From contig CM032230.1 of the NCBI GenBank assembly GCA_019009955.1, forward strand, positions 28,028,001-28,092,000: a stretch of DNA of 64,000 nucleotides, read 5' to 3'. The notes under the pieces were generated by a model. That model saw nothing but the letters and a program-made list of their open reading frames with translations, ran no database searches and was not told the origin of the DNA. The DNA comes from Riptortus pedestris (lineage: Eukaryota; Arthropoda; Insecta; Hemiptera; Alydidae). Shown here one piece after another: positions 1 to 64,000 of this stretch. The translations under genes and the position numbers were made by a program. Position 1 is the stretch's first letter; each line of letters opens with the position of its first letter.

Positions 1-2
1 CA

Positions 3-548
3 ACAAGTGCTACACCAACTCCTGCTCCAGCATTTGGTTCAACAAGGTCTACACCCACTCCTGCTCCAGCATTTGGTTCAACAAGTGCTACACCAACTTC
101 AGCTCCAGCATTTGGTTCAACAAGTGCTACACCAACTTCAGCTCCAGCATTTGGTTCAACAAGTGCTACACCAACTCCTGCTCCAGCATTTGGTTCAACA
201 AGTGCTACACCAACTCCTGCTCCAGCATTTGGTTCAACAAGTGCTACACCAACTTCAGCTCCAGCATTTGGTTCAACAAGTGCTACACCAACTCCTGCTC
301 CAGCATTTGGTTCAACAAGTGCTACACCAACTCCAGCTCCAGCATTTGGTTCAACAAGTGCTACACCAACTCCTGCTCCAGCATTTGGTTCAACAAGTGC
401 CACACCAACTCCGGCTCCAGTATTTGGTTCGACAAGTGCTACACCAACTCCTGCTACTGCATTTAGTTTGACAAGTGCTACACCAACTCCTGCTCCAGCA
501 TTTGATTCGACAAGTGCCACACCAACTCCTGCTCCAAGTTTTTGTTAG
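3..548 (+). CDS. Gene A: C-terminal end of an FG-repeat protein (partial)
   Basis: The true reading frame starts at base 3, not the more open-looking frame starting at 7, which gives only a Leu/Gln-rich shadow. Frame 3 encodes about 14 copies of a 13-residue unit of the type TSATPTPAPAFGS, ending SFC and a TAG stop at 546-548. Each unit carries one Phe-Gly dipeptide in a Ser/Thr/Pro/Ala spacer, the style of FG nucleoporins, whose FG tracts form the pore permeability barrier and bind transport receptors. The last units degrade (VFGS, AFSL, AFDS, SFC). The 5' part lies outside the window, so no folded domain is visible. Genes B and C downstream on the same strand have RING heads, and B has an FG-like tail, so A may be a third member; that is inference. 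Alternatives are an unrelated FG nucleoporin or a low-complexity secreted protein. Confidence 0.7.
   Translation, partial: TSATPTPAPAFGSTRSTPTPAPAFGSTSATPTSAPAFGSTSATPTSAPAFGSTSATPTPAPAFGSTSATPTPAPAFGSTSATPTSAPAFGSTSATPTPAPAFGSTSATPTPAPAFGSTSATPTPAPAFGSTSATPTPAPVFGSTSATPTPATAFSLTSATPTPAPAFDSTSATPTPAPSFC
3..548 (+). repeat. 39-bp coding tandem repeat, about 14 units
   Basis: Units start at 3, 42, 81 and so on every 39 bases to 510. The length is an exact multiple of three, so copy number can change without a frameshift. Central units are almost identical, differing mainly by a CCT/TCA (Pro/Ser) alternation, while the last three are diverged. This suggests recent unequal exchange in the middle of the array. 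Confidence 0.95.
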
Positions 549-676
549 ATTAATGCTACTCCAACTCCTGATGGTATTCGCTGAATGAGGTGTAATTTTG
601 ATAGTGCCTAAGTTCTCTTATAGGGGCCTTGTAATCTTGCAATTAGGTCTATCTTACGCCGTCATTATGATTTTAG

Positions 677-686
677 AATAAATAAA
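677..686 (+). terminator. Likely polyadenylation signal of gene A
   Basis: Two overlapping AATAAA hexamers lie about 130 bases after the gene A stop codon, in AT-rich sequence with no competing open frame. Confidence 0.5.
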
Positions 687-2180
687 TGTATCTAGTGAAA
701 TTTTATGATAATTCCACAATAAGCAATTTATCTGTGTACAACTGTATATTTGGTGTACCAACATGCTAATGTTATTAATGGTTTGGTATTTTTTTGTACT
801 TTCAGGAATTGTATATGGCTGTGAAGTATTTGTTCATAAATATGTTTTTCCCTTTTTTTACCTCTTCCGAAATATATACATACATTTCTAAATGTAATCC
901 TTTGGTGTATTAAACTGTTTGACATAGTTTTGAATGTATCTATTATTATTACAAGACAATTGTTATTTTCACTATTTCCATCATGAGAGTACTTTCTTTC
1001 TAAAGCCATTTGCAGCAAATCTTTTTTGGCCTCATTATTGCTGATTTTTTCTTTTTCGTTTACAATTTCTTTTTTATAGTTCTTTTCTGTATCTGACTAA
1101 TGAAACAAATGATATTTTATGATATAAATTCATTGAGTATATAGCTGTTAATAATTTCTTGTTTATTTTGTTTAGTCAGTGATCTGGTCAACAGATGTTA
1201 AGTATAGGAAGTGGGAGTATAGCACCTTGGCTAGGTGTTACAGCTATGTCAGGAAAATGTAACTGATAATACTGAAATAATAACTTTGGTGTTTGTTTTT
1301 TTTTTACCTCAAGAAACAAAATGAGTTGATTATATTTTTTTCTAAATTGTAAATATGTTGTTAATATCATATCTATTCATATACACTTAACAAATATAGG
1401 GAAATAAAAGTGTATGATAGAAAATATATATTCATATAATATTTGTTATTTTTTGTTAATCAATTATCAATTTAGTGTCACCCTTATTGTCCCCTTCCTT
1501 TTTACCTGCTGTCATTTTATACGTAGGACTAATTACATGAGCTTTCTGGATGTCTCAAAATTTATGCTGGGGCTGGAGTCTGTCCTCTCCTTTTTCAGAG
1601 ACATTGACTGGCATATAATTGTTTAAGTAAGATATATGGCAAACCCTGTCCATCTATACTTGAAGTATGAATATCATTCCGAATTTGAATAGAATTTTCT
1701 TGCTTGCAACTTTCTCCTTCAAACTTTAATTGAGTGGGAGTTTCTCCGCTGAACTATTTGCCTTTTTTCTTGTTCTATTATTTTATGTCTTTGCTAGCTA
1801 AGAACATAATCACCTGTAGTGATTCTGGAAATTCTGTACGTAGTGTTAACAGCATGTAGAGCTTCCTTGATGATTATATACCTGGGATGTTTTTTTATTT
1901 GGGTTCCCTGGCACAGTGGGATTACTGGTAATAAGATGGTGGGCCATGAGACAAAACTCACTCAATCGCAACCACCACCTCTAATGAGTTATGTACATGA
2001 GAGGGAGGGGTATTTGTACAACATCTAAAAGGTGTCTGTGAAATAAAGAATTGGAAATTGAGATAACTCGTGGAGGCAATTTATTGACAGGGGCATATTT
2101 TTGATAGTGCTAGGTTTGTTAACCTACTAAGCAAGAATTTCACCTTTTCAATTAGACAGGGATACTACATTTGGGGACAT
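687..2180. other. Intergenic DNA, nothing recognised
   Basis: AT-rich spacer between gene A and the first foldback element. Short open frames here lack codon structure, splice context or family resemblance. Confidence 0.6.
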
Positions 2181-2331
2181 TTTTAGAAGATGGCCCTTTA
2201 GGGAAAACAGCTATTCAGGTTGTATTCAGATTGTATGTATGGTTTTCAAAGAGTATCTTCAAATGTCCATCACCCCTATTTATGTCCATCGATCCTACCC
2301 AGGAGATGACGAAAATGAGGTCCGTTCAAAA

Positions 2332-2367
<36 letters not shown>

Positions 2368-3103
2368 CTGTTACCGCTCTAGCGGTCGCAATTATTGTTT
2401 AATCGTTACCAAACTCGATATTTACTCGTTTTATGTAAAAAGAAAGATCAAGTTCGTTAACGGTTGAAATCGGGCAAGGGGGAGGGGGGGGGTTTAGAGG
2501 GGAGTATTTCGAAAATTCGAAATATCTCCGTTACCATAGGTCGGATCGAAAAATTGTATAGAATTAATCTTATTGCAAATTAAATATACTATAAATATTG
2601 TTATATACATTTATTCTCTATCTTGAATATTAACCGAGATATTTGCATTTTCCAGTTTTCAGCCATCAGCAAACCACCACTTCTACTCAAGTTACATAAA
2701 CAATACTCTGCTACATAATAAATCACATTATTCGAAGTTTAAATGCCAAAAATTGTATTGAAGAGACCTTTATTATACGAGATAAATGCAAATATGTCCT
2801 GGTGACCCCCCCCCCGTCTTAAGGTTTTGGACTACTAAAAGTTGATTGTTTGAGATAACAATTATTCTGACTCATTATTAATTACAGTACTAGATATAGT
2901 AAATAGTTCTCAATAAAATTAATATGTTATATTCTGATATATTTCAGTAATTGTTTTTCTTTCCGGTGTGAGGCGGGAGACCCGTTTGTTTACATTTCTA
3001 ACCTAAGGTTTCCTTTCAGCAGGTTATTGAAATTGGATGAAGCATTTCTTATTTCCGTTTGTATTTATTCTTGGTGGTGTTGTGTTCCCAGTATGTAGAT
3101 TTA

Positions 3104-3156
<53 letters not shown>

Positions 3157-3434
3157 TAACGTCCACTTTTTGCTACTCAGGCTAATTGGGACGGGTTATC
3201 TACAGGTTACCACCCTTTTCTAGCCAGGGTGGGATTTTAGGATATTATTTAATGAATTTCGTCACTAAATAATTTCCTTTGCCCAGGCGAGAATCGAACT
3301 CGCCACTCTAGGTTTGCCATGTGAGATAAAGGTCAACGCTTTAACTCGCATGGCTAACCTGAGCCCCTGTAGATTTATCTATTACTAAACTTCACGAGGG
3401 AAATCTGCTTAGTTTAAGCAGCCCTTGCGTGACG

Positions 3435-3475
<41 letters not shown>

Positions 3476-3608
3476 CGTACAGTTTTGAACGGACCTCATT
3501 TTCGTTATCTCCTAGGGAGGATCGATGGACATTTGTAGAAAAATTTCGAAAATCGAGTCATGAGTACGACCTCAATAGCTGATTTCCCTTAAGGGAAATC
3601 TGCTAAAA
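2181..3608. mobile_element. Foldback element with long inverted repeats, interrupted by a SINE
   Basis: The left end starts TTTTAGAAGATGG and the right end closes GGGAAATCTGCTAAAA at 3608. The left arm has the features AGCTATT, CAAATGTCCATC, AGATGACGAAAATGAGG and GTTCAAAACT, then (TA)n at about 2336-2362. The right arm has the same words in reverse complement after (TA)n at 3440-3470. The arms are about 150 bp and the microsatellites lie symmetrically at their inner ends. The interior is non-coding. A SINE (3106-3380) is inserted inside. No transposase is encoded, so the element is non-autonomous. Confidence 0.7.
3095..3380 (-). mobile_element. tRNA-derived SINE with 12-bp target duplication
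   Basis: On the - strand the element starts GGGGCTCAGGTTAGCC, carries an A-box-like TAGCCATGCGAG and a B-box-like GAGTTCGATTCTCGCC, and ends in a 49-base A tail (T run at 3106-3154). The flanks GTAGATTTATCT at 3095-3106 and 3369-3380 are identical, a clear target-site duplication showing L1-type retroposition. The long uninterrupted tail and intact duplication suggest a young insertion. Confidence 0.9.
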
Positions 3609-3900
3609 TGGCCAGTGATAGGATGAAAGCCAGGTATGATCGAGCAGCAAATACGGAGGGATTTACTGAAGGACAAATGGTTCTATTATTTAACCCACTA
3701 CGCAGGAAAGGATTATCCTCTAAAATGCAAATGCACAGGGTGGGACCTTATAATGTAATCAAGAAATTGAACGACGTGGTCTACTGGATAGAGATACCAC
3801 AATCTGAAGTCTAAGATAAAAGTGGTTCACGTAGGACGACTAGCCAAATATGGCAATAGTGATTTTGAGTCTATCAGGGACGAAAAGGCTTAAGCGGGCG
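3609..3900 (+). pseudogene. Ty3/Gypsy integrase C-terminal fragment
   Basis: Translation shows an integrase tail typical of Gypsy polyproteins: a basic helix with KARYDR, then EGQMVLL, then GPYNVIKKL and a V-x-H-V-G-R-L-A-K type end. The continuous frame breaks after IPQSEV, and the rest reads in another frame. Gag, protease and reverse transcriptase are missing, so this is the 3' stub of an element whose LTR follows directly. It is not functional. Confidence 0.75.
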
Positions 3901-3904
3901 GCAG

Positions 3905-4425
3905 TGTTGCGAAAACTACTCACGTGAAAAAGTCAGAGTTACGTATTTATGAAGTACGAAGTAGATGAAATGAATCGACCGATGGAAGGACCAAGACCGT
4001 TGGCACCAAAGTATGTTCTCGGTGATACCCCTCTGGTATCTAGGCTTGTCTGGGCTCGTTTCTTTTGATCTCGTCGCCCGTCTATAAAAGCGTCTCAGCT
4101 CGCTCAAAAGTTAGATTGTTCTCAGTTATCTTCATGTGAACAACAGTGCGTTCAGTGCAGTTATAGTGAACACTGCGTTTAAGTTGCAGTGGGGTAAAGT
4201 GTTTATGTAAAGAGCAGCGTAGTGCCGTGTTCTGTGAACTTCAGTGATCGTGTGTTATTGTACTGTGCAACAAAATGTGACGTTATCACTGCATACTGTG
4301 AATAATAGTTAAGAATAATTTACCAAGTGTTTAGTGCATTGTTAAATAAATTGTGCCGTGATAAGAACTCCAAAGCTTGTGCGGTTTATTATTTTTGGTA
4401 ATAAACGCTCAAGTGTCGGTAAGTT
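3905..4425 (+). mobile_element. 3' LTR of the Gypsy-like element
   Basis: The block starts TGTTGCGAAAACTAC just after the integrase stub. It contains TATAAAAG at about 4083 (core promoter) and AATAAA near 4345 and 4400 (poly-A signals), and ends near AAGTTTACA. A second diverged copy of the same LTR lies at 36595-36718 plus 39745-39880. The exact right boundary is uncertain because the flanking DNA is itself a repeat. Confidence 0.65.
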
Positions 4426-4429
4426 TACA

Positions 4430-5508
4430 TAGCCCTGCGTGTCGGACTTTTTATACTTCTATGTAGTCTAAGTACGATATCTTTGTAGGAGCGGTGAAGG
4501 AGGAAGGTTACTTGTAGTTTCAAACTTTTATAGATAAGACCTTGTAATGAAATTATTAAGATAATTTATGTACTTATGTGATAAGACACTCAGTACAGTA
4601 CTGATAATAAAATTTAGGACTTCTAATAAAAACATTATTAATGGATGTAAATATTACATGATTACAACTTTGTAAGGTACTGTATGTCTTATTCATACTT
4701 ATTGTTTTTCTATTATCTCTTTGAAGAGGAGTATTTATTTTCCTCTTAGGATGTTCTACTGCCAATTGGAATATGAAATGGTTCTTAAAATTAGTATGTC
4801 ATGTCAAGTTTTGTATTAACTTTCATATAATAAGTAATTCTAAGTAGTAGGAGGTGTTAAATAGAAATCTCTGCTCTCAATTTTAAATGATCAGTCTAGC
4901 TGTCATAACAGAAATAACTATTGTTTATTGTAGGCAGGCTGTGCTCTCACTGTAATTAGATAAAGGGCTTCTGTCTTTTCTGTACTTTCTTGTGTTCTTG
5001 TGATTTTAATTCTAGTATCAAATGAAGGTGAATTTTCAAATTAACAGCATGAATAGTAAAGTAGATGAGTTCAAAACTCATTTAATAGAAGTCCATATCT
5101 TTTGAAATCGAAATTAATATCATTTTTTATTTTACTAATTGGTATAGAAGTCCATTGGTTGTCTAAATATTAAAGCTTTTAAGACAACGTTATTATGTTT
5201 TTATTTTTAGAAGTCATTCTAATCAGTTTCTCATGATTTATTGATATTTTCCTCCTTTTTAAACTTTATTATGGTTTACTTTATTGAAAAACGAGTTACA
5301 CTCTTTTCTACTTTGAACAGTTATCCAGGGTTGACATGTAAAAGGTATTTCTTGAAAGCTGCTGTAGGATTTGCAGGCAGTGAGGTTTTCTGACTAGTTG
5401 ACCTTTACTTCCATTGAAAGAAAAGTCCTTCCTTTTTCATTTGCAAAGCTTTCTTTTTTCACAAAACGATTAGCTTGTGATGGTTAACAGGTGCTGCTTT
5501 TGTAACTT
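4430..5508. other. Intergenic DNA, nothing recognised
   Basis: The first 30 bases resemble the inner end of the foldback family (TGCGTGTCGGACTTT). The remainder is AT-rich spacer without a supported gene. Confidence 0.55.
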
Positions 5509-5740
5509 TTTTTTTTTATTTATTTTATTTTACGTCCACTTTATGGTACTAGGCTAATTGGGACGGGTTATTTACAGGTTACCATCCTTTTCTAGCCAGG
5601 GTGGGCCTAAGGAGTTTATTTAATGAGTCCGTCATTAAATAAATTTCTACTGCCCAGGGCAAGATTCGAACCCGCCACTCTAGGTCTGCCATGTGAGATT
5701 AGGACCAACGCCCTAACTCGCACGGCCAACCCGAGCCCCT
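5509..5740 (-). mobile_element. tRNA-derived SINE copy
   Basis: Same family as 3106-3368, reading GGGCTCGGGTTGGCCG on the - strand with a B-box-like GGGTTCGAATCTTGCC and a shared 3' body (ACCCTGGCTAGAAAAGG). The A-rich tail has decayed to TAAATAAAA. No clean target duplication is visible. Confidence 0.85.
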
Positions 5741-6134
5741 TTGTTTCTTTTTCTGTTATACTTCTTGGTCACAAACTGGTTCCTTTCATAAACTCATCAC
5801 CCTGGCCTTTTAACAGTTCTGGGAGTTGTCTAACAGTTTAATCATGATCATAATTTTGCTTGATTCTTTCTGTCTCAGTCAGCAGGTTGCTTATTTTTCT
5901 GGCGGCTACATCAGGATCATAACATTTTTCTAGACTTGGAACTGAATCCCTCAGGTTTTGTAACATTTTGCTGCTTAGCAGTTTTGTACCATTATCAGAA
6001 ATAGCATTTATATATACATCAGCAGTCTAAAGAGTTGTCCTCTTTGTAAATGATACTTTTTAATTTAGTCTTCTTCAGTCCTTTGGCTTTGGATACGTAG
6101 GACTGGCCATGAGTTATTAAAGCCATATTGTGAA
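5741..6134. other. Intergenic DNA, nothing recognised
   Basis: AT-rich spacer between the SINE and the piggyBac-type element. Confidence 0.5.
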
Positions 6135-7541
6135 TTAACCCTTAACTGATAACATACATATTTTGTTCATTGCAAGTAACATGCGTCTGTGAGACGTGTA
6201 CATAAAAAAATTGATTTTAGAGGTGCAATTTTTAATAAAACTACTATAAATTAACTAAATAATTGTTATTTGATTGTTCACTATACTTAGACTTTCAATT
6301 TCAATGACATCGGTATCTTAGTAGTTTGCCGAATTTTGATTTTTCAGTTTTTCTCTTATTGATTTTAGTTTTTGATTAGAGCGAATTACTAGTTGTGCAA
6401 TCATCTCATGGTCAAAGAAAAGGCGCCAAACATCTTCAATATTGGGGTTTTTACCAAGTGATTTTGCATTTGGTCGTAAAGCAGGAAGTTTTATTCTCAT
6501 AATATTTTTGGCTGGTGTCTTTATAATTTTTGGCTCGGTTGAACACCATGTGAAGCAGTTTTTTTTCCCCATAATAGTTCTTTGGTTCATCTCTGCTAGT
6601 CATTGAAGACCCATCACCAGAGATGCTAGGGACAACCTCTTCCACTGAATTTCCACCGACCCTTTCATTTGCCTCATCCTCAAGGTCTTGCCACTCTAAT
6701 TCGGACTCGGAATCATGTTCAGAATGTTCTATTTCATCCTCAACATTGTAGGAATCGTCAGAATCAAATTCTTCATCACTAGGCTCAACCTCTTCTTCAG
6801 GAAGAGCAACTATTGACATTATTTTTTTTGTCTTTGCAGAAAATATACCTGCCATACTGAAAAAATAAAAAAAAACTAAAAGAAAACTACATATATCATC
6901 AGAGAAAAATATTGGCGGAAAATTATGTTCAAGAATCTGTAAATATTTTGTCTGCAAAAACATTTCTCGTAAATGGAAAGAAAAAATGTGTGCAATCAAC
7001 AAAATATCATTTGAAAAAGTTTTGAATATAATTACATTAATCTCAAATATAATCCATCAAGAACATAAATAAAAAAAACTAATTGAAATTAGAGGGAACG
7101 TTTAGTAATAATTTTTTTTCTTTTTTCTGAGAACATGAAGGATTAGAACTCTTCAAGGTATTTAGGCAAGTAAATAAAAATATGTATAAAAACAAATTAA
7201 TAAGAACAACATGCCGAACAAACACATTCGAACATGAAAATTATTATTATTGTTTAGGTACATACCTCACACGTTGCACAAAAGAACGTTTCAGGTAATA
7301 CACGTCTGTAAGATGAACACAAATGTTGATACTCGTCTCTTAGACGTTGTACGTTTTAATTGTGACCTTACTAAAACCACAAAACACAATTGATTGGGTT
7401 AAAACTTCACAAGCGTTGTTTACAATATCTAACTTGAACATACACTGAAGGTTTCATTTGAAAAGTAGAGCTAACGTATAAATTGTGGAAAATTAGTTAA
7501 CCCAAGCGTCTCTGAGACTTGTGTTACCAGTTAAGGGTTAA
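6135..7541 (-). mobile_element. Complete non-autonomous piggyBac-type DNA transposon
   Basis: The ends are inverted repeats: CCCTTAACTGATAACA from 6139 and the reverse complement of TGTTACCAGTTAAGGG ending at 7537. Both are flanked by TTAA (6135-6138 and 7538-7541), the target duplication of piggyBac transposons. Subterminal copies of a GCGTCT(G/C)TGAGAC word lie near 6183 and 7505. The interior holds only the N-terminal part of a transposase (6318-6855), so the 1.4-kb element would need an enzyme from elsewhere. Confidence 0.9.
6318..6855 (-). pseudogene. piggyBac-type transposase N-terminal fragment, frameshifted
   Basis: From a Met at 6855 the frame runs through an acidic region (DEEFDSDDSYN, EDEIEHSEHDSESELE) typical of the N-terminus of piggyBac transposases. 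After SRDEPKNYYG the homologous reading moves to a second - strand frame with KIIKTPAKNI and then DVWRLFFDHEMIAQLV, matching the start of the conserved piggyBac domain, and stops at 6318. The shift falls at a T8 homopolymer around 6560. The catalytic Asp triad would lie further downstream and is absent. It is a dead copy, and a role as a short DNA-binding product is only conjecture. Confidence 0.75.
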
Positions 7542-9939
7542 AAATGCGCATTATTTAAGATCCAAACTCTGACTAGGATTGAACACCACAAACAGGCAAG
7601 ATACAAGGGGCTGAAAGGAGATATCCTTTTATTGGGCATACATGTATCTGGACCCTGTGAATATTATGGTTTTTTTATCTGCTTTCATAGTACAAGTATT
7701 TCTCTCAGGTACTAGGAGGAGCTGCATCTAGGAAACATGGACTCTCCCAATTCACTGGATCAACAATCTCCCTGGTCCACCCAGTTGTTCTCATGTACAC
7801 AATTTTTGTTTGATTGATACCAAACTCGATATATAAGAGTTTCATGCAAAACTAAAGGTCAAATTCATTAATGGCTGAAATCGGGCCAGTGGCAGTGGGG
7901 GGAGTAACGAGGGGGGTAATTCGAAACTACCAAATATCTCTGTAATAGATCCAAATAGATTTGTTCTCTATCTTCAATATTGACCGAGATATTTGGATTG
8001 TTTAGCTTTCAGCCTTTGGTAACCCACTTCTCCTTAAGGTCCTATAAACTATACTCTGTTATATAATGAACCACTTCATTTTTAGCTTAAATACCAAATA
8101 TTGTTTTGGACCGATATTTACTAAATGAAGCAAATCCATTGTGATGGCGTCATTGTTTAAGATTTTACGTTCTTAGTTGGAAATGTTTATTTAATATATA
8201 TCATACTCGTTATATAACTGTTTCAATCAACACTAGAGATCATATTTTTTATTTGCAGAAGTTGGACCTGGAATATAGAGGGTTGGAAATTAGAAAATTC
8301 CAAATTTCTTCATTATAATGAATAGGATCAAAAAAGTTATAGAACCAATCTTGTTAAACTATGAGATGTTGTTCTAACCTCTTTTTTGCAACTCAAGTAT
8401 TAAGTGAGTTATTCTTACTTTCTTGTTTTCAGCCTTCAGATAATGACTATGCAAAAAAAAAAAAAAATGTCACACAAGGGCTACATTTGCAAAGCAGATT
8501 TCCCTTGAGCTGATATATGATACGCAGATCTCGTCACGATCTATTCTATTTTTCTTCCATTATACAAAGCCCATGCAAACAGGAATGTAAATACCATCTG
8601 GATATGATATGATAGTGACTCAATTACTCAAAGTGAAAATCTCAGAAGTAGGAGTGGGGGTTTACTGAGACTGATTACTAAACTATGCAAATATGTTGGT
8701 TAATATTTGAGATCCAGAACAAATGGATGGAACGACATTTGTTGGAAGTTACATTTTCAATAAGATTGGTTCAATCTGATTCATAATAACTAATAGAACT
8801 TTTTATGATGTTTCAGTTTATGTTCAACATGAGATGACTATAAGTGGGGAATACTGAAGACTGAAAACTATTAAATGCAAATATCTTTGTTAATATGTGA
8901 GATACAGAAAGAGTGTATAGAACAACATTTGTAGGAAATGAAATTTACAACAAGATTGGATGTATAGAATTTATCTATCGTATTGGATAATCACAGAGAT
9001 ATTTTGTATTTTCTAAATTCCCCATCTCGAAATTCCTTCCCCAGCCAAATTGAGCATTATTGAACTTGATCTTTAGTTGTACATAAAATGTTTAAATACC
9101 ATCTTTGGTAACGATCGAACACCATATAAATATATATTTCATCATCTCCTTGTTAGAATTGATGGATCTTTTTTAGAAAAATATTCTAAAATGCCTTTTA
9201 GATCAACTGGGAGGGGGGGGCTGGCATGTGCCTCTGATGTTTACTCATACAGATAAATGCTTTTTAGTTTTATTTCACTCCTGATTGGGTATAGGAATTT
9301 ATTTGGTGATAGACTCAAAAATAACGAACAAATAATCTTAATATATACAAAATGACTATAATCTCAAGGGAACCGATCCTAATATGCTTGAGTAGATGTG
9401 AAGTTGATACATTTATGGCAGGTTGGAGCCACCCAGAGAAGGTCAGGGCAGTGTGCCGCCAAAGGAATTTAACTCTTGAAAGGACAGTAGGTATGCAGGT
9501 CCTGGAAAAATAGCCCCAGCAGGCAAAGTTTGGTTTGTCAACTCCATGAGGTGCACTACCCAAATAATTTTTTTTTTGTTTGGAAATTTAATTTTTATTT
9601 TGGCATATAACATAACTTCACTCTGGATAGTACATAACTTTGATTGCCTACTCTCTGGGTGTTAGAAATAACTATCTAGAGTCAAAAATATAAATTAATT
9701 TGCCACTTCTGTAGTGGCAACTATTCTTTATTCTCATGCAATTTTACTGGCTTCACCTTAATGAGGGGATTCCACTCTCTAGATATATGACTTTTCCTTT
9801 ATAATTAATTATCATATAAGCCATCTTATGCGTCTTAGCAATTTACTTACAAATTTAAATATTATTTATGGAGCTTCTGGGGCAATATTTATATCAGAGT
9901 AAAATGATGATTATCTTTGCCTTTTCATTTTTATTCTAG
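7542..9939. other. Intergenic DNA with scattered foldback-family fragments
   Basis: Pieces of the foldback family interior recur here in both orientations, for example AATATCTC(C/T)GT, ATTTGCA and ACCCCCACT words at about 7810-8170, 8210-8560 and 8570-9240. No supported gene lies in this stretch. A 5' non-coding exon or promoter of gene B may sit near its right end but cannot be placed. Confidence 0.5.
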
Positions 9940-10018
9940 GAGTACTGTGTGGAATTTCTTAAGTTTTGATTGAATCTGCAGAATATTATAACTAAATGGC
10001 AATGGAGGCAATATCAAA
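9940..10018 (+). CDS. Gene B exon 1 (coding from 9996)
   Basis: A pyrimidine-rich acceptor (TTTTTATTCTAG) ends at 9939, so an upstream non-coding exon is likely. The ATG at 9996 opens MAMEAISK, with the last codon split AA|G over a perfect donor, AAA|GTAAGT. The phase matches the acceptor at 11385 exactly. The same split Lys codon starts gene C. Confidence 0.7.
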
Positions 10019-13000
10019 GTAAGTATTTTTTTTTTTTTTTTTTTACTAATCTGTTAACATTATAAGGTTCTTGAAAGTTATATCTCTGCTTTAAGAGCAA
10101 AAATTTTCTTTTCCTTATGGAACTGCTTTGGGAAACAGGTCTTAATAACTAAACGTCTTCCCACCAATTTCTTTATTAAAGCACAAGGCCATTCGGCACT
10201 TATGTGCCATTATCAGGTGCTGACATGTCTCTTTGTTGATGAATTGCCAGCTAAGTGCTGTTCCAGCTGATGTGGGGCCATCATAATTTGTATGTTGTCT
10301 GGATGTGAGTGTGCAGATCTGGGAAATAGGTCTTAATAACTGGAAGTCTTCCGAACAATTTCTTTATTAAAGCACAAGGCCTTTCGATACACACAACGGC
10401 TTTTCCCACATCCAGCAACATGCTAATTATGATGACTGCTCGTCGAGCGTGAGCTGGACCAGCACTTAGCTTGCCATATATGAATGAAGAGACTTGTCTG
10501 TACCTGATGATGGCGCGTTATTCCCGAAAGGCCTTGTGGTAGTTATAGCAAATTTACCAGTCTTATGACATTTGTTGAAAATGTCTCCCCCGTCTTTTGT
10601 TCTTGGATTACTAAAATTAGTATGATTTAGATTATTATGATTCATTATAAATTACAATGATGGCTAAATATAATAAATAGTTTTCATTAATATTTATTTA
10701 TTTATTAACGTCCACTTTTTGCAACTTAGGCTAATCGGGACGGGTTATCTACAGGTTACCACCCTTTTCTAGCCAGGGTGGGATTTTAGGATGTTATTTA
10801 ATGAATTTCATCACTAAATAATTTCCTTTGCCCAGGCGAGAATCGAACTCGCCACTCTAGGTTTACCATGTGAGATAAAGGTCAAAGCTTTATAATATTA
10901 ATATATTATATTCAATATATTTCAGTAATTGTTTTTCTTTCTGATCAGAAATATTTCTGTCTATCTATTAAGCTCTGAGAGGCTGGCTAACTTGTTTGTT
11001 TACAATTCAGACACTTCCTGTTATGGAGGTTATTAAATTGTAAATTAACTGAATCACTTCTCATTATCATTTGTATTTATTCACTCAATGTTCACTGTGT
11101 TGTTAAGTGTTACCGGTATGTAGATTTATCTATTATAGAACTTCACCTTGTAAATTGGCTTAGTTTACCTGAATGACAGAATTTTTTAATTTTTATCAGG
11201 GATGTTTTTCACAGATAATTGACAGTCAACTTAATTCTGTGAAATATTTTCATAGCTTAATTCCCACAATCTTGGAAGTATAAAAGTTGTTTACAAAGAA
11301 CTATTTATCTAGCATTCTAAATACATTTAAGGAATTACACGTCACCATTTCATTATTGTTAATCTCTTTTCGATTATGTTGCAGGAATATTATTGATGTC
11401 TTTATCAAGATGATACAATCCCTTGAATGTCCTGTATGTTACGAGTATGTTTCTTCCCCCATATGGCAGTGTGAGGCAGGCCACATACTTTGCAATAACT
11501 GTAGACATTCTATATTTAGTTGTCCAACCTGTCGACGTTCTTTTTCAACTGTTCGTGTTAGAAGTTTAGAACAGGTAAGCTCCTGTTTTTTAAATTATGG
11601 TATTTTAGTACGAAAGGTTTTGTGCATCTCTTTAGCACAAATGGAGTTGTTTTGTTTTAAATGACCTCTGCCTGTCTTTTGGCCATCCTGAATTTATCTT
11701 GACTAGTTTTGGCATGAAGTCTGTAGATATGTATGTACCATGCATAATTCAAAAACACCCTAGAATATTAATATTTCATATTTTGGACTGCATCTAGTTG
11801 TGCATCTCCTCTTTTAACTGAAATCGACTAAAGAGGAGGAGGGGAGGGTTAGTAGATGGCAAAAATAAAAAATTGCAAATTTATCTGTACCTAATAGAGA
11901 TTAGCAAATTTGTATAGGACATTTTATTTATCAGAAAACTGTCTACACTCTTGTTTTTGAGTTTGTGGCCACTGTCAATAAATATAATAACTTTAAAGAG
12001 ATCTATAAATTATATTCTATAACATTTTTTCATCTCTCCTTAGGAACATCATAGGTACCATATAATATTTCAAATGGAATAGTTTTAAATAGAGCACGGA
12101 AAAACACTTTTTTTATTTATTTAATTACAGTACAAGGAAGTCATATGATTCTTACAACAAATTTTTAGATAGAGAGTCAACAGGGAAGATAGGAAAATAA
12201 CATACCATAGATTGCTATATACTTCTGGTGGTATTTGAAAAATTGGGTTGGCATTACTGTTTCAAATGATTAAAATATCCTAAAATTTTGCTGAGAATCT
12301 CAGGGTTGGGAATCAATGAACTGAAAAGTTTAAAAAATTGAAATAGACAGAGTAACTTTCATTCCAGAGTAACTTTCTCAATCAGTAGACTCATTTCTTA
12401 AACTATATAAAAAGGGACATAGTATCTATACTTGCATAATAATCAAATAAACGAATTAAAAGATCCATACATGTATTACTTAATACAGCAAAATTATTTA
12501 CAAATTCATCACTACTGTGCAAATTTCAATTTATGATGAATATCCTTGATAACAGTCATTGGATCTATACTTTTCTTTTGTGGTTATTGGTCACGTAGAT
12601 TTAAATCAAAATATATCAGTTTCTGATGTTTCAGTATTCTTTATTATCTTTGTGAAGGCCTTCCACAAGTAAATTTAATTTTCCTTCTTACCTGTGTAAA
12701 ATTCCTCAGAACTTAGCCAGGGGTTGTTAAAAGAACTTCTCGCAAATCCGCGTGTATTGAAGAAATAAATCAGATGAACATTCCAATAGTACTGTTAGCC
12801 TTAGCTGAAGAAGTATCCTTTTAAGTTCGTACAAAATTCTTGGTGTTTTAAGTAATAAATGCAGAGATTATTATTCATTTATTTTATTATTATATGGGAG
12901 GGGGTAGGGGTATTTTCAATTTCCTGGGTATCTTTTTACCGGGGGAATATTTATTCAACTTGTAAAAAGGGTCACTTTATTGAGTATTCAGGAATTTCCT

Positions 13001-16000
13001 TACAACCCTGGCAGTATCTAATAATATCGATTTTTGTGACTGTCTAATTATCTCTTCACATATATTTAAATATTTAGTACATTTGACCGTATTTTTAGGC
13101 ACAAGTCCTTTTGTAGAAATAACAATGACTGTAGTAACTTTTGCTGATTCCAATTTGTACAGATCTTTCAACTCTGCAGCTAAGTCTTGATATTTTCTCA
13201 ACTTCTCTGTAATTGTTTTCTAACATTCTCATCATTTGATACCGGCATATCAATGATATCTGTTGGTTTATGAATTTATTATTACATTGCAGGTTTATAC
13301 TCAGAAAACTGGAGTAAAAACATATCGGAAATCCAATCGATGTGAATTTTGTAATCATCACATGTTAAGGGAAATTCAAAAATATTCACACAATTCTAAC
13401 AGTTTCAAGGAGTACCCATTGCTGTTTCATCTTTCATAATTTCTGTTGGCAGATTTAAATTCTTGGTGCCTACTATTGTGGTTTTTGGCTCGAGTCCATT
13501 TGTACTTATGATAGTAGCCGTAATTGTGGCAGACTTCAGCTTGTATTCTTCTTTAAACTCAATAGCTAATTCTTGATATTTTATTAATTTTTCGGCATAG
13601 GCTTTTCAAATATTCTCATCATTGGGTACTGCAATGTCATATATCAGCAGTCTTATTGATCTTGTCAATAATGGGATTGTATCCGGTTTGTTATTTATTG
13701 CACAGTATGGTCAGTTTCATTGCTGAATCCCAATACATATTTTCATTATCTTTTTCCAATAATTTTTGGGGATTATAGAGATAATAACCGACCTTCCTTT
13801 CTACCATGCTGACGAAGTCTTAATTTATGACGTCACCACAACATGTTTACATGCATCTCACAAAGTAAAAGTTCAATGAAAACTATATTTTGTATTTACC
13901 CTTGGAATGAAGTGGTTCATGATATAACAGCTTATTGATAATATGACATGAATAGGAGAGGGGGTTTACTGAAAGCCAAAACAAAAAATTCCAAATATCT
14001 CGGTTAATATTCATGATACAGAAAATATGTATAAAACAACATTTATAGAACACTAGCTAAGTTATCCGGCTTGCCCAGGAATTCATGTGAGGCTGAATGT
14101 TGATGGTAATTTTGGCAAGGCTTTACTTTGCACAATATTTTGACATTTCCCCGTCCCAGTGTTTAGGGTTTATACTACTAGGGTGCTTGGTGGATTTGTT
14201 AATAATAAAATCATTTGTTATGTAAGGCTTCACTGTCCTCAATATTTTTATTTTTCCAGTCACCTGTGCATGTAGTTTTTTTTTATAATGTAATGGACTA
14301 TGTAATTCATAATGACAGTAAAATTTCCTTTCCCTTGGTGCGGTACATAGCCCAACGGTGACAGCTGTTTAGGACGTCATAACCGCCATTAAAAATACTC
14401 TCTTGAAAGTCTCGATTGTTAACTGTATATTCATATTGGAACATACTGTGTTCAGTAAAGTATATCATATATTAACGGAGCAGAGTTAACAAATAGTAGA
14501 AATAACTGGGTGCACCTCCGCAGCATTCATCCTATTAAATTATTTATTTATGATAATTAAACAAATTCACATTCCTGAGAATAACATTGCGTTGCTAAAA
14601 GTATATGCATCTAATGTAATCATTAGACTCTACTTAAGTAATACATGAATTACAGCACAATAGACTATGAGAGGTTATTACTTCAAACACTTTGAGAGTA
14701 CTATAACTAATAATAATATAATTTAATAATAAGTTGTGGTTTTTTGAATTCTTGATAATCCATGGAGCTTTCAGGGAGAGTAATAAAATCTAAACCTCTG
14801 ATTTAAATTATTCTTTCTTTGTAATTAATCTCATTTCAGATTTCTGACTTCATGCTCTTTCCATGCAAAAATGATGGCTGTGATAAAATATTACCTCTGA
14901 CAGATATTCAATGTCATGAGAACATGTGTACACTTGCAAATGCATTCAGCCGCCCAGATAACCATACAAGGTTCACTATTCTCCAGTACAACATTTTAAA
15001 ATATATTGAGCATGATATTGCACCCTTCCTTGTGACATCGCGTGAAACGGTAAATAGTATTTCATTTATTTTCTTCTCCTATTTTAGTTTAAACTTTTAT
15101 AATAAAAATTAGTGCATATATAATTTAAAAGATAATATCATCTCCAAATCTTTCTAACTTATTCCATAATCTCTGGGAATAACCACACTTGAAGTACTTC
15201 CCATTCATGCTGGAACACAATAGAAGAGTTAATGAATTATACCATGATCTGATTTCTCATAAACAATTCATGTGTCAGTAAATGTATAAATATCATTTTA
15301 TTTTTCAGAATGAACAAGCAACACAAACAAATTTAAAAAAAAGAAACCTTAAAGATGCCTCAACAATGACTGATCCAACTCCCAGTATGTATTTTTTATT
15401 GAATTGGTTACATATATTTGTATTTAATTAGAATGTTTTTGCTTCATTTAGTCTATTACTGCTCTATCTTTTAATATTTACATACACAGCTGCCACAGTC
15501 TTTAAAGGGTCTGGGCCGGCCTCTGCATCTGCTATTTATGACTATATCTTGAGGTACCTACCACTAATTAGGAAGCCAGGCTTCTCAAGTTACAAACGCC
15601 CAAACTCTGCACATCTTCCAGCTCATTGAGCCTGGGTTTATCTCTTTCTATACTTTCTTCTGGTAGCATCTTGGGAAATCTATTAGTTTCAATTCTTTCA
15701 ACATGTGTCAGCATCTGCAGTCTGTTTAGAACAAATGCGAGGTTTACCATACAAGTCTATTAGTTCGGTATTGCTTCTGATATGCAATTTGTGCTGCCCC
15801 TCAACCGCTCAAAATTGTTTCCTTACGACTCATCTGTTCTGAAGCAGCAGTCCCAGTTTTCTTTTCTGGGAGTCTATGTTTCACTTCTATATGTGATCTC
15901 AGGACTAATGGCTGTTAATTTATACCATGATCTGGTTTCCTTTCCCAAGGAGCTTTCTGTAGGAGATACCATTCTATCTCTAATGCTGACTTCTATGTTT

Positions 16001-19000
16001 ATTGCTCTGTGTTTCCATTCCTCCCAGATAATAATAACATGTAACACATAAACCAATATGAGGTCGACAGGGATGCAGCAGAACTGATAGGACAAAGGAA
16101 GTATCCCTACACCTCCCGAGGCTCAGTGGTACCAACCTACTACTCATTCAGAATCTCAATCCTGTAATACATTAAATTATATTAACAAATCTGATTACAT
16201 TATCTTCACAGTGCTAAAACTTTTTGTTCAAATAATTTTCATGTTTTAATCAAATAAAGTATTAAATACGCTTAAGGAAAAACTGGTGTTTCTCATGATT
16301 TAATGTTTAGGAGAAGAGAAGGGGGGGGGGAGCAGTATACTTTGCTTGGTGCAATCTGTTACTGGCATTAAAAAAATAATATAGATTTGAATTAATTTAT
16401 CCACGTGAGGTACCTGGTAGTTCATATTGGAAAGAATTGTTGAGCATATCAATATTTCTATGCAAATTACTTTCTTCATAAATTGTTAAAGAATATATAA
16501 AGAAAAGTTACTCTAAATAGCAAAGTAAAAACTTTTGTTATTTGTACGTTTGCGAAGAAACAAATAGAAAATGAAATATCGCAATTTTTAATTTCAGGCC
16601 TCCCTTACATTCCCCACTCCTGCTCGTCCTTAGAAATTTTGGTACATCTTATTATCATGGAAGTCTTTTGTGCCAAATCAAATTGTTCACATTCTAGCTC
16701 TAATGCTAACTGCTATGTTATTGCTCTCTGTTACCATTCCTCCCAGATAATTAAGTGATGTACAAGTAGGAAACATACACTCACAACAATACAATTCTGT
16801 ACCTCTCTGGATTGTGTAGCATGTAATCTGTTTTATCCTTGTACGTATATAATGTCTTGTATTCCTTATGAAAGTTCTTCTACAGCACTGGCAAATGCCT
16901 CAAAGGATCGTCATACTTAATAAATCGTTGGCATACACTATAAGGTGTGTGAACCTATAGTATATGGTACCTTCAAAATTAGTTTTGTATTCCTCGGATT
17001 ACCACTTCAAAGACAAGGTCGCACAACACCAGTGATTAAGGGTTTCCTTCCCTTAGACCACTAGTAAGCTCAAAGCTATCTGAGTAGGGAGGAAAGTTTT
17101 TCCCAGCTTCTTATCTAGAAGAAGTAAGTAAAGATGTGACCAACATCATACAAGTTTGCCTTTTCTAACATCTACCTAATTAATGGTGAAGATTAGATCT
17201 CTCTGATTAACCTTTCCAACAACTCCAAGTCCTTGTTTGACCAAAGTTTATTTTATAAGCTTTGGATACAATGGCTAAGAGCTCCTATCATTCTTGCAAC
17301 TTAGTTTATTTCTTTTTTTCTTCCTTGTACAAAATAAAGGAAGTATTTTAATCACAACAATATTCATATTTCAATAGATTAATCATTTATGTACTTAGAT
17401 AGGTATTTTGCATAACTCATAGTCTTAGTGTTGATAATTCATATTTGGGATTACTATAATGCCTAGTTGTGCACCTTGCTTTTGGTCATAATTGACTAAG
17501 AGTAAAGAGGGTTTTAGGGGAGGATGAATATAAAAGAAAAAAAAAATGCACTGTACATATTAGAGATACAATAAACAATTGCTCAGAACATTTTTTGTGT
17601 ATTATGAAATCCCTTTTTTGTGAATCTATAAATTATGTTTTATGACATTTTTCAATCCGGTGCACTGGAACGGAAATTTCGTACATCACATTCAAGTGAA
17701 ATAATTTTTAATAAAATGCAGCCACACTTTTTGTTTATTTAATTTAATATGAGTATAAGGAAGCTATGGTGCCCATGACAGATTTTTTTTAAATAGGCAC
17801 AATGAACACCTTTCCCCTCAAAAGCCTGAGTCCTCAGTCATGCCTTGTTTCTTCCACTAATTGTTCTGTCTTTTCTACTTTTACTTCATCTCTGCAAGAT
17901 GCATACATACTGACACAATATATTGAAGAATATGATTCTGTAAATTCTTTCACAGTTTTTTACTGTTGATTACACACTTTTTCAGAGATTTTTATAAAAT
18001 ATGTTTAGCTTAAATTCTTTTACAGATAGAAAATACCCTTGCTTTAAAACATGCACATTTCAATGTATGACTTTTATTTTTTGACAGTAGTGTTGTTAGA
18101 AGTGAAGAATGCTGTGTACTTGAAGAGAAGAAAGCTAGATGAGTCACTTTCTGTCTTCCTCAATGAATGCTTACAAGTTCCTCTGAGGATGGAGACAATA
18201 GTCATTGAAAGTGCTTAGCACTGAAATTGAAAAAAAAACTTATTAAGAATTGGAAGCTTTCTTCTGTTCAAGTTGACTTTTATTTTGTTATGTTTAATTA
18301 TATTGCAATAATTGTTATACATATTCATTAATTGTAATAATTTTTCTGTTTCTTTCAGATGTAGGGAATATATTCTCCCCAACTAAAGGTTTAACAACTA
18401 CTTTAAAAACAAATCCAACTGCAACTTTTAAACAAAGCTCAAGATCACCTAGTTGTTCTTTGCAAGTTATGCGACCAAAATGTGTCAAACAAAATACAAC
18501 TGTGGTTAATTCTTCTAGTGATTGCAGTGGTCGAGTATTTGCTATAAAAAATTCAATTTTATCCCATAATGGGCATATAGATAAAATGTTTAAGAAATCT
18601 GAACATTTAACAAATAATAAGGGAAAAGATTCTGGAAATAATTTAGTAACTAGTGAAAAATTGAATAATTTTTTACGTGTCAATGACTCAAAGCTAACAT
18701 CTAAGAAGGGCTCCACTAGATATGATTGCTATTTACAATCTTCTTCAAATAAGGTTGTTGAAGTCTCTACAGCTCCATCAGGTTTCAATTTCACCCCTTT
18801 TATTAAACAGGCACAATCATTTTTCCCAACACTATCTCAAGATTCCAGTTGCGACAGAAGCATTAAGTTTGGGTTAAATTCTGAAGGTTGCTCAAGTCAT
18901 TTTTCTGGTTCAGGAGTACTCCCAGAAGCTTCTACATCTTCATTAGAAGTTGAATCAGTATTTAAATTTCAAGCCACTAATGAACAAACTTTAAAGGGTA

Positions 19001-20976
19001 CTAAAGTAACGAATGGATTGACAAAAAGTCCTAAAAGCACTACTGCTGAGTACTGTAAAAAGTTGTACAACAAAAACTCTTCAGGATTTGATTTTAGTGC
19101 TTTACTTAAGGCACCACCAGTATTTACTTCTGATGAAAATAGAAGTAATGGGCCTACAAATACTTTGAATTCTAGTTTTAATACTACAACTGTTAGCAGT
19201 TGTAGTGCACCTAGTTCATCTACTCAAAGTATAAAAAGGCCTGTTATGTCTTCTGTAATATTTGGTGATATTTCATACGATGATAATATGAAAGGGAGTC
19301 TTGAATCAGTATCTCATAAAGTGTCTTCAGTTTTTAATTCTGTAAAAAGTAATGAACAATTTGTTCCAAAAGTAACTTTACCAGTTTTACAGGAGTCAGT
19401 AAATACTCCTCCTGTATTTAGCTTTTGTATTGGCAGGTCTTCTGCTGAGACAAGTTCCCAAACCCCTTCATCTTCATCGAATTTCACACTTCCTTCATAC
19501 TCTAATAGGAATACACAAAGCTCCTGTTTTGATAGCTCATCAAAACAAGTAAATATAAACTGCAACCTTTTAGGAAGTACTGTGGATACCCAAAACTCAA
19601 ATTTCAATTTAAAAGAATGTGGTATAAATTTTCATACCGTGAATAAGTCTAATAGTGATTCTTCCTCACCTAGAACTGATTCGGTAATCAATTTCAAAGT
19701 AGACCAACAACTTGATAATAACCCATTTGGTATGTTTAGTTCACCTTCTACTCAGGATTGTGTTTCAAATATTAGACGTGAATTGAGTGCTTTGAGAAAT
19801 AGATGCAATACTGATGTTACAAGTAATTTCAATTGTAGTAAATCTGTAACTATCACACCCTTCTTGTCTCAGCCCTCTAGTACAAATAATAACAATGCCA
19901 GTAACACAGATCTTTCAGTTAGAAATTATTTTTCAGATTCTAACGCTATTCCCACTAACAGGTCAACTGCTAACAAATTCGATCTACTTCCTGAAGGAAC
20001 ATCAGTGGCATTTTCTGATCCTGTCTCTCCCTCTTTGAAGACTAAATGTGAAGTTTCCTCAGCTATATCAGGTCCTCTTTTTGCTTCTAAAATTGGCAGT
20101 GATGAAGTTAGAGGAACACAATCTCATTTAAAATCTCCTACTAGTAACCAAATATTAGTAAGTTCTCAGCCTATTCAAAATGCACCTTGCCTCAAGTTTG
20201 ACTTATCAACATGTAAAGATCTACTTGATTATTTGTCAAATGATTTCCCAACCTCCTCAGTTCATAGGAATAAAACATCCACTTCAACAAGTTTAGGTAA
20301 TTTGTGCCCATCTAGCAAGAGGGATAATAACATTTTCAAGTTTCATGAACAAAGCAATACATTGTCAAGTCCTAATTTTAGTATGAGACCAAATGATTCT
20401 AAGATCTTGGCTATTCAAGGGTCATCCATGTCCCTTTGCAGCCCTGGAACTCCTCAAAAAACTGAGTCTTGTCTTAACTCAGATTTTGTAGTCCATGAAA
20501 GACAGCTACTTGGAGAGTCCAGTTTTTTTGAACCTAAACCAAATCTAGACTCAATTAACAGTGCTTCAGCTAATTCACCCTTTCCTTTTTTCTTTTCTAA
20601 TGTCTCCTCCCATAGAAGTACAATGACTCCTTCACTGGTATCTCCAGGAACTAGTAGTTCTATTCAAGAACGAATTATTGTGCCAAACATTAAAGTCAAA
20701 AGACCTGACTCAACTTTTTCAAATCAAACTATGAGTTGTAGCGTTAACACAACGAATCCCACTTCTGTTTCTGTAGATGATAAGCCTTTCCACTTTGGTA
20801 ATCCAGTTTTATTCAGTTTTGGAAGCAGTATAAAATCCTCTAAAGAACCAGTTTCTTCAAGTTGCACAAATTCCCATTCATTGTCAGTTAACCCTTTATT
20901 CACATTTGGTACACAAAGCACTAATCTTTGGGATACATTTGGAAGTTCAACATCTGGGAGTACGAAGTGGCAATAA
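9996..20976 (+). CDS. Gene B: RING and SIAH-type zinc finger joined to an FG-like tail
   Basis: Five coding exons join in phase: 9996-10018, 11385-11574, 14840-15049, 15309-15384 and 18359-20976 (3117 nt, 1038 residues plus stop). Residues 23-57 form a C3HC4 RING with all eight ligands (CPVC, QC, GH, CNNC, CPTC), closest to SIAH/Seven-in-absentia ligases. Residues 80-101 are a SIAH-type finger, C-x4-C-x11-H-x3-C. The second SIAH finger and the substrate-binding domain that normally follow are absent. Residues 167-1038 are instead a Ser/Asn/Thr-rich, probably disordered tail with spaced Phe motifs (FNFTPF, FSFG, LFTFG). RINGs of this type recruit E2 enzymes; FG tails occur in nuclear pore proteins. 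A pore- or condensate-linked ubiquitin ligase is inference. Retention of a 2.6-kb open exon argues for function. Confidence 0.8.
10139..10545 (+). repeat. Penelope-like terminal repeats (two direct, one inverted)
   Basis: The segment GGTCTTAATAACT...TTTATTAAAGCACAAGGCC occurs near 10139 and again near 10325. A reversed partner (CCTGATGATGG...CCCGAAAGGCCTTGTG) lies near 10500. This end structure resembles Penelope-like elements, but no reverse transcriptase is present here. Confidence 0.45.
10693..10885 (-). mobile_element. tRNA-derived SINE, 5' truncated
   Basis: Same family as 3106-3368 (ACGTCCACTTTTTGC, AGAATCGAACTCGCC), but it stops within the tRNA-like head near 10885. It lies in gene B intron 1. 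Confidence 0.85.
11385..11574 (+). CDS. Gene B exon 2, RING domain
   Basis: The acceptor TTATGTTGCAG and donor CAG|GTAAGC bound a 190-bp exon. It begins with the G completing Lys8, then NIIDVFIK and the C3HC4 RING, ending RVRSLEQ. Open frame left of 11385 and right of 11574 is intron read-through. The gene C RING exon has the same length and begins with the same NIID. Confidence 0.9.
12977..13760 (-). pseudogene. Two remnants of a non-LTR retrotransposon 3' domain
   Basis: On the - strand two segments (about 13201 down to 12977, and 13760 down to 13410) encode the same C-terminal region: KYQDLAAELK / KYQELAIEFK, then VISTKGLVPK / IISTNGLEPK. This arrangement is common after the reverse transcriptase in insect LINEs. 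Both contain stops and lack the polymerase. They lie in gene B intron 2. Confidence 0.6.
14043..14275 (+). repeat. GC-cored dispersed repeat, copy 1
   Basis: Starts ACTAGCTAAGTTATCCGGC and continues with GGCTGAATG and ACAATATTTTGACATTTCCC. The same body occurs at 29760-29960 (inverted), 42040-42150 and 61970-62200, where the start reads ACCCGGCTTCGCCCGGG. Confidence 0.7.
14840..15049 (+). CDS. Gene B exon 3, SIAH-type zinc finger
   Basis: The acceptor ATCTCATTTCAG and donor ACG|GTAAAT bound a 210-bp phase 0-0 exon. It opens ISDFMLFPCKNDGC, aligned with the SIAH segment after the RING, and keeps C-x11-H-x3-C. The first ligand pair is C-x4-C rather than the usual C-x6-C. A Met (14852) inside the exon is not the start. 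Confidence 0.85.
15309..15384 (+). CDS. Gene B exon 4, linker
   Basis: A 76-bp exon between TATTTTTCAG and CCCA|GTATGT. It encodes a polar linker (NEQATQTNLKKRN, then DASTMTDPTP) and ends in phase 1. It joins the tail exon as A|AT (Asn) with no frame conflict. Confidence 0.75.
15565..16095 (-). pseudogene. Non-LTR retrotransposon C-terminal remnant
   Basis: The - strand reads ITYRSET, an interrupted WT, then NRLQMLTHVERIETNRFPK. These match the 'YGAETWT ... RLxWLGHVERM' landmarks of many insect LINE proteins. Stops and frame changes interrupt it. A 60-bp stretch (TCTAATGCTGACTTCTATG...) recurs diverged at 16697-16760. It lies inside gene B intron 4. Confidence 0.5.
18359..20976 (+). CDS. Gene B exon 5, FG-like low-complexity tail
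   Basis: The acceptor TTTCTTTCAG ends at 18358, and the frame stays open for 2618 bases to TAA at 20974-20976. It starts NVGNIFSPTKG. It is rich in Ser, Asn and Thr, with Phe-centred motifs at intervals (FDFSALLK, PPVFSFC, FHFGNPVLFSFG, PLFTFG) and ends NLWDTFGSS plus a short tail. The style is that of FxFG nucleoporin regions, but true FG pairs are few and most are near the C-terminus. The apparent Met start at 18460 lies inside this exon and is not needed. Confidence 0.85.
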
Positions 20977-21001
20977 ATGCTTAACAATTACTTGTAAAAA
21001 T

Positions 21002-21012
21002 AATAAATGAGG

Positions 21013-21070
<58 letters not shown>

Positions 21071-21243
21071 ATCATTTAATAATGCTGTAAGATATAAATT
21101 GTGGGTTAATAAAGTATGTCCTTCTTTTTAATTGTCTAAAGAAATTAAAACCTATTGTAAAGAATTGTAATATTGCCAGACACTGATATTGTAAATATTA
21201 AAAATTGTGCTTGTATAAATATTATAGTGTTTAATCCAATAAA
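21002..21243 (+). terminator. Gene B 3' UTR with poly-A signals
   Basis: AATAAA hexamers follow the stop at 21002, 21108 and 21238. The last is followed by T-rich sequence and is the likeliest end. A (TA)n tract fills about 21015-21071. Confidence 0.55.
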
Positions 21244-21339
21244 CATTGTTTTTTCATTATCAGCTTGTTTTAAGGTCACGTGTATATCAAAGATGTCATA
21301 TATTAAAAAAATAAAATAAATGAATAGAATATAATGTTA

Positions 21340-22180
21340 TTTATTTATCAACTGTAGGATCAAAAAGGTCAAACACCTCCACTCTTAATACTTCTTTATT
21401 ACAGCCAAAGTACTTTCAGGGCGAACCGTCCCATCATCAGTGCTCTGCGACACAACATTATACTTTCAAAACATGTAATATATATGAATAAATAAATAAA
21501 TAAATGTAACAAAGGTAGTCGAATATTAAAAACTTTTAAAAAACAAACAAATATATAAAACGCAATGCAACACTTATGAATAAAACATTACAAATAAATA
21601 AATATTAAAAGCAATAAATAACAAAATAACTAGGAGATGGAGAGGAACTGACCTAGAGTTGGTCCCTATTGAGCCGACATCTCCGGTGAGACTGAGAGCC
21701 TACACGGGCCAGGGCAGATACTGCAGAGGACGGAACATGCCTGAGCACGCCACCCTCCCCCCTAATATTAATATTCTTATCCTCCAGCATGTCCATCCTG
21801 GTCCATAACTGCTTTACTATATCCATTTTCTTCCCTTTGCCAAGGTGGTCGAGCACCTCGAACTCAACGGCATTTGCTTCATGGCTTTCGTTTAAAATAT
21901 GTTTACGTACCTCCGATGTCTTGGTGGAAAGGTGCTCTTTTAATCTGCTCCTTAGCTTCCTTCCACTTTGCCCCACATATGAGCTTCTGCAAGTCAGGCA
22001 AGCAACCTGATACACACACAGATCTATCCAGTGGATCGACCGCATCCTTAATCCTTGGGAGCATTTGTTTTAGGGAGCTTAGACTTCGATAGGCAGTACG
22101 AAGGCCAACCTTTTCCAGCATGCGTCCTATCTTCTCGGAAAATTTCCCTAGGTATGGGATGCTGAGTTGGCCCACAGGAT
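21340..22180 (-). pseudogene. Penelope-like element 3' fragment with GIY-YIG nuclease
   Basis: The - strand first gives a reverse-transcriptase C-terminal segment (SIPYLGKFSEKIGRML). After a frame change it gives VYQVACLTCRSSYVGQSGRK, the C-x2-C, Y-V-G-Q-x-G-R core of the GIY-YIG endonuclease fused to Penelope-like reverse transcriptases, followed by RLKEHL. Downstream to about 21340 is a non-coding end with AGTACTTTCAGGG and CATCATCAGTGC. The polymerase core is missing. The fragment sits just behind the gene B poly-A region. Confidence 0.75.
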
Positions 22181-22734
22181 TTAATTATACCTTCTATAAA
22201 ATGCAAACTTCCCACACCAGAGGCTGCCATGCATCCCCACATCATCACACTCCCATCTCCATGTTTCACAGTCGGTAAGAGATTTTGCTTGGAAAATGCT
22301 TCTCCAGATTTTCTCCAAACGTATCCACGTCCATCCGACCCAAAAATGTTAAATTTGCTTTCATCAGCAAAAATAAACTTTTTCCTAGCAACTCTACCAT
22401 GAAAATTGTGTTTCCTTAGGACGCGATGCACAGTTTCCGCACTAACAATCTTCTTTAAATAGTTTTCCACTTCACTTGCAATTTTGGGTGTATTCATTCT
22501 TGGGGTTTTTTTTTCGTACCTCAGAATCCACCTTTCGTCAGCATCGGAAAGTATCTTTTTGGGGCTTTTCCTCTTCTTATTAATAAGCCTATTTTCCCTT
22601 TTATATCTTTCTACAATGTGTTGTACTGTTGCATGACTTTTCTGAAAAAGTTCGCCAATTTCTCGATACGTTTTTCCTCTGTTGAACTGTTGTATAATTA
22701 GTTCTCTTTCTCTTACCGTTGTGTGCCGACCCAT
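22181..22734 (-). pseudogene. Truncated Tc1-family transposase
   Basis: From the Met at 22734 the frame shows paired helix-turn-helix DNA-binding regions (ERELIIQQFNRGKTYREIG, then RWILRYEKKTPRMN). It continues into the DDE domain with FADESKFNIFGSDGRGYVW and VMMWGCMAASG. It ends abruptly at about GIIK, where Penelope-like sequence begins. The C-terminal part with the last catalytic acid is gone, so it cannot be active. No terminal inverted repeat could be fixed. Confidence 0.85.
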
Positions 22735-22984
22735 TATAATAAAACAAAAACAATCACGAAATAATATAATAAAATTGTCTTAGAGACTGATAGCACAGAA
22801 GACACTGAAAGCCAGGATAGAACTAAAACGGATTCTCGAGCGCGAATCAAAAACGTTACAGTCAGTGCTCTTCATTGCTGTAGACTTGGAAGGGGACATA
22901 ACTGACCCATGAAGCTCAACTAAATTTTAATTATTGCCACCAGTAAACCTTCGCTCGTACTCATTCTATATTGACTATAAGCTG

Positions 22985-23960
22985 TAATATCAGGAACTAC
23001 TTCATGTCAATACCGAATACCAAATATGGTTTTCCATCAGTGTATATGATCTTTGGGTGTTGATATTTTTCTATTTTATTAATGAAAGCTTCCTTTATTT
23101 TCCAATAGTTGATCTCTTGGGACGATTTGTTTATGAGTATGGTGATTCGTGTATCTATAGATATTTCTTGAATTGTCCAAGGTGGAGGTGGGTCGAATTC
23201 ATCAAGGCTGTTTGAGTTTTGTAATAGTTTGTCTGTTATGTTACTCAGCCTGATTCCAATAGGTTTTGGTGTTGTGAGGTTTTTGGTCGTATAGCCGTGA
23301 GTAAAGAGGGTGGAATATACTCTGAAATGTCGGGTGACCTCTCTGTGTCACTAGTTTGGCTAAGTATTTAGCTGTCCGTTTTTACCTTCTGAATGTCAAT
23401 GGTGAGATTCCGGTTTCAGCACACAAGCTTATTACTGGGCTAGAGCGGAAGGCTCCTATGGATAAACGTAGCCCCACGTGCAGCATTATGAATTGCATCT
23501 AGTTTGCATAATTTATTGAAGTTTGCTGAACCATATACAAAACTGCCATAATCCAATTTAGACAATACCAGAGCTTTGTATATTGTTAGCATGGTACTCC
23601 TATCTGCTCCCCATGATGTTTTAGCAAGTACTTTAAGAATTTTAAGCCTTTCAGATGCGCGTTTTTTGAGGTTGTTTATATGTACATTCCATGTCAGTTT
23701 GCTGTCGAGAGACATACCTAGGAATTTAGCATGGTTGACATATTCTATTAGGGTGTCCTTAAGATAGAGATGTGGTAAATCATTTAAATTTCTGCGCCTT
23801 GAGAATATTATGAACTTTCATCAGGTCTTGGAGATTTTCCTTTTGTGCAGTTCAGTGCAGATCTGAGTTCAATCATTGTGAATGGTCGATTGTAGTCTGC
23901 AGTTTCATTAATTTCGTCAGAGAAGTCTAGAGTTTGCTTTTCTTTCTCTTCTTTGTATCG
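22985..23960 (-). pseudogene. Non-LTR retrotransposon, inverted 5' part
   Basis: Read on the - strand from 23960 this gives an RT entry motif (MIELRSALNCTKGKSP), then an internal deletion, then FSRRRNLNDLPHLYLKDT and KFLGMSLDSKLTW from the RT thumb. It ends with IIYTDG, the first strand of RNase H, near 23030. The catalytic RT core is missing. It faces the 3' part at 24000-24830. Confidence 0.65.
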
Positions 23961-23999
23961 GAGGAATTCCTGATCAAAATCGAAAATTACCGAGTCTTC

Positions 24000-24830
24000 T
24001 TCCTGCGCCTACTACGAAGATAATGCCTGCCAAAAATTCAAACTCAACAAATTAACCAGCATCTATTCCGCCGAACTATTCCCAATTCAATTCGCTTTAT
24101 ATCACTGCATTTGCAAACACTCGACTCAAGAAAAATTCCTGATTTGCACTGACTCGTTGAGTGCCCTATTTAGTATCAAAGATGTATTCACAAACAACCC
24201 AATAGTAAAAAAAAATAGAAAATCAAATACAAATGCTCTAAGAGCTAAAAAGGGTGGTCTACTTCATGTGGATTCCAAGCCACGTGGGAATAGATGGAAA
24301 CGAAAAAGCAGATTTAGCAGCCAGAGAAGCCCACCAACTCGACTCCATCACCCCAACAACAATTACATCTGCAGAACTCTACCAACCACTCAAAGAAGAA
24401 ATTAACAAAAAAATGGTAACACATGTGGAATGAAACCCAGAACAATAAACTAAAAACTATTAAAACCACCATCCGTCCATCGAAATATTCGACAAGAGAC
24501 AACAGAAGAGATGAAGTTGTATTAGGAAGACTCCGAATTGGGCACACAAGACTTACGCATGGCTATCTTACGACAAAAGATCAACCCCCGATTTGTGAGA
24601 AGTGTAACACAGAACTGACTATCTATCACATATTTATTGAATGTCATAAGTATACAGATATTAGAAACAAATGCAATATTTCCAATAATATAGAAGTGGC
24701 CCTTGGAGATGACCCGAAAGAACTCGATAAATTGTTTAATTTTGTAAAAAAACACGAGTTTATACAAAGAAATTTAAAGTGTAATTGTTTGTATCCTCGA
24801 TTATATTGTTAAAATGGCGATATGGATGAG
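24000..24830 (+). pseudogene. Non-LTR retrotransposon, 3' part: RNase H and C-terminal zinc motif
   Basis: The + strand reads FLICTDSLSAL and, after frame changes, a WIPSHVGI-type RNase H segment near 24270. It then gives LGRLRIGHTRLTHGYL and a CEKCNTELTIYHIFIEC zinc-binding end. This follows on from the IIYTDG end of the inverted part, in opposite orientation. Frameshifts make it inactive. Confidence 0.7.
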
Positions 24831-25778
24831 GATACCAAAATGTGAATTATAAATATTACAGGGTGAAGATAACCTGGTAGTTTTTCGCTCTTAACCCTAT
24901 ACAACAACAATAACAAATATGGTTTTCATTGAACGATTACTTTGTGAGACACATGCAAATATGTCATGTGACGACGTCATCAATTAAGATTTATCGTTGT
25001 TTACTCGGAAATGTTTATTTGATCTATAACATGCTCGATATTTAGAAGTTTCAGTCAACACCAAAGATAATATCTGTTATTGGCTGAAATCGGACCTGGA
25101 ATAGTGGTGGTTTAGAGAGGGATGGGGTCTATATTAAATCAAGACTTAAGCTTAAGGGGGGGGGGGTCGTTAAAACTAAACATAAGTGCAGCATTCAATA
25201 AAATTGTATCCAGTGGGCAATGAACATCCATTCCTGCTTTCTTTGAAAAGTCCTGAGCGTCCAGCTTTCTGTGAGGGATTCATGATAAAATCATTTGCTT
25301 TCTCATTGTGGCAATCGCCTTGATGAAGGGGAAGTGCTATTAATAATCGTTATTAAAATAAAAAAAATCTGTATTTATTAAAATTGGTTAAAGAAGAAAT
25401 TTTATAAATATACTTACGATCTCTGCAGTAATTACAACAGATATTACAAAACACAGCTTGTTACAATCATTGAAAGAGATTTTCCTTTTCACAGGGGGGG
25501 GGGTAGATCAGGGGAAAAAAGGGGGAGTGTAAGTCATATTATGGATAAAAATGACGTAAAAGTCTCTTTTTAAGAAAACAAATTTATTTTGTATAAAACA
25601 ATTGGACATATCAGACAGATTAACATATAGATTATTTGTAATTGATTTTCATTTTAATTTTTTTTGGTAGATCCAATAATTGAGGGGAGGGGTGATTGCC
25701 CTCCCCCTTCCCCACTCCAAATCAGGGCCTATGGTAATAAAGCAATCTTGCATATCAGAGTCAAGTAATTAATGTTGC
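24830..25778. other. Spacer between LINE relic and P450 3' end
   Basis: Contains foldback-family interior fragments (about 24920-25140) and G-rich tracts, with no supported gene. A TTTATT at 25583-25588, AATAAA on the - strand, is a candidate P450 poly-A signal 190 bases after its stop. Confidence 0.4.
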
Positions 25779-25942
25779 TTATGATTCAACGTTCTTCCTC
25801 CGGGACAATTTTACTTTTGCTCCATTTTCTGACCTAAGAAGTATCTGATAAGTCAGTGTTAATTCACCATCTGATTTTATTTCAAAATTCATGACGAGCT
25901 TTGCAAGTAACGTTTTTAAATCTGTCATAGCGAATCTCATAC
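25779..25942 (-). CDS. P450 exon 12, C-terminus
   Basis: Completes the CIG Gly, then MRFAMTDLKTLLAKLVMNFE, and ends at TAA (25781-25779). Acceptor ATTTTCAG. Confidence 0.93.
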
Positions 25943-27698
25943 CTGAAAATTATTTTGATTATTAAATAGTAAATATTCTTGAATAAGTACAAATAAAAAA
26001 TTGAATGTTTTCTAGAAATTATTCTTCTTTGTAGAAAAGAAAAAAATTGAGAGAAAATATTGGAAATTAGACAAATATATTTTTTAAATTGTTAATTCAT
26101 TTGCTAGATTAATATAGCTGTCCTACTAATTCTATCGTAATTTTTATTATCCATATTTTTTTCTGTAAGTTAAGTTTCCTTTATTCATTTTCAGTATATG
26201 TGATATTCTTTTATAATTTTATTTATATTAAAAAAAGAAGTTCTGCGAGTGTTTTTTTTTTTTTTTTTGGATTTATTATTTTTAATGTTGTTTTCTGTTT
26301 TTTATGGTTGCTTTAAATCATTTTATTTTTATTATCGTTTAACCAATAAAATAAGTATGTATATTTTAAATTCAAGAACTTAAACTGTTAAAGCGAACTC
26401 TTGTAGTATTTGATTTCACTCTGTAAAGGAGAGAAGAAGCCATTCCAAGACAAAAGTTCAGTTTCATACCTTTTTTTCTTTAAATTAAAGGGAAACAAAA
26501 CATATATCCAACTTTTAAATTCGGCACTTTGCTATGTAATCACAAATGTGTTCCCTTTAAGACATGAGTTCACTCGTTTCATAAGGTAAGGATTTTTTAA
26601 TAAATAAGGGCATATTAAATGTACATGATTTTTGAACTAAATGCAGAGGCTACAGTTTTCAAATAAATGTACTTGTAAAGTGTTTGTTAATGGTACTTTT
26701 TATCAAATCATGAGGTCCATATAGCTCATTTCCCTTAAACAGAATCTGTTAAAACGTTAATTATATGTAGTAGAAAAATATGAAAAAAATAAAATAAACC
26801 AAACTTTGATTACCTATACAATTCCTTGGTCCTGCTGAAAATGGTAGATATGAGTAGGGATGCTTCAAATCATTTAGAAATCTATCTGGGTTGAAGGTAT
26901 CTGGATCATCGAAGTACTTTGGATCTCTATGTAATAGTGCTATTACTATTTGTACTTCACTGCCAGCAGGAATTGTATGACCACCTGGAATAAATGTAGT
27001 TATTCAATATCTTGTATTACTTTAGTGAATATATGAATATCAATTTACGCGAGTGTTCAAGCACATTCTTATCCATTTTGAATAAGCTCTAATCTAACTA
27101 GTCCGTGACTAACTAAGTAGTGTAAACTAAGCAGATTTCCTTCGTGAACCACGTATTTGAATTTATCTCAAAAAGTAAAAGTTTAATGAGAACAATATTT
27201 ATTATTTAGGGTTCAAATAAAGTGCTTCTTATTATGACAGCTTTTTATTAATATGGCGTGAGTAGGAGTGGGGGTTTACTGAAGGCCGAAAACTAAAAAA
27301 TTCAAATATCTCGGTTCATAATCAAGATAGTGAAAACCCGTACATAAAAACATTTATAGAACATTACATTTGCAATAAGATTGGTTTTATACAATTTTTC
27401 GATCCGACTTATGATAACGGAGACATTTTGACTTTTGGAATTTCCCCCTCACCCTCAATCTTTCTCCCTAAACTCCCACTATTACAGGTCCAATATCAGC
27501 CACTAACAAATATGATCTTTAGCATTGATAGAAAAGGTTAAATATCGAGTATGGTATAGATTAAATAAGCATTTTGAACGGACCTCATTTTTGTCATTTA
27601 CTAGGTATGGTCGATGGACATTTGATAATCATTTTCAAACATCACGTCATCAGTACAACCGCAATAGCAGAATTCCCTTAAAGAAACTCTTCATAATA

Positions 27699-27756
<58 letters not shown>

Positions 27757-30048
27757 TAACGTGCAATAATTTAACGGAGGTGGGGGTCTGAATATGAATT
27801 AAATGCAAACATCTCTTTAAATATTTGATATAGAGAAAAAGTGTACAGGACAGCCTTTATAGAAATTTGAATTTGTAACAGGATTGCTAATATGCAAAGT
27901 TTCGATCAGACTCATGATTACGGAATTACTTTGAATTTTTGATTCTCCAACCCCCGTCCCCCTGTCCCGATTTCAGCAATTAACTAAGCTGTTTAATTTG
28001 TGAATCAAAACATTTTGTTTATTAAAATTTAGTATTAATCGTACTAGTACAAGGGAGTCATGTGGATCCCAGATTTTATTCTAATTAAAGTCTATAACCG
28101 CAGATTCTTAGTGGTATGTTTTGGATAGCCACTATGAAAATGAATTAAAACGTTATTGGATTACCAATAAGTGACAATAAACTAATAATTTAAGCATATT
28201 TACTTGGTAGAACAACGTCCTTTTCAAAATATCTTGCATAAATTGGTAAAGGTGGGTACATGCGCAATGATTCCTTAATAACTCTCTCAAGGAACTTCAT
28301 CTGGTTTAGTTGTTCCATGGTTATGTCGTCACTATTTCCAACGACCGATGATACCTCATTATAGAGTTTTTCCTACGAAATATACAAACAAAATAAAACA
28401 GATTAAGTACGAGGAAATGGTCAAGATTTTTGTAAAAATGTCTAAAAATAAATTAATATAATAAAAGAGAAGCAATATTTCAAAACCACTCGAATTCAGT
28501 AAAATGAATTTTTTTGTTGAGTGTTATAATATATTAAATGTGAGTCATTATTCTATAAATATACTTGCTGTCTTAACAGTGGTTGAAAGGTTTAAGTGTG
28601 TGTGTTTGTGTGTCTAAATGCTTTCTTAATACTATACGAGTTTTTATTTTTGTTATATATTACTTTATAATTACCTGTATTTCAGGATTTTTACCAAGAG
28701 CCCAAGTTGTGAAAGCCAGAGCAGTCGCTGTTGTATCATGCCCCTGCAAAAATACATAGAACTATTAATCCATGAATTACATTTTTTAAGGATTTATTTA
28801 AACTATATTTCTTTGAGAGGTGTTCCCCCCTCCTCCCCAGTCCCTCTTACTCATCATATATGACAGTAAGAAGGGCTGAGGAGGAGGGGGGGGGAGGAGT
28901 ATTTAATAATGAAAAAAAAATCGTCTCATAGAAGCTACGAAAATTAGGAAAATTTTTCCACACGCAGGAATGATGCACATATCTGAGCTGATAATCCCTA
29001 TTTCAACCTTAGTAATTACCGTATGTGAATGAGACTTGGGGCATAAACAGAATGAACGATGTGAAGTAACGTTACAGGTTAATGTGAAAGTCTCAGGAGC
29101 AGGAGTGGGGCTTTACTGCAGGTTGAAAATGCAAAAGTATAAATAGCTCCATTAATCTTCAAATTAGATAAATAAAAAGTTTGCTTTTTGCTCAAAAGGT
29201 AACAGTTCAATGGGAACAATATTTGGTACTTATGCTTCAAATAATGTGCGTCATAATATAACTGGTTATTTTTAATATGACATGAGTAGGAGGGTGGGGG
29301 GGGGGTTACTGAAGGCCGAAAACTATAAAATACAGCTCTCGTGGTTATTAACCGAGATAGTGAAAAAATGCATACAGCAATATTTATAGGACATTACATT
29401 TGCAATAAGATTGGTTCTATACAATTTTCAATCCGACGCATAATAATGGAGATATCAAGTATTTTCGAAATTCCTCCCCTCTAAGCCCCCGCCCCATTTC
29501 TAGGGACGGGCAGGAGTGGGGGTTATAAGGGAGGCCTGAAATTAAAAATAGTGATATTTCGTTTCGTATTGGGGTTTCGGCAAATATGCACATAACAAAA
29601 GTTGTTTATTTTGTTATTTAGAGAAATTTGCTCAACAATTCTTTGGAACTACCAGGTACCTCACCGGGAAAAATTAATTCAAATGTATGTTAATATTTTG
29701 TGCTTAATAATTCAAATCTATGCATAATGCACAGGAAACGGGAAATATGACAATATGGAGGACAGTGAAGTCTTACATAAAAAAATAATATCTAGATTAT
29801 TAACAAATCCACAGAAACGACGGGTGTTTACACTAAACACTGAGAAGGGTAAATGTCAAAATATTGTGCTAAGTAAAGCCTTGCCAAAAAAGATACCATC
29901 ACCATTCAGCCTCAAATGAATTCCCGGGCGAAGCCGGGTATCTGAGCTAGTATATATATAAAATGCATGTGATATTGCCGACCTGCACGGGACATGCAGA
30001 AAAAATAAACGGCCTTCTTATAGGGTTACTATAGGAAGGAAACAAATA

Positions 30049-30101
<53 letters not shown>

Positions 30102-33100
30102 CATATTTAGAACTTTCATTTTGTGAGATAAATGCAAGTATGTTGTGATGACGTCACCATTTCAGATTTTTCGTTCTTTACTCGAAAATATGTATTTTAT
30201 CTATACCATGCTCGATATTTTTATTCCAGGCAACAATAAAGATGGTATTTTTTACTTAGTTTTATTTTTACTTGAGAAATAAAGAATAGAATGTGAATTA
30301 TGACATCACCATTCTTTCCTATACATTGGAAATCTCCTAAGTTTACGCAACACGCTTTTATATGATTTTTTTAAATTTATTGATAATATGCATTTCTCTT
30401 CTATGTCATACCGCAAACATAAAGGTCTCCACTTCTTCCGTTATGTCCCGATCAGTCTCAAAGGCTGCATTCTTTTCTTTACTGATATCTAGCAATAGTT
30501 CAAGAAAGGCACGTCGCTTCTTGATACCTATTTAAATTAAATGTGGCATTAGTACAGGAATGTAACTATAATAACATATGCATTACTAATAATTAGTAAT
30601 TTATTAGACTTATACTTAGAGTTCTTAAATTAAACAGTCTGTTATACTAACCAAATTCGTCACTTTTTGCTGATTCCTCTGTTCTTGAAGTATATTCTGC
30701 TCTTCTTTCTTTCAAAACCTTGAAAAATGAATAAAAACATAAACATAAACGTGCTGCAAATTATATAATATACTTATAAATAAATAAATATGTTATATCC
30801 TAGTGGGCATAGATAATATTTCAAATTAGTAAGTTTTAAAGTTAATCAAATAATTCAAAAATTATTGTCAAGAGATTCTTGTTTTATGGAATTTATAAAT
30901 TTTTTTAAACTAGAGGATATTTTATGTCAATAGTATACAGCAATACCTAAAGTGGTCTAAATGAAATCCCCAGCGGTCGATGACCACCTGGGTCCCATTA
31001 AATGGGGCACCATATTGATCTCATTTATTTAGGTCACGATTTTAATTTTGAATATTTAATTACGTTTTTGAACATTAGTTAAATTATTAAAATGGTTAAT
31101 TTTATTTTAAATAAAAAATGTTAATATTTTTAATTAACTTTTCTGTCTTGATATCTAGTTGAAAAAGGTTTCAACGCGACTGTCTACAATAAAATTAACA
31201 TTTGTCTATAATAACCATAACAGAAAATAATAAATGTATGATAATTATATGTATTATTGTGATAATAAATATAATTATCAATAGGTAATTATATCAATTA
31301 ATGATTTACTCTTCTTGGAAGCTCATGAAGAATTTCAAGACACTCCTTTTCTTTCTCCTTCTGGCCTGATAGAGAGTAAAATGGTTCTGCTCCTCGCCAA
31401 GGATAATCAATTTTATGGCAAATGAGTTTTGTCATTCTGAAAAATGATAAGAAAAAAATCAGAATTGCGTCACGCAGAGGCAGCGTAAACTAAGCAGATT
31501 TCCCACGTGCTGGATATAAAACACTTGTGATATCATCTCACTACATATTCTCTATTTCTAAGTAAAATGACAAAAATATTTTAAATTTTCAAATTTCTCC
31601 TCTCTAATGGCCTCTCCAACTATTCCGGGTCCTATTTCAGCAATTAACTATCGTGACTTTAGTTTTGAATGAAACAGCTAAATATCTAGTATGCTGTTGA
31701 ACAAATAAACACTTTCAAGTTAAGAACGCCAAATGACCCCATCTAGTAACTATCTGTTGTTATCAATATTTGATATTTAAGCTTTAAATAAAGCGATTCA
31801 TTATATAAAAGAGTATATTTTAAGTGGCTGGAGTAGGGAGTGGGGGTTTATGAGGCTGAAAACTAAAAAAATCCCAATATCTGGGTCAATATTGAAGATT
31901 GAGAATAAATTAATATAACAATATTTATAGTAAATGTAATTTGCAATAAGACATTCTATACAATTATTGCATCTGACTTATAATAACAGAGATATTTCGA
32001 AGTTTCGACCCCTTACCCCATTGGTCCGATTTCAGCCATTAACAAACTTGACTTTCTGTTTTGCATGAAACGTTTATATACGGAGTTCGGTAACGATCAA
32101 TTTGCGGTCACTAGATTGGTATCAGATGTGTGTGTGTATATATATATGAAATAGATTCCTGAAGGAAGAGTGTGGAAGGGACTGTCTCAACGAATGTAAA
32201 AGGGAACGAGCACTTCAGAACTGGATGGCTCCTGAAGAGGTGGATGTTATACTAAGAAACAACTAGGACAATTGTGAATAAAGGTTGCGGGGAAAGAAAA
32301 GTGATTATTGGTGTGCCTTGCCATTAAACTATGAAGAACATATACGAATATTGGATACAGAACAAGAAGAAAAATTTAATTTTCTGTACTTGTTCGCTAC
32401 ATTCAGAGTAAGCTGTTATATCTTGAACCCCTTTATTCTAAGCTTAAATACCATATGTTGTTTTCATTGGACTTCTGCTGTTGCTGGTACATGCAAATAC
32501 TTTGTGTGGTGACATCATTAATTAAGATTGTACGTCTTTATGTCGAAATTGTTTAATTAATTGATCTATACGATGCTCGATACTTAACCGCTTTGTGTAA
32601 TCGTGAAGTTCATAGTCGTTAATGGCTGTAACCAGACCAGGAATAGGGGGGAGGGTGGTTAGAAGGGAGGGCGAATTCGAAAATCCAAAATAACTCCGTT
32701 ATCATGAGTAGGACCGAAAAAAATTATAGGACCAATCGTATAAAACTATTGATGCTCTACATTCGGGGGTGGTTAGGGGTTTCGGTGTCCTATGATTTTT
32801 TTTTTTTTGCACCACAAATATTAAGCTAGTAATTCGTACTTTTCTGTTTTCAAGCTTTAGTAAGTCCCCACTTCTACTGTTCAGATTTTTACTTAGGGAG
32901 AGAAAATTGTCCTGGGAAATCTGTTTAGTTTACGCAGCCCCTGGTGACAGATTTTTTTTTCTAATTAGAGAAACCATTTACAGAACTGCCAATGGAAGGA
33001 CTATGTGGATTAACTAAATTGATTATTTAACCTTTTATCAAAGTAAAGGATGTAATTCAAAATCTTTACTCTAACTCCTCTTTTCCTGGTCCGATAATGA

Positions 33101-36100
33101 CCATTAACCAATTATATACTTACTATCATTATATATTAATAGTTTAAATATTAATTTGTTATCGTTCAAGTAAATATAAATCTTATATTAAATATAAATT
33201 TAGAAAATATAGTTGTTATTGTTATTTATTAACAACCACTTCATGCTTGCTACTAAGTCTAATAGTAACGGATTATCTAAATGTAACTACCCTGCAAATA
33301 ACAAAAGTTATTATAATTTATTTTAAGTGGATCTTAGGCAGTGTTTTGTAAATAATTTTTTTTATTCTTTACTGTCTGGTCTTATTTCGATAAGATCTAA
33401 GATTTACATATATCCATAAATCGAATGAATTCATGTATGCTCTAAAATTCTAAACAGACATACAGTAGCTAAAAAAATATATAATGGCACTGATTATTGA
33501 AACGCATATATAATATCAAAACATTATATCCTCTATTCATAAATTCAACCAACTCAATCAAATATTATTGTTGAGAAAACCTTTATTTAAAAATATCGGC
33601 TACTGAAGTTGCTCCTACACAATATTTTCTCCCATTAATGTACATTAATTAGAAAAAATACTCTGACTTTAATTTCAGGAAGTTTAAAAAAATGGCAGCT
33701 TTATTTAAATTTACAATGGTTCTTACCTCTCAACTGCTGACCTGTAGGCAGAATTAGAATTTCTTTGTGCCTGGACATCGTAACCCATTGCAGTTTCTGC
33801 AAAGTAAATCATTTCACTTACTAAAAATAGTAATTATTGAAAAGTATAATTTATTCAATAACTAATTAACCATCTAGGATATAAATGGAATCCTAAAACA
33901 TCTCCAGAATTTTTTTTTAAGATATAGATTTAGAAGACCTTAAACTTAGGTAGAAGTAGAAGAAGGAAGGTAGGAGGTTAAAGATATTCATAGATTAGGG
34001 GGAGTGGGGTGATCACTCCTATTAGACGTCTTAGTGTAAAGTAGAACTCTATAAAGAGCAACAAAATTGGTTTATGTTTTTACTTGGAAAGAAAATAATT
34101 TATGAGTGATTTAGTTAATCATTTTAGTCCTTTTTCAGTTGTTTGTCAATATGCAATGTTTTTTATATAATATTAAATCAAGTAATTTAACAGAGCACTT
34201 ACTTGAAATAACGTCTAGTGCGCATGCTGAGGTGTAAGGAGTGAGGTCGAAACTTCCTGTTTCTGTCTTCTTCTTAAGAATATTAACAAGTGTGCTACCG
34301 CATTCGTTGAAGACTTGTAAAAATTCATCTAGTATTTTAAAATGAAATGTAGGTGTTATAGCTTTTCTCCTTGCATACCATTGATCACCTGTAGCATAAT
34401 AATAGTGTCATAAGTACCCTTACGGGAAATCAGCTATTGAGGTTGTACTCGTGACGCGATTTTCGAAACATTTCCTCAAATGTCCATTGATCCTACCTAG
34501 GAGATGACGAAAACGAGGTCCGTTCAAAACTATATATATATATATTTGTCTGCTACAGCTCTAGCAGTAGCAATTTTTTTTCTATCGTTACTAAACTCGA
34601 TATTTAATCATTTTATGTAAAAAGATTGATCAAGTTCGTTAAAGGCAGAAATCGGACCAGTGGGAGGGGAAATTCTAAATATCTCCGTTATTTTACATCG
34701 GATCGATAAATTAAAGAGGTCGAATCTTATTGCAAATTTATTGTTCTATGAATTGTCATTTATGTTTTTTCATTATCTTGATTATTAACCGAGATATTTG
34801 AGTTTTTTGTTTTCAGCCTTCCTAAATTCACACTCCTACTCGTCATATTAACAATATGCTGTTATATTATGAAGCACTTTATTTGAAGCCTAAATTCCAA
34901 ATATTGTTCTCATTGAACTGGTATCGATCTAACAAAAATTGCGATTGCTTGAGCGTTAACAGACAAATATTGATGACCTCATTTTCGTCATCGTTTGGGT
35001 AGGATCAATGGACATTTAAAGACATTTTTCGATAATCCCGTCATGAGTACAGACTCAGGGATATCTGCTAAAAATCCGAAACACGGGGGGTACGTAAACT
35101 AAGCAGATTTCCCACGTGCAGGTATGAACACTCTTTTTTTTATTTTATTTATTTTTTTAACCGGAGATCCAGTGGGGAATCAGATGAAGGTTGGGAGATC
35201 ACTCTGCCGTGGTTATCCCGACAGTTCCTCTTCTACTGAACACTCTGAAGTTCTATTTTAATGGGGTGTTGTAAGTTAATAAGGGGTTAACTAAGGTTGT
35301 ATGTTATCCGGCAACTGGAAGTACCGGGTGGGCTGTGAGGATAGGAGAAAACGAAAGAAGAGAGGATAGAGATAGTAGGAGAGGAGATTAGAAGAAAGAT
35401 CACACTTTTGATCTTATATCACAAAATATATTGTAGAACATCAAAGGTTAATATGTTTGATTCTATAACATTTTACGATCCGACTCATATTAAAGGAGAT
35501 ATTTTCGAATTTTCAAAATTCCTCCCCTCTCCACAGTCCGATTTCAACCTTTAAACCTGAAACGTTTTGAGATAAATGCAAATACGTGACGCACGTGGGA
35601 AATCTGTTTAGTTATCTCTGCCCCTGCCTGACGGACTTTTTACATGTGGCACTTCTTCCGCCTGAGCAGAATACCAAATGCATTTAGTTATTTTGTGAAA
35701 CTTCAACTTTGACTAATCAAATATTGCTATTAATATCGAAGTAGTGTACAATGTAATACGTAAAAAAGAAATGATTGCTATATGTGAAGCGTTAAAGTTC
35801 AAACTCAACTTGAGATACTTTGTTATTTTAGAATTATTTAATTAACCATTTCTAATTAATAAAAAGTAGAATTACGCCTTTTTTTTTTTAACTCGCCCAG
35901 GTGGAAAATTGAAAACTTTTTTTTTTAATGAAAATGCTATATTTTATATCCACAACGACATACATTAAATACGAAATTATTTTAGCTTGTTATGATTACT
36001 GTGTATTTTACCTGTATTCAGAAAGAGGCCATTTCCAACCCAATCATTTAATGACTTATAAAAAGTTGACTTGGTTATAAGATCATTTCTGGTTAACACC

Positions 36101-39100
36101 ATCTAAAACAGGAATGATTATTAAACTAATATCATTTTAGTAGTAATAGTATGCATTATTTTACAACAGCATTAAACCACAACCATACAAGCGTGAGCTC
36201 ATACCTATACACATGAATATGTATTAATGATTTTAATTAATTTGTGTCCAATTTCGTCACTATTTGTCTTTCGGGACCATGATTCTTGCCATCAGTTTAG
36301 ATGATATTCAGCTCACATTCAACTCTGATTGGTCTTCATTGTTACTATTTCTACCCTTCATATGCCATCTATCATATCTGCTTATCGATCTCTCTGCCGT
36401 TCGTTTCGGACAAAGCAAGCAATATAAGCAAATTAGACACCTTAATATTACTTTACAAGCTGACGGGTTGAAATAGAAATTGATTCTCAATAAAATATAA
36501 TGTTTGGATAAATTTATGATTTTCAAAAAATTTCTTCAAATTTCCATCGATCCTACCTAGTAAATGAGGTACGTTCAATATTGTATGTGTGTATAAATAG
36601 TATTGAGAAAACTACGTACATGAAAAAATTAAACTTAATCAACAGTTTAATCACATATTTAAGAAGTACGAGGTAGATGAAAGGAGTCGACCGATGGAAG
36701 GACTATTGGCGTCAGAAGTGCCTCAACTACGCCGTCTACTTCTGCCATGGTCGGTTACCCTGACCGAGTCCCCGGGGATTCATGCGAATTGAATTACAGC
36801 TTGGATAACTCCCGGACCCATAAGGTCACCCGGTCAGCCGAGGTAGGGGCTGACAGTTTCTACTTACCTGAGCGCCCCCTCCCCCTCTGTACCCCTGTCT
36901 CATGATTTTGAACGGCCCTTCACAAGACCGTCCACAATTCACAACCAGTCCCCTGTGGACTCAGTCCCTCCTAGCAAGGGTAAATTTGATTCCCGTCCCA
37001 CTCGTATTACATCTAATAGACATAAAATAGATATTCTAACGAATCAAAGGCTAGTGACCAGCGACATTAAAAAACGTCTACTACACACACGACCATACCA
37101 CAGTGTCCAATCCTATGCCTCCTCCACCTGAATCGAACTCCCTCCCCTTCACCACCAAGACCGTACTAGCCCCCCAAAAGAAACCAGAAGTATCTCATTC
37201 TGGGCCTCGACCGCACTCAACCCCTTGACTCCGCGGTCGCATGCACGCAGATGGCCACATTTAACCCCAATTATGACCCCTCAGCAGAGGCCAACACAGG
37301 TCATCTCCGGGCCATCGATCTCATCTTGGTTTGGGTCAAATACAGGCCTGACCAAACTAAACCACAATGCCATCGCTGTCAGCAGTAGGCCTTCTAAGGC
37401 CTACTGCCATCTCAAACTAAGATGTGTTCGGTGTTCCGGAGAACACCTCGTACAAGACTGCGACCTGCCTCCTTCAAGCGATGCCCACACAGGATTCGAA
37501 TTTTAGAATCAATTGAGGCCAGAAAGAGATATCCTGCGCCGCCTACCTACACCCCGCTCTTCCCCCTCACATAATGCTTGAACTGGTCACCAAGCACGTC
37601 CCATAAACCCGTCTCCCACTCACCCTCAACCCCAATCCCAGCCCCGTCCTTCCTAAGCTTCACCCACCTCTGCTGATCAGCCCCAGCACTACCACCAGCA
37701 GCAACATCAGGATTACTACACAACACCATGGGTCACCGATCTTAAAGACATAATGAGGACACTTCCAGCTCAATAACGTCCTCTTTCTAGCTCTGAAAAA
37801 CACCATGGACAAATAATGGTCCGGCCCTACTCCCTGCTGAATTTTAATGTAAATTCAGCCACCCTCCGTAAGTCCGAGCTTGAAGCTCTTTTGCAAAACT
37901 TCGATCCCACTGTGGCGGTGTTAAGCGATACCACATCAAACCCACCGACGATTACTGGGTGACTGGTTATCAGGTCATCCGCAACGACAACACGACGAAA
38001 GACGAGAAAGTAGGGGGGGGGTAGCTATGTATATTAATCAGATATGGCATACCAAACAAAGTGGCTGACTCGATAACGCCCCCTCCCCCGAAACCAGGAA
38101 AACACCATATCCTAACTGTCAAGATATTGATAGTCAGTCGTACCTATACCATCACCGGCCTTTACAGACGGCCTAAGGCCGAACCAGAACTGTTCTGTAA
38201 AGTCCTTAACCTGGCCCAGAACAGGAATCATATCATCGGTGACCTGAACGCCAAAAATCCCTTCTGAAATAACGCTTCAGCCAACTAACTCGGCACGGCG
38301 ATAATAAAGTGAAACTTCACTATCGTGCACCCTAATTCTCATACTTTTAGAAGTGGCGACAGTTTGTCTACTACAAACCTCCTACTCACCCAAACCCCAC
38401 ACAAGTGACAAGGTGTCTTGCGTTGAACTTTGTTACTAGTGACTACCGTGCAGTACTTTATGTACTGTACGGCCGCCCTCCCAAGCCTACAGCTACCTCC
38501 TACTCGTTCCATAAAGCGAACTGTATATGTTAGAAGCCCCTTATGCACGACACAACGGCGGCATTCACCTCTATCGGTGATGTCCAGACCCTTGAACTGC
38601 GAATCGAGGAGCTCACCAGAATAATAACCAACGCAGCGGATGCCGCAATTCCCAAGTTCATCAAGATGCCTCCCAGGCTGAAGAAACCGCTTCAACGTAT
38701 CTTCGAGCTGATGAAGCACAGAAACAACATCAAAAATTACTGGTATCGCGCCAGAAACCCCTCCCTCCGCCCTGCCCTAAGCTATCTAACCAATCAAATC
38801 CGTCAATGGAAGACGGCGTAGAGGCATGAAACCATCCGCCTGATGCACGGAGACCATCGAAAGCTTTGAAGGTTGGTGAAGTCGAAGGTCACCGAAAGGC
38901 GATCCTTACTTCTCCAGACTACCAATGCAGTCAGGTGTTCCGCAGACCAAACTGAAATGCTGGTGACGCATCTGTCTAGGTTTCGTTAGAGCAATGAGAC
39001 ATGGAAAAAACTTCATGTTCTCATCTCCGAGGCAGCTGAAAGCCATACTACATCACACCAAGGGAGGTAAATCCCCTGGTCTGGACCGGATGCACTATGT

Positions 39101-42100
39101 ACTCCTGCGACAGCTTCCAAGAAAGTCTCGCTCGTACCTCAATCACCTCCTCATCTCCTGCCTCCGTCGTCGCCACTCCCTCTCCCGATGGAAACACGCC
39201 TCAAATCCTCAAACCCCGTATAAATGGATCCTCATCCGATCACTACCGCCCGATCAGCCTTCTTCCACATGTCTCCAATGTGCTGGAGAAAATAATTCAC
39301 CAGTACATTGTAAATTTCTGCGAGAAGGCCCACCTCATCCCCAAAGAGCAGTCCGGCTTCCGCTCCCGTCATTTCACACTTCATCCCCTCGCCCGCCTAT
39401 ATCCCTACACCGCAACCAATCTCCGCAGGAATACTGTCACGGTGATAATCTCGATCGACTGTACTCAGGCTTTGGAGCTTGGCGTGGTCGCCTTCACTTG
39501 CCGGTAAGGCTGCTTTCATCTGTTTCTTTTCATCTTCTCTCCTACTATCCCATTCCTCTCTTCTTTCGTTTTCCCCTATTCTCACAACCCTCCCGTTGCC
39601 GGGATTTTCCAACAATCACCACCCCCTCCCTTAAAATAGTGCGTCCCTCAGGACAAGCGAAAGTGTCAACTCCTCCCTAGGATTGATAGACCTATACCCA
39701 CCGACCAAGACACCGGAGCACTGGGCCTCAGATTAAAAAAAAACTGAGAGTTAGTATATTCTCAGATCTCTTCAAGTGAATAACAGTGCGTTCAGTGCAG
39801 CTTTAGTGAACTGTGCTTTTTAGTTGCTGTGCGGTAAAGTATTTTATGTGAAGAACAGTGTAGTACCGTCTTTACGTAAAGAGCAGTCTTTTCGATACAA
39901 TTTACACTTAAGTAAATATGTTTATAATAAATTCTGTCTTCATTTATTATTCAATGGGATATCTTATGTTGGAATTTCGCCATTTCATTCATCCTTCCAG
40001 TATTAATTCCAGGACTACTGCCTCCACATCAATTTATACATTTATTTTTTATCTGTTATGGACCACTTGTCACTCATAACTAAAAAAAATCTTACCTCCA
40101 AATGCCAATATTGCCACACTGTAAAATTCTTGAATCTTACCAGCTCCAGCTAATTTACAGTTAAATAAATCTGTTTATAATAAATTCTGTCTTCATTTTT
40201 TATTCAAAACAATGATTTAAATAACGAATAACATGGATACCATAAACATACCTGAATATCAGTAGGATCGGTGAGTGATACAACTAGTTTTGAGCCTAGC
40301 CAGAGTCTGAAAACAGGACCATAAGTCTTTTTTGCCTCGGCCAACTGTCTAAATGTGTCTGAAAAAAATGTGAAACATGTATTAGAGGACACATCCCTTC
40401 TCCCCCCCCCCCTCACACCCCTCTCTCCCTCTCTATTAATACTAACCCAACTTAGACTACAGCTATACTAATATTCTCTGAGGCGAACAAGAGTTCTAAG
40501 AGAGCCATGAAATGAAAAATAGCGGTATTTCGTTTCCTATTGGTCTTTGGCAAATATGCACTTAACAAAAGTTGTTTATTTTGTTATTTAGAATAACGTT
40601 TATTATATACACTTTTGTTGTATACCGAAGTATATATGATATATACGATAAAAACTATAACCGGAGTCTATAACAATTTTATTGGGCACCAACAAATGAA
40701 CCAAATTAACAAAACTAGGTATGTGATTAATAGAATAGAAGTTTTAGTTTTGAAGAATAAATGAAAATGTGCTCCTAATCTATCCCTCTACACTTTTTGA
40801 CTCACCGTTTTTCAATAATTCAAACCATAATCATGAGTAGCATTTATTACAATTAAATGACATCTATAATGAACATATTTCCTTTAAAAACCAATCCGAA
40901 CTCATATAGTTTAGGCATGGTTTTGCACGTAAGATTATATTCGTAATAGTAAATATCAGTGAAAATCACTTCCAGTAATGCTAGCATTTCACAGGAAATA
41001 AGTAAAGTCAAGTAAAATTAACTGTTTAGGCTCCCTTCATCTTCCGCTCCCGCATGAGAGTTCTCAACATTCTTCTGCTTAAATTATTGATTCAAAATAT
41101 TATTTTAATAATTTATCTACCTGATGGAATTAAATAATAGAGTAACCCTAAAAATATCATATTTTATCGAGTTTAAACGCATATTGTCTTTTGTCATAAT
41201 GACAATACCATTAAGGTTTAATTGTTATGATAGTACATATTTGTTTCAATAACATCAAGGTACATTATACAAATTAAATAATGGAAATGCTCTTATAGTT
41301 TATATTTCTATTGGAATAAATAACAAAGTTATTTTCTAAGAAAAATAAGTAAATGAGGAGTGGGCGACGAAGATTTATAACCTCACTAATCCGAATCATA
41401 CATTGAACTATCATATAAGACCCCTTAAATAATTACTAATAAAATTAATGACTCCCGTTTAGCGTATATCCCGTGTTTACTTCATTTTACGAAAAAGTGA
41501 ATGCACACAAAAGTTACTCTAAATAACAAAGTAAATAACTTTGTTTATGTGCACGTTTGCCAAAAAAGAAATAGAAAATAAAAAACGCGAATTTTTCATT
41601 TCACGCCTCTCTTATAATCCCCACTCCCCGTAAACCTAAAAATTTTAATATAGCTTATAATCATGGAAGAATTAATTCTAATTTACACACCGAGTTTTGC
41701 TAAGTTTGGTTCAATCGTTAGTGCCCAACAAAATTGTTGGCACTCGCTTTAGATTTTAGTTTATATCCCGTTTATACTTTTCTATACGACAAAAGTGAAT
41801 ATGACAAAGGTACATTAAATTAAAAAAATAAACTACTTTTGTCACGTGCATATTTGCAGAAAAACCAATAGAAAACGAAATACCACTATTTTTAAATTCA
41901 GGCCTCCCTTACATCCCCCACTCCTGTTCGTCCCTAGAAATGTCCGTATAACGTCCGTATTATCATGGAGGCGTTAGTGATAATACACATACCGAGTTTG
42001 GTTTAGAAAAATCAATGTACAGAGAGAGGTTACTAATATATATATACTAGCCTACTACCCGGTAGCTAGTACCCGGCTTCGCTTGGGAAATCACAAGAGG

Positions 42101-42291
42101 TGGAATGATGATGTTTTTTTTTTTTCTTGGCGAGGCTTCAAAGTGTACTATACTTCCCGTCTGGTCGTATTCTTTTTCCGTAAAGTTAAACAACAGTATA
42201 AACAAACAAACAGACACCAAAGAAATTGCAGATATCGTTCCTATGACATGTGAAATGTCGAAAATAAAATCAATGTACAGACCGAGGATAC

Positions 42292-42348
<57 letters not shown>

Positions 42349-42620
42349 TAGATAGATAGATAGATAGATAGACAGATAGATAGATAGATAGGTAGACAAA
42401 ATAAAATAAAATATCCCAAACATATCTAGATATACATTTATAATTCAAATTAGGGCTCACTTGGTCCTGAAAATCTCCAGTTCAGCGTATTTCCTACTAA
42501 TGGGTATGCAGGAGGTCCTGGGATCTTATTGCCCAACCTCAGCAGCCTTGCAGGAGGGCTTACCAGCCACCATAGTAATAGAATCACAGATATTATACCT
42601 ACAGCTACCTCCAAACTCAT
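25779..42620 (-). CDS. CYP4-like cytochrome P450, 12 exons, complete
   Basis: Twelve - strand exons total 1497 nt (498 residues plus stop), and every junction has GT/AG and matching phase. The product starts with a membrane anchor (GIISVILLLWWLV) and the hinge KIPGPPAYPLVGN, so it should be ER-anchored. It then shows helix C W-x3-R (WYARRK), the I-helix AGHDTT, K-helix ESLR, PDRF, the heme loop FSAGPRNCIG, and a C-terminal MRFAMTDLK. These signatures, plus TAMGYDVQAQ, place it in the CYP4 family/clan of NADPH-dependent monooxygenases. The substrate is unknown; CYP4s act on fatty acids, hormones and xenobiotics. The I-helix Glu that binds heme covalently in many CYP4s is replaced by Ala. Introns carry many repeats. 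Confidence 0.93.
26814..26984 (-). CDS. P450 exon 11, heme-binding loop
   Basis: Encodes GHTIPAGSEVQIVIALLHRD, FNPDRF and YLPFSAGPRNCI. Cys in PRNCIG is the heme thiolate ligand. Confidence 0.95.
27110..27765. repeat. Foldback-family copy in P450 intron
   Basis: Inner-terminus word AAACTAAGCAGATTTCC at about 27126, interior words, and a right arm with TTTTGAACGGACCTCATTTT and GGTCGATGGACATTTG. It ends in (TA)n at 27704-27754. Confidence 0.65.
28204..28372 (-). CDS. P450 exon 10, K helix
   Basis: Encodes EKLYNEVSSVVGN to RVIKESLRMYPPLPIYAR, with the invariant E-x-x-R. Ends in phase 1. Confidence 0.93.
28675..28743 (-). CDS. P450 exon 9, oxygen-activation motif
   Basis: Encodes GHDTTATALAFTTWALG and KNPEIQ, completing A-G-H-D-T-T. 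Phase 0-0, 69 bp. Confidence 0.93.
29190..29960. repeat. Foldback fragment and inverted GC-cored repeat
   Basis: 29190-29520 shows the foldback interior. 29760-29960 is a reversed copy of the GC-cored family, ending CCCGGGCGAAGCCGGGT near 29940, followed by a (TA)n tract at about 30051-30099. Confidence 0.6.
30412..30527 (-). CDS. P450 exon 8, start of I helix
   Basis: Encodes KKRRAFLELLLDISKEKN and ITEEVETFMFA. The last Ala occupies the position that is Glu in heme-linked CYP4 enzymes (family FEGHDTT). Confidence 0.9.
30652..30718 (-). CDS. P450 exon 7
   Basis: A 67-bp exon encoding VLKERRAEYTSRTEES and a short acidic end. Phase 0 to 1. The acceptor is TTTTCAAG, slightly weak. Confidence 0.82.
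31310..31436 (-). CDS. P450 exon 6
   Basis: Encodes MTKLICHKIDYPWRGAEPFY, then a Lys/Glu-rich stretch to ILHELPRR. Phase 2 to 0. Confidence 0.88.
31480..32945. repeat. Two foldback-family copies, P450 intron 5
   Basis: The first copy has AAACTAAGCAGATTTCCCAC near 31488. The second ends with GGAAATCTGTTTAGTTTACG near 32918. The interiors match other copies but no open frame is conserved. Confidence 0.55.
33727..33796 (-). CDS. P450 exon 5
   Basis: A 70-bp exon encoding TAMGYDVQAQRNSNS and AYRSAVE. The usual CYP4 Glu before TAMG reads as Lys across the splice junction. Donor GAG|GTAAGA. Confidence 0.88.
34203..34388 (-). CDS. P450 exon 4, helix C
   Basis: Begins GDQWYARRKAITPTFHFKIL, containing the heme-propionate W-x3-R, and ends ACALDVIS. 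Donor CAA|GTAAGT, phase 1. Confidence 0.93.
34411..35073. mobile_element. Foldback element with both inverted arms
   Basis: The left arm carries GGGAAATCAGCTATTGAGG and GACGAAAACGAGGTCCG. The right arm near 34975-35073 is its inverse (GACCTCATTTTCGTCATCG to ATCTGCTAAAA). A short (TA)n follows the left arm. It lies in P450 intron 3. Confidence 0.65.
35135..35405 (-). mobile_element. 5'-truncated LINE 3' end
   Basis: Its reverse complement matches the 3' untranslated end of the LINE at 36718-39745 (CTCTCCTACTATC, CTCTTCTTTCGTTTTC, TTGCCGG, TTAAAATAG) and ends in an A-rich tail. It is a short copy of the same family, opposite orientation. Confidence 0.6.
36012..36102 (-). CDS. P450 exon 3
   Basis: Encodes MVLTRNDLITKS and then SLNDWVGNGLFLNT, the CYP4 B'-helix region. 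Phase 0 to 1, donor CAG|GTAAAA. Confidence 0.92.
36595..36718 (+). mobile_element. Gypsy LTR copy, left part
   Basis: Matches the start of the 3905-4425 LTR (GAAAACTAC, ATTTAAGAAGTACGA, GTCGACCGATGGAAGGAC) and stops where the LINE begins. Confidence 0.65.
36718..39745 (+). pseudogene. Jockey-like non-LTR retrotransposon, degenerate, inside an LTR
   Basis: In order: a gag zinc knuckle CVRCSGEHLVQDC (37425-37470); endonuclease pieces with YTITGLYRRP and IIGDLNAKN near 38135-38260; an RT entry motif GGKSPGLDRMHY at 39063; then YRPISLLPHVSNVLEKIIH and LIPKEQSGFRS near 39240-39360; and ISIDCTQALE at about 39447. Frames shift repeatedly and the RT catalytic core after 39500 is lost. A T/C-rich 3' region ends in GATTAAAAAAAAAC near 39740. 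The GC content is clearly above its surroundings. Confidence 0.8.
39745..39880 (+). mobile_element. Gypsy LTR copy, right part
   Basis: The text AACAGTGCGTTCAGTGCAG and GTGAAGAACAGTGTAGTACC resumes the LTR seen at 4105-4225. About 90 bases of LTR are missing at the LINE insertion point. Confidence 0.65.
39895..40206 (+). repeat. Spaced direct repeat of about 57 bp
   Basis: AATAAATTCTGTCTTCATTT and flanking sequence occur at about 39900-39955 and again at 40150-40206, in P450 intron 1 just beside exon 2. Confidence 0.6.
40252..40358 (-). CDS. P450 exon 2
   Basis: Encodes TFRQLAEAKKTYGPVFRLW and then GSKLVVSLTDPTDIQ, the beta-1 region. Acceptor TTTTTCAG and donor CAG|GTATGT. Confidence 0.92.
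42040..42415 (+). repeat. GC-cored repeat copy and (TA)n-(GATA)n microsatellite
   Basis: ACCCGGCTTCGCTTGGG near 42070 starts a short copy of the GC-cored family. 42297-42345 is (TA)n running directly into (GATA)n to about 42390. It lies in P450 intron 1, 50-150 bases from the exon 1 donor. Confidence 0.8.
42461..42620 (-). CDS. P450 exon 1, membrane anchor and Pro hinge
   Basis: The ATG at 42620 opens MSLEVAVGIISVILLLWW. The exon ends after WRFSGP with donor CAA|GTGAGC in phase 1, joining exon 2 as A|AC. This is the only in-frame N-terminal exon with the IPGPP hinge upstream of 40358. Confidence 0.88.
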
Positions 42621-44396
42621 CCTTTTCTCCAGATACTACCTCACCTGCAGCGACAATTAAATGTTTTGAAACATAGAAAAACTTATCTGTTAAGCAATTA
42701 ATAATAAAAACTATCTTTCTGTGGAAATCGCTGCCTAACTCCTAATAAATAAAAATCACAATCTGCACAACCAGGGACTTGATGAAAAACAATTTTTTTT
42801 TCTAATTCATTATAAGAGTACTACTGAAATTAACTTAGGTTGATGAGGCCATACAAACAATTGTTTAAGTATGATTATCGTTCCCTTAAACGAGTGGCCA
42901 ATAAAATGTCTTCAGACCCCATGCGGCGATTTTTGTAAGCTGCTTTATGGAGAAGACATCTGAATTGGTCGTAACTAGCATCTGTGGCGGCCAAAGAATT
43001 AAACTATTATGACAAAAAATAATTTAGAAACATAGTATAGTACAAATATTTGATATCTAGAGGTTGAAAAATATAAGATCTTTTACTAACTCAATTTAAA
43101 AATCATTATAAACTCGTCGTACGTTAAAGTGCTGGATATTTGTAAACGTACAAAATACTAAGCTAATACACTTTTGAACACACTGATAATTAAATAAGAG
43201 TTATCAAAACACTCATTGGCACTTAGCATTTGCATAGGCCAACAAATATAATTACTTACTTTTTATTCCTTTTTTCGTGATAATGAAGGCAAACAATCTA
43301 CTGATAAATGAACTTGATATTCTAAAGATAGTCTCGAATCAATAAAACCATCAGTCGTTATTATAATACTATTGATAATTCACTTCATTATTGATCCACT
43401 CCATTGCGTTCTTCAATCATTATTTACTACTTGGCAGCTTTTCAAGATGTCTCAACTCGGGTCCCATAATGCATTGAAATAAGAGTATGAACAATATATG
43501 AAAGGAGTTATACGTCAACTTTCAACCATTATATGGTTTTGGCAGTTATTGCACCTGGTTACTATCATGAAAAGGATGTACAACTTTCTCCCTTTCAATT
43601 TTGAGCTGATGTTTGTCTAGGAAAGGGATTTGTCTTTCCCGCAATTTATTCTTCCATTGGAAGATGTGCAGATAAAGAGACTTCGGTGGGAGGCTCACTA
43701 TATTAAGCGGAACTTAACATTTCGTTCTTACATAACCAAATAAATAGCAAATCATTTGTTGATAGCAATTAATGTGTGCTATTCATTAAATCCCACTTTA
43801 TACTACTATGGCTAATTGGGTCGGGATGTTATCAGGCTGCCATAATTTTCTAGCCAAGATGGCACTGTAACACCAATTAATCATGCTTTAGATAATAGAA
43901 CAATTTATATTATTCATTAGGGATATCTTATAAATGAATATGCAAATGTTAAAAACCAAGAACAGCAACAATAACCGCCAAGTCAGACTGTACGGATTTT
44001 ATGCAGAAACTGTTATGAATACTCACTGATATTAGGCTGAATATTTATATGGTTGATGCTGTTGATTATGTTGGCGTTGCAGTAAACAACTAACGGAAGT
44101 ACACCCTCGGAAAGATCTTTTATTCTTTACATCCACATTTCGCAATATCTGATAAAAAAGATATGGCATTTAATACTTCTTGAATAAAAATACGAAGTCA
44201 TTTTTGTGTGGCATCCTACATTTTGAAAAAGGTGCATCGTCATCAATTATATTCCCTAAATCATGTAAATATGTGAGAACATATAATGCTAATATTTGTT
44301 TGGTGAGTCCAAAACCACTTGACCTATCCCACCAATCCTTTGTGGCAGGAGCATCATGGACTCCTGGGATAAAGATTTTCATTATTAATTACAAAT

Positions 44397-44432
<36 letters not shown>

Positions 44433-45122
44433 TTGTCAGTACTCAAGCAGCCGCAATTAGCAGATTTCCCTTAAGGGATTGGGGTTGTACTCATGATGCG
44501 ATTTTCGAAAAAACTTTCAAATATCTGTCAGTCCAGTTTCAAATGTCTTGTTGATGGCGAAAATGAGATCCCTTCAAAATTATATATACACACCTATACT
44601 TTTAGCAGATTTCCCTTATTTTATGCCTTGCTGGAAAGTTCATGTTTAGTGTTTCTTTTCTTATTTTATTAATTATAGTTACTAATTTACAAAATGGCCG
44701 AAGTATGAATGTAGAAGTAGGCATTTTTTTGTCCTTCTTTCTTTGTCCCTTTTAGAGGCAAGAGGCACAGGCTGTACCAGGCAATTGTTCCTATGAACAG
44801 GTAATCCTGATTTCCAAAAGCATTTTTTGAACAAAGGCATGAACAGGGACAAGGGACTTGCATTGGTTTCCAGTTGCCTTTTGCATCAGGCCAGAAGAAT
44901 TCCCGTCTTGGGATGATTTTCTAGAGCGCCATCCCTCCATAACATTAGTTAGCAAATGATATGCACGTGGGAAATCTGCTTAGTTAACGCTGTCCCTGCT
45001 TGACGGACTTATTGATAGAAGAGAAATCAGCTATTGAGATTGTACTCATGTCGGGATTTTTGAAGGATTTCTTCAAATGCCCATCGATCCTAACCAGGAG
45101 ATGACGAAATTGAGAATCGTTC

Positions 45123-45186
<64 letters not shown>

Positions 45187-47618
45187 CTTTTACCACTCTA
45201 GTGTTCGCAATTTGTGTTTGGTCGTTACCAATATGTATGTATAAGCGTTTTATGTAAACGAAAGGAAATCGGACCGGAGGTATGAATTTACTTTTAATTT
45301 CCCTTGATGCTGTTATAGACATATTAACAATTCATGTCACAACAACATAATCGAGTTTGGTAATGATTAAACAGAAGTTGCGACCGCTAAAGCGGTATAA
45401 GACAAATGTATATTATTTCTAGGGAAGCTGGGAGGTAGAGAATCGAATTAATCTGGATGTACACAGTAGGCTGTTTTCCTTTACAATTTATTTTATTTTT
45501 TTAAATGCTGTTAATTATATTTCTTAAAATGTTGACTACCTATCTGTGCTTTTAAGTATCGCCTTAAGTACCATTACCGTGTATTTTAAATATACCTACT
45601 TTCTTTTAGTTTTCAGATTAACATAGTTAATTTAAATAATGTTTGTTAAAGGATTTCTATACGTTTTTGTTTATGCCAAGAAGCACTGAAGATGGATGGT
45701 CCTGTTGCTATGAAAGTGCACTCTGCCAAATAATAAAGGAGTAGAGGAAACAGGCCTACTGTGTTCATATAGATTAAATATACATTAGTTCTAGAAACAA
45801 TTCATCATATGTAAATCCTATCTAGGTGGTCATGAAAATGAAGTATGACAAGCGAGTAGGTCTGATCACTCCGCACTATATATATTCTATATCTATGTAC
45901 AGATCAGATGAGTAAAAGTGAGAGTTTACTAAAAGATGAAAACCATTTCAAAATGTACGGATAAGAATTGATTACATCAATAGTTCAACAAGATTGGTTG
46001 TACGTCATTTTTCGCTGCAACTCAGATAGAGATATTTTAAGTTTTCGAAATCCCCTATTCTAACCAACCCCCACTCCCTATTCCGCCTCGGTTTTTTTTA
46101 TTTTTTTTAAAAACAGTTTCTATTTAGAACTTAAAATCTTAATTGACAACAACATCTCATAAGGTATTTGCATTTATCTCAAACAGTAAAAGTGCAATGA
46201 AAAAAAAATTTGGAACTTAAACTTCATATAAACTTGTTAATGATATATCAGTTTATTGTTAATATACCATTAGCAGGAGTGGGGGGGACTGTTTATTCGA
46301 GTGTAAATGGTGTGTGTATTACTCGGGTGTTTACTCGAGGCCGTAAACTCTAAAAGTCCGTCACGCTGGAAGTGCATTACCTATGAAGGTTTAAAACGTG
46401 CGCTACGGAATTTTCATTTATCTCAAAACGTTTTTTAAAGGTTGAAATCGGACTGTGGAGAGGGGAGAAGTTTTCAAAATATCTCCTTTAATACAAGTCA
46501 GATCGTAAAGTTTTATAGAACCAAACTTGTTAACCTATTGATGTTCTACAATATATTTTGTGGTATGAGATCAAAAGTGTGTTATACCTGTAAGTGGGAA
46601 ATCTGCCTAATTTACGCAGCCCACGTTTGACGGACTTTTAGATTTCCCTGAAGTTTTACTCATTAAGGGATTTTCGAAAAATTTCTTCAAATATCCATCG
46701 ATCCTACCCAAACGATGACGAAAATGAGGTCATCAATATTTGTTTGTTAACGCTCTAGCGATCGCAATTTTTGTTAGATCGTTACCAAACTCGATATTTA
46801 ATACTTTCATGTAAAAAGAAAGATGGCTGATCAATAATGGCTGAAATCGGGCCTGTGAGAGGGCGGAATTCGAATATTTGATATATCTCCGTTATTATTA
46901 GTCGAAATATTGTATGTAATCAATCTTATTGAAAATTAAATTACCTATAACTGTGGTAATATACATATTTTCATTATCTTAATTATTAGTCGAGATATTT
47001 GCATTTTTTAGTTTTTAGCCTTCAGAGTAAACCCCCACTCCTACTAATGTCATATTAAGAATACGCTGTTATCTATTTTAAGACTATATACCAAGTATTG
47101 TTCTCATTGAACTTTTACGTTTTGAGATAAATGAAAATAAATGACGCACGTGGGAAATATACTTAGTTAACACAGCCCCTGCGTGATGGGCTATGTAAAT
47201 TATTAACGCTCTGTTTATACTCTTGTATTTTATCAAGAAAGGTTATTTGTAAATCGTTAGAAGAATTTAGTGTAATTAGTTTCTGAATGTATATGTTCCA
47301 AAGAACAGCTATGTCATTTCAGATTCATAAATAACATTTCCATTTAAGGAAGGGGAATCGAATTCAGGGCTTGTAACTGAGCGAAGTGTTTTCATGCTAT
47401 AATCACGGGATGAATGGGCATATTTTCTGTTTAAATGCCAAATCATTTATTTTTTTATCACAGACATATGTGTGGGAACAGAAATTAAAGCCAGTAAAAA
47501 TTAACCTTTGGACACTTACTAGTTGCAGTTGACTTGAGTTCAAAATAGAATTCCCACCTATAAGATTATTGTTCTGCCCTTTCATTAGGACCTGCATTCT
47601 TTCTGTCAATACCTTTCC
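42621..47618. other. P450 upstream region and repeats
   Basis: This would contain the P450 promoter, but no TATA or initiator could be assigned. Recognisable pieces are a SINE fragment at about 43785-43865 (- strand), foldback fragments at 44455-44590, 44960-45420 and 46180-47195, and (TA)n at 44399-44430 and 45126-45181. No further gene is supported. Confidence 0.5.
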
Positions 47619-48425
47619 TTTTAGCAGATTTCCCTCAAGGGAAATCAGCTATTGAGGTCGTACTCATGACGCGAGTTTCGAAAAATTTCTTCAAATGTCC
47701 ATCAATCCTACCCAGGAGATGACGAAAATGAGGTCCGTTCAAAATTATATATATATATATGAATGTCTGTTAACGCTCTAGCGGTCGTAATTTTTGTTTG
47801 ATCGTTACCAAACTAGATATTTAATCGTTTTATGTAAAAAAGAATGATGATGGGATTTTCGAAAATTCAAAATATCTCCGTTAGTATGCGTGGGATCGTA
47901 AAATTGTATAGAACCAATCTTATTGCAAATTAAATTTACTATAAATATTGTTATATACATTTATTCTCTACCTTGAATATTAATCGAGATATTTGCATTT
48001 TTATTACGAGTGCCGATAACACGGATTGGCTGAAGTCGGTTCTACTCGGGACTTTCCGCCGTTTCCGTAACTGTTCGGGTGAAACTAGTTTAGAGACTCG
48101 TTACTACTACTGTTATTAGTAGGCAGATTTCTCTATTGTAAAACTCCCGTGGGAAATTTGCTTAGTTTACGCAGCTCCTGCGTGACGGACTTTTCATTAA
48201 CCTCCTCGACCTTTAGTTTTACATGAAGCGCTTCTATATCGAGTTTGGCTACGATCCAATAAGAATTGCGACCCCTGTAACCGACAAGTATATATATAAT
48301 TTTGAACAGACTTCATTTTCGTCATCTCCTAGGTAAAATCGATGGACATTTGAGGAGATTTTTCGAAAATCTCATAATGGGTACTATCTGAATAGCTGAT
48401 TTCCATTGGGGGAAATTTACTAAAA
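47619..48425. mobile_element. Complete foldback element, 0.8 kb
   Basis: The left arm from TTTTAGCAGATTTCCC runs to GATGACGAAAATGAGGTCCG and (TA)n at 47743. The right arm from (TA)n at about 48288 runs through TTCATTTTCGTCATCTCC to GGGGAAATTTACTAAAA at 48425. The arms are inverted repeats of about 130 bp. The interior is non-coding. Confidence 0.75.
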
Positions 48426-48702
48426 TCGCATTAGCAGGACTGGGTGTTTCCTGAAGGCTGAAAACTAAAATATGGTAATATCTCCGTTAATATTCGAGAA
48501 AAAGTGTATTGATCAACTTTTGGTCCAGGGAATTCAATGACTGTATGTAAACTGACTAATGATAAGTATGAGCCATTAAGTGTACTTACATGTACTACAA
48601 AGTTTATGGGCCCAAAGTGTTATCACATTGTGTCTCTGGTGGCAAGAAATTTGCTAATGAAGATAAGTAAAGTTTTAATCATCATCCAATAAATAATTTG
48701 CA

Positions 48703-48955
48703 ATATATGTATATAAGGGCCCAGGTTGGTCGTGTGAGTCAAGGCGTTGGTCTTAATCACAAGTAGCAAACCTTGAGTGGCGAGTTCGATTCCCGCCCTG
48801 AGCAATAGGAGTATATTTGGTGACGGACTCATTAAAGAAATTTCTTAGTTCCACCCTGGCTAGAAAAAGGGTGGCAACCTGTAGATAAACCATCCCAATT
48901 AGCCATAGTAGCCTAAAGTGGACGTAAATAAATTTTTTAAAAATATATGTATATA
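48703..48955 (+). mobile_element. tRNA-derived SINE with target duplication
   Basis: Head GGGCCCAGGTTGGTCG, B-box-like GAGTTCGATTCCCGCCC and body ACCCTGGCTAGAAAAAGG, with a short A-rich end. AATATATGTATATA occurs on both sides (about 48703 and 48942), a probable target duplication. Confidence 0.85.
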
Positions 48956-49489
48956 TAATTTATACAAATGATAAGAAATATACCAGTTTTGGTGACCACT
49001 ATAAGGCTACCTCTACGGTTTATAGAATTACGTTTTGTGCCGTTTTTCTTAATTATTTAATTGAGTTTTATATCATCATTTGACCAATTTTTTGATATTT
49101 GTAAACTTGAAAGCATCTTCCAAAATTTCTACATAGAAATCCCCCCCCCCCTTGTCTCTCACAAATCTTTACTAAACTTTCATCCAAGTAGAATATAACT
49201 ATTTTGTAAATTTTATAAATATAACTCGTGGCATATTACTAGCATGACATAACAAATACCTTTCAAAAAGTGATTTCTGTTTATTTATTTTATGTAGTCT
49301 GTCAGTTGTGGCCTTCCCGTTTTCTTGGAAGTTCTTTTGCTTATGCGTCACTTGTTTATCTCCAGTGCAGTTGTTTTATCGAACTTTTATCTGACAGGAT
49401 TTATGTGAAACCGCCTTTCAGAGCAAACCATTTCAGGAGAACACTTCTGTCATTTACAGACTTTATACCATACTCAATCTCATTCCACC

Positions 49490-49506
49490 ATGGATAATAT
49501 TCCCAA
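49490..49506 (+). CDS. Gene C exon 1 (17 coding bases)
   Basis: The ATG sits in the context CCACCATGG and encodes MDNIP, with a split AA|G Lys over donor CAA|GTAATT. The phase and residue match gene B exon 1. The donor is only moderate, so this rests on the parallel with B. Confidence 0.55.
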
Positions 49507-52500
49507 GTAATTTACTATTTGCATGATATTTTTACCTTCACTTCCTTTTTTTTTTTTGTTTTCCTTATTGGCTTTAAAATGGAATATAGTTTTCTCTCCC
49601 TTTCTTTATTAGTTCACAAACCACTGCTTTTATTTTTAGACCTACTGTTTGTTCTTCATCATATAATTATGTATAAAATTTGAACTTTGGGACATAATTT
49701 ATTTATATTTGTAAATTTTGTACCATTTTATTTTTATGGAAGAAGAAAAAATTGATCCTGTATTATTTATGTAATTGATGATATTTCATTTAAAATTTGA
49801 TTTGTTTAAGTATGTAGTAGTTAAGACTCTTAAAAGAATATTTAGGATTTGAATAAGGGGTAATGAAAGGTGTAAGCTACTCTATTTTCATCTTCATTCA
49901 ATACTATAAAATTTATTTATGTGATTTCGTTATTAGTAAACCAATAAAAATGTCAGTATGACCAATATTCAATGTTACTTTTTTCTTAAAAAGTGCTATG
50001 TTTCTTTATATTTTAATTTAATTCTATATAATAAAATTTAAGCTTAGTTACTTAGACATTTTTCAGATATGCAAAAAAATGTTACTACATTTGTAAATGT
50101 TGAATGAATTGCTTCATTTTTGCATTGACATTCGTATTATTTTTAAATACAAGGCTTTTGAGTAATTTTTTTTTCTAATTAGACTACATTGGTGAGAATT
50201 GTAGGGAACACTATAATTTTTTTCAAATCTCCCAATTTGGTCTGCTCAATGCCAAATCCCCAGAGGACAAGTCGTTCATGACATGTTACCATCAGACTTT
50301 GATCATGCCATTTTTATTAAATTCGAATAGTTGAATTATATCACTATTTAAATTTAAATTCTTAGGCAAACTTTAGATATATATGGCAATATTTATATCA
50401 GAATTTTCATGATTTGAATTGTTTAAAGGGGAAATTGAAGAGTTTCATGGAGTGAATGCTACATTGTACCATCCATATTCTACCTATGTTTTTGTTATTT
50501 AAAAAAAAAAAAAAAACATGTGTTCTGGATACTATTGTCAGTTGTCCTAGGCACTGTAAATTCTGTGACTCTGGTTGGATATATTACGTTTATTTTTTAC
50601 TAGACCTAGTCAAATTATATTAGAAAGCCATGTCTTTGTAGGCATAAGTCTTAAAATACTTGAATAACTTCGAGTCATGGGGCCAAGTATGTAGAGGGCA
50701 AAGGGAATTTATTTAGTAATGGAATCCCTAGTACCATTTTGATATCGGTCACATCATGCCCTCACATTGAAAACACTAGCCAGGTGTTCTTGTAATCTAC
50801 CATTAATGGCAGCATCTACCGACAGATTTAAAAACACCCAGTAATGGTATTACTACTTATGTCCCATACTTTAAATTTTATTTAACATATGTTTCTACAA
50901 AAATGTCACTGGTTTGCACTGATAATTGAAATGAAATATTTTTTTTTTTTCAGAAACCTGGAAACATTTTAAACGTACTTTTATTCAAATTTGAATGTCT
51001 TATTTTATTCTATATATCTAGTAGAGATGTACCTTTAGTAAAGCTCTGTACAATACAATATTTATGTTTAAAAAATCAGTGATGTTGAACTGAAGGGTAT
51101 ACAATTGATATTATTTGTAACTAGTTTTCTTCATACTTTATATTGTTGTCATTTGTAATGGATTAAAGCATAATTAATTCATTAAAAGAAAGATGTGATG
51201 CTTAACTGGGCATCTAGTTTCGTATAGCACATTTTACTCATAACAATATTAGTCTGATCATTTAAAAAGTCATGCTTTGTAATTTGTAGATGTATGTACA
51301 ACTAGTTTATACAAAAGAACAAAAACAAAAAAGTTAATCATTTACAAAGTACAATTTGTATACTTGGTCAAAGTTGGTCAGCCATCTTGGATAAGACTAG
51401 TTTATTTCTGCGGTTAGGCTGAATGTAGATATGAACCACCTTTCTTTTAAATTATCTTAACCATGAACCAATATATAAAATATTTATAAAGAAAATTGTA
51501 GACGTACATACTTGTCGTTTTCCGTTCTATCAGTCGTAATTTGGGTTTCATAGAAATATAATACTTCGGTGTACCGAACATATAATAGGCATGTCACATA
51601 GAACTAAAAATAACGTTTGTAAAAGGGACCAGGGGGAGTGGGGGTGGACATTCAAAAAATTGAAATATCTCCGTTATTAAGTATTGAATAGAAATATTGT
51701 ATTGAATCAATCTTCTTGTAAATTTAATTTTCTATAAATGTTGTTCTATACATTTTTTTCTCATGTCACATATTTAGCGAGATATTTGTATTTTTTAGTA
51801 TGTTAGTGCTAGTATTTAGTTTTAGTAAACCCCAACTCCTACTCATGTCATATTAACTATAAGCTGATAAATTGTGAAAAATCTTATTAATAATAATTTA
51901 TTATTAACAATAATTTATTTTCATTTCAGGAATATTATTGATACTATCATAAAACTTCTGGGACTCCTAGAATGCCCTGTTTGTTTCGATTATATTACTC
52001 CACCAATCACTCTTTGTGGTGAAGGCCACATAATATGCAAGGATTGCAAAAATAAACTTTCACAATGTCCAATATGTGAAAAATCATTCTCAAGTGTTAG
52101 AATAAGGGCCTTGGATAATGTGAGTAGACTCTAATTCATCTTATAAGATTTACTGAAATATTAATTATAAATGAAATATTAATATAGTAAAAAAGAAATT
52201 GAAATCTTAATTCGAATTATGAAATTTTATCATGGTGAAAATGAATATTCCATCAGGTTTCAAGGAATGTTGAAATTTCAATACACATACGATTGTGTGT
52301 TGTTGGAGACAATTTATTAATTAAAATGTACTTCAAATATGAATATGTATATGATTTGTATGACCCACAATGAAATTAATTTATTATGTATTATATTTTG
52401 GCTCATTAGTTTATACTGAATTAGATGTTTTCATTACCTGTTTCCACATTTCCTTTGAAGGTCAATTCTATTGAGACAGTACTCATAACACGACTTATGA

Positions 52501-53404
52501 AAAATTTTGTTTCAATGTCTAATGATGCTACGTATTAAATGAAAAAATAAAGATAGAAATAAAACTGTAACCTCTGTCTGTACATTAATTTTGTTTTCAA
52601 AATTGCATTATAATTTTTCGTTTCATGTTGAATTTGAAATGAAACATTTTTGCCTTTGGAGTTCGTTTGTTCGCTTTTCAAACCTTTCAAATTTGACACG
52701 ACTCAAATGAATTTGATGTAACTTGGCATGAGTACTACCAGCAACTGAACTTAGACTTAGGTTATACTAAAATGTTTGAACAGGAGTTGGAGGAGTAAGG
52801 GGGGGGGGGAGTCCTGTAATGAAAAATGTTCCTTTGATTCCTTTTGGTTTTTATATTTTGATATTAGAGTAATTATTTTATATGCGCTTTTGTATAATTC
52901 CAATGTATGAATTTATTAAAATTGTACCTCACCTTTATAGATTTTCATTACTAACATAAACTTTTCAATTCCATGTTAATTTTTTAACAACAGTAGCAGG
53001 TTACACGAAGAACAATGTATATTGTCCTCGCCCCTCCTCCTCCTTTCCCAAACATTAATTAATCAATACTGATACTTGTATGTAAATTATTCAGAGATGT
53101 ATTTAATACTTAATTTTATTCACAAAACACAAACATTATTTGAACTTAGACTTTTAGTATTGTGAAGATAATGTAATCGGAATTGTTAACATAAATTAAT
53201 GTAGACAGAACTGAAATCTTAAATGAGTTGGTTAATATGAGAGTAGGGAGGGGGGAGGGAGGCTTCCTATGTAGAGTTTCCCTTATCTCCTCATAACTGT
53301 TAGGGGTGACTGCAATAGGAATTTGTCATTTATTTTTCAAGACAAGTTAACGTTTTCATTGTCAAAACATATACACAGGAGCTGGAAAATATAGACATAT
53401 TGTG

Positions 53405-53436
<32 letters not shown>

Positions 53437-56400
53437 GAGTGAGTCTTTCCTGTTTGTGGACCAAGGGTTAATGAAACCACCTGTGTTATTGGGATATCTT
53501 TGTTACAGCGATTTCAGAGAAATCTGAGTTGAGGAAACTGATAGTTGAAGATTGTTTCTCATGGGAAATTGAATTCTTAAGCTATGTTTGTTCATACTGT
53601 TTGCATCCAAGTAAAATCCTGACACTTTCAGTCTTGATACTCGAGTGGGTTCTATGTCCAAAACCATTCACCATTCTCCTAGGGGATTCAGAACTGTTCA
53701 CTACACTAACTATTAGATAGGAAAACATCTTATTATTAATAAAATATTAATAGAGATTTTGGTCGGTTACAATACTGCCATAATTCATATATATTTATAT
53801 ATAAGTTTCACTAATTTGCTTTACTGTTATAGATTGCGGAGGCAATGCTTTATCCATGTAATAATGAAGGCTGTGATAGCCTATTAACCCTTTATGAACG
53901 CTCTAACCATGAAAATGTGTGCCGTTTTCCAAAGACAAATTCTGAATCCAAAACTTCAGTTATACAAAATAATATTTTAAAAAACATAGAAGAAACGTTT
54001 TCAAGTTTCTTTAAGCAAGTAAGTACTTAAAGATGTTTCAGGAAAATTTTAAATTTTGTTTCTTTTTCAATATCAGAGCCTGTTAAACAACTTACATTTT
54101 TATTGAGTACAAAAAGGAAATAATTAAATGCATTTTTATTATATTTAGTATGTGATATAGGGTATGATAATCTTTTAGGTAGAGGGCTATTCTCTCATCT
54201 TTATTCTGGTCTTCTGTTATTATTTAAGTGTCTTATATAGCCTACAAAATAAAATCTGATTCTGAACTCAGCATTCTGTAATGAACAAACACTTGGAAAT
54301 AAATAGCATTATAAGCATTTTCAGCTATTATATTGACTGTAAGATGGGAAATATTCATCATATTCACAGAACTTGATTATTCCCTGGAATATGTTTCAGC
54401 TATGTTCTCTAGATGTGCTTCTGATTCCTTTTGGTTCACTTAACTTATAAGGCTGCATGATTATTGGTCTTGTTACTCCCTTTATGAAAGATGTATTGCC
54501 ATTCAAAAACTTTCAGTTTTAAATTTGAAAGGCATTATCTGACCCTCCCTGGATCAATTTTAACTAGCTTAGGTGTGATGTATGTCATTATATACATGTT
54601 TATGTTTATGTATTGTGTAAAAAAAAAAAAACGGGGTCTGAAGGGGCTGCATAAACTAAGCAGATTTCCCCATGCGTTAGGTATTTGCATTTATCTCAAA
54701 ATTTAAAAATTCAGTGAGAACAATATTTGGTATTTAGGCTTGAAATAAAGTGCTTCATTATATAACAGCTTATTGTTAATTGACATGTGTAGGAGTGGGT
54801 GTTTACTGAAGGCTGAAAACCAAAAAATTGCAAATATCTCTGGTAATAATCAAGATGCGGTTATAAAAACACGCATAACAATATTTATAGAACATACATT
54901 TGAAATAATATTGGTTCTATACAATTTTTCAATTCAATCTATAATAACGGAGATATTACGATTTTTTTTTAAATTCCCCTCTCTAAACTCATCCTCCCAC
55001 TGTCTGCCATTAACAAACTCGACCTTCAGTTTTATATGAAATGCTTATATATCGACTTTGGTTATGATACTACAAAAATTATGACTGCTAGAGCAGTAAC
55101 AGACCAGTATGTATGTATGTATGTGTGTGTGTGTGTATATATATATATATGTATATTTATATGTATATATGAGTTTCCCTAAGGGAAATCTGCTAAAAGT
55201 GATTAGCCTTAGAATGTTGAAATTATTTATTTAGGATTGGTGTAACTACTCCATCCCTTTTGAACAAAATGGACTAAGGTAAAGAAAAAATTAAAATAAA
55301 GAAATTCAAAATTTCTCCTTACCCATTATTGTGTCCTGCACTAGGTTAGTCACTAGTCATGTGCTTGATGGGTCAACAGATAGCACCAACTATTGTGTCC
55401 TTATGTTGGTGTTTAATCCTTTATAGAATGCACTTTGGTCTTACAGTTAGAACCAAATTCTGCATGCGGTAAATATATACGGCTCCTATCGGAGCTTCTT
55501 GTATCTATTTTTCCAAAGGCCACATCACCTAGCGAGACATGTAGATACTACTCCGCCTTCTTCCTGCCATGTTTAAACTTTTCGTTAGTTGGGCTTCTTG
55601 AGAAGCCCATGCCCTATAAAAGAGTTAACTGTTGTTAGTGCACTACCCGAAGGGTCATGACATTTCGTGTTCTTGACACAGGGACTTTAAGGCTTAAGTC
55701 AACCGTTCACTTTAAGGCTAGACCGTTCACAGATTTGGTAGGGATTTACCACAAAGGTATCTGTGACAACATTGGCCTAAGCCTCTGCTGTAAGTAGGGA
55801 TGTCTCTGGTAGGTAGGAGGAAGTCGCCTCAGAGTTACCTGGGACATCATTAGCATCAACCTCTGTCTCATATAGGCTCATCAATGCAATGGTAATGCTA
55901 TGTATTCATAACCAGAGTATTCATTATTCTAGATAAGGTACAAGGCGGAAAGCGAGGAAGGAGAGAGAAAGAGAGTGTCGCTGACTCTACTCCTCCAGTT
56001 TATTTTATTTTTTCCCCTGAGTCCAGCGAATCCTCCAAAATAACAAAAAAGAAAAGAAAAACAAAAAGGCTGGTGTGAACCTGGTTACACCGTGAGCCCC
56101 CTTGTACTATATCAGCGATATCATTATAAGGGGTGGGGGGTAGTGATAGGATAGGTTTTGTGATTGATTCTTTATTGTTGAAGCAGATAGGGTAGCTGGT
56201 TACTCTCTGGGTTTACTCCTCCAGCTGGAGTGGGCACTCTATATATACCCGGCTATCCCCACTACCAAGCTCAGTGGTGGCAAGAGCGGGGAGTCTAAGG
56301 ATTATTTCTATAATCCTGTCTCTCTTATACATTCCATATCACCACTACAAGAGGTACAAATGATTTGTATGGGTCCTTTTTTGTTAATAAAAAAAATCAG

Positions 56401-59400
56401 CAAATTATGGCTCTGATATATTTTGATCTGATGTGTTGAAGAGCAAAACAAAATGTATTGTCTATTTAATTTAGTAGAAGTACAAGAAGTCCATATATGA
56501 TTTTCTATTTTATTTGGGATGTAGAAGTGAGTTGTTCATGGTTTCTGATGAAATTGTATTCCAATTTTTTTTTTTTTTAATTTCATTTCGAACATACTAT
56601 AGATCCAAATCAATTACTGAATTGGGCGCGTCTTTATCTACAAAAAAAAATTCACAAACCTTAATTAATTTCTTAAAGAAAGACCGAGAAATAGCACCTT
56701 AGGACTGACGGGCTCACTGAAGTAAGGCTCGCCCAAAATTAAGATCACCATTTCAAATGATCAGTAACTCTGTATTATGGATAGAACGACACACTTCTGG
56801 TTGACTTCGATGTTCAAATCTCTACATGACTACAAATGCCCATTTACAGTTTTACTTAATGACTATATAATTGCAAATTTTACATGGCATTTCAAAATAC
56901 AACTGTGCATGCTTCTCAAATAGAGGCACACCACAAGGGTCAACTTGCTCCCCATTTCTGTGGAAATTTATCAAGGACAGCCTACTCACAACAAAACTAC
57001 CATAAAGAAGTTATATCATTGAATTTGAGACATTTTACTGATAGGTATTATATATGACAATTCAAATAGAACAGCCAAAAAACATGAGTTTGTTAAACCT
57101 CTAGCACGACCTCTTCCCTCACTCTTTAAAACTCGGATCGAGTGGCCGGGAAGGGGGTTTCTCGGCTCCCAATGACGGAAAATTCAGGAATAATCCCTCT
57201 TTTTCTCCTGAGATCTAGCGAACAACCTTGTAACTATTAGCAATCCGTGTTTGAATGAGCGCTGGAGAAGGGTGTGTCAGTGGCACTTGCACTATAAAGG
57301 GTAATAAGTGAATAATTATGAGAAACAAACTTAACTTAAAACAGACGTCTTACACACTATTTACACGCTGAAGAAATCCACCTCCATTAAAAATTAAACT
57401 AAACAAAGGGATTCACAAAAAGAATAGTTATTTATTATACGAGTGACGAGAGTAGATCATTTTACAACTCGAGTGAAACATTTACCCACACAAGCGAAGA
57501 GAGTGTGGTAATTTCACGAGAGTTGTAAATTCTACTTTCGTCACGAGTGTAATATTAAATTTTTTCTGTAATCGTGTAATACATGATCAGATCTAACCAG
57601 AATATGAACAAAATTAGGATGTTGTGAAGATTATGGTATGTTGTTGGTAGGTTATAAGCATAGTTATAAAACAACTAGTGATGATTGTGAAGTAGTGCAG
57701 TTATAAACAAGTGCAGGTTATAAACAAGGAAGGTAATTATTATTATATTTAAATTTTAAAATATATTGATTATTTCCACCAATAATTCATTCACATTTCA
57801 ATTTATTTTGTTAAAATAAATTCTTACAATGTTAAGAAACATTTAAAAGCATTTCCAACTTCAAATTATTTTTTAATTTATACTTATTACTAATTAAGAA
57901 GGCAATTCACTTTCTTCACTCTATTGCAAAATGTTTCACTTTCTTCACTCATTTCAGTTTAGTAATGTTACCATTATTCAACGATTACAGAAAAAGTATT
58001 TTTAAGTATGTGGGCTTCACATTAATAAAAAATTAAAATGGAACAATCACATTACTAACATACAATCAAGACTTCCTTGGTAATAAAAGGACAAGACATA
58101 CCCATTACCTACTTCATACTAGCTAAATAGGCAATAAAGAGACTTATAAAAGATGATGAAACCCAGCTAAAGGACAATAATTACATCAATAAATTCTGAG
58201 TATTATTCATATGCAAAAATAAAGTGAATTTCCAATTGAAAAGTTACACTTACACAACTTACAAATAGGGTTAGTAGAAAAACATTCATCTATTGATCAA
58301 CCATATATATATATATGGAAAATTCAACTGAAGATGCAAGGAGTTTTTCAAATGAGCTAAAAATCAAAAAGATTTTATTTATTTAGAAACATAAAACAAC
58401 ATAACAGAAATGTAACATGAAACATAGAATAGTAACACAAAACAGGAATGGAACACAAAAATAGAATTGAATAAGTGATAGTAAATTATTTAAGAAAGGT
58501 TATTTAAGAATAGAGTGTAATGCGGAAAAAGTACATGATAAAAGTACACAAATCAATACAAGGAAGCTTATTTATTAACAGAAAACCATGACCTATAAAG
58601 AAATCAAGGCCTTTCTTTATTATCAAAAAAGTCCTGAAAAAGTTATATAAAATCTAACCAGGATGGAATATTAATTGTATAAAATGATAAATTCAACCTA
58701 ACAAATGATATCTCGGGGGCTAAGGTAGTAGCTAATACACTCTGTAAACCTAGTCATGGGTTCGATTCGGTAATAGAAATTCATTCAGTAAAAAATCAAT
58801 AAATAAAATTCTAATCTCACTCTGTCTAGAAAACGGTAGTAACCTCTAGAAAGCATGTCCCAGTTAGCCATAGTAACATAAAGTGGATTTTAATAATTAA
58901 CATTATATGATATCTCCTTTTTTTATTATTTCCTGTAATCATAACTATTGGCAAAATGATGTTATAAATGTTTCCTCAAAAGCTTTGAATGTATTAATTG
59001 CTTCAAAAATAATACTCACAAGGATTCACCAATGACCCAACAACACTAATCTAATATCACTCGTAAGCACAGAATCAGAATTTTTATAAATACAATTCTC
59101 CTTATTCAAATTTAGACAGTTCTCCTACCTTAAATTTGACATTCCTTTGATTTTGACAGTGTATGAATCTTGGAAAAAGAAAGAGATGCAACTAAAATAA
59201 AAATAAACGAGAACATGTATATTTATAAAAACAGGAAAAAGGCAGTAAACAAAAAACTAAGATTAAGCACTTAAACAGTACCTTTTTCAGTCTCTTTCTC
59301 AAATAAAAGTTTTAAAATTTTTATCAATTGTAACCATGTATCGATTTATGGTAATATTTCGAAACAGGTTGTGTTTTCCTGTCAGTATAGACAAAGCTGG

Positions 59401-61928
59401 TCTAGAGAAAGGATGTCTCTCTAGGCCTTGGTTTTTGGTGAAAACATTATACTCCCGATGAGGTGTTGAAGTAAGAATGCGGAACATATAGATTGTTAAT
59501 AAAGTGAATTAAGGAATACTCCTTAATTTTAACTACAATACTGTAGTTCTATAAATTCTGACCCTGTGCTTTTTGAAAAGTAATACAATGTGCTGTAAAG
59601 ATTTTTTATTTTTTGTCACCTCACTGTTGTACAAGATGTTCAGAACTGAATGGCAGTACAGCATTCTGTTTGAAACTGACCTTCCCACACTTTTCCAGGA
59701 AACGTATTGCCAAAGATTGCCTGACAAGGAGAAGAAAGAAGAATTGAAGTGCAAAAATATTAACAAATGTCACAAAAATAAGATAAATCCACCAAAAAAA
59801 GTTGCACCGCAATGGTAATACCTTTATTTAAATGTATAAGCTGTGTAAATATGACACTGTAATTTTTAAATAGAAAATATACGTTTATTGTATAAAAAGT
59901 TAAAAGGTATTTATTTGAAATATTGTCCAAGCACTCTGTGAGTCCCATCAATGAAAATAAATAATAGCCATATAGAGCCAAGTGTGGTGAATAAGCTGTA
60001 GACAAAAGTAACGGGTTGTCAGAAAAATCATGGATGCATACACTTATTAGGTAGTGGTATGTATTTAATTCCTTTGATTAAATAAATTTGGATTGTTTCA
60101 GCTTCAATTTGAACTGTACCCCATTTTTTTTTTAAATTACTGATGATTCAAAACCAAATATTGCATTTCTGTCATATTTTATAGTTTTTTTTCCACAAAG
60201 GGCAGTGTATACAAACACAGTGAATGAATTTTACAGTAGTTAGAGCCTTAAACATTGGTTTTCAAAATTTCAACGGGGTACTTTTCACCTTACAGTAGCT
60301 CCTAAGTCTGGCAGCAGGGCTGTCCAGGTTGATGATGACCAAATTAAGGTATTACTCACATCTAAGGCCTGTCACACAATACGACACATTGTGGACGTCT
60401 TGAACATCCACCATCCAGCTCTTCATGAACAGGGGCTAATCGATAAATGAGAAACCACCATTTCGGGTTCCCCTATGAACTCGAGGAAGCTCTGAATATG
60501 ACATACTCATCAAGCATCTAGAAATTGATCCTTTTCTGAAGCAATTGGTAACAGGTGATAATGTGGTGTGCAGACAGTCTTTTTCCTGAAGTGATATACC
60601 TCCCCAAGCAACATCAAAAGCAAATCTTCATTACTGGAAAATTATGCTCTCAATGTGGTGAGACTTAAAAGTATTTCATGTTTTTTTCTTTTAAAAGAAA
60701 TGATCAATTCTAAAGTTCATTGTTGGAACCATGCTCCACAATTAGAACATCTTGAAATAATATTTGTCCAAAAACTTAATTAGAGATAACAACATAGACA
60801 TTTTGCATATATATGATTTAACATTACATACTATACTTACGAGACTTTCAAGTTATCTACAAATAATTTATACTGAGCCATAGTACCCTCTCTGATGTTG
60901 GCACTAATGTCTGCCACACAGGATGATACAGAATTCAATTCATTGAAATTGAGTAAAGAGAAAAATTAGTCATTAAATGGTGAAAGTGTATCATTTGATG
61001 CTGCTTGTTTATTGGCAAACATAGTTCGTATAAATGTCATTGCACTTCCATGCACAGACTGAATGATAATACTGAAAAATACTAACCAAACCAGCTGATA
61101 CAAATTCAGAGTAGGTCCATTACTATACAAACAATCAAGCTAAATAATTTTAATTTCTTTTTTACTGCACTAACAATCAAGCTGAACGAATTATTTTCTT
61201 TTAACAGATTTCCAATTATGGAAATCAACTATTGAGGACATACTCATGACGCGATTTTCGAAATAGTTCTTCAAATGTTTGATTGTTACCAAACTTGATA
61301 TTTAATTGTTTTATGTAAAAAGACAGATCAAGTTCGTTAATGGCTGCAATGGGCCAGTGGGAGGGAGAATTTCAAAAATTCAAAATATCTCCCCTACTAT
61401 ATGTCAATCGAAAAATAAAATTGTATAGAATCAATCTTATTGCAAATTGAATGGTCTATAAATGTTGATCTATATATATTTTAACAGTGTATCATAAATA
61501 TTAATGGAGAATTTGGATTTTGTAGTTTTTGGCTATCAGTAAACCCCCACTCCAATGTCACTATTATATCATTTACCACTTCATTCCAAGGTTAACTACC
61601 AAATATTGTTTTCATTGAACTTTTACTTTGTGAGATATTTGCAAATACGTTCTGTTGATACCCCCCCCCTTCTTTTGTTCTTGGATTACTAAAATTTGAG
61701 TGATTGAGATTAAAATTATTCTGATTCATTATGAGTTACAGCACTAGCTACTGTTAATAATTTTTAATAAAATTAATATGTTATATTTAGATATATATTC
61801 TTTTTGGTCTAGAATATTTCTATCTATTGCTCTTGAGGTCGTACTCAAGGCACGACTTTCAAAAAATTTCCCAAATGTTCATCGATCCTATTCAGAAGAT
61901 GACGAAAATAAGGTCAAAACTGAACGTA

Positions 61929-61962
<34 letters not shown>

Positions 61963-62830
61963 AAATATATATACTAGCTAAGGTACCCGGCTTCGCCCGG
62001 GAATTCATTTGAGCTTGAATGAAGATGGTATTTTTTTGGCAAGTCTTTACTTTCCACAATATTTTGACATTTCCCTGTCAGTCTTTAGGGTTCATACCCG
62101 TCGTTGCTGTGGATTTGTTCATAATAAAATTATTTGTTATTTAAGATTTCCCTCTCCTCAATATTTTTTATATTTCCTGTCTCCTGTGCATGTCGTTTTT
62201 GTAAAGTAAGGTAAGTAAGGTTTCTTTGCAGCATTGGAGGGTATTAATAACCGTTTTCATGTGTGGCCTATTTTCCATGCTAAGCATACACAAATTTCAG
62301 ATGTTTTAATTTGTAGATTAATTTTATTTCTTTTATCTTTTTTAGAATATATTTTCTGTTAATGCAACTGGTCATGCATGCATTCTCTTCTAACAAGTAC
62401 TTTCTCAAAATCTTTACCATGAATTGAATATTATCATCATAGTTATGTACATGATATTTTAAGATCCAGACACAATATTTATTTTATTCTGATTTGGTTT
62501 TTATCATATTATTATGCATTTTCCATAACATTATTTTCTGTAGAGGACTACTAGAGTGCCTTCTCATATTTCTGGCCATGCTTATAGTTTTACAACCTTT
62601 GTTAATTCAAGCCATTTATTCCATATATTTTTTCACTTTCTTTACTCAATCCTAACAGACAAACACACATTTTGAAATTCCTCCAAAAGTTGTTTCATTC
62701 TCACATTATATGATTCTAGTATTTAATTTGTTGTTACATTTATGTTTTATAATAATTAACTTTTTATTGTTATTTAAGAATAAAAGTTCTAAGGATTTGG
62801 AGAGCATGAAAGATCATAACATTCCTGCAG
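49490..62830 (+). CDS. Gene C: RING and SIAH-type finger paralog of gene B (partial)
   Basis: Four exons join in phase: 49490-49506, 51930-52119, 53833-54018 and 62779-62830 (445 nt, ending phase 1). The product has a C3HC4 RING with all ligands (CPVC, LC, GH, CKDC, CPIC), then C-x4-C-x11-H-x3-C, then a polar segment (NILKNIEETFSSFF) and linker. The RING exon is exactly 190 bp, as in gene B, and all three donor phases agree with B. By analogy an FG-like tail exon should lie beyond 64000; it is not visible here. The likely role is an E3 ubiquitin ligase acting through the RING. Substrates are unknown, since the SIAH substrate-binding domain is absent from what is seen. It is a tandem duplicate of B, with the P450 between them. 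Confidence 0.75.
51930..52119 (+). CDS. Gene C exon 2, RING domain
   Basis: Acceptor TTTTCATTTCAG, donor AAT|GTGAGT, 190 bp. Starts (K)NIIDTIIK and ends VRIRALDN. There is no in-exon Met before the RING, so an upstream exon is required. Confidence 0.88.
53404..53429. repeat. (CA)n microsatellite
   Basis: About 13 CA units inside gene C intron 2. Confidence 0.9.
53833..54018 (+). CDS. Gene C exon 3, SIAH-type zinc finger
   Basis: Acceptor TTACTGTTATAG, donor CAA|GTAAGT, 186 bp, phase 0-0. Begins IAEAMLYPCNNEGCD. The internal Met at 53845 is 12 bases in, the same offset as in gene B. Confidence 0.83.
54640..55198. repeat. Foldback-family copy with alternative left end
   Basis: Starts at GGGGCTGCATAAACTAAGC, the inner terminus, continues with interior words, a TG/TA microsatellite (55110-55160), and ends GGGAAATCTGCTAAAA at 55198. 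It lies in gene C intron 3. Confidence 0.6.
55330..56340. other. GC-richer block, unidentified
   Basis: Base composition and C-rich words (CATCACCTAGCGAGACATG, ACCTGGTTACACCGTGAGC) differ from the AT-rich intron around it, suggesting a mobile element. No coding domain was recognised. Confidence 0.35.
57425..57560. repeat. Imperfect hairpin with 55-60 bp arms
   Basis: The left arm (57425-57490) contains CGAGTGACGAGAGTAGA and TTTACAACTCGAGTGAAA. The right arm (57504-57560) contains the inverse, GTGTGGTAATTTCACG and TTGTAAATTCTACTTTCGTC. The loop is about 13 bases. It lies in gene C intron 3. Confidence 0.7.
58716..58905 (+). mobile_element. tRNA-derived SINE, degenerate
   Basis: B-box-like GGGTTCGATTCGG and 3' body words (CTAGAAAACGG, CCCAGTTAGCCATAGTA) show the same family, strongly diverged. 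Confidence 0.65.
60265..60620 (+). pseudogene. Mariner transposase relic, + strand
   Basis: Reading VDDDQIKVLL, HTIRHIVDVLNIHH and, after stops, FLKQLVTGDN matches the N-terminal helix-turn-helix and the 'VTGDE' catalytic region of mariner transposases. It is broken by several stops. Confidence 0.6.
61200..61960. repeat. Foldback-family copy
   Basis: AACAGATTTCC, a GCTATTG-like word and CATACTCATGACGCGATTTTC start at about 61205. The interior reaches 61790, and a second arm-like stretch (GAGGTCGTACTC, TCATCGATCCTA) leads to a (TG)n(TA)n tract at about 61930-61960. Confidence 0.6.
61970..62200 (+). repeat. GC-cored dispersed repeat, best-preserved head
   Basis: ACTAGCTAAGGTACCCGGC and then TTCGCCCGGGAATTCATTTG, followed by the shared body (ACAATATTTTGACATTTCCC). 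A (TA)n tract precedes it. Confidence 0.75.
62779..62830 (+). CDS. Gene C exon 4, linker
   Basis: A 52-bp exon between ATTGTTATTTAAG and GCAG|GTAAGA. It encodes NKSSKDLESMKDHNIPA and ends phase 1, like gene B exon 4. An 8.8-kb intron precedes it. Confidence 0.6.
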
Positions 62831-62892
62831 GTAAGATATCTTTACTACTTATCTGACATAATTTCATTAATGACTAAGAAAATAATCTTGTT

Positions 62893-63095
62893 GGGGCTCA
62901 GGTTAGCCATTTGAGTCAAAGCATTGTCCTTAATATCACATGGTAAGCCTAGAGTAGTGAGTTCCTGGACAATAAAATTGTTTAGTGATATACTCATTAA
63001 ATAAAATCCTTAGTCCCATCTTGGTTAGAAAAGGGTGTAGATAGCCCGTCCCAATTAGCCATAGTAGCAAAAATTAGATGTTAATAAATAATATT
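62893..63095 (+). mobile_element. tRNA-derived SINE
   Basis: GGGGCTCAGGTTAGCCAT head, partly deleted B-box, and body CCCGTCCCAATTAGCCATAG with an AATAAATAA end. Confidence 0.8.
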
Positions 63096-63319
63096 GTTTA
63101 TATTTATACATTATGAATATATTAGCTGAAGGCCTCAGATCATGATTTCTGTTGCAACACATCTCATTAATGTTTACTTAACTCTTAGGTACTCAGATTG
63201 GTACTCTGGTTTTCCAATCCGATCCACTGTCAGGGTTATGCTATATTAAGTCCTTAGTGCTATATGGACATTTATCCAATTCAATTCATAATTTTCAAGA
63301 TGAAGTTTACCTATTTTTA

Positions 63320-63430
63320 GAAGATTTCCCTTAAGATAAATCAGCTATTGATATTGTTCCCATGATGTGATTTTCGAAAAATTTGTTCAAGAGTCCAGGG
63401 GATGATGAAAATGAGATCCATTCAAAATTA
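63320..63430. repeat. Foldback-family arm fragment
   Basis: AGATTTCCCTTAAGATAAATC, AGCTATTG, GTGATTTTCGAAAAATTT and GATGATGAAAATGAGATCC reproduce one arm only. Confidence 0.6.
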
Positions 63431-63734
63431 TGCATACTAATAATCATACTAACGGTTACCCATTGACAGGTTGAAATAGAAATAGTTTCCCCATGAAAAT
63501 ATAATGATTGGATATTTAACATCCATGATTGGATGAGTGGATGTGTAACATAAAAAGTGAAGTGCTCCCATTTGTTTGATTTAAGAAATATAAGCAGTGG
63601 GACTAGTCTGGACATTTTATTGGTATAAATAATTAAGGCTTCCCATCAAAATATTAAATATTGGATAATCAGAAGAACTAAATAATTTATTTATTGTCTT
63701 CAAACTAGTCACATTTATAGTTTTTTAAGTATGA

Positions 63735-64000
63735 ATGTGGAATGCCTACTGGACAAATTTATTATCATCTTTGCCATCGTCGGAACAGATGATAACCAGA
63801 AGGGGCTAAGTCTGGTGAATACGGCAAGTGGGGTTATACTTCCCCCCAGGAGAATAATTTTGTTATGTCTGGATAAGCAATGGATGATTTTTTCCTTGTT
63901 TGCCCCCTACTCAGTCTCATTGTATTTGTTACAGAGCTCCAGTAATGTTTTTACTTGGTTTCAGCGACTCATAATACACAACACCAAGCTGATCCCACCA
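63735..64000 (-). pseudogene. Mariner transposase C-terminal relic, cut by window edge
   Basis: The - strand gives WWDQLGVVYYESLKPS and, downstream after stops, a YSPDLAPSGYHLFRRW block, both landmarks of mariner D34D transposases. Several stops make it non-functional. Confidence 0.7.

Follow-up and report, generated by a model that had tools for sequence, protein, structure and literature searches.

A RING-SIAH gene with a long Ser/Asn/Thr-rich tail in Riptortus pedestris and its FG-repeat sister gene, a probable product of tandem duplication

Gene Models at the Locus

The window is a 64,000-nt stretch of the Riptortus pedestris genome (GCA_019009955.1, CM032230.1, positions 28,028,001 to 28,092,000). 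It contains the predicted gene W, in which a RING-SIAH head is joined to a long tail, the 3' end of its tandem sister U, and a third head copy, X. A nucleoporin-like gene, N, lies about 15 kb upstream of U. The exons of W were as follows:

9996..10018, + strand, W exon 1 (MAMEAISK), ending in phase 2; supported by AG/GT introns and by sister U
11385..11574, + strand, W exon 2, C3HC4 RING (RING codons about 11428-11532)
14840..15049, + strand, W exon 3, first SIAH zinc finger (codons about 14864-14929), then the non-SIAH segment ILQYNILKYIEHDIAPFL
15309..15384, + strand, W exon 4, linker with EQATQTN and DASTMTDP, ending in phase 1
18359..20976, + strand, W exon 5, Ser/Asn/Thr-rich 872-aa tail ending in NLWDTFGSSTSGSTKWQ; FG cluster about 20794-20943

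All four introns had AG/GT borders, the junction phases were 2, 0, 0 and 1, and the product was 1038 aa. EQATQTN and DASTMTDP are presumably LC8-like motifs. The exon borders and phases had counterparts in U, which supported the model independently; the five-exon gene proposed in the initial annotation is correct as a sequence prediction. Head and tail exons of W are separated by a 3-kb intron, and they could in principle belong to separate transcripts. This is very improbable, since the intron 4 acceptor is preceded by a good polypyrimidine tract and matches in phase, exon 5 has no Met until about 38 residues from its start, and the phase-1 tail exon of U likewise follows a four-exon head.

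In U, the four head exons of W recurred with identical phases, followed by an FG exon (L009 coordinates are to the left of the window):

L009 1518-1534, U exon 1, homolog of W exon 1, ATGGAAGCAATATCAAA followed by gtaagc at the donor
L009 2066-2255, U exon 2, head exon matching W
L009 5501-5710, U exon 3, head exon matching W
L009 5979-6045, U exon 4, 9 nt shorter than W exon 4, in frame
L009 7205-10000, U exon 5, start of the FG-repeat exon
1..548, + strand, 3' end of the U FG-repeat exon, 39-bp units APAFGSTSATPTP; stop codon 546-548
584..1155, + strand, U 3' flank, with homology to N (last intron and region of the putative last exon, G000:C3:28004674-28005250)
667..11321, + strand, U-to-W interval including the 5' part of W, collinear with the N-to-U interval (28004759-28020000)

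The features of X were as follows:

51930..52119, + strand, X RING exon, from the third copy of the head in the cluster, with Glu at the linchpin Arg position
53833..54018, + strand, X exon 3, SIAH finger and shared segment QNNILKNIEETFSSFF, common to W and U
59699..59818, + strand, X candidate last exon, 39 codons and stop, phase 0, read from sequence

If 59699..59818 is the last exon, X would lack an FG tail. ORFs in a 54-bp repeat (window +65355 to +69631) were rejected as the tail of X; their frames were broken and no link was shown. Bacterial-type promoter and terminator, tRNA and Rfam scans of this DNA were uninformative.

RING and First Zinc Finger of the Head

The RING of W matched Pfam Sina_RING at 1.4e-13 (51.1 bits, above the cut-off of 29.3), with C23, C26, C37, H41, C44, C47, C54 and C57 as ligands. 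The first zinc finger (C80, C85, H97, C101) followed the pattern C-x4..6-C-x11-H-x3-C. Residues 20-103, spanning both, matched human SIAH1 (9g0l) at 1.9e-22. The eight RING ligands and four finger ligands were invariant across W, U and X. The Pro of the last CPxC and the following Arg, which we take to be the linchpin, were kept in W and U; X retained the Pro, with Glu in place of the Arg. The RING and the first SIAH finger of W are intact at the sequence level, and the initial reading of the head as a C3HC4 RING with a SIAH-type finger was confirmed.

That reading had also pointed out that SIAH proteins go on to a second zinc finger and a substrate-binding domain, and the profile searches found neither in W. 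Sina_ZnF scored below cut-off on W and covered only profile positions 2-35 of 77, so that a second SIAH finger was not found in W. The sequence after the first finger aligned with U and X only. A substrate-binding (TRAF-like) domain was not found by Pfam either, Sina_RING being the only match above cut-off in the 1038 aa. Elsewhere in the genome, a full-length sina-like ORF of 302 aa was present (C4), and the finger exon of a SIAH-like copy at C3:56.01 Mb matched Sina_ZnF positions 1-66 of 77.

The heads of U and W differed by 13 nonsynonymous and 14 synonymous changes on 321.3 and 80.7 sites, respectively; the head dN/dS was 0.21-0.30. Neutrality was rejected (P=2.4e-4), as was an average dN/dS of 0.525, corresponding to one neutral copy (P=0.028). 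At a synonymous divergence of roughly 0.15-0.2 changes per site, the exons of U and W as modelled were still free of stops. The differences between the two heads indicate purifying selection.

Tail of W

The tail ORF of W was 892 codons stop to stop, far beyond chance, since the longest ORF of the shuffled window had a median of 128 and a maximum of 208 codons (100 shuffles). Compared with shuffles of the same composition, FG (7 observed in 872 aa, 2.3 expected, p=0.0085), FxFG (3 against 0.15, p=0.0005) and FxF motifs were all enriched. Four of the seven FG lay within the final 60 residues. The tail alone had no Pfam FG match and no PDB match; with seven FG in 872 aa and no PF13634 match, it is enriched yet too sparse for a dense FG-repeat domain. 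The description of this part as an 872-residue FG-like tail thus held for its length, its Ser/Asn/Thr richness and its FG and FxFG enrichment, and did not extend to a nucleoporin FG domain. Of the HMM searches proposed for the two halves, the head gave Sina_RING above cut-off and the tail gave no Pfam match.

Protein similarity between the W tail and the whole FG exon of N was at p about 0.035, and nothing was detected between the tails of W and U (p=1). The end of W and the putative last exon of N had WDTF and a 14-nt identity in common, found at only two places in 184 kb. Alignment of the two C-termini gave p 0.004-0.02 over five length choices, the resemblance having first been noticed by eye. 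Only the last ~60 residues of the W tail look related to N, and W may retain an older remnant of N at its C-terminus. A copy of the whole N FG exon was unsupported: among the matches listed, none of the 13 between N and W touched the N FG exon or W exon 5. Further copies of the W tail were sought in the genome to E 1e-3, and only W itself was recovered (two candidates scored). Its presence downstream of U was likewise rejected, with no tblastn match in the window or flanks among the matches listed. In comparisons with the 3' flanks of N or U, the W 3' flank scored 62 (shuffle maximum 75) and, within a TA-rich stretch, 74 (against 56); homology was not accepted.

FG Array of U and Its Origin

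The array of U consisted of about 85 FG units of 13 residues, and the phase-1 junction was in frame with 1113 open codons. The tail contained 74 FG in 1114 residues, with a spacing of 13 residues in 66 of 73 intervals, and its first 640 residues matched Pfam Nucleoporin_FG (PF13634) at 2.8e-43. It is a dense FG-repeat tail, its disorder being judged by composition only. Allowing up to three mismatches, 32 bases of the 39-bp unit were matched 71 times in the 1.08-Gb assembly, 70 times in the U array and once in the N FG exon.

Changes among the units (35 synonymous and 67 nonsynonymous, against a uniform expectation of 35 to 80) were counted in strict register, because a Phe-anchored count would be circular for the Phe codon. 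The substitutions are close to neutral in kind, and the open array is therefore weak proof of coding constraint. Phe codons were kept in 81 of 84 units, and the sole length change seen was one 36-nt unit, in frame. A minus-strand frame of 1125 aa was open in the array region too, so that openness is partly a property of the repeat unit. The acceptor of the FG exon, GATTTAG, was weak-looking. By reading, a rival AG 34 bp upstream would lead to an immediate stop, and its equivalent is present in W intron 4. The array frame was open upstream of the acceptor and included a Met.

N carried a hydrophobic segment (16-34), a basic KRRRK and an FG C-terminus with 46 FG in 928 aa. Its exon set was partial; by phase, one or more exons ahead of the FG exon are absent. 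The layout suggests that N may be POM121; Pfam gave no POM121 family match on the N 5' model or FG exon and no match of any kind on the FG exon, and there was no PDB support. Identification as Nup153 was rejected, since no unbroken W-x-C-x2-C..C-x2-C occurred in the plus-strand frames of 184 kb, a search that would miss an intron-split finger.

The N repeats and the U array reached at least 84.8% identity over 210 columns among the matches listed. The U 3' flank aligned with N at a score of 259, against a mean of 89.9 and a maximum of 133 for 60 shuffles, with 384 of 527 positions identical; U was without the putative last exon of N. The N-U and U-W intervals were joined by a 12-block collinear chain of 73-83% identity, and nine of the blocks occurred at exactly two places in 184 kb. 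The U-W alignment stopped about 20 bp before U exon 5, and the U exon-5 acceptor aligned with N coding sequence at a modest score of 36. The order N-chimera-W, the collinear flanking intervals and a junction inside both genes, as expected of a chimera formed by duplication, were all present. The flanks of N, U and W are those expected from a single tandem duplication. Because the units and 3' flank of U are homologous to N and the two intervals are collinear, the sequences are best explained by U being a RING-SIAH::FG chimera of N and W from one tandem duplication, with predicted breakpoints in the N FG exon and W intron 4. The link between head and nucleoporin-type FG repeats is much stronger than first seen, since the FG array of U is a true one and is homologous to the array of N.

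Homologue Searches and Related Systems

No described RING/SIAH-FG family was found in the literature searched. The whole-W protein search (7989 candidates sharing most words scored) gave one weak match, P0001, of unrelated architecture with a C-terminal Sina_RING. The head region with a long-protein constraint had no match among 46 candidates, and of 654 candidates for the head profile, four matched with E of 1e-8 or better: P0002, P0004 and P0005 were short proteins without FG tails, and P0003 is listed as a Myxobolus protein containing SIAH domains. The absence of relatives says little, because animal proteins are apparently few in this collection. The new head-tail combination suggested at first is consistent with the literature search and with U, where the head is paired with a true FG array; the tail of W is not shown to be a nucleoporin FG domain.

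SIAH/SINA E3 ligases (SIAH1, Drosophila sina) are similar to W in the RING and first zinc finger, whereas W has a short non-SIAH segment and a long tail in place of the second finger and substrate-binding domain. The U tail is similar to FG nucleoporins (Nucleoporin_FG), its array being homologous to that of N at the DNA level; U and W differ from them by the RING head and by having no recognised pore-anchoring or membrane part. The layout of N, with a putative membrane segment, a basic KRRRK and an FG C-terminus, may resemble that of POM121. RanBP2/Nup358 is an FG nucleoporin with SUMO E3 activity. It likewise combines modifier-ligase activity (predicted here) and FG repeats in one protein, but it has no RING, uses SUMO rather than ubiquitin and is of separate origin.

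POMZP3, RGPD and TRIM5-CypA are natural gene fusions, and we know of no fusion between an FG-repeat domain and the head of a RING ubiquitin ligase. Chimeric genes arise by tandem duplication in Drosophila yakuba, according to PMC5460883, in which 23 of 30 de novo gene structures formed in this way are reported to be expressed in testis. As in such chimeras and fusions, the duplication junction would join parts of two genes in U, the 5' part of the downstream one and the 3' part of the upstream one. Oncogenic fusions involving NUP98, NUP214 and PAX5-POM121, some of them described in PMC8712647, combine a nucleoporin part and an effector domain. These fusions are somatic and pathological, whereas U stands in an assembled genome and, judging by divergence, has long been retained.

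Interpretation of the Cluster

The RING-SIAH cluster beside N probably consists of ubiquitin ligases in which the substrate-binding half was replaced by long tails, U being an N/W chimera and the tail choosing the target (probability about 0.55). The heads of W and U would be spliced to their respective tails, and the RING would recruit an E2. The tails, disordered as judged by composition, would select targets through weak multivalent contacts. For U, the target would be the FG phase within the nuclear pore, or else condensates and FG-binding transport receptors; for W, it would be a related but looser FG/Ser-rich environment. We infer pore or FG-condensate targeting from sequence features.

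A serious competitor, though somewhat short of even odds, is that the W tail is an ordinary disordered Ser/Asn/Thr-rich tail with incidental FGs, so that W is a RING ligase unrelated to pores, its disordered region serving substrate contact or phase behaviour, and U alone is a nucleoporin chimera. The low FG density of W compared with N and U, its weak similarity to the N FG exon and lack of similarity to the U tail agree with this, as does the proposed history, in which the W tail is older than the duplication forming U. The missing Pfam FG match points the same way, though the N FG exon has no match either. The enrichment of FG, FxFG and FxF, the C-terminal resemblance to N with WDTF and the 14-nt identity, and the joining of the same head family to the N FG array in U argue against it. 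A more speculative extension of the preferred reading is that the head family captured the N C-terminus twice, anciently in W, where it is degenerate with the FxFG cluster and WDTF kept, and again in U by duplication, founding FG-phase ubiquitin ligases. We regard this as rather unlikely.

It is doubtful that the FG exon of U lies outside the fusion protein, as a silent or separately translated array with the head transcript ending at the upstream AG or in intron 4. The weak-looking acceptor and competing AG, the upstream open frame with its Met, the nearly neutral array substitutions and the open minus-strand frame would fit such an array; the in-frame phase-1 junction, the retained Phe codons, the in-frame length change and the constraint on the U head relative to W speak for the fusion. 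That U, and perhaps W, are decaying duplicates without protein function is improbable. The lost linchpin Arg of X, the missing last exon of U and the weak constraint on its array are what decay would leave, but the low head dN/dS, the rejection of one neutral copy and the stop-free exons are not.

Significance

The nuclear pore permeability barrier is defined by FG domains, and protein turnover within the FG phase is hard to study. If the U fusion is expressed, a ubiquitin ligase would be placed among nuclear-pore-type proteins. If the double-capture reading is true, the substrates of ligases inside the FG phase would be FG nucleoporins, or transport receptors together with their cargo, and the FG array would serve as both address and solvent. 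A ligase head with a regular FG array would be a ready-made test of whether an FG tail is enough to bring an enzyme into pores, and of what is modified there. The N-U-W locus offers a base-by-base view of a new domain combination probably formed by one tandem duplication and, in U, of an FG repeat domain grown from a few units to about 85.

Domain Structure of Gene W

The five exons of gene W (window 9996–20976) were confirmed with the borders and phases of the initial annotation, and they encoded 1038 aa. In the head (exons 1–4), the SIAH-type RING was recovered by a Pfam profile search (Sina_RING, 1.4e-13), and residues 20–103, including the first SIAH zinc finger, aligned with human SIAH1 (1.9e-22). 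Sina_ZnF of Pfam covered only its first half (2–35 of 77). The first finger was followed by the segment ILQYNILKYIEHDIAPFL, common to W and its sister copies U and X, then by a linker and the 872-aa tail (exon 5); the second zinc finger and the substrate-binding domain were absent after it. The zinc ligands, Pro, and Arg of the RING were intact in both W and U. The W linker (window 15309–15384) contained EQATQTN and DASTMTDP, which we take to resemble LC8 dynein-light-chain motifs; U retained the second only. A SIGTQA stretch was also seen in N, a nucleoporin-like gene upstream of U.

The ORF of the W tail spanned 892 codons from stop to stop, far outside chance (longest ORF in 100 shuffled windows: median 128, maximum 208). 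Its composition was 20% Ser, 9% Asn, and 9% Thr. The tail had been described as FG-like. The motifs were indeed enriched (FG, 7 vs. 2.3 expected; FxFG, 3 vs. 0.15 expected), but they were sparse, and Pfam found no FG domain. Four of the seven FG (positions 979, 987, 1016, and 1027 of 1038) fell within the final 60 residues. No second genomic copy of the tail was found at E up to 1e-3.

Sister Gene U

The window covers G000:C3:28028001–28092000 of the 1.08-Gb assembly (138 contigs). A search of this assembly with the W head gave matches lying 8 kb beyond the left edge of the window, which revealed the tandem sister gene U. Its first four exons and the start of the fifth lie in stretch L009.

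Exons of gene U
Exon 1: L009 1518–1534
Exon 2: L009 2066–2255
Exon 3: L009 5501–5710
Exon 4: L009 5979–6045, 9 nt shorter than that of W with the frame kept
Exon 5: L009 7205 to window 548, FG array

The phases were 2, 0, 0, and 1, as in W, and the predicted product was 1275 aa. Exon 5 comprised an array of 85 repeat units (39 nt in 84 of them, 36 nt in the other), and 13.7 copies of the unit were inside the window. It encoded APAFGSTSATPTP (1113 codons, 74 FG), with FG spaced by 13 residues in 66 of 73 intervals. Nucleoporin_FG of Pfam matched the first 640 residues of the array (2.8e-43). The tails of W and U showed no similarity. The U–W alignment began upstream of exon 1, stopped about 20 bp short of U exon 5, and comprised eleven pieces of 71–86% identity, except for one 29-bp piece at 97%.

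Origin of U

With at most 3 mismatches, a 32-base piece of the U unit matched the genome 71 times, always on the plus strand; 70 of these matches were in the U array and one was at C3:28003631, inside the FG exon of N. N is on the same strand as U, about 15 kb upstream, and its FG exon held 46 FG in a 928-residue stretch. Identity between the N repeats and the U array reached 84.8% over 210 columns among the matches listed. The 3′ flank of U matched the last intron of N (score 259 vs. a mean of 89.9 and a maximum of 133 in 60 shuffles).

The interval from the N 3′ end to the U 5′ end was collinear with that from the U 3′ end to the W 5′ end. The comparison gave 28 rows, 12 of which formed the collinear chain tested further (all plus strand, 73–83% identity); a further 29-nt row was compatible with the chain, and the other 15 were in a dispersed-repeat stretch. 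Within the 184-kb neighbourhood, nine of the 12 chain blocks had exactly two occurrences. Two others shared a third place via a local duplication, and one was a dispersed repeat with 81 hits there, seen at window 2181–2650 and many other places.

The simplest history of U, read from these alignments, would be a single tandem duplication of a segment running from inside the N FG exon to W intron 4. Such an event would leave N and W whole and place between them a chimera of W exons 1–4 followed by N FG repeats. The new splice acceptor of U is at the duplication junction and aligned with the N coding sequence TTTAGTGCTACAACTCC at a modest score (36 over 47 columns). The acceptor looks weak by reading, and splicing at a competing AG, 34 bp upstream, would run into a stop.

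A 265-aa ORF with ankyrin repeats was observed within the N-to-U interval, at 6844–7638 of the neighbouring stretch L029 (G000:C3:28014844–28015638). The stretch holding it had no match in the U-to-W interval, pointing to a later insertion in the former or a loss from the latter.

The six-exon 5′ model of N contained a hydrophobic segment at residues 16–34 and a KRRRK cluster, which together with the FG C-terminus is presumably the POM121 layout. Neither Pfam nor PDB supported that name, the FG exon had no Pfam match, and the phases imply that the model lacks one or more exons ahead of the FG exon; N is therefore called nucleoporin-like.

Under the proposed history, the W tail would be older than the duplication. 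Its similarity to the whole FG exon of N was borderline (p about 0.035). The C-termini of W and N aligned at p 0.004–0.02, varying with the length compared. The putative last exon of N (D-IWDTFIKSNS) and the W end (NLWDTFGSS) had in common WDTF and 14 identical bases, a 14-mer with no other occurrence in the 184-kb neighbourhood. This likeness is suggestive only, because it was noticed by eye before it was tested. W may have arisen earlier by a fusion like that of U.

Constraint on U and W

Over 134 codons, the U and W heads showed 13 nonsynonymous changes on 321.3 sites and 14 synonymous changes on 80.7 sites (dN/dS 0.21–0.30). P was 2.4e-4 against neutrality and 0.028 against the average dN/dS of 0.525 that one neutral copy would give. 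These substitutions showed the heads to be under constraint. The frame of the U array was open throughout, and the Phe codon was retained in 81 of 84 units. By itself, the array is weak coding evidence, because its changes were a near-neutral mix (35 synonymous to 67 nonsynonymous) and its minus-strand frame was likewise open.

Other RING-SIAH Copies and Nearby Repeats

The profile search found Sina_RING at no fewer than seven places above the cut-off and at least one below.

Sina_RING places in the assembly
U, W, and X (window 51930–54018): this cluster
C4: full-length sina-like ORF, 302 aa
C3:56.01 Mb: SIAH-like copy, second finger kept (Sina_ZnF 1–66 of 77)
G000:C6:27941780 and 27927135: two sina-type RING exons separated by about 15 kb

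One C6 exon had a RING identical to that of the C4 ORF. An intron after LEQ/LDN was at the same place in U, W, X, and the C3:56 Mb copy. A six-row tree, built without the C6 pair (RING exon only), joined W to U and then to X (89/90); the C3:56 Mb copy, sina, and SIAH1 fell outside this group. Identity of X to W was 48%/37.5% per exon. X kept all zinc ligands, with Glu replacing the linchpin Arg. No FG tail of X was found in the ORFs listed; X probably ends without a long tail, with a candidate last exon at window 59699–59818. Another unusual placement of the RING was seen in the database match P0001, a 773-aa metagenomic protein that ends in Sina_RING and has, by eye, a presumably helicase-like start and a coiled coil.

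Nearby repeats and transposon-like ORFs
L030 (stretch beside the window) 1593–5605, window +65593 to +69605: 54-bp tandem array encoding NCNDILLEREEELAAEGA-type units, with stops and shifts interrupting the frames; 5′ leader recurring at about +69086
Window 22048–22779 (−): presumably Tc1/mariner transposase-like
Window 38967–39680 (+): presumably non-LTR reverse transcriptase-like
Window 6451–7056 (−): presumably piggyBac N-terminus-like

Proposed Function

RanBP2 combines FG repeats with SUMO ligase activity, and POMZP3, RGPD, and TRIM5-CypA are natural gene fusions. The architecture had been proposed as a new domain combination, and a literature search on SIAH or RING with FG repeats, nucleoporins, insects, and chimeric genes revealed no such family, judged by titles and abstract openings. 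Chimeric genes born of tandem duplications (PMC5460883) and nucleoporin fusions in leukaemia (PMC8712647) are already known.

At the genomic level, the domain content, exon structure, duplication, and chimeric arrangement were demonstrated. The head would be spliced to the tail, and the intact ligands, Pro, and Arg are consistent with RING-E2 ubiquitin transfer by W and U. The tails would be disordered, judging by composition. Multivalent tails may direct the ubiquitin transfer, and U would partition into FG-rich phases.
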